From a virus, in IMG/VR virus record IMGVR_UViG_3300045257_000500, positions 1-22,060 of that record: DNA of 22,060 nucleotides. One strand, given 5' to 3'. The notes below the pieces were generated by a model. It had not been told where the DNA came from. It worked only from the letters and a program-made list of their open reading frames with translations, and searched no databases. A program made the position numbers and the translations under genes. This document shows, piece by piece, positions 1 through 22,060 of the stretch (positions within the stretch are counted from its first letter, which is position 1; each line of letters opens with the position of its first letter).

Positions 1-636
1 CTGCCGGGTCGGCGTCGCAGCGGTGTAGACGTTCGCTTCATCAATAGAGCCCTGGAAGAAGTTGCTGGCTCCTCCATCGGCCGCGCCGATGCAGAACGGC
101 AGCGCGTTTCTGGTGATGGTCTGCGCCGTCGTCGGCCCGGTGACGTCTGAGCCGTTGATGTAGATCTTGTACGGATTGATCGTGACCGCGACATGAGTTC
201 TGGCGTTTAGCGGGACGGTTCCGAGGGACGTACAGATGTTCCCCACACTGTTGACTCGCAGGAGAAGCGTTCCGTCGAGCGAGGAGGCGAAGAGCAGGAT
301 CAGCTCTCTCGCCCCGCCGTCCATTACGCAACCGCCAAGGTTGGATCTGTCTCTATAGGACGTCGCGAAGATCCAGGCCTCGAAGCCACCCTGAGTCAGG
401 ACGCTAATCTCGGGGCGGTTGGCGACCGAGACGTACCCGTCGATGCCGTTGAAGAGCGCCGCGCCGTCAGCATCCGACTCGACCAGGCTTGCCTGCCCGA
501 ACGTGACACCGCCTCTGACCGTGCCGGCCGCGCCGCCGATCGCGTCGGCGGCCGCCGTCGAGGCAACCGCATCGCCCAGGCGGAAGCGGGCCGATGGAGA
601 GTCCGCGAGGACTTCTTCGTTCCACCCGTAGCCCAT
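1..636 (-). CDS. LamG/concanavalin-like tail protein, partial (C-terminus outside window)
   Basis: Open frame of 212 codons from an ATG at 636 that continues past the left edge. Translation begins MGYGWNEEVLADS. It contains the succession typical of LamG/concanavalin-like jellyroll domains: FNGIDGYVSVANRPE near residues 73-87, then GGFEAWIFAT, a strand pair around LLLRVNS, HVAVTINPYKIYINGSDV, and SIDEANVY near the window edge. These match the usual LamG pattern (entry strand, H-V-A-V-T, Y-I-N-G, I-D-E-x-x-x-Y). Such domains in phage tail proteins bind carbohydrate or trimerise receptor-binding fibres. The gene starts three bases after the stop of the upstream tail-appendage gene, so it belongs to the same operon. 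Fold call is from motif reading; the ligand is unknown. Confidence 0.72.
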   Translation of the reverse strand, partial: MGYGWNEEVLADSPSARFRLGDAVASTAAADAIGGAAGTVRGGVTFGQASLVESDADGAALFNGIDGYVSVANRPEISVLTQGGFEAWIFATSYRDRSNLGGCVMDGGARELILLFASSLDGTLLLRVNSVGNICTSLGTVPLNARTHVAVTINPYKIYINGSDVTGPTTAQTITRNALPFCIGAADGGASNFFQGSIDEANVYTAATPTRQ

Positions 637-639
637 CGC

Positions 640-903
640 CTAGGCCGCTCTGATCCAGATGTCGCCCGCGACCTTGTTGATCGGGTCCACGCTGCCGACC
701 CACAGGACCACCGCGTAGCCCACCGGGCGCAAGGCGCTGGCGTTCGTGCCGTGCACGACGACTCCGAGCCCAGTCGCGGTAGCGGCAGCCACGGCGACAT
801 CGGCATAGGCGGCCACACGTGTCTCCTCATCGATCAGCGCGGCGGCGTCGATGGGCGTCGACTGGTCCGGAGCGTTCTTCCATGCCTTCGGGATGAAGCC
901 CAC
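640..903 (-). CDS. Small tail/baseplate appendage protein
   Basis: 87 residues, GTG start at 903 preceded by a strong SD (AAAGGAG, about 6 bases upstream). The N-terminus MGFIPKAWKNAPDQSTPIDA followed by AALIDEETRVAAYAD resembles the opening of many actinophage tail appendage or minor tail proteins, which share a W-x-x-x-P-x-x-x-T-P-I-x-A-x-A-L pattern. The last third (VLWVGSVDPINKVAGDIWI) resembles the short beta-rich end found after such leaders. It sits directly before the LamG protein, suggesting a fibre base or adaptor role. That role is inferred from position and N-terminal similarity only. Confidence 0.65.
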   Translation of the reverse strand: MGFIPKAWKNAPDQSTPIDAAALIDEETRVAAYADVAVAAATATGLGVVVHGTNASALRPVGYAVVLWVGSVDPINKVAGDIWIRAA

Positions 904-913
904 GGTTACTCCT

Positions 914-1102
914 TTACCGGCTCGTCACGTGCCGCCTGGGAGCCGCTCTTTCTTTCGCCTGGGTCTTGACGAACTTGAAGTCGGGGTCCCCGGCAACTCC
1001 CGGGTCATCGGTCGTGTAGCGCTCGCCAGGGATGCAGTCGCCGAACCCGGGACGGTGCGCGGGCGAGTTGCGTCCCCGTGGCGAGTAGACGTACTCGGGC
1101 AC
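914..1102 (-). CDS. Small unrecognised tail-region protein
   Basis: 62 residues from a GTG at 1102 with an AAAGGA SD seven bases upstream. Begins MPEYVYSPRGRNSPAHRPGF. Charged and proline/glycine-rich, with no membrane segment and no recognised domain. It lies between the tail-terminator candidate and the tail appendage gene, with gaps of 24 and 10 bases, so it is part of the tail operon. The 12 bases CTCGAAAGGACC around its SD are identical to those in front of the gene starting at 6737. Function unknown. Confidence 0.55.
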   Translation of the reverse strand: MPEYVYSPRGRNSPAHRPGFGDCIPGERYTTDDPGVAGDPDFKFVKTQAKERAAPRRHVTSR

Positions 1103-1126
1103 GGCACGGTCCTTTCGAGGAGGAAG

Positions 1127-1585
1127 TCAGCGCTGGCGGCGCTGTTTCGCGGTCACGCGGATGCGCGCGCCGCGGTAGAGCTTCTTGTCGATCTGGACGC
1201 CGACGTAGCGGATATTGCCGATCTCTGAGCTTGCGCCGACACCGCCGAGCGTGATATTTGCCCGCAACGTCAAGCGCGCGGCCTGCGCCCACTGGAGGAG
1301 CTTGCGGTAGCCGGGCAGCTCGTAGTAGCTGGTCCCGGTGGTCTGGGTGGCGTCGCCGTACTGGAGCGGGTCATCGACGATCAGCAGGTCGATCGTGTAG
1401 GTGTCGTCGTCGACCCCGTTGGGGCCGCTGGAGATCGGCTTTGCGACATCGTCGTAGGCGATGATGAGCCCGAAGGGCCAGCCGGGCGGTGCGCCCATGC
1501 CGATATCGCCGAGGACCCAGAAGATGCCTCTTGTGCCTGGGTCTGTGGAGAGGTAGGTGGCGAGCGTGTCGAGGTACGCTTCCAT
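1127..1585 (-). CDS. Putative tail terminator protein
   Basis: 152 residues, ATG at 1585 starting immediately after the upstream TAG. It begins MEAYLDTLATYLSTDPGTRG, has a mixed alpha/beta pattern with TYTIDLLIVDDPLQYG in the middle, and ends in a basic tail (RVTAKQRRQR). Size, an N-terminal helix followed by strands, and position right after a gp10/gpS-type completion protein fit the lambda gpU-like tail terminator family, which caps the tail tube and joins it to the head. No diagnostic catalytic motif exists for this family, so the call rests on size and synteny. Confidence 0.5.
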   Translation of the reverse strand: MEAYLDTLATYLSTDPGTRGIFWVLGDIGMGAPPGWPFGLIIAYDDVAKPISSGPNGVDDDTYTIDLLIVDDPLQYGDATQTTGTSYYELPGYRKLLQWAQAARLTLRANITLGGVGASSEIGNIRYVGVQIDKKLYRGARIRVTAKQRRQR

Positions 1586-1732
1586 CTACGGTTTCACCAC
1601 CTTCATTACGGTGATCGTTGCCGCACCGGACCTGACCTGCTGGATGACGGGGGCGATCAGGTCGAGTCGTAGGCACTCGGTACCGAGCCGCTCACAGTGC
1701 GAGCAGCGGCCCTCAGGGCAGCGGCCGGTCAC
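1586..1732 (-). CDS. 48-residue Cys-motif (zinc knuckle-like) protein
   Basis: GTG start at 1732 overlaps the stop of the upstream gene in a GTGA arrangement, and its TAG at 1586-1588 abuts the ATG of the next gene. Residues 4-17 hold a C-P-E-G-R-C-S-H-C-E-R-L-G-T-E-C cluster, compatible with one small zinc site, followed by a short hydrophobic strand and a basic end. Both boundaries fit the translational coupling used throughout this operon, which supports it being a real gene rather than a spacer. Function unknown; a tiny Cys protein between two tail-joining genes is unusual. Confidence 0.55.
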   Translation of the reverse strand: MTGRCPEGRCSHCERLGTECLRLDLIAPVIQQVRSGAATITVMKVVKP

Positions 1733-2223
1733 CGGATGCGGATGATCGAGTCGCCAAGGATCCGCTTCACCTGACCTTCGAGGCGGTCGTCGATGATGAA
1801 GATCGGCCGTGCGGGCAGGTTGCCGCCGTCGTGGATCGTGCCGTACTGGTGCAGGTAGGGGATCTGCCAGCCGTCCTCGTCCCAGTCGATGCCGATGACG
1901 GCACGTTGGTGGTCGATGACCTGGAAGCTGTAGGGGCCGTCTGGGGAAGTCGCGGATTCGTACAGCGCGCCGGTTTCGTAGAGAGGCCGCATTGGCTCGG
2001 GGTAGCCGGCGGCCTGCTTGTGAGCGACCGTAGAGTCCGCGAGCGGCGGCCACGCGAACAGCATGCTTCCGCCGTCCTGACCCCACGCGTCGAGGTGCTC
2101 GCGGGTGCGGTCGTAGACGGCCGCGACGACCTCCTCGAGCGCCGGTCTCATGCCGGCGAGGTTGCGCACAACGTGGTCGATGAGTGCGAGGGCAGCGGTG
2201 TCCTCGACGATGACGTTAATCAT
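1729..2223 (-). CDS. Phage virion morphogenesis / tail completion protein (gpS or HK97 gp10-like)
   Basis: 164 residues, ATG at 2223 overlapping the upstream TAA. The middle contains PMRPLYETGALYESATS (about residues 77-93), the P-L-x-x-T-G-x-L-x-x-S signature of phage tail completion/virion morphogenesis proteins, followed by a beta segment with VIGIDWDEDGWQIPYLHQYG and then RPIFIIDDRL. In the family this protein helps join tail to head. Length and the H-x-G/R-P-x-F-type ending are normal for it. Neighbours (connector upstream, tail terminator downstream) agree. Confidence 0.72.
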   Translation of the reverse strand: MINVIVEDTAALALIDHVVRNLAGMRPALEEVVAAVYDRTREHLDAWGQDGGSMLFAWPPLADSTVAHKQAAGYPEPMRPLYETGALYESATSPDGPYSFQVIDHQRAVIGIDWDEDGWQIPYLHQYGTIHDGGNLPARPIFIIDDRLEGQVKRILGDSIIRIR

Positions 2224-2554
2224 CGCGCAGCTCCGTGCAGAACACTTCGGTGTGCAGTACGCCGAGGGATCTGTAGTCGCGGACGCCGTCGACGCCGTAG
2301 CGGTGCGCGACGACCTGCCCGGAGTTCGTCACGCGCCGCCCGGTTCGCAGCTCGTCCTCGGTGCGCAGCAGTCGGGCGTGGGTGCGAGGCACGAAGACGA
2401 TATGTGTCGAGCGCCGAGCGTAGTCGGGCAGCCCGTCGAAGCTGGAGATCGGGACGCGCAGGGACGGGACGTTGCGGTAGAGCAAGGTCACAATGCGTCT
2501 GGGACTGGTCGAGGGGATGCGCCACACCTCGCAGCGCTCCGTGAGCCGGATCAC
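2216..2554 (-). CDS. Putative head-tail connector/stopper protein
   Basis: 112 residues from a GTG at 2554 that overlaps the stop of the preceding gene (GTGA). Starts MIRLTERCEVWRIPSTSPRR and continues with a beta-rich region (TLLYRNVPSLRVPISSF, THIVFVPRTH) and VTNSGQVVAHRYGVDGVRDY near the C-terminus. A small, strand-rich protein beginning with a reference to a field equation-like R-x-x-x-W-R and ending with Y-x-V-x-x-V-R-D-Y is the usual look of SPP1 gp16-type head closure proteins (inference). Followed directly by the tail completion gene, which is the normal order. Confidence 0.55.
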   Translation of the reverse strand: MIRLTERCEVWRIPSTSPRRIVTLLYRNVPSLRVPISSFDGLPDYARRSTHIVFVPRTHARLLRTEDELRTGRRVTNSGQVVAHRYGVDGVRDYRSLGVLHTEVFCTELRDD

Positions 2555-2811
2555 GTTGGAATGCTCGTGATCCGACCGGAGGCGGCAAGCAACGCGACCG
2601 CAGCGTTGAGCCGGTCCGGTGTCGTCGGCGTAGCAGTGTCCGTCCCCCACTGGCCTTCGGCCCACAGCGACAGCGAGTTCGCGTCGCACCACGGGTGCTG
2701 GGAGAGGTGGGCGTAGACGGCGTTCGCGTCGGCGAGCCGGGCGGCGATCTCGTCAGGTGTGCCGGTCAGGCTGAGGTTCTGGAGCTGGGTGTCGGTGAGA
2801 TAGCTCGTCAT
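2551..2811 (-). CDS. Small protein at the head-tail connector position
   Basis: 86 residues, ATG at 2811 in an ATGA overlap with the last glycosyltransferase gene. Begins MTSYLTDTQLQNLSLTGTPD and is mostly helical, with one tryptophan-rich segment (SLSLWAEGQWG). No domain is recognised. It is the first gene after the glycosyltransferase cassette and precedes the connector and tail completion genes, so a structural joining role is likely but not shown by the sequence. Confidence 0.55.
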   Translation of the reverse strand: MTSYLTDTQLQNLSLTGTPDEIAARLADANAVYAHLSQHPWCDANSLSLWAEGQWGTDTATPTTPDRLNAAVALLAASGRITSIPT

Positions 2812-3509
2812 GGCAGCTCCGGCGTCGGGATGAGCGTGGGTTCGCCGACGATCGAGTCGATGTGGCTGCGGCTGTGGAACTCGCCGCCGTCCTGCATGAC
2901 GTAGAACGCGTGCTTGACCGGCCGGTCATGCGGGCGGGCGTAACCCCAGTGCAGGCAGCGAAACGGCGACTCGGCGTCAGGGCAGGCCGGGTCTGCGATG
3001 GGTGGCGTGGGAAGACAGGCGAGCTTGCGGTCCGGGATCCGCGCACCCCCGTGATGGCGGTAGATGCGGTATCCGCGCGCGGGTGCCCAACCTCCATCCA
3101 CGCGGATGACCGAACCGTCGGGTGCCCACACATGCTCAAAGAGGACGGGCCAACGGCCGTAGCGTTCGTCGAAATAGGCAGCACGGAGATCGCCGACCGG
3201 GTTGCCATGCAGGCCGGTGCCGACAAGCTGCTCGTCGGCGTCAAGCGCGACGACAACGTCACCATCGGAGAGATGCTCATCGCACAGCTCCATGAGCTGG
3301 TTGCGGACCCAGCTCTCCGCCTCCCGGTAGCGGGACGTCTCGCCGTACTCGACGACGACGTCTCGGGCGTCGAGGGCATCGAGGGTGTCGTGGTCGACGC
3401 CGTCGGCGTAGACGAGGAGCAGGTCCGCCCACCGGTCCGCGAGCCGCAGTACCCGGTCGAGGTGGCGATGGCCTTCACCAGCGCCGACGACCATCGCGCA
3501 GCAGACCAT
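2808..3509 (-). CDS. Glycosyltransferase, GT-A fold (third of cassette)
   Basis: 233 residues with ATG at 3509 in a TGATG overlap with the upstream glycosyltransferase. It has a hydrophobic strand at residues 28-35, an acidic strand VVVALDADEQL near residue 86 (D-A-D-E being the DxD-like metal/nucleotide-sugar site of GT2-type enzymes) and a late LHWGYARPHDRPVKHAFYVM region. This is the layout of the glycosyltransferase family seen in phage and bacterial polysaccharide loci, where the enzyme moves a sugar from a nucleotide donor to an acceptor. Substrate cannot be told. Its differing sequence shows it is not a simple copy of the two neighbours. Confidence 0.68.
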   Translation of the reverse strand: MVCCAMVVGAGEGHRHLDRVLRLADRWADLLLVYADGVDHDTLDALDARDVVVEYGETSRYREAESWVRNQLMELCDEHLSDGDVVVALDADEQLVGTGLHGNPVGDLRAAYFDERYGRWPVLFEHVWAPDGSVIRVDGGWAPARGYRIYRHHGGARIPDRKLACLPTPPIADPACPDAESPFRCLHWGYARPHDRPVKHAFYVMQDGGEFHSRSHIDSIVGEPTLIPTPELP

Positions 3510-4177
3510 CAGTCGCACTCGATTCCGCGCTCGGCACAGGCTGCCCGGAAGATCTGCCGGGAGCGGGCGGCGAGCGTCACCTTCTCCGCGGTCGGAAGAC
3601 CCGAGCTGTCCCACAAGTGCTCCCACGTCACGCTGCCGGTGTAGACGACGCGGTAGCCGGCGTGACGGGCGGCGTACGAGCAGAAGGTCTCCTCGTAGTA
3701 CATGCGGTCGGTTTCGAGGAAGCCGCCGAGTTCGTCCCAGACCACGCGGCGCGCGAAGTACACCGAGCCGGCAACGGTGACTGCGTCTCTGGAATCGCGC
3801 GTCTCATCGTCGTGCTCGTCGAGCGGCGCTAGCCACAGACGGTGCTCGGGCCGTGTGTTCGTGCCGAAGATGCCGGCGGCGGTCAGGCGCCCCTCGTCGT
3901 CCACCTGGCGGGGACCGATAACGCCGATCGAAGGGTCCGAGGCGAACAGGTCGACGATCGGCTGCTGGCTCTCCAGACGGCGCGTGTCCGCATTCAGCAG
4001 CAGCACGTACGGAGCGGAGCCAAGCGACGCGCCGTAGTTGCACGACTCGGCGTAGCTCCAGCCGCGCGCTTTGGCGTCGATCATGGTGATGGTCGAGATG
4101 AGCGGGTCGTCGAGGGAGGCGACGCACCGTTCGGCGAGCTCGGGCGTGTCCCAGTCGACCACCGTCACGTCGATCAT
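3509..4177 (-). CDS. Glycosyltransferase family 2-like (second of cassette)
   Basis: 222 residues; ATG at 4177 chosen because it overlaps the upstream stop (ATGA). The frame is open further upstream, but that part overlaps the preceding gene. Features: N-terminal strand MIDVTVVDWDTPELAERC, the strand YVLLLNADTRRLES at residues 57-70 carrying the N-A-D-T nucleotide-sugar site, then IGVIGPRQVDDEGRL and VAGSVYFARRVVWDELGGF, and finally YYEETFCSYAARHAGYRVVY with the acidic pair expected for the catalytic base. This order matches rhamnosyltransferase/O-antigen-type GT2 enzymes. Clear family call, unknown sugar and acceptor. Confidence 0.82.
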   Translation of the reverse strand: MIDVTVVDWDTPELAERCVASLDDPLISTITMIDAKARGWSYAESCNYGASLGSAPYVLLLNADTRRLESQQPIVDLFASDPSIGVIGPRQVDDEGRLTAAGIFGTNTRPEHRLWLAPLDEHDDETRDSRDAVTVAGSVYFARRVVWDELGGFLETDRMYYEETFCSYAARHAGYRVVYTGSVTWEHLWDSSGLPTAEKVTLAARSRQIFRAACAERGIECD

Positions 4178-4899
4178 GTGGCCTCCAGGTAGGCGGGAAG
4201 GTCTTGCTCGGACCACACGTGCGTGGCTTCCAGGCCGGTGTCCCAGGCGCATCTAAGTCCGTGGGCGTGGAGGTCTTGGGCGTAGCCGATGTCCTCGCCG
4301 CTCTCGTGGTTGCGGTAGCGGCACTGGAGTGCCCTGGGCCCGAGGAGGGTGACGGCCATCGGCACCTGGATCTGCACCGTCTCCCCCGACTCGGCGATCT
4401 CGCGATCAGGGCGGTACCACGACTGCGTCTCCCCCTGGCCGAGGCCGAGCATCCCGGCGTTGAACGCCCACGACCCTTTGCCGACGGGGTGCAGCCACGT
4501 GATCGCCGAGGCCGTGTCCCACCCCTGCTCGAGCAGATCTTCGAGCCGGTCGATCGTTCGCGGGTCGTCGAGCATCACGTCGGTGTCGAGCGACAGCAGG
4601 GCATCCGCGCCCATCTTCCGGACGGTTTCCAGCAGCAGGTTGCGGACGGTCGCGAGCGTCTTGAAGCGGGCGTTGTCGTGGCGTGCGTGTGGCGCAGCCG
4701 GGTGATGCCTGAGCGCGACGGGCCGGAAGCCTCGAAGTGCCGCCTCATGCTGGATCGTCGTCCACGTCTCGTCGTGCGCGACCCCGGAGTGGATGAACGC
4801 GAACCCGTCGGGCTGACGCGTCTGCCGGGCCAGCCGTTCGAACCAGGTGGGAAGCGCCCAGGCGCGCAAGGCGACGGGAGCGCCGATTACGATTCTCAT
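4174..4899 (-). CDS. Glycosyltransferase-like protein, GT-A fold (first of cassette)
   Basis: 241 residues from an ATG at 4899 with a GAGG SD about five bases upstream. N-terminal strand MRIVIGAPVALRAWALPTWF, a helix with RNLLLETVRKMGADALLSLD leading into D-T-D (residues 105-107), an ITWLHPVGKGSWAFNAGMLG segment, then GEDIGYAQDLHAHGLRCAWD and ATHVW close to the C-terminus. D-x-D, the late E-D and the histidine are the arrangement of metal-dependent GT-A glycosyltransferases. It opens the three-gene cassette and starts only 23 bases from a plus-strand gene, so its promoter, if separate, must lie inside a neighbouring gene. Confidence 0.72.
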   Translation of the reverse strand: MRIVIGAPVALRAWALPTWFERLARQTRQPDGFAFIHSGVAHDETWTTIQHEAALRGFRPVALRHHPAAPHARHDNARFKTLATVRNLLLETVRKMGADALLSLDTDVMLDDPRTIDRLEDLLEQGWDTASAITWLHPVGKGSWAFNAGMLGLGQGETQSWYRPDREIAESGETVQIQVPMAVTLLGPRALQCRYRNHESGEDIGYAQDLHAHGLRCAWDTGLEATHVWSEQDLPAYLEAT

Positions 4900-4922
4900 T
4901 CAACCTCGCGCCAGGAGTGGAG

Positions 4923-5159
4923 ATGATTCGAAGCACGGATGAAACGTGGATCGTCGGTATCGATTCCGATCCCGGCAGTTCCATCGAGTTCGCGACCGAG
5001 GGGCAGGCGGTGGACTATGCGCGCGAGCGGGCGAGCGATGGGCAGGCATGCGCAGTGATGCACCGTCGCGACGCCCTCACATCGGGAGCGGAAGTGCTCA
5101 CGATGGTCGCCTACTTCGAGCCAGCTAGCGCATCGGCTGGTACTGCGAGAACCCGATAG
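4923..5159 (+). CDS. Small plus-strand orphan gene (moron-like), function unknown
   Basis: 78 residues from ATG at 4923, with an AGGAG SD about seven bases upstream (a GTG six bases earlier is less well placed). The protein opens MIRSTDETWIVGIDSDPGSS, then has a helix with EGQAVDYARERASDG and a strand ACAVMHRRD, a pattern that recalls DUF2188-type small proteins (weak resemblance). It is the only plus-strand gene in the structural block, is divergent from the first glycosyltransferase by 23 bases and overlaps the end of the minus-strand connector gene by 35 bases. The minus-strand frames beneath it are arginine-rich and lack any recognisable protein character, which favours the plus strand. 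Confidence 0.6.
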   Translation: MIRSTDETWIVGIDSDPGSSIEFATEGQAVDYARERASDGQACAVMHRRDALTSGAEVLTMVAYFEPASASAGTARTR

Positions 5160-5793
5160 AGCTGAGATCCATGCCGGGGGCTGCGGTCTGGTCGGCGCGC
5201 GTCCAGTAGCGTCTGCTCGCGGCAGCGGCCGAAGTCTCGAACGACTGGGCTTGGGCGGCGTACTGTCTCGCGAGCGCCGACAATCTCGCCTCCGCCTCCC
5301 CCGCTCGCACGTCGGCGAGCGAGCACTTGCGGGCCATCGCCGCGCAGGCGAGCGACGCGGCATAGTCGATCAGCGCCGGCATCAGGCCGTCCGGCACGGT
5401 CGTAAGGTCCGGGTAGGCGTTGAGGCCGCCGAGCCACCCTCGAGCGCGGTCGACGAAGTCCGCGATGTCGGCGTCCATGAAGTACTGCCACTGATAGGTG
5501 ACCAGCAGCGACGACACCGGAGCGGTCGGCAGGACGAACGTGCCGTTGACATCCACGTCCGATCTCGGCCCGACGCCGACGCCTCCGTCGATGTAGGCGA
5601 GCAGCGTGCCGGGGACGGCGAAGACGGTGACGTACTGCTCCGTCGGCACCGAGCTGAAGCGGACGTAGAAGCTCGACTGCGTCGGCGTCGCCTGCGCAGG
5701 GATCTCGTCGGAGAGATCCTCTTGGCGCACCAAGTTGTAGCCGGGGCCGTCCTGGATCAGCCGGCGAACGGAGTCTGTCGCCGCAGCCGCCAT
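5125..5793 (-). CDS. Putative head-tail connector/adaptor protein
   Basis: 222 residues, ATG at 5793, three bases after the upstream TAA. N-terminal part has alternating strands (SSFYVRFSSVPTEQYVTVFA, TFVLPTAPVSSLLVTYQW); the second half is helical, including FVDRARGWLGGLNAYPDLTT and MPALIDYAASLACAAMARKC, followed by an alanine-rich helix with SALARQYAAQAQSFETSAAA. Helical proteins of this size behind the capsid gene commonly serve as the first connector ring under the portal. The assignment is from position and secondary-structure impression. Its 3' end is overlapped by a convergent plus-strand gene. Confidence 0.55.
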   Translation of the reverse strand: MAAAATDSVRRLIQDGPGYNLVRQEDLSDEIPAQATPTQSSFYVRFSSVPTEQYVTVFAVPGTLLAYIDGGVGVGPRSDVDVNGTFVLPTAPVSSLLVTYQWQYFMDADIADFVDRARGWLGGLNAYPDLTTVPDGLMPALIDYAASLACAAMARKCSLADVRAGEAEARLSALARQYAAQAQSFETSAAAASRRYWTRADQTAAPGMDLSSIGFSQYQPMR

Positions 5794-5796
5794 CGC

Positions 5797-6243
5797 TTAT
5801 GCGGCAGCTTTCGGCGGGCGACCGCGTCGAGCTGCAACGACCGTCGGCTCCGAGCTGGGCTTGGACACGGGGGCCGGGCAGAGCTGAGCGCCGATCGCCT
5901 CAGCGTCGTGAACGTCGGTGAGGGCCACGTAGCGGTGACCGTGCTCGGCACACCATTGCGTCTTGAACGCGCACCGCTTCGCCATGCGCTGGCCCTGACG
6001 CTCGACCTCACTGGCGCCGTCGAGGACGTCGATCAGCAGCCCGGCCTCGTAGTAGAAGCGGTCGAAGCGCTCCGGCGCGAGCCGGAACCCGTCGTCGAAG
6101 TGCTGCTCGCAGCCGTCGAGGACGTACCGGGCGACGTAGCCGGTCGAGCCGACCGCTTCGGAGATCGGGTCGGCCTGCGTCAGATCCGGGCTCTCGGCTT
6201 CGGGGTCGAAGAGGTCTTCGCCGATGACGAGCGTGTCGGTCAT
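5797..6243 (-). CDS. Unrecognised head-region protein with AT-hook-like tail
   Basis: 148 residues; ATG at 6243 overlaps the stop of the upstream gene (ATGA). Begins MTDTLVIGEDLFDPEAESPD; the centre has YVLDGCEQHFDDGFRLAPER and FKTQWCAEHGHRYVALTDV. The last residues ARRGRPPKAAA contain a G-R-P core flanked by basic residues, like an AT-hook, which is also common as a disordered basic end in phage proteins. No domain is recognised. Longer upstream frames in the same phase are out of step with the preceding gene and were not used as start. Confidence 0.6.
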   Translation of the reverse strand: MTDTLVIGEDLFDPEAESPDLTQADPISEAVGSTGYVARYVLDGCEQHFDDGFRLAPERFDRFYYEAGLLIDVLDGASEVERQGQRMAKRCAFKTQWCAEHGHRYVALTDVHDAEAIGAQLCPAPVSKPSSEPTVVAARRGRPPKAAA

Positions 6244-6737
6244 GGTGCTCCCTGGTCGAGGCGTGCGGTTGGAATGTCGGCGTCCATCATGTGGCGACCG
6301 TCGGCAGGGTCGGAGCCGAGGATCGCGGCGTGCTTGGCGAGCAGCTTGCGCATCGTGCTGATCTCGGCCTCGGAAAGCAGCGCACCGGATTGCACTCTGC
6401 GGAGCATCGCGAGCGCCTGCTGGTTCTCGAGGTTCGGCGATCCGGTCTGCGCCTGCTCCTCCAGCGCTCCGTAGAGCTCCTGGAGCTCGCGGACGGTCTG
6501 CTGGTCCTGGTAGTAGATGCTGCCGCTGGGGGTTGTGTAGCTGCCTTCCTCCAGGTCCGCGAGCTGTGGCTGCTCTTGCTGCTCGTGGGTCTGGAAGGCC
6601 CGCAGGAGCCGCGCGAGCTGCTCGACCTGGACGACGCCGACGTCGTCTCCTTCTGCCTGCTCCTCTCCCCAGAGCACGCCGAGGTCGGCGAACGCTTGGC
6701 TGATCTGCCACTGGTCGGCTTCGCGAAGCGCGCTCAT
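6240..6737 (-). CDS. Unrecognised glutamine-rich head-region protein
   Basis: 165 residues from ATG at 6737, with an AAAGGA SD about nine bases upstream. The frame is open further 5', but that part is the non-coding structured spacer after the capsid gene. The protein is helical and Gln/Glu-rich (RLLRAFQTHEQQEQPQLADL, LQELYGALEEQAQTGSPNLE) and ends GRHMMDADIPTARLDQGAP. No family recognised. Position directly after the major capsid protein suggests a head-completion or internal capsid protein. Probably expressed at a lower level than capsid if the intervening fold acts on the mRNA. Confidence 0.6.
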   Translation of the reverse strand: MSALREADQWQISQAFADLGVLWGEEQAEGDDVGVVQVEQLARLLRAFQTHEQQEQPQLADLEEGSYTTPSGSIYYQDQQTVRELQELYGALEEQAQTGSPNLENQQALAMLRRVQSGALLSEAEISTMRKLLAKHAAILGSDPADGRHMMDADIPTARLDQGAP

Positions 6738-6758
6738 GGGCGGGGTCCTTTCGAGAGT

Positions 6759-6820
6759 GGCGGACGGGGATTCGAACCCCGGCGTGTCCCTGGTGAGGGG
6801 CACGCACCCCGTGTCCCGCC
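6759..6820 (-). other. tRNA-like RNA fold (acceptor + D-like + T arm, no anticodon arm)
   Basis: On the minus strand, 6781-6765 reads CGGGGTTCGAATCCCCG, a perfect T-arm with the canonical TTCGAAT loop. The following GTCCGCC pairs with GGCGG-G-AC at 6820-6813 (seven pairs, one bulged G), an acceptor-like stem. Between them is GGGGTGCGTGCCCC (6810-6797), a D-arm-like hairpin. Only about 15 bases remain for the anticodon region, so it is not a functional tRNA. GGGACACG occurs twice in it (6817-6810 and 6790-6783). It fills the spacer between capsid and the next gene. Could be a decayed phage tRNA, a processing or stability hairpin, or a relic of integration into a tRNA gene. Confidence 0.45.
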
Positions 6821-6830
6821 GGTTGCTGCT

Positions 6831-7907
6831 TTAGTTGCCGCGGAACCCGAAGCTGGAGTCCAGGACGCCGGCGTTGAAGCGGCGACGCACGCGGTAGCGG
6901 TAGGTGTCGGTGTTGAACGCCTGGCCGCTGTTCGGCGCCTCCATCGCGACCTCCAGCGGGTCGCGGTCCTGAAGGACCGCGGCCTTCCGGGCCTCGAGCA
7001 GCAGCCACGCACCGGTCGTGTTGTCCAGGCCGGTGACGAACGCCTTGGCGAGGTAACGACTCACCTTGAGGTCGTAGAGGCCCTGGAGCGGATTGAACGT
7101 GTTGACGTAGCCGGTGCCGCCAGAGCCGGCGGTCGACGCCGTCTGACCGGAGGCGCCGGGCACGGACGGCTGGAGCGCGGACTGGAGCAGCTTGGCGGCG
7201 TTGAACTTGTTCTCGGGGCCGACGAGCAGCGTGTTGGGCTGCACGAGGTACAGGTTCCCGAGCGGGTCCTTGATCGTCTGGAGAGCGATGTCGGCGGCCT
7301 CCAGCGACGGCTGGGTGAGATCCGACCCGCTGCCTCTGTTGCCGACGTTGCCGATCGTGGTCGTGTAGCCCTTGGCGCCGCCGGCGACGATCGCGTTCAT
7401 GACCGTCTGCTCCTCGTAGATCCGGGTGCGCTCGCCCTGTTGCGCGGCCCGGACCTGGATCTGGCCGGTCTGGTCGTCGTCGATCAGCTCGCGCTCGATG
7501 CCGATGACCCGCCCGACCTTGACGTTCTTCAGGCGGATGTCCTGGCCGATCAGGCGCGAGTCCTCGAACGGCTGCCCAGGGTCGACCTGGCGCGGCATCT
7601 CCGGCCCGTACAGGGGCGCGTACAGCTCCTCGTACTTATTCGAGGTGACGACGCGCACGACGTCGGGAAAGACGACCTCGACCTGCGCGTAGGCGTCGAA
7701 CAGCCATTGCTGCACTCCGGCACGAAGGAGCTGCGGCATCGCCGACTCTGACGTCGCCTCGCGGAGCTTTCGGACGTTCAGCGTGGGGTCCTTCCAGTCG
7801 AGCGCGTCCGAGAAGCCGCTGATGCCGACGGCACGGTCAGCCTCCCGGAACGCCTGCTGGCGCGCCTCGTCGAGGTGCTTGGCCTCGATCTCTCGAAGGG
7901 TCTTCAT
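6831..7907 (-). CDS. Major capsid protein
   Basis: 358 residues from ATG at 7907 with an AGGAG SD. N-terminal helical part MKTLREIEAKHLDEARQQAF, then RKLREATSESAMPQLLRAGV, an E-loop-like acidic/basic stretch around YGPEMPRQVDPGQPFEDSRL, the spine-helix region NAIVAGGAKGYTTTIGN and a C-terminal segment with DPLEVAMEAPNSGQAFNTDT followed by YRYRVRRRFNAGVLDSSFGF. The ending is the usual one for HK97-fold capsid proteins of phages with a protease-scaffold fusion upstream. It lies directly after the decoration protein, as expected. It forms the icosahedral shell after scaffold release. Subfamily not resolved. Confidence 0.82.
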   Translation of the reverse strand: MKTLREIEAKHLDEARQQAFREADRAVGISGFSDALDWKDPTLNVRKLREATSESAMPQLLRAGVQQWLFDAYAQVEVVFPDVVRVVTSNKYEELYAPLYGPEMPRQVDPGQPFEDSRLIGQDIRLKNVKVGRVIGIERELIDDDQTGQIQVRAAQQGERTRIYEEQTVMNAIVAGGAKGYTTTIGNVGNRGSGSDLTQPSLEAADIALQTIKDPLGNLYLVQPNTLLVGPENKFNAAKLLQSALQPSVPGASGQTASTAGSGGTGYVNTFNPLQGLYDLKVSRYLAKAFVTGLDNTTGAWLLLEARKAAVLQDRDPLEVAMEAPNSGQAFNTDTYRYRVRRRFNAGVLDSSFGFRGN

Positions 7908-7916
7908 GGCATGCTC

Positions 7917-8423
7917 CTAGAGGGCCGCAGCGGCGACATGGTTGGGGGCGAGGATCACCCGGATGCGGACGCCGGGTCCGCCGGTGACGAACTCGGGGGC
8001 CGGGGTGGCCTGATGTGGCCGGGCCGTCGCAGGTGCCTCGATCACGACGTAGCCGATCGTCTGGTTGGAGCCGACGCCGGTGTTCGTGATCGTCTGGCTG
8101 TCGGCTCCGACGGTGACTCTGTCGAACGGCAGATAGGTGTCGCCGGCCGTGGTGTTCATCTCGACGGGGGCACGGGCCTCGACCTCGATGCCGGGGCTGG
8201 CGGCGTCGCCGCCGAAGACCGCGACCTGGTTCGACTGCATGGCGACGCCCAGGAAGTTCGTGCCGTTGAGCTGGCTCTTGTTCGTCAGTGGCGTGACGGA
8301 GTAGTTCGTGCCGTCCCAGTAGACGAAGTCGCCCTGGTTGATCGTCTGGTCGGACGTGACCGGGAGCGCCTTCGGGAACCGGTTGCGGTTCTCGGAGAGG
8401 ACGACGTTCTGTGCGGTGGTCAT
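7917..8423 (-). CDS. Head decoration-like protein (DUF2190 type)
   Basis: 168 residues from ATG at 8423; SD-rich upstream (GAGGAGGAG). The protein begins MTTAQNVVLSENRNRFPKAL and has VTSDQTINQGDFVYWDGTNY, FLGVAMQSNQVAVFGG, then strand-rich repeats with YLPFDRVTVGADSQTITNTG and a hydrophobic end. The pattern (intrinsic start tag, I-x-x-G-D, L-G-V-A, internal strands) is that of small beta-barrel capsid-stabilising proteins found immediately before major capsid genes. They bind the outer capsid surface after expansion. Good family likeness, medium certainty on exact type. Confidence 0.68.
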   Translation of the reverse strand: MTTAQNVVLSENRNRFPKALPVTSDQTINQGDFVYWDGTNYSVTPLTNKSQLNGTNFLGVAMQSNQVAVFGGDAASPGIEVEARAPVEMNTTAGDTYLPFDRVTVGADSQTITNTGVGSNQTIGYVVIEAPATARPHQATPAPEFVTGGPGVRIRVILAPNHVAAAAL

Positions 8424-8426
8424 TGG

Positions 8427-9035
8427 CTACTCCTCCTCGGCCTTGACGGGGAGGCCGGCGGCGACCAGGCGCGCCTTCGCGTCGCCTTCGCCTGCGGGGA
8501 CGCGGGCGGCGAAGCCCTCGACCCCGGTGAACGCCTCGCGGACGTGCGCGATCGTGATCTCGCGCTCCTTTGTCTTGCGCTCGAGCAGCCGTCTCATGGC
8601 CGGCTCGTCGTCACACTTGACGACGTCGTCGAACCACAGCTCGGCGAGCTCCTTCGGCACCTCCCCCTCGCGGAGGACCCGGCCGGCGGTGATGGCCCGC
8701 TCGGTCGCGGTCAGCTTGCCCTTGGCGTCGTCCCGCTCGGTGCGGGCCTCGTCGCGCTCGCCGATCGCTGCGTCGCGGGCCGTCTCGGCCTCACGCAGCT
8801 TGGTGGCGAGCTGGTCCTTCTCGTCGTCGGACGCGGCTACGGGCTTCTCGATGATCTTCTCGACCTCGCGAAGCTCGACCTCGACCTCGATCTCGGCCGT
8901 AGCGACCTCGTCGATGATCGCGAAAGCCTCACGCAGCGTCGCCTCGGCACCGGTCTCGTCGGCGCCTTCTCTGGTGGCCTCGCGGAACTTTGCCTGCGCG
9001 GCCTTGATCTTCTCCTGCATCTCGGCAGGCTTCAT
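8427..9035 (-). CDS. Nested in-frame scaffold protein (internal start)
   Basis: Methionine 268 of the protease-scaffold fusion (ATG at 9035) is preceded by AAGGAGGT (9047-9040), a near-perfect SD with about five bases of spacing. Such a site inside an open frame is unlikely by chance. The resulting 202-residue protein begins MKPAEMQEKIKAAQAKFREA and consists of the coiled-coil scaffold alone (REVEKIIEKPVAASDDEKDQ, then KLREAETARDAA). The design equals lambda C/Nu3 and several other phages in which scaffold is made in excess of protease from an internal start. The start is seen in the sequence; the product's function is inference from that precedent. Confidence 0.7.
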   Translation of the reverse strand: MKPAEMQEKIKAAQAKFREATREGADETGAEATLREAFAIIDEVATAEIEVEVELREVEKIIEKPVAASDDEKDQLATKLREAETARDAAIGERDEARTERDDAKGKLTATERAITAGRVLREGEVPKELAELWFDDVVKCDDEPAMRRLLERKTKEREITIAHVREAFTGVEGFAARVPAGEGDAKARLVAAGLPVKAEEE

Positions 9036-9827
9036 GCGTACCTCCTTGGAGGCGTTGTGATGACCCGGCCGCGTGGCAGGGTTCAACTGGCGACAGCTCT
9101 CGGTGAGCCGGCGAAGGAAGACGCCGCCCGCACCAGGACTGGTGACGAGGTCGGCGGAAGGGAGGTGGCGGACCTCCCGGACGAAGTTCACCTGGCGGCC
9201 GTCGGGAAGCTGGCCTGGCTCGACCACCCCGCCGCCGTCGATGCTGATCCCGGCCAGGGGCCGGTCGGTGCTTGAGCCGGCTGAGATCGCGGCCTCGACG
9301 AGAGACACGACCCACTCGTAGCCGGCGCCGGCGATCGGCACGAATGTCGCACGGACCTGGCCGACACCCGCGTCTTGGACGTAGCGCGCTTCGCGGTAGT
9401 GGCCGACGAGCTGGCGGACGTCGCGCTCGGGGCGTTGGCGTTCCTCGTCCTGGGTCGGATGGTTCGCGTACGCCTTCAGGCCCTCGAACATGCCGTCGCT
9501 GACGGCCTTCTGGAGCGCCTCGCGGGTGTAGTAGTTGCCGTCCGCCGGGTTGCCGAGGCCCTCGCGGATGATCGTGACCTCGTAGGTGCGCTCGCCGGTC
9601 TTCTCGACGCGCATCTCGCGCAGCCTGGTGAGGAGCTTCAATTGGACCGGTTCGGCCTCCCGCGCGGGCTTCGCCTTGGTCGGCTTCTTGCCGTCGGACT
9701 CGGGCTTGTCGTCGGTGCTCTCCTCCGGATCCTCCGTCTCGTCCTCTTCATCGCCGCGCAGGAGCTGCGGGTTCGCTGAGGCGGACGTGGACTCGCGGAG
9801 TCGTCGTGCGAGCAGGGGAAGTCGCAT
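8427..9827 (-). CDS. Prohead protease fused to scaffold protein
   Basis: 466 residues from ATG at 9827; an ATG nine bases earlier (9836) touches the AAGGA and so lacks a spaced SD, while 9827 has AAGGA about eight bases upstream. Counting from 9836: protease domain about 80-245 with YANHP (H126 candidate catalytic), PLAGISIDGGG (S198 candidate nucleophile) and HLPSADLVTSPGAGGVFLRR (224-243), the S-x-D-x-V-T-x-P-G-A-G-G signature seen in T4 gp21-like prohead proteases. From residue 268 a long charged coiled-coil scaffold follows, with KLREAETARDAAIGERDEAR and a C-terminal region KAEEE. The enzyme cleaves scaffold and capsid during maturation. A strong internal SD marks a second product. Confidence 0.8.
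   Translation of the reverse strand: MRLPLLARRLRESTSASANPQLLRGDEEDETEDPEESTDDKPESDGKKPTKAKPAREAEPVQLKLLTRLREMRVEKTGERTYEVTIIREGLGNPADGNYYTREALQKAVSDGMFEGLKAYANHPTQDEERQRPERDVRQLVGHYREARYVQDAGVGQVRATFVPIAGAGYEWVVSLVEAAISAGSSTDRPLAGISIDGGGVVEPGQLPDGRQVNFVREVRHLPSADLVTSPGAGGVFLRRLTESCRQLNPATRPGHHNASKEVRMKPAEMQEKIKAAQAKFREATREGADETGAEATLREAFAIIDEVATAEIEVEVELREVEKIIEKPVAASDDEKDQLATKLREAETARDAAIGERDEARTERDDAKGKLTATERAITAGRVLREGEVPKELAELWFDDVVKCDDEPAMRRLLERKTKEREITIAHVREAFTGVEGFAARVPAGEGDAKARLVAAGLPVKAEEE
9040..9047 (-). promoter_or_regulatory. Strong internal Shine-Dalgarno for nested scaffold
   Basis: AAGGAGGT on the minus strand, ending five bases before an in-frame ATG, within the coding region of the protease-scaffold gene. 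It is among the best SD matches in the window and fixes the start of the free scaffold protein. Confidence 0.75.
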
Positions 9828-9868
9828 AGGCGGCATCCTTCGTATGGGGCCGCCCGTGGGCGGCGAGG

Positions 9869-10102
9869 TCAGACGGTGATGCGGTGCACCACGTAGTTCA
9901 TCCCGGCCGCGAAGATCACGTCGTCGTCCAGCTCACGCGGTTCGACGCCTCTTGACGCGGCGTACTCGTCGAACGCTTCGACAAGGTCCTCGACGGCCTG
10001 AAGAATGTTCGGGAGGGCGATCAGGTCGGCGAGGCGCTTGGTGCGGTCGATCATCCAGCCGGCCTCGCCATAGCGGGAGCGGCCCACGGCGATGGCCGTC
10101 AT
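9869..10102 (-). CDS. Small unrecognised helical protein
   Basis: 77 residues, ATG at 10102 overlapping the upstream stop (ATGA). Helical: KRLADLIALPNILQAVEDLV, then EAFDEYAASRGVEPRELDDD, ending GMNYVVHRITV. The frame is open upstream but that part is the reverse reading of the previous gene. Sits between the minor-head region and the protease-scaffold gene. No family recognised; may assist procapsid assembly by position. Confidence 0.55.
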   Translation of the reverse strand: MTAIAVGRSRYGEAGWMIDRTKRLADLIALPNILQAVEDLVEAFDEYAASRGVEPRELDDDVIFAAGMNYVVHRITV

Positions 10103-10443
10103 CGGGCCTGCGCCTCTCTGCCTTTGCCGGCGTAAAGCACCGAGAAGACGTGCCCGAGTCCGCACCGAGCTTCGATCGCGTAGCCGTCCTCGTAGAGGAC
10201 GTGCTCGATTCTCCACCCGCAGAGCGGACAACGCTCCTGCGGGATGCCGTCCTTGACGATCGCCGCGACCGTCTCGACCTCGTCGAGTGCGCGCTGGACG
10301 TGGCGGTAAGCGGGCCCGTCGACCCTGAGCAGGAGCGCCTCCAGGGAGATGCGCGCTCGCTCCGCCAGTTCCGCCGTCTTGAGGTGGCCGAGCTCCGCGC
10401 CCTCGGCGACGTGTCCGAGCGTGATCGGGCGGACGCGACTCAC
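10099..10443 (-). CDS. Zn-knuckle-like small protein
   Basis: 114 residues, GTG at 10443 overlapping the upstream TGA (GTGA); the longer open frame upstream is out of phase with a coding neighbour and was rejected. Residues include a helical first half (HLKTAELAERARISLEALLL, then VQRALDEVETVAAIVKDGIP) and then CPLCGWRIEHVLYEDGYAIE with a further Cys in ARCGLGHVF. The C-x-x-C plus later C/H is compatible with a single treble-clef-like zinc site. Role unknown, operon membership clear from the coupled start. Confidence 0.6.
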   Translation of the reverse strand: MSRVRPITLGHVAEGAELGHLKTAELAERARISLEALLLRVDGPAYRHVQRALDEVETVAAIVKDGIPQERCPLCGWRIEHVLYEDGYAIEARCGLGHVFSVLYAGKGREAQAR

Positions 10444-10697
10444 TGCGCGATCCTTTGCACGAACCCTTCGGCGTTGAGCGTTGGCCGCTCGAACCGGATC
10501 TTGCCGAGGTCCGCTGTCGAGATGCAGCGCTCCTCGGCGTGCAGGTCGATCGCGTTGAGGAACTTGCGGACGGCCATGCTCGTGGCCGGGCACGCTTCGA
10601 GACGGCGCGCGAGCCGCTGCCGGCGTCGGTAGAGCGCGCCCAAAGCGTTCGCGTCCTGTTCGAAGCCGATGCGAAGGTCCGGTCCGGTGTGGCTCAC
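10440..10697 (-). CDS. Small unrecognised protein downstream of minor head gene
   Basis: 85 residues from GTG at 10697, chosen because GAGGAGGG lies six bases upstream. An ATG at 10718 in ATGA overlap with the minor head gene is the alternative (92 residues). Begins MSHTGPDLRIGFEQDANALG and has a basic helix RRRQRLARRLEAC followed by MAVRKFLNAIDLHAEERCIS and LGKIRFERPTLNAEGFVQRI. No domain recognised. Confidence 0.55.
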   Translation of the reverse strand: MSHTGPDLRIGFEQDANALGALYRRRQRLARRLEACPATSMAVRKFLNAIDLHAEERCISTADLGKIRFERPTLNAEGFVQRIAQ

Positions 10698-10714
10698 GCC
10701 AGCCCTCCTCGTGG

Positions 10715-11464
10715 TCATGCGGCGATCTTGTCGGCGATCCGGCCGACCAGCGCGTTCTCGCCGGCGTTCAGCACGTACAGCGTGTCGCCCTCGTTCAGCG
10801 CCGAGGTCGCTTCAAGCGAGCAGCGGCAGCCCTGTTCGCAGATCGTTCCGCCCGCGCCTGGTGTCGTCGGCCAGTCTTCTGCGGGCATCGGCGGCAGGTT
10901 GCCGAGGTCCATGCAGTCGTCGCAGACTCGATCGTCGTCCTCGGTCTGCCATTCCAGGAGCTGCCCGTCCGCATCGGCGGCCTGCGCGTACCCGTCCTGC
11001 TCGCCAGCCCAGGCGACAGACTCGCCGAGGTTGAGCCGATAGCTGTTCGACTCGATCCAGTCTTGCAACGCGAGCCCGAGCGCGTAGACGCCCATGCTGG
11101 CAGCGGCAAGCCCCCCCGCGCTGACCGCTTTCTGTGCCGCGTCGAGCTGCTGCTGTGACGGGGCGAGCGTGGACAGCTCGAACGTCATCCGATCAACAGA
11201 CCGGAGTGCTGGGCCGGTCGCGCGCGCCACCCGTCTCGGGTCCGGCACCGTCGGCGCCACGTAGGGCTGCTGCCGGCGACGCAGGAGCGGCAGCACGATC
11301 ACGTGGTGTCTGTCCTGTTGCTGCTGGTCCGGGGGCGCTGGCGGGGGCGGGTCGTCGTCCGGCTCGTAGCCGTCGACCCCGGCCTGCCACGCTCTCAGGT
11401 AGGTCGTGTGGATCAGGTCCCGCTGGGTTCTGCGGAAGCGATGGATCGCATGCGGATGGAGCAC
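10715..11464 (-). CDS. Phage head morphogenesis / minor capsid protein (Mu F-like)
   Basis: 249 residues from GTG at 11464, one base after the upstream TGA; the open frame extends 180 bases further but overlaps a coupled upstream gene. N-terminal helix begins MLHPHAIHRFRRTQRDLIHT; a proline/glutamine-rich insert (DDDPPPPAPPDQQQQDRHH) follows; a helical middle with LALQDWIESNSYRLNL precedes the hallmark DRVCDDCMDLGNLPPMPAED, then ICEQGCRCSLEA. C-x-x-C followed by C-x-x-x-C-R-C is the signature of Mu F/SPP1 gp7-type minor head proteins, which bind the portal and take part in DNA ejection. Position right after portal fits. The family usually has 250-300 residues. Confidence 0.75.
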   Translation of the reverse strand: MLHPHAIHRFRRTQRDLIHTTYLRAWQAGVDGYEPDDDPPPPAPPDQQQQDRHHVIVLPLLRRRQQPYVAPTVPDPRRVARATGPALRSVDRMTFELSTLAPSQQQLDAAQKAVSAGGLAAASMGVYALGLALQDWIESNSYRLNLGESVAWAGEQDGYAQAADADGQLLEWQTEDDDRVCDDCMDLGNLPPMPAEDWPTTPGAGGTICEQGCRCSLEATSALNEGDTLYVLNAGENALVGRIADKIAA

Positions 11465-11465
11465 G

Positions 11466-11765
11466 TCACGCCGCCGACCGTCGGGGCAGTCCTCGCGGCT
11501 TCGGCGGCGGGAGGATGGGTGACGCGAAGGCCCGATCTCTCGCGGCCTCAAACGCGGCCCACGCCTCTCGGCGCTCCCGGAGCTTCCAGGGCCGCAATCC
11601 GCGCCAGCGTCGCCACCAGAAACGTGCGGACTCGACGGCGTCACGGTCGGTGTGCGCCTCGATCGCAGTCAAGTGGCACGGCTGCCAACCGCCTCCGTTG
11701 CAGCCGTGACCAAGGGGGCAGCATCTCCGGCCCCGGTCGCGCGCTGTGAGTCTGCCGTCGGTCAT
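11466..11765 (-). CDS. Small Cys/Trp-rich protein between portal and minor head genes
   Basis: 99 residues, ATG at 11765 in ATGA overlap with the portal stop. A cluster C-C-P-L-G-H-G-C-N-G-G-G-W-Q-P-C-H occurs at residues 15-31, followed by HTDRDAVESARFWWRRWRGL and a basic/proline end. The motif could hold one zinc. The C-P-L-G-H-G-C spacing is unusual. No family recognised. Its position between portal and minor head gene recurs as a hot spot for tiny genes in actinophages (general knowledge). Confidence 0.5.
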   Translation of the reverse strand: MTDGRLTARDRGRRCCPLGHGCNGGGWQPCHLTAIEAHTDRDAVESARFWWRRWRGLRPWKLRERREAWAAFEAARDRAFASPILPPPKPRGLPRRSAA

Positions 11766-13741
11766 GCCGCCCCCGTCACGAGCTGATCCAGGTTGTCTCT
11801 CGTCGCCGACCGGAACTCCCCCGCGTGCTTCGCGAACTCGGGATCATCAGGGCGACGTCGTGGCTTGCGTGCCTCGCGCGCCGCCTCGCGGATCACAGCA
11901 TGCAGTTGGCTTTCCGGCAGGACGACGAGGCGCTCTCTCATCTGGTTGTCCTTGCGGATGTTCGCCGCGCCTGCCTGGGAGGCCGGGTTCTCGTCGGCGG
12001 GGAAGCCGGCGCGTGAGGTCGGTGATGCTGGGTCCGTCGGATCGGAACCAGTGCCGCCGGCAGGCACCAGCAACCCCGGAGGCTGGTCTTCGTCGACCGG
12101 CTCCTTCGTCGGGTCGAGCATCGCCGCCTGACGATTCGACGCGGCGATCACGAACCGGCGGATTCTGCCGTCGCCCGCTCTGCCAGCGGTGGCCCACTCC
12201 TCCGCGATCAGGTCCTGTTCCTCGTCCGGGTCGTAGGTGGTGATCCCCAGCTCGTTCGCAACCGCGGCCCGGTAGGTCTTGTCGGCTATGACGCCGTTCG
12301 CGCGTGCGGTCGTGAGGTCGGCGATCTTCGCCTGGCGGTCCTCGGTGACGATGCCGGGGAACGTGAACTCGCGCTTGCGCTGATCCTCGCCGGTGATGCC
12401 GGCGGTGTCGAGTACACGGTCGGCCATCTTGTGCAGCAGCCGCTCGAGCACCTTCTGGCGGCGCTCGAAACGCTTCGCTGCCGGCTCTGTCGCAACCAAG
12501 GCGGTGGCGCGTCCACCCTTGCTGTCGATCCCGAGGTACTGCTTCGGGACACCGACGCCGGTGGCGATCAAGTTGATCAGTTCTTGGACGACGTCCTCGA
12601 CACCGGTCTCGCTGGTGGACTGCCACTGGAACGGGGAGAGGTCGACCTGCTGGTTGTGCGCGAGGTAGGAGCCCGGCGGGGGCTGCTTGCCGTTCGGGAA
12701 CATTTGACGGCCCAGCGCCGCAGCTTCCTGCGCCGTCCCCTCCACTTTGAGATCGAGCACCATTCGCGACAGCAGGTCCTGGCGGATCACGTGCGACGTC
12801 ATCAGGTCCCGCAGCCGCTTGAAGTAGCCAAGCGCCGAGAACAGGTCCGACCGGCCGCGTTTCTCAGCGGAGCGCACGTTGATCTTGACGTGATCGATCT
12901 CCTGCGCGGGGATTTGCCGGATCACGTACTTCGCGACCGTGTTCTGCGTCGGCCCCGTCGGCGCCCTGTTAGCAGCCGGCGGCGCGTACAGCTCGTATGG
13001 CGTCTGGTACTGCTGGTGGTAGAAGTAGACGGTCTCGATGTCTTCCTGGTCAGTGACGATCTCGTAGATCGACGCCGGGTCAATCGACCGGATGGCGATC
13101 CTGCCGGCCGGCAGCGGGAAGTAGCGGACCATCACCTCGCCGAACGTGGAGAGGTCACCGTCGATCTCCTCGAGGCGGCCGTCCATCTCGTTCTCGGACC
13201 AGAACCTATCCCACGCCTCCTGGGCGCGATCATCGGCGAATGACGCTTCGATACCGCGGCCGAGGACGAACTCGGTTGTGGTCTCTACGGCACGGTGTGC
13301 GACGGGGTCGTGCGACGCGCACTCGAAGCACTTCGCTGACATGGCGAAGTAGTCGGACCAGTAGAGCTGGCGTGTTGCCGGCCCCGGCAGCAGCGGAATG
13401 TATTGGTCGAAGATCTGCGGCTGGCCACCCGGCATCCAGCCGCCGCCGGACGCGAACCAGTCGGATTCGCGCATGCCGGCCTCGCGGAGCATCGCGGTCG
13501 CGGTGCGCTTCAGGCTGCCGAGCTGCTGGCGGGACGCGAAGCGCTTCACCTCATGCGAGCGCAGCCGGCCGTGCTCGGTGAACCGGCCACGCCACAACGA
13601 CCCTGAGATCGAGTAGCTCCTAGGGAGCCGCTCGGGATCCGGGCAGACCTCGTAGCGGGACCAGTCGTACGGATCGTGCGAGGGGTCGTAGTCGTGCTCG
13701 TAGGCCGCCAGAACCTGGCCCCAGATTCTGCTAGGCGGCAT
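11762..13741 (-). CDS. Portal protein
   Basis: 659 residues, ATG at 13741 overlapping the end of the upstream small gene by 11 bases. Recognisable elements: AVETTTEFVLGRGIEASFAD near residue 150, DLSTFGEVMVRYFPLP and AIRSIDPASIYEIVTDQEDI (clip/stem strands), then HVIRQDLLSRMVLDLKVEGT (wing), and INLIATGVGVPKQYLGIDSK near residue 400, the conserved G-V-P-x-x-x-L-G-I loop before the crown, followed by a long charged C-terminal helix and disordered tail. The portal forms the dodecameric gate through which TerL pumps DNA and seeds procapsid assembly. Length is in the upper normal range due to the C-terminal tail. Confidence 0.85.
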   Translation of the reverse strand: MPPSRIWGQVLAAYEHDYDPSHDPYDWSRYEVCPDPERLPRSYSISGSLWRGRFTEHGRLRSHEVKRFASRQQLGSLKRTATAMLREAGMRESDWFASGGGWMPGGQPQIFDQYIPLLPGPATRQLYWSDYFAMSAKCFECASHDPVAHRAVETTTEFVLGRGIEASFADDRAQEAWDRFWSENEMDGRLEEIDGDLSTFGEVMVRYFPLPAGRIAIRSIDPASIYEIVTDQEDIETVYFYHQQYQTPYELYAPPAANRAPTGPTQNTVAKYVIRQIPAQEIDHVKINVRSAEKRGRSDLFSALGYFKRLRDLMTSHVIRQDLLSRMVLDLKVEGTAQEAAALGRQMFPNGKQPPPGSYLAHNQQVDLSPFQWQSTSETGVEDVVQELINLIATGVGVPKQYLGIDSKGGRATALVATEPAAKRFERRQKVLERLLHKMADRVLDTAGITGEDQRKREFTFPGIVTEDRQAKIADLTTARANGVIADKTYRAAVANELGITTYDPDEEQDLIAEEWATAGRAGDGRIRRFVIAASNRQAAMLDPTKEPVDEDQPPGLLVPAGGTGSDPTDPASPTSRAGFPADENPASQAGAANIRKDNQMRERLVVLPESQLHAVIREAAREARKPRRRPDDPEFAKHAGEFRSATRDNLDQLVTGAA

Positions 13742-13964
13742 GCCAGCCGATCAGGTTGCGGCGATGCAGCGCCTCGGTAGTGGCCGGAGCCCGTTCGCCG
13801 TAGTTCTCGATCCCTTCGTCCGTCACAACGCTCAGGACGACGCGGTCGGGCTTGATGCTGACGACCTCGGCCCGACAGCGCTGCTGCCAGCAGACGAGGA
13901 TGTCTCCGGGGAGAAGCGTCGCCATCCGAAAGCGGTGGCGGATCCGTCGCAATTTGCGTCGCAT
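13731..13964 (-). CDS. Small basic protein between terminase and portal
   Basis: 77 residues from ATG at 13964 (GGGAG SD six bases upstream, formed by the TAG of the terminase gene and the following bases). N-terminus strongly basic (MRRKLRRIRHRFRMATLL), then an SH3-like strand pattern PGDILVCWQQRCRAEVVSIK and DRVVLSVVTDEGIENYG. A longer frame upstream lies inside the terminase gene and is rejected. Function unknown; a small beta-barrel with a nucleic-acid-binding arm is a guess from composition. Confidence 0.55.
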   Translation of the reverse strand: MRRKLRRIRHRFRMATLLPGDILVCWQQRCRAEVVSIKPDRVVLSVVTDEGIENYGERAPATTEALHRRNLIGWHAA

Positions 13965-13974
13965 GCGGCTCTCC

Positions 13975-15636
13975 CTATCCGAAGTCCGATCCGCTGTACG
14001 GGTCACGTCCGGCTCCAACGCCACCCGTCGCGGCCACACCCGCCGGGGGCGGGGTCAGCATCCGGGCGGGGTCCAGCGCCTGCGTCATCGCATCGACCTG
14101 GTCGTCATGCGAGCCGAACGGGAAGCTTGCGCACTCCGCCAGCAGCTCCTGCACCCAGCCGGGTGTGCGGGCCGTGTCGGGCCCGCTGCCGTCGTGGTTG
14201 CCGTGACCTGGCAGGTACACGTTCCCGGCCGCCAACTGCGGTTCGATCGCGCGGGCGCGCAACACCTTGTCGCGGTTCGGGTCGACCGGAAGCACACCAG
14301 GGATCTCGTGCTGCAAGGCGGCGATGACCTCGACGCCGTTCGCACGGTTCTCGACGAGCACCTGGTGGGCGCTGTGGGCGGGGTAGTGGCTCTGCACCCA
14401 CCGCGACAGGTTGCGGACTTCTTCGATCGTGTCCGCCAGCCCCCACCGGCCACGCACGGAGCGCAACAGGTAGCGGCGTGCAAGATGGATCCCCCACACC
14501 TGGCCGACGGTGTAGTCGGATGTCTGCTTGTCCTTCAACGCCGTGTCCCAGGACTGCAGCACCGAGGTGAAGACAGGCAGCTCGCCGTCGGGGTCGAAGT
14601 ATCTGAACCACCGCGTCTTGATCACGCCGCCCTCAGCCGGCGCAGGACGCTGCTGCAACTGGCCGGCGGCGGCGTATGGGCCGAGGTCGCGTCTCAGCTC
14701 CGCCACCTCGACCGGACCGAGCCGATCGGGCCACAGCAGCTCACCTGCTCTCGTGCGCGGATCCTCGGGCCACACGAACGGGTGCGACGGCTCGTACTCC
14801 ATCGGCAGGCACAGGTGCCACCAGCCAGCCTCGCCTTCGATCGCCTCCCCGGCCTTCGACAGCACATGGCCGGTGACGTCCTCCTCGTGGACGCGCTGCA
14901 TCACGAGCACGCGCACACCGGCCTTCGGCGTGTTCATTCGCGACGCGAGCGTGCGATCCCACCAGCGGCAGGCGGCCTCGCGACGAACGTCGGACTCGGC
15001 TTCCTTGATGTTGTGCGGGTCGTCGACCACGACGAAGTCGCCGCCCATGCCTGTTCCGCGCCCGTCAACCGAGGTGGCGAACCGGTAGCCGCGACGGGTG
15101 TTGCGAAACTTCGTCTTCTGGTTGTCGTCGTCTTCGAGCTGCCAGTCCTCGCCAAGGAGCCGAAGCAGGCCCTGGTAGCCGACGCGCTCCAGCAGCGTCG
15201 GGTTCTCGCCGAACTCCGAGCCGGGATGCTCGATGATCGACCGACAGTTCACCGAGTGCTCCGTCGCAAGATCCTGCGCGTACGAGGCGAACATCCACCG
15301 TGTCTCAGGTCTCGTCAGCCACACCCACGCCGGCCACATCACCGACACCGAAATTGACTTCATCGTGCGCGGCGGAATGTTGATGATCAACCGGCGGATG
15401 GAGCCTGCGGTCGCCGCTTCGAGGTGCTCGCAGATCGCGTCGATATGCCAGTTGTGGCTGTACGTCGTGCCGGGCTCGACGATCGGCCATGCCTGCCGGA
15501 TGAACTCGCGCAAGCTCGATCGGGATCTCAGCGCCGTCTCGTAGTCGGAATCTCGTGGCGGGTCGAACAGGTCCGCTGCGACGAGGAACGGATCAGGCCG
15601 TGCTGTCGGCGACCAGAGTGAGGTGCTTGCGGACAA
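13975..15636 (-). CDS. terL: Terminase large subunit
   Basis: 553 residues from TTG at 15636, selected because GGAGG lies nine bases upstream; a TTG at 15663 (562 residues) is the alternative and neither has an ATG rival. Numbering from 15636: Walker A-like N-I-P-P-R-T-M-K-S at 86-94, Walker B VVVDDP at 202-207, R-Q-like coupling strand VLVMQRVHEEDVTGH around 244-258, QLQQRP at 326-331; nuclease residues SWDTA at 362-366, VENRANG at 428-434 and HDDQVDA at 510-516. These are the ATPase and RNase-H-like nuclease sites that cut and pump DNA into the head. The gene begins inside the small subunit-like gene, consistent with coupling. Confidence 0.9.
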   Translation of the reverse strand: MSASTSLWSPTARPDPFLVAADLFDPPRDSDYETALRSRSSLREFIRQAWPIVEPGTTYSHNWHIDAICEHLEAATAGSIRRLIINIPPRTMKSISVSVMWPAWVWLTRPETRWMFASYAQDLATEHSVNCRSIIEHPGSEFGENPTLLERVGYQGLLRLLGEDWQLEDDDNQKTKFRNTRRGYRFATSVDGRGTGMGGDFVVVDDPHNIKEAESDVRREAACRWWDRTLASRMNTPKAGVRVLVMQRVHEEDVTGHVLSKAGEAIEGEAGWWHLCLPMEYEPSHPFVWPEDPRTRAGELLWPDRLGPVEVAELRRDLGPYAAAGQLQQRPAPAEGGVIKTRWFRYFDPDGELPVFTSVLQSWDTALKDKQTSDYTVGQVWGIHLARRYLLRSVRGRWGLADTIEEVRNLSRWVQSHYPAHSAHQVLVENRANGVEVIAALQHEIPGVLPVDPNRDKVLRARAIEPQLAAGNVYLPGHGNHDGSGPDTARTPGWVQELLAECASFPFGSHDDQVDAMTQALDPARMLTPPPAGVAATGGVGAGRDPYSGSDFG

Positions 15637-16147
15637 CAGCGGGTGCCTCCGGATGATCGGCAACGCCCAGGTCGGCCAGCACTCCGCGGATCACCTGCGC
15701 AAGTAGCTCGCCCTGCTGCTCCGCCAGCTTCACCTGGCGCTCTGCGAGTCCCGCTGCGATGGCTACCCGGCTGTAGCCGACGAGGCGATCCATTGCCTGC
15801 TGACGAGCCGTGATCCAGGTGTGGATTTGCGAACCGAACATCGTCGAGACCATCGCCGACTTCAGCTCAGCCACCTGGGCGCTCATATAGGTCAGCTCGC
15901 CCGACGTGATGCGAATGCACCGAAGCAGCGCCTCGTGAGGCTCCGCGTCCTCGGGCAGCCCCATGACCCGCGCCTCGCGCTTAGCCAACTCGACCACCCC
16001 GCGCACCTCAGCTTCCGGGGACGCGCCGCCGTGCTGGCGACAGCGGCCGACACCAACGTGGCTCGTGCCCCAGCCTGCGGTCTTCTCACAGGGCGTGCCC
16101 TTGCGCGTCTTCGCACCGCACAGCTCCATGGGGTGTCCGACCTCCAT
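15593..16147 (-). CDS. Terminase small subunit-like zinc protein
   Basis: 184 residues, ATG at 16147, seven bases after the upstream TAG; an in-frame ATG at 16129 with GGAGG eleven bases upstream is an alternative. N-terminal zinc knuckle MELCGAKTRKGTPCEKTAGW ending in CRQHGG (Cys10, Cys20, Cys36, His39), a form common in actinophage terminase-adjacent proteins. The rest is helical with RITSGELTYMSAQVAELKSA, ITARQQAMDRLVGYSRVAIA and AERQVKLAEQQGELLAQVIR, which suits an oligomeric DNA-recognition subunit. The overlap with terL supports the terS call; the zinc knuckle binding DNA is inference. Confidence 0.7.
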   Translation of the reverse strand: MEVGHPMELCGAKTRKGTPCEKTAGWGTSHVGVGRCRQHGGASPEAEVRGVVELAKREARVMGLPEDAEPHEALLRCIRITSGELTYMSAQVAELKSAMVSTMFGSQIHTWITARQQAMDRLVGYSRVAIAAGLAERQVKLAEQQGELLAQVIRGVLADLGVADHPEAPAVVRKHLTLVADSTA

Positions 16148-16154
16148 GGGGTCC

Positions 16155-17300
16155 CTACGCCCCCAGCGCCTTGACAGCGTCGGCGTACGCCTTCAGCGGC
16201 CCGGCGATGTCCGCCTTGACGGTCAGGCTCGGCCAGGTCATGACGCCGAAGTTCGACTCACGCTGGTTGTGGCCGGTGTTGCCGTCGGTCGCGTGGTAGA
16301 CGAAGAGCGCGCGAAGGTTCGGGCAGCCGGCGCGCATCGCGTCGATCGTCTGCGCCAGCAGCGGGCCGCAGTCTCTCCACGTGAGGTTCGTCGGGTGGCC
16401 GTAGTTGTCGGGCACGAGCGCGACGCCGTCGACCGTTGAGGCGATGCCGTACTCGGTCGCGTAGATCGCCGGGTCGGTGACGCCTTGCGCCTGCAGGTCC
16501 GTGACAGCTCTGTTGAGCCGTTCGACCTCGCGGCCCGCCGTGTACGGGTGCACGACCCAGCCGGCGGCGTAGCTGCCGAGGTCCGGGACCGCCTTGAACA
16601 TGTTCGCGACCCAGCCGGCGTTGCGCAGCGCGTCATCGGCCTGGACGAGCAGCTCGACGCCGGTCACCCCAGCCGTCTTGAGCGCGTCGCCGAACGCCTC
16701 GACCTGCTTCGCGTACGCGGCAGCGGTCGACGGAACCTGACTCGCGGTCACATAGCTCGTCTCGTTGCCGATCTCGAAGCGTCTGACCCCAAGCGGCTGG
16801 TAGCGCTTCACGAACGCGACGAACGTCGCCGGCGACGCCTGCCAGCCGGTGAAGCACGCATGCGGTGTCATCCCGGCCTGCCGCGCCTCGCTCACCATCT
16901 GCTGGACCGCGCTGTCAGCGGCCTCGTCGCTGATCCGTCCGAGCGTCGGACCAAACGCGGCCTTCGCCTTCGCGGCGAGACCGGGCCAGTTCGATGCGAG
17001 CACAACGCCGAGCTGGAACTCGGACGGCGCAGCTGTCGGAGCCGGCGGGACCGGCGGGACCGGAGCAGGCGGCTGAGGAGCAGGAGGAGCAGGAGGAGCA
17101 GGAGCCGGCGCGGGCTGCGACAACGGATGCGCCTCCAGCAGCCCGTCACGAATCCCGATCGCGTCTTGCGTCGAGAGCGTGTTGTGCACCAACTGCTCGC
17201 CCGTTGCTGTCGTCGTCACGATCTGCGACGTCGTCGCGTCATACCGGTTGTGCGTGCCCTGATAGAGGGCGGCGTTCTTCAACAGCCGAGTCGCAGACAT
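16155..17300 (-). CDS. Putative glycoside hydrolase (clan GH-A-like) with proline hinge
   Basis: 381 residues from ATG at 17300, SD GGAGG seven bases upstream; a longer open frame 5' covers the structured leader and is rejected. N-terminal 60 residues (MSATRLLKNAALYQGTHNRY and TLSTQDAIGIRDGLL) form an unassigned domain. A proline/alanine hinge (about residues 62-93) follows. The C-terminal part reads as a TIM-barrel: FEIGNETSY with N179-E180 as acid/base pair, VVHPY at 249-253, and YATEYGIAS with E283 as nucleophile. This N-E, H-P-Y, T-E-x-G arrangement is that of clan GH-A enzymes (for example GH39-like). First gene of the late operon. Could be a lytic or depolymerising enzyme; substrate unknown. 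Confidence 0.62.
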   Translation of the reverse strand: MSATRLLKNAALYQGTHNRYDATTSQIVTTTATGEQLVHNTLSTQDAIGIRDGLLEAHPLSQPAPAPAPPAPPAPQPPAPVPPVPPAPTAAPSEFQLGVVLASNWPGLAAKAKAAFGPTLGRISDEAADSAVQQMVSEARQAGMTPHACFTGWQASPATFVAFVKRYQPLGVRRFEIGNETSYVTASQVPSTAAAYAKQVEAFGDALKTAGVTGVELLVQADDALRNAGWVANMFKAVPDLGSYAAGWVVHPYTAGREVERLNRAVTDLQAQGVTDPAIYATEYGIASTVDGVALVPDNYGHPTNLTWRDCGPLLAQTIDAMRAGCPNLRALFVYHATDGNTGHNQRESNFGVMTWPSLTVKADIAGPLKAYADAVKALGA

Positions 17301-17331
17301 TGGCCGTCCTCCGGGATTGGTTGGAAGTGGT

Positions 17332-17398
17332 CTGCCCCTCGGACGGCTCTCGTGGCTGGCCGGTCGGAGCGAGAACGAGAGCGCGACCGAGGGGGCAG
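17332..17398. repeat. Large imperfect inverted repeat in the late-operon leader
   Basis: CTGCCCCTCGG (17332-17342) faces CCGAGGGGGCAG (17387-17398), eleven pairs with one extra G. Inside it GCTCTCGT (17346-17353) is perfectly complementary to ACGAGAGC (17375-17382), with two further C-G pairs between the two helices and a 21-base loop. It ends 32 bases before the ATG of the glycoside hydrolase gene. No run of T follows on either strand, so it does not look like an ordinary intrinsic terminator. It could form in the late mRNA leader or serve as a binding site in DNA. Confidence 0.5.
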
Positions 17399-17402
17399 TG
17401 GG

Positions 17403-17507
17403 AGCGGGCTCTACCACTCCGTGTCGGTCCAGTACCTCCAGAGATACCTGGACGAGTACACATTCCGGTACAACCACCGGAACTCGCGGACGCCGATGTT
17501 CGGTAGT
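17403..17507 (+). pseudogene. Remnant of IS1595/ISXO2-like transposase C-terminus
   Basis: Translating the plus strand in the frame with codons at positions divisible by three gives SGLYHSVSVQYLQRYLDEYT followed by FRYNHRNSRTPMF. Y-H-S-V-S-x-x-Y-L-x-R-Y-x-x-E-(Y/F)-x-F-R-Y-N-H-R is the end of the DDE domain of IS1595-family (ISXO2-like) transposases. Nothing of the catalytic N-terminal part is visible upstream; there the frame runs over the inverted repeat and then antisense to the hydrolase gene. Therefore a fragment of about 33 codons, left after insertion and deletion or brought in with the regulator genes. The family call is from memory of the motif. Confidence 0.6.
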
Positions 17508-17546
17508 GGGTCAGTTTGGTATCGACCCGTCGCGTGCTCTACGGCC

Positions 17547-17759
17547 GTGCGCGAGATCCGCGCACGGCGAGGCTGGTCGCAAGAGTTCCTTGGCTTCGCG
17601 GCCGGGTTGCACCGCAACTACATCGGGTCGGTAGAGCGCGGCGCGATCAACCCGACGCTGAAGACGCTGCTCGCGCTCGTCGCGGGGTTGCAGGTGCCGC
17701 TGTCGGAGCTGATCGGCGTCTACGAGCGGCAGCTGGCCGATGGGCCTCAAGGACGCTGA
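17547..17759 (+). CDS. XRE-family HTH regulator 1
   Basis: 70 residues from GTG at 17547; ATG at 17496 would fuse transposase-remnant codons to its start and is less likely. The protein MREIRARRGWSQEFLGFAAG, followed by LHRNYIGSVERGAINPTLKT and LLALVAGLQVPLSELIGVYE, is a complete XRE helix-turn-helix: W-S-Q-E-x-L-x-x-x-A-G-L-H-R-N-Y-I recognition part, E-R-G-x-x-N-P-T, and an L-x-V-P-L-S-E-L end. The few residues normally found before R-E-I-R appear lost, perhaps by the event that left the IS fragment. No clear SD. It is a DNA-binding repressor type, opposite in direction to the phage operons. Confidence 0.75.
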   Translation: MREIRARRGWSQEFLGFAAGLHRNYIGSVERGAINPTLKTLLALVAGLQVPLSELIGVYERQLADGPQGR

Positions 17760-18537
17760 CGGTCGCACGGCCGAGCTGGTCGCGCTCGGCGCCGCTGTGC
17801 GACGGCTGCGGGCGCGTCACGGCTGGGTGCCACAGAACGCGGTGTGCTTCGACGCCGGGCTCGGCGATGGCTACCTGAGCGACCTGGAGCTGGGCCGCAC
17901 GAACCCGGGGTTCCTGACGCTCGTGGCGATCACGAGGACACTGGGCTTCACGCTCGGCGATCTCGTCGCGGTCTACGAGCACAAGCTGGCCCGGGTGGGC
18001 CGAGCTCTAGGCCAGGGCGCTCCAGCGGAAGCTGCTGAGGCGGCAGTGGCCCACTACTTCGGCGGTACCCGCCATGCGGATCTCGCGGACCGCTGGGTCA
18101 CGTCGTGCCAAGACGCTCGGAGAAGGTCGCGCCGCCGCTCCACGGAGTGCCCGAGGGAGCTTCGGCACCCAAGGCTGGTCCAGCTCGGATCTGCGGACGC
18201 CAGCCTCCGCGCGCTCTTTGCGCTCGCGCCGAGCCTTGAGGCAGTCGCACGTGTACGGGTCGACGCATACATGCTGCGTCGGGAGCGGGATCGCGTTCGG
18301 AGGCGTCGGCCCGATCGTCTGCATGTTGAGGCGATGCTCCTGGCCGGCGAGTGGCGCTCTCACAAGGCCGTAGTCCTTGCCGGTCAGCTGCTGCATGTAC
18401 TCGGCGAGACCGAAGTGCAGCGAGCACTTGCAACCGGATGCGCACGCCGGAGCGTCAGCCGTCTGGTCCATGAGGGCCTCCGAGATACGGGGCCGGAGAG
18501 GTTCAGGAGACGCTCCGCGCAGCCTGACGATCCGTAG
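17740..18537 (+). CDS. XRE-family HTH regulator 2 (diverged tandem copy); 3' part doubtful
   Basis: Open frame of 265 codons from ATG at 17740, overlapping regulator 1 by 20 bases. Residues about 15-85 align with regulator 1: LGAAVRRLRARHGWVPQNAV, then CFDAGLGDGYLSDLELGRTN and LVAITRTLGFTLGDLVAVYE. It keeps the A-G-L, E-L-G-R-x-N-P and L-x-x-L-x-x-V-Y-E landmarks but has lost the W-S-Q-E-x-L helix consensus (W-V-P-Q-N-A-V), so DNA binding may be altered. Beyond residue about 100 the frame is antisense to a minus-strand gene with better protein character; the true end may be a read-through. Confidence refers to the HTH part. Confidence 0.5.
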   Translation: MGLKDADGRTAELVALGAAVRRLRARHGWVPQNAVCFDAGLGDGYLSDLELGRTNPGFLTLVAITRTLGFTLGDLVAVYEHKLARVGRALGQGAPAEAAEAAVAHYFGGTRHADLADRWVTSCQDARRRSRRRSTECPRELRHPRLVQLGSADASLRALFALAPSLEAVARVRVDAYMLRRERDRVRRRRPDRLHVEAMLLAGEWRSHKAVVLAGQLLHVLGETEVQRALATGCARRSVSRLVHEGLRDTGPERFRRRSAQPDDP

Positions 18538-18564
18538 ACTAGCGGGCCGTGTGGCGGAAGTCAC
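18007..18564 (-). CDS. Cys-rich unrecognised protein
   Basis: 185 residues from GTG at 18564, overlapping the stop of the upstream gene (GTGA) with GAGAGG as SD; ATG at residue 32 is an alternative start. The middle is convincing: CASGCKCSLHFGLAEYMQQL, then TIGPTPPNAIPLPTQHVCVD and PYTCDCLKARRERKERAEA. Two groups of Cys (C-x-x-x-C-x-C and C-x-x-x-x-x-C-x-C) could bind metal. The last 60 residues are arginine/serine-rich and may run past the native end. It lies convergent with regulator 2 and overlaps its open frame by about 530 bases, so one of the two frames is probably not expressed at full length. Confidence 0.5.
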   Translation of the reverse strand: MTSATRPASLRIVRLRGASPEPLRPRISEALMDQTADAPACASGCKCSLHFGLAEYMQQLTGKDYGLVRAPLAGQEHRLNMQTIGPTPPNAIPLPTQHVCVDPYTCDCLKARRERKERAEAGVRRSELDQPWVPKLPRALRGAAARPSPSVLARRDPAVREIRMAGTAEVVGHCRLSSFRWSALA

Positions 18565-19022
18565 GCCGCCTCTCTTCTGGCGTCGTCCTTGCCGTAGAGC
18601 TTGCGATATCTGTAGACCGCCGCACGGCTGACGCTGTGCTTGCGCGCGAGATCCTCGACGGGTTCGGCGCTGTTCGCGATCATCCGCTTGAACGCGAGCG
18701 TCCCCGGCTCAGGCGACGAAGGGGCCGGCGTGCGCTGCCACGCCTCAAGCGCTTCCTCAACGTCTCTCGCGAGCGCCCCGTACTCCGGCTCGGTCCAGCA
18801 GCCGTCAAGGCGCCGGCGGAAGTGAATGTGACTCTTCTGCGGGTACTCCACATTGAAGTCGTCACCGCCGATCACGCCTCCCGGCGGGACGAGCGGACCG
18901 TCGCCATCACCACCGCCCGGGTCGCCGCCGATCTTCGCGACGGTGCCGTGCGAGACGAGCTCCAGCCGCGCTATCAACGTCCGCGCCCGCTGTTCCTCGC
19001 TCGCGAATTCCCTGGTGATCAT
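18561..19022 (-). CDS. Unrecognised protein with C-terminal resolvase-like HTH
   Basis: 153 residues from ATG at 19022 (GGAGG only three bases upstream, so the start is uncertain; the same frame is open to 19286 and a GTG at about 19050 is possible). Parts: MITREFASEEQRARTLIARL, a glycine-rich turn, then FNVEYPQKSHIHFRRRLDGC and EYGALARDVEEALEAWQRTP, and a C-terminal HTH AEPVEDLARKHSVSRAAVYR followed by YRKLYGKDD. The S-R-A-A-V-Y-R-Y helix is the type found at the end of resolvases/invertases and in small phage DNA-binding proteins. No recombinase catalytic domain is present, so a regulator or DNA-structure protein is likelier. Confidence 0.58.
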   Translation of the reverse strand: MITREFASEEQRARTLIARLELVSHGTVAKIGGDPGGGDGDGPLVPPGGVIGGDDFNVEYPQKSHIHFRRRLDGCWTEPEYGALARDVEEALEAWQRTPAPSSPEPGTLAFKRMIANSAEPVEDLARKHSVSRAAVYRYRKLYGKDDARREAA

Positions 19023-19224
19023 GCGCCTCCATCCGGTCCCGTTGAGAAGATCGTCCACGGGGATCGCTTCGTGGCTGCCAGGTGCGCTGGGTCGACCACC
19101 ATCCGGTAGCAGGCACAGACCGGCAGAAGATCGACGTCGACCGTCGTCGCGCACCACGTGCTCCGGCCGACGCGTCTCACCGCTCCGTCTCCAGGCTGTG
19201 GACACCCGCACGATGCTGTGAGGC
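19023..19224. other. Possible divergent intergenic region
   Basis: About 200 bases between the start of the HTH gene (leftward) and the start of a small plus-strand gene (rightward), if both starts are right. It contains a perfect ten-base palindrome TCGACGTCGA at 19131-19140. I see no convincing -35/-10 pair. The HTH frame stays open through this region, so part of it could be coding. Confidence 0.25.
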
Positions 19225-19608
19225 ATGCAGACGTTCTTGATCGCCGACCCGGCCAGGCCGTGGTGCGTGCTGTTCACCGGCACCATCGAGCAGATCGCCG
19301 AAGCGCTCGCCGCCCAGCCGACACTGGCACCGGACGCGGTCTATGCGCACGACGGAGTCGGAAACGCCCGCGAGCTGACCGCACGCGAGCGGACCCGACT
19401 CGACCGGCTGCTCGAGCTCGTGGCCTGAGCATGTTGGATTCTGGATTTCCGGCTCCAGCTCTCCGGGCGCCCTCCGCGCCGCTTGCGCACGCAGACACTC
19501 GCCCGGCAGGCGATGCAGCCACGCCCGGCCACCGACGTGCACCAGGTCCTTCTTCTTCGCCGGCTCGCTACACCACGAGCAGTACGTGCCCGGCTCGCGC
19601 TCAACCAC
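19177..19608 (-). CDS. Zn-knuckle-like small protein; 3' half doubtful
   Basis: 143 residues from GTG at 19608, overlapping the upstream stop. The N-terminal 45 residues look real: MVEREPGTYCSWCSEPAKKK then DLVHVGGRAWLHRLPGECLR, with a C-x-x-C pair and a later Cys/His set as in short zinc ribbons of phage. After about residue 75 the sequence (for example DGAGEQHAPRPGRVGDQERL) reads like the reverse of a well-formed plus-strand gene at 19225-19428. The native protein may be shorter, or the two genes overlap convergently. Confidence 0.5.
   Translation of the reverse strand: MVEREPGTYCSWCSEPAKKKDLVHVGGRAWLHRLPGECLRAQAARRAPGELEPEIQNPTCSGHELEQPVESGPLACGQLAGVSDSVVRIDRVRCQCRLGGERFGDLLDGAGEQHAPRPGRVGDQERLHASQHRAGVHSLETER
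19225..19428 (+). CDS. Small plus-strand gene, function unknown
   Basis: 67 residues from ATG at 19225 with a TGAGG SD close upstream. Protein: MQTFLIADPARPWCVLFTGT, IEQIAEALAAQPTLAPDAVY, then ELTARERTRLDRLLELVA. Third codon positions are almost all G or C (my count is in the high eighties per cent), as in true genes here, and the sequence has normal alternation of strand and helix. No family recognised. It lies antisense to the doubtful half of the minus-strand gene at 19177-19608. Confidence 0.5.
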   Translation: MQTFLIADPARPWCVLFTGTIEQIAEALAAQPTLAPDAVYAHDGVGNARELTARERTRLDRLLELVA

Positions 19609-20236
19609 GATCCCCGCCCTCCTGCTCTACGGAGGCTGGGGCGCGTTCTGAGGAAGGGGAAGAAGCGAGCGCGCTGCGGGCGCGTTCGCCACCATCACGC
19701 ATGACCGGCCGAGACAGAAGCCCGTCGGTGAACTCGTCATCGCGACGGTAGCTCCGAGGATCGGCATAGAACGCGAGCGCCTGACGCAAGTTTTCGGCCG
19801 CAGCCGAGTACGCGGCGATGACGATCCCTGCAGCGCGCGCAGTGCCGCGAGGACGTCGCTCGAAACGCGTCTCTTCGAGGAACCCAGCTGCCATCTCTCG
19901 ACGAGCGCGGTCAGCCAGTCGATCTGCGAGAGGGAGCATCGCGGCCTCGGCTTCTTCGACGCGGGCCGTGAGGCGCTCGCACTGCTGAACCGCCCGCTCG
20001 GCCTGGTCGGCATTCTCGACCGCCTCGTGCTTCCAGGTCGCGACCTCCGCTCTGAGCGCATCCCGCTCGCCCCGCAGCTCGTCCACCAGGGAGGCGGGGA
20101 CGACCTCGATCGTCTCTCCGGGATCCAGGAAGTCCCCTGTCCGGCTAACGCTCATCGTTGTCGGGCTACCTCTCCAGGCGTTCCCGAACAGCGTCCACCG
20201 CCGCCCGTCCTCCTGGGGGATCCGAGGGTCAGGCAC
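19601..20236 (-). CDS. Coiled-coil protein, function unknown
   Basis: 211 residues from GTG at 20236 overlapping the upstream stop; ATG at codon 28 (MSVSRTGDFLDPGETIEVVP) is a possible alternative. From residue about 50: LVDELRGERDALRAEVATWK, then AERAVQQCERLTARVEEAEA, a heptad-rich coiled coil, followed by a helical part with AAENLRQALAFYADP and an acidic/serine end (ASSPSSERAPASVEQEGGD). Coiled-coil genes of this kind in phage early regions have no fixed function. Confident as a gene by coupling and length. Confidence 0.62.
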   Translation of the reverse strand: MPDPRIPQEDGRRWTLFGNAWRGSPTTMSVSRTGDFLDPGETIEVVPASLVDELRGERDALRAEVATWKHEAVENADQAERAVQQCERLTARVEEAEAAMLPLADRLADRARREMAAGFLEETRFERRPRGTARAAGIVIAAYSAAAENLRQALAFYADPRSYRRDDEFTDGLLSRPVMRDGGERARSALASSPSSERAPASVEQEGGDRG

Positions 20237-20414
20237 CGGGGCCTTCCAGCGCGAGCTTCGCGATCTGGACGCTGCGGCTCGCGTCCAACGACGACATCCT
20301 TCCGTCGAACAGCAGCACGATCGTTTGGAGCGCCATCCGGTAACGCTCGGTCAGCTCGTACGTTCTCCTTGTCGGTCCAGCCTTGCACTGCGGATTCGGC
20401 CTGGGCTCAGGCAT
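20229..20414 (-). CDS. Small unrecognised early protein
   Basis: 61 residues from ATG at 20414, with AAGGAGGG six bases upstream (a GTG directly before is too close to the SD). Begins MPEPRPNPQCKAGPTRRTYE and continues with LTERYRMALQTIVLLFDGRM and a short amphipathic end. Its SD lies at the end of the A-rich tract of the upstream gene, whose last codons it overlaps. No family recognised. Confidence 0.5.
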   Translation of the reverse strand: MPEPRPNPQCKAGPTRRTYELTERYRMALQTIVLLFDGRMSSLDASRSVQIAKLALEGPGA

Positions 20415-20622
20415 CACGTCCCTCCTTTTTGGTCTTGTTTTTTTCTTTTTTTTGCGGGGGGGGGGCGATGAACTGGGCTACGCCGCCGGGGTAGTGAACG
20501 TCCATCAGCCACTCGATACCTCGTCGCGTATAGCTGGGGATCGCGGCCGGCATCGCCGTGTTCGCGCACAGCCACTCCCGCATGGCAGGCAACGCCGCCT
20601 CGATCTGCTCAGACGTCGGCAT
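20407..20622 (-). CDS. Small protein ending in a homopolymer-coded basic tail
   Basis: 71 residues, ATG at 20622 overlapping the upstream TGA (ATGA). First 50 residues: MPTSEQIEAALPAMREWLCA, then NTAMPAAIPSYTRRGIEWLM and DVHYPGGVAQF, a compact helical protein. The rest, APPPQKKEKNKTKKEGRDA, is coded by a run of ten C, eight A and seven A, unlike any other gene in this window. The tail may be nucleic-acid binding. Length changes in the runs would alter the end of the protein. Confidence 0.55.
   Translation of the reverse strand: MPTSEQIEAALPAMREWLCANTAMPAAIPSYTRRGIEWLMDVHYPGGVAQFIAPPPQKKEKNKTKKEGRDA
20438..20465 (-). repeat. Homopolymer tract C10-GC-A8-G-A7 inside a coding region
   Basis: Minus strand: ten C (20465-20456), then GC, eight A (20453-20446), G, seven A (20444-20438). 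In the reading frame the A run contains A-AAA-AAA, a shifty heptamer. A step to the -1 frame would end at the UGA just before the next gene's ATG. A tract this poor in sequence complexity stands out against the high-GC window. An assembly or read error is also possible. Confidence 0.7.
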
Positions 20623-20915
20623 CAGAACAGCACCTCCGCGAAGGCGGGGGGTTCATAGTCGTAGCCGTCGTCCCACTCCCACCGTTTCTCGACGTGGCCA
20701 AGGCCGCGAGGGTTGGGGCGGTCGGCGTCGACGGGGTCGGGCTGGGCGTGCCAGCGGACGAACGGGCCGCAGACGATGCCGAGCGTCCCCATGCGCACGC
20801 CGGCCTCCATCAGCGGCTCCTTCCGCAGATGCGTGCGCGGGCGCGATCTCGCGTGCGACCATTTCCCACAGCCGCGACAGCGCCACAGCACGACCGTCTC
20901 GACGTGCTCACGCAT
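20622..20915 (-). CDS. Small zinc-ribbon-like protein
   Basis: 97 residues from ATG at 20915, five bases into the gene junction with the preceding stop at 20908-20910 (overlap of the coupled type); the frame is open further upstream. Begins MREHVETVVLWRCRGCGKWS and has a C-x-x-C-G-K ribbon, but only one later Cys (GIVCGPF), so a full zinc site would need other ligands. It ends in an acidic/aromatic stretch KRWEWDDGYDYEPPAF. Unknown function. Confidence 0.55.
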   Translation of the reverse strand: MREHVETVVLWRCRGCGKWSHARSRPRTHLRKEPLMEAGVRMGTLGIVCGPFVRWHAQPDPVDADRPNPRGLGHVEKRWEWDDGYDYEPPAFAEVLF

Positions 20916-21681
20916 CGTCCCGCCCCTTCCCGATGCCGTACTCGGCGTTCCAGGCGGCGAGGACAACCGCATCCCGCTTGCCTCGGCGCACGACGCGACG
21001 CTCGCTTGGTGAGACGGCCACCCAGAGCGCGGCCGTCGTCGTCGCCTCGACCACGATCTCGGAGCCGTCCGGAAGCTGGATCATGCCGCCGGAGCCGCCA
21101 AGAACGTTGGCATCGAGCCTCGCCGTAGACCATCCGTCGTGAGCCTCGAAGTAGCCAGGAGCGTCGCCAATGATGCGGCGCGCCTTCGCGCGCGCCTCCT
21201 CCAGCGTCGCGTACGCCCACCGGGAGACGACCGTCGTCGCAGGCGTCGAGACGCTGCGGTCCTGGCCGTGGTCGCGGCACGGCGTCGGGCGTCCGCAGTC
21301 AGGGCAGAGGCACGACCCGTCGTGGTAATGCGAGCAGGCGGCGCAGAAGGGCGAGCCGTCTTCGTCGGGCGCAACCGGCCGCCGATGCTCGACCGTGTAC
21401 GGGCCTGCCGGGGCGCTCATGCGATCTCCCTTCTCTCGACGCGAACGAACTTCCGCATCGAACTCGACCAGCGCCCGGCCCGCAGGGGTCAGCTCGAGGC
21501 CGAGCTTCCGCGTCGGCTCGTGCGACCATTGCGAGCGGCGGTATTTGACGAGGCCGGCGTCTTGGCACGCCCCGATCTCCGAGCGAAGCCCGTACGCCTC
21601 AGCGGGCAACTGCCCACCGGATGTGAAGTCGATCGGCATGAGTCGCAGCGCGTCGAGATAGCGACGGACCGGGGCGCTCAT
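20908..21681 (-). CDS. Early protein with winged-helix-like N-part and Cys-rich C-part
   Basis: 257 residues from ATG at 21681, overlapping the upstream stop. The first 87 residues (MSAPVRRYLDALRLMPIDFT, QDAGLVKYRRSQWSHEPTRK, LGLELTPAGRALVEFDAEVR) have the look of a winged-helix DNA-binding domain. At residue 88 a new MSAPAGPYTVEHRRPV begins, with its own SD (GGGAG about six bases before ATG 21420), then CAACSHYHDGSCLCPDCGRP and a C-x-x-x-H set, and a domain with WAYATLEEARAKARRIIGDA and GGMIQLPDGSEIVVEATTT. Both starts share 13 identical bases (ATGAGCGCCCCGG). It may be a fusion of two genes, or a dual-start gene. Confidence 0.6.
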   Translation of the reverse strand: MSAPVRRYLDALRLMPIDFTSGGQLPAEAYGLRSEIGACQDAGLVKYRRSQWSHEPTRKLGLELTPAGRALVEFDAEVRSRREKGDRMSAPAGPYTVEHRRPVAPDEDGSPFCAACSHYHDGSCLCPDCGRPTPCRDHGQDRSVSTPATTVVSRWAYATLEEARAKARRIIGDAPGYFEAHDGWSTARLDANVLGGSGGMIQLPDGSEIVVEATTTAALWVAVSPSERRVVRRGKRDAVVLAAWNAEYGIGKGRDDA

Positions 21682-21896
21682 TGGGACCCCTGCGCCCAGG
21701 TACGCAACAGTTCCAGGTCGGCACGAGCCTTACGCCCGTCCGCAGTGTCGAGCAGGCCGGAGAGCACGTCAGCGATGTCCGCAAGCAGGTCCTCGACAGC
21801 GAACGGCTCGCCGAGCGCGAGCGGCTGCATCGACGCTGTGTAGTAGTCCCAGCTCGAGGCGATCTCGCGTGCGCGCTCTGTGGTGATGACACTCAT
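21678..21896 (-). CDS. Small unrecognised early protein
   Basis: 72 residues, ATG at 21896, overlapping the upstream TGA. Helical throughout: MSVITTERAREIASSWDYYT, then EPFAVEDLLADIADVLSGLL and ADLELLRTWAQGSQ. No motif recognised. Clearly part of the coupled early operon. Confidence 0.55.
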   Translation of the reverse strand: MSVITTERAREIASSWDYYTASMQPLALGEPFAVEDLLADIADVLSGLLDTADGRKARADLELLRTWAQGSQ

Positions 21897-22060
21897 TGGG
21901 ACGCCTCCGCGACATCGTCAGCACGGGGGTACTCGCTCACGTCTCTGCCCTCGCACTCCGGGCAGAACTCGCGCGGGTACTCGTCGTGGTAGCCGTCGAT
22001 GTGCGCGTCGGCCATGTCACGCGCCTGCTCGCGCGTCGGCAGCTTGGCGGCGGCGGTCAT
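21893..22060 (-). CDS. Small C-P-E-C motif early protein (may extend beyond window)
   Basis: 55 residues reading from an ATG formed by the last three bases of the window to the TGA at 21893-21895, which overlaps the next ATG. Sequence MTAAAKLPTREQARDMADAH and YHDEYPREFCPECEGRDVSE. One C-x-x-C pair only. If a start exists further right the protein would be longer. No family recognised. Confidence 0.5.
   Translation of the reverse strand: MTAAAKLPTREQARDMADAHIDGYHDEYPREFCPECEGRDVSEYPRADDVAEASQ

Follow-up and report, generated by a model that had tools for sequence, protein, structure and literature searches.

Three unlike glycosyltransferase genes inside the head operon of an uncultured phage form a putative virion glycosylation cassette

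Gene order around the cassette

The window analysed here is a 22,060-base stretch of an IMG/VR virus record; the virus is uncultured and known from sequence. Its minus strand carries a candidate small terminase gene followed by genes for the terminase large subunit, the portal, a protease candidate, the capsid cement/decoration protein (7917..8423; PF09956, E=3.5e-6) and the major capsid protein (MCP, 6831..7907; phrog_371, E=4e-20), the latter two being candidate glycan acceptors. Two small genes and a post-capsid connector candidate (5125-5793) come next, and behind them, on the same strand, lie three glycosyltransferase genes: GT1 (4174..4899, 241 aa), a GT-A-type enzyme similar to COLGALT1 and Anp1, GT2 (3509..4177, 222 aa), a member of the GT2 family, and GT3 (2808..3509, 233 aa), a GmaR-like enzyme of Glyco_tranf_2_4 type. 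The minus strand then continues with a gene for an 86-aa protein (2551..2811), a candidate head-tail stopper (2216..2554), a tail completion/Neck1 protein (1729..2223; phrog_26, E=5e-7), which makes the downstream flank, and a tail-completion candidate (1127-1585). Two small genes later the contig ends inside a protein with a Laminin_G_3/concanavalin A-like lectin domain (1-636, minus strand, E=1.6e-13).

The original prediction that three unlike GT-A-type genes separate the connector candidate from the next connector genes was thus correct, including their coordinates. The neighbours are also as originally given, with one addition, a DUF2188 gene (4917..5159) that lies on the plus strand between the connector and GT1, exceeds the PF09954 cut-off (E=5e-5) and may be a passenger. 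The connector candidate gave no match of its own in profile searches, and the stopper candidate, also lacking a profile match, is proposed from its position and from a codon-position pattern of substitutions, which runs in another frame. The window by itself does not establish a siphovirus: no tail tube or tape measure was recognised in it ahead of the lectin-domain protein, and it ends before any tape-measure gene, but the tail region of a related contig, beyond the window's reach, contains a 2107-aa ORF that is probably the tape measure. At the other end of the late genes, beside the small terminase gene, a minus-strand protein (16155-17477) has glycoside-hydrolase-like motifs EIGNE and TEYG seen by eye; it is conserved in the closest relative and has neither a Pfam nor a PDB match. 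Upstream of the late genes two adjoining plus-strand ORFs (17500-18300) resemble, judged by eye, helix-turn-helix regulators of the XRE type.

Start and stop codons overlap at four consecutive junctions, GT1/GT2 (ATGA), GT2/GT3 (TGATG), GT3/86-aa gene (ATGA) and 86-aa gene/stopper candidate, where the GTG start overlaps the preceding stop. The translational coupling originally suggested fits the overlapping frames of the window, but in the nearest related contig, IMGVR_UViG_3300050821_023990 (L005), which served as the reference for dN/dS estimates, GT1 and GT2 are 209 bp apart, so close coupling of the two does not hold throughout. This 209-bp stretch (L005 13734-13942) is absent from the window. 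All three glycosyltransferase genes are under purifying selection, with dN/dS against L005 of 0.11 for GT1, 0.12 for GT2 and 0.19 for GT3 and similar values for the flanking structural genes; conserved to this degree, they are not chance ORFs. By composition the cassette is not marked as foreign. Homologues of the 86-aa gene occur near the cassette on the opposite strand in two other contigs (L176 14411-14746 and L185 11674-11994). Across positions 4853-5172 the window agrees with L005 at all 320 bp, against about 93% identity in the rest of that stretch; this run spans the start of GT1, the DUF2188 gene (240 nt identical) and the end of the connector. The expected number of such runs is about 1e-8 to 3e-8 at 92.6-93% identity and about 0.01 if identity is locally 97%, and recent recombination or a constrained element are the candidate readings of it.

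Identity of the three enzymes

GT1, GT2 and GT3 are mutually unrelated by sequence, since their pairwise scores fall within the shuffled range. Taken alone, the window proteins produced only weak Pfam glycosyltransferase matches below curated cut-offs (CAP59 with E=0.047 for GT1, PF13632 with E=9e-5 for GT2 and PF13704 with E=0.0026 for GT3), and NCBIfam gave no match. Their homologues are more informative. For GT2, a homologue in contig L121 matches PF00535 with E=3e-10, and relatives of this protein lie above the PF00535 cut-off; for GT3, homologues gave E=4e-13 and 3e-10, and relatives exceed the cut-offs of both PF13704 and PF00535. Because homologues pass the family cut-offs, the identity of GT2 and GT3 is settled. 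A GT1 homologue (L100) matches Anp1 with E=9e-6, below the Anp1 cut-off. Membership in the GT-A clan was thus found with homologues for GT2 and GT3 and by matches to solved structures, while GT1 homologues stayed below the Pfam cut-off.

The structure matches were obtained by using the family alignments (A5 for GT1, A7 for GT2, A6 for GT3) as profiles against PDB entries. The GT1 family matches procollagen galactosyltransferase 1 (E=5e-8), the GT2 family chondroitin synthase, TarP and TagF, and the GT3 family GmaR (E=7e-15) together with SunS and similar enzymes. Metal-binding motifs of the DxD type are invariant in the family alignments (D105/D107 in GT1, N62/D64 in GT2, D90/D92 in GT3), GT1 has in addition GED at 201-203, GT2 carries NAD at 62-64 and EET at 162-164, and the GT3 motif reads DADE (90-93). 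AlphaFold models made from two sequences were too poor for use (pLDDT 36-39); a fold search with them gave no match at E<=0.001, and its matches were disregarded.

GmaR uses flagellin as acceptor, the substrate of SunS is a peptide and that of COLGALT1 is collagen, so that two of the three families, GT3 and GT1, point to protein acceptors. TarP is a wall-teichoic-acid transferase. The likeness of GmaR, SunS and procollagen galactosyltransferase 1 to the GT3 and GT1 families is at the profile level, and these enzymes differ from the phage proteins in that they serve cells or bacteriocin production and modify other acceptors. In a title cited in PMC3150276 GmaR is called an O-GlcNAc transferase, and the TPR and antirepressor domains which that source mentions for GmaR are absent from GT3.

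Placement and co-inheritance in other phages

The cassette occupies the same site, after the same connector gene, in L005, L175 and L176, whose MCPs are 92%, 52% and 59% identical to that of the window and which have structural genes in common with it; the downstream neck genes are also present in L005 and L176. The site itself is not closed. In L176 the interval from GT2 to GT3 (9747-12980) contains ORFs that look by eye like an epimerase of the NAD-dependent/nucleotide-sugar type, a GT17-like and a GT2-like glycosyltransferase, and extra genes are found at the cassette site of L175 as well. In Glutamicibacter phage BIM BV-113, which is more distantly related but still has recognisable head genes, the head-tail genes are contiguous and the cassette is missing. 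Synteny could not be traced through terminase relatives because their head genes are unrelated. Homologues of GT1-GT3 were absent from all 80 terminase-related loci.

With single window proteins, or with the first GT2 alignment used in pattern scans, only a near-identical relative was found. Family profiles reached much further. The GT3 profile detected 75 additional viral contigs, about half of which have GT2 homologues, usually upstream of GT3. The GT1 profile detected L005 and 11 other viral contigs (L178 and L179, both counted here, look like near-duplicates), and in these a GT2 homologue lies nearby in 11/11 cases and a GT3 homologue in 10/11, the one exception being L175, which ends before GT3, inside GT2. 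In L185, where GT3 was seen with the family profile, the cassette genes are more spread out. Most contigs keep the order GT1-GT2-GT3, with GT2-GT3-GT1 in L178/L179 and L181. Distance matrices of the families, compared over nine complete sets, are correlated (Mantel r 0.70-0.84, p<=0.0004), to which shared phage ancestry of some contigs may add. From the co-occurrence of the three genes and their correlated distances, the cassette is conserved and co-inherited, passed on as one block in phages that are otherwise unrelated.

Outside the connector site the settings are diverse. The cassette stands upstream of terminase in L100 (0.7 kb) and L143 (4.5 kb) and before large ORFs resembling by eye tail fibres in L178 and L181; in L132 and L139 GT3 homologues are flanked by the terminase and portal genes. 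In the L121 type, a large group of contigs, GT2 and GT3 homologues are placed between thymidylate synthase and helicase, and in L121 itself (1159-16391) they are surrounded by genes for ribonucleotide reductase, thymidylate synthase, helicase, primase and polymerase; the ORF layout of L116 is similar.

Cellular genomes were also searched. A portal-based scan of genome contigs yielded a single match, a false one on the antisense strand of an RND-transporter gene (L089). In 396 and 296 genomes of the L089 phylum, which may not be that of the host, two-row profiles of GT1 and GT3 gave no match, and a wider GT1 profile gave only weak matches in 4 of 246 genomes. These searches thus give no indication of a recent capture from a host in the phylum covered.

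Possible function of the cassette

Glycosylation of capsid and tail tube has been published for mycobacteriophages. In cluster O mycobacteriophages one O-methyltransferase gene and three glycosyltransferase genes occupy the interval from portal to protease (PMC4351075), and Corndog of this cluster (gp35 O-methyltransferase, gp36-gp38 glycosyltransferases) likewise has three adjacent unlike glycosyltransferases inside the head operon; the genes overlap in its counterpart Krili. It differs from the present locus in the portal-protease position and in the accompanying methyltransferase. Corndog cassette proteins were detected in infected cells and not identified in purified virions, and capsid modification was proposed (PMC4351075). 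Che8 (cluster F1) likewise has three tandem overlapping glycosyltransferases, gp108-gp110, and capsid glycosylation is reported for it (PMC12363180, PMC11256854), but its genes are at the right genome end, outside the head operon, and encode enzymes of GT25 and GT2+methyltransferase types. According to PMC12363180, which cites Freeman 2023, gp38 of Corndog and gp110 of Che8 are indispensable for glycosylation of the capsid, and the same source credits virion glycosylation in mycobacteriophages with shielding particles from antibodies. When GT1-GT3 were compared by phmmer with Che8 gp108-110, and with the proteins of Krili that correspond to Corndog gp35-38, scores stayed at background, so no homology is detectable. 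In Caudovirales GX15bay (MK557849) adjoining homologues of GT2 (35% identity, tblastn) and GT3 (27%) stand about 5 kb upstream of terminase; this phage, also uncultured, differs in having a larger cluster with a methyltransferase, and a GT1 homologue was not found in it. With the Corndog and Che8 precedents, the originally suggested novelty does not hold for the kind of system, which is already known; judged by homology searches, the novelty lies in the enzyme set, which is distinct, co-inherited and of wide distribution, and in its different site among the head genes.

Taken together, the data make it probable that the cassette is a late, three-enzyme system glycosylating one or more virion proteins. 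This reading is best supported owing to the location of the genes within the co-directional head operon, which ties them to virion genes, the stable placement, and the profile matches to protein glycosyltransferases. Against it we count the L121-type setting, the likeness of GT2 to TarP and non-homology to the proven Che8 and Corndog enzymes.

The second of these points, with the match to TagF, would suit an alteration of wall or surface glycans of the host that blocks superinfection or changes serotype, and temperate phages do use glycosyltransferases for host-surface modification. Yet GT1, GT2 and GT3 have no transmembrane segment (maximal KD19 1.10), no flippase-like partner was seen among annotated neighbours, so that neither membrane anchoring nor a flippase of Gtr type was found, and the three genes overlap in the middle of the late operon, at a site kept across the lineage; we regard such a role as unlikely. 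Somewhat less probable still is attachment of sugars to hypermodified bases protecting phage DNA. Phage glycosyltransferases acting on DNA are known, as cited in PMC12619734, and the L121-type genes adjoin those of thymidylate synthase, ribonucleotide reductase and replication. However, a PF00303 gene of the thymidylate synthase/dCMP hydroxymethylase type was found in 0/12 cassette records, many of them fragments, while the control matched, and both the head operon placement and the matches to protein glycosyltransferases speak against DNA as the substrate. A search for Tet/JBP matched nothing, not even its control, and therefore carries no weight. The site gains other genes, such as DUF2188 here and the extra ones in L175 and L176, and the 209-bp insertion parts GT1 from GT2 in L005, as would be expected of passenger morons that occupy a tolerated insertion site and have no virion role; purifying selection on all three genes and their co-inheritance across contigs make this the least probable of the alternatives.

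For virion protein glycosylation, then, the timing, the acceptor, the sugars, the order of action and the benefit are what we infer as follows. GT3, similar to GmaR and SunS, would most likely act first, linking a sugar to Ser/Thr or to some other side chain in an acceptor such as a capsid, cement or tail protein, and GT2 and GT1 would lengthen the glycan or add branches to it. The host or, in relatives with the epimerase-like gene, the extra genes of the cassette could supply the nucleotide sugars. The benefit might be, for example, shielding or altered adsorption. In its widest form, that GT1-GT2-GT3 constitute a widespread co-inherited phage protein-glycosylation pathway, started by a GmaR-like enzyme and extended by a COLGALT-like one, which arose independently of the mycobacteriophage enzymes and operates in otherwise unrelated uncultured phages, the proposal is tentative, and we give it slightly less than even credence.

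So far virion glycosylation is established for no more than a handful of mycobacteriophages. If the cassette does serve this purpose, it is a second enzyme set, unrelated to the first, and phages must have arrived at virion glycosylation on more than one occasion; its recurrence as one unit in environmental phages of diverse kinds would also imply a use where no antibody exists. The GT1, GT2 and GT3 families would then become searchable markers for virion glycosylation.
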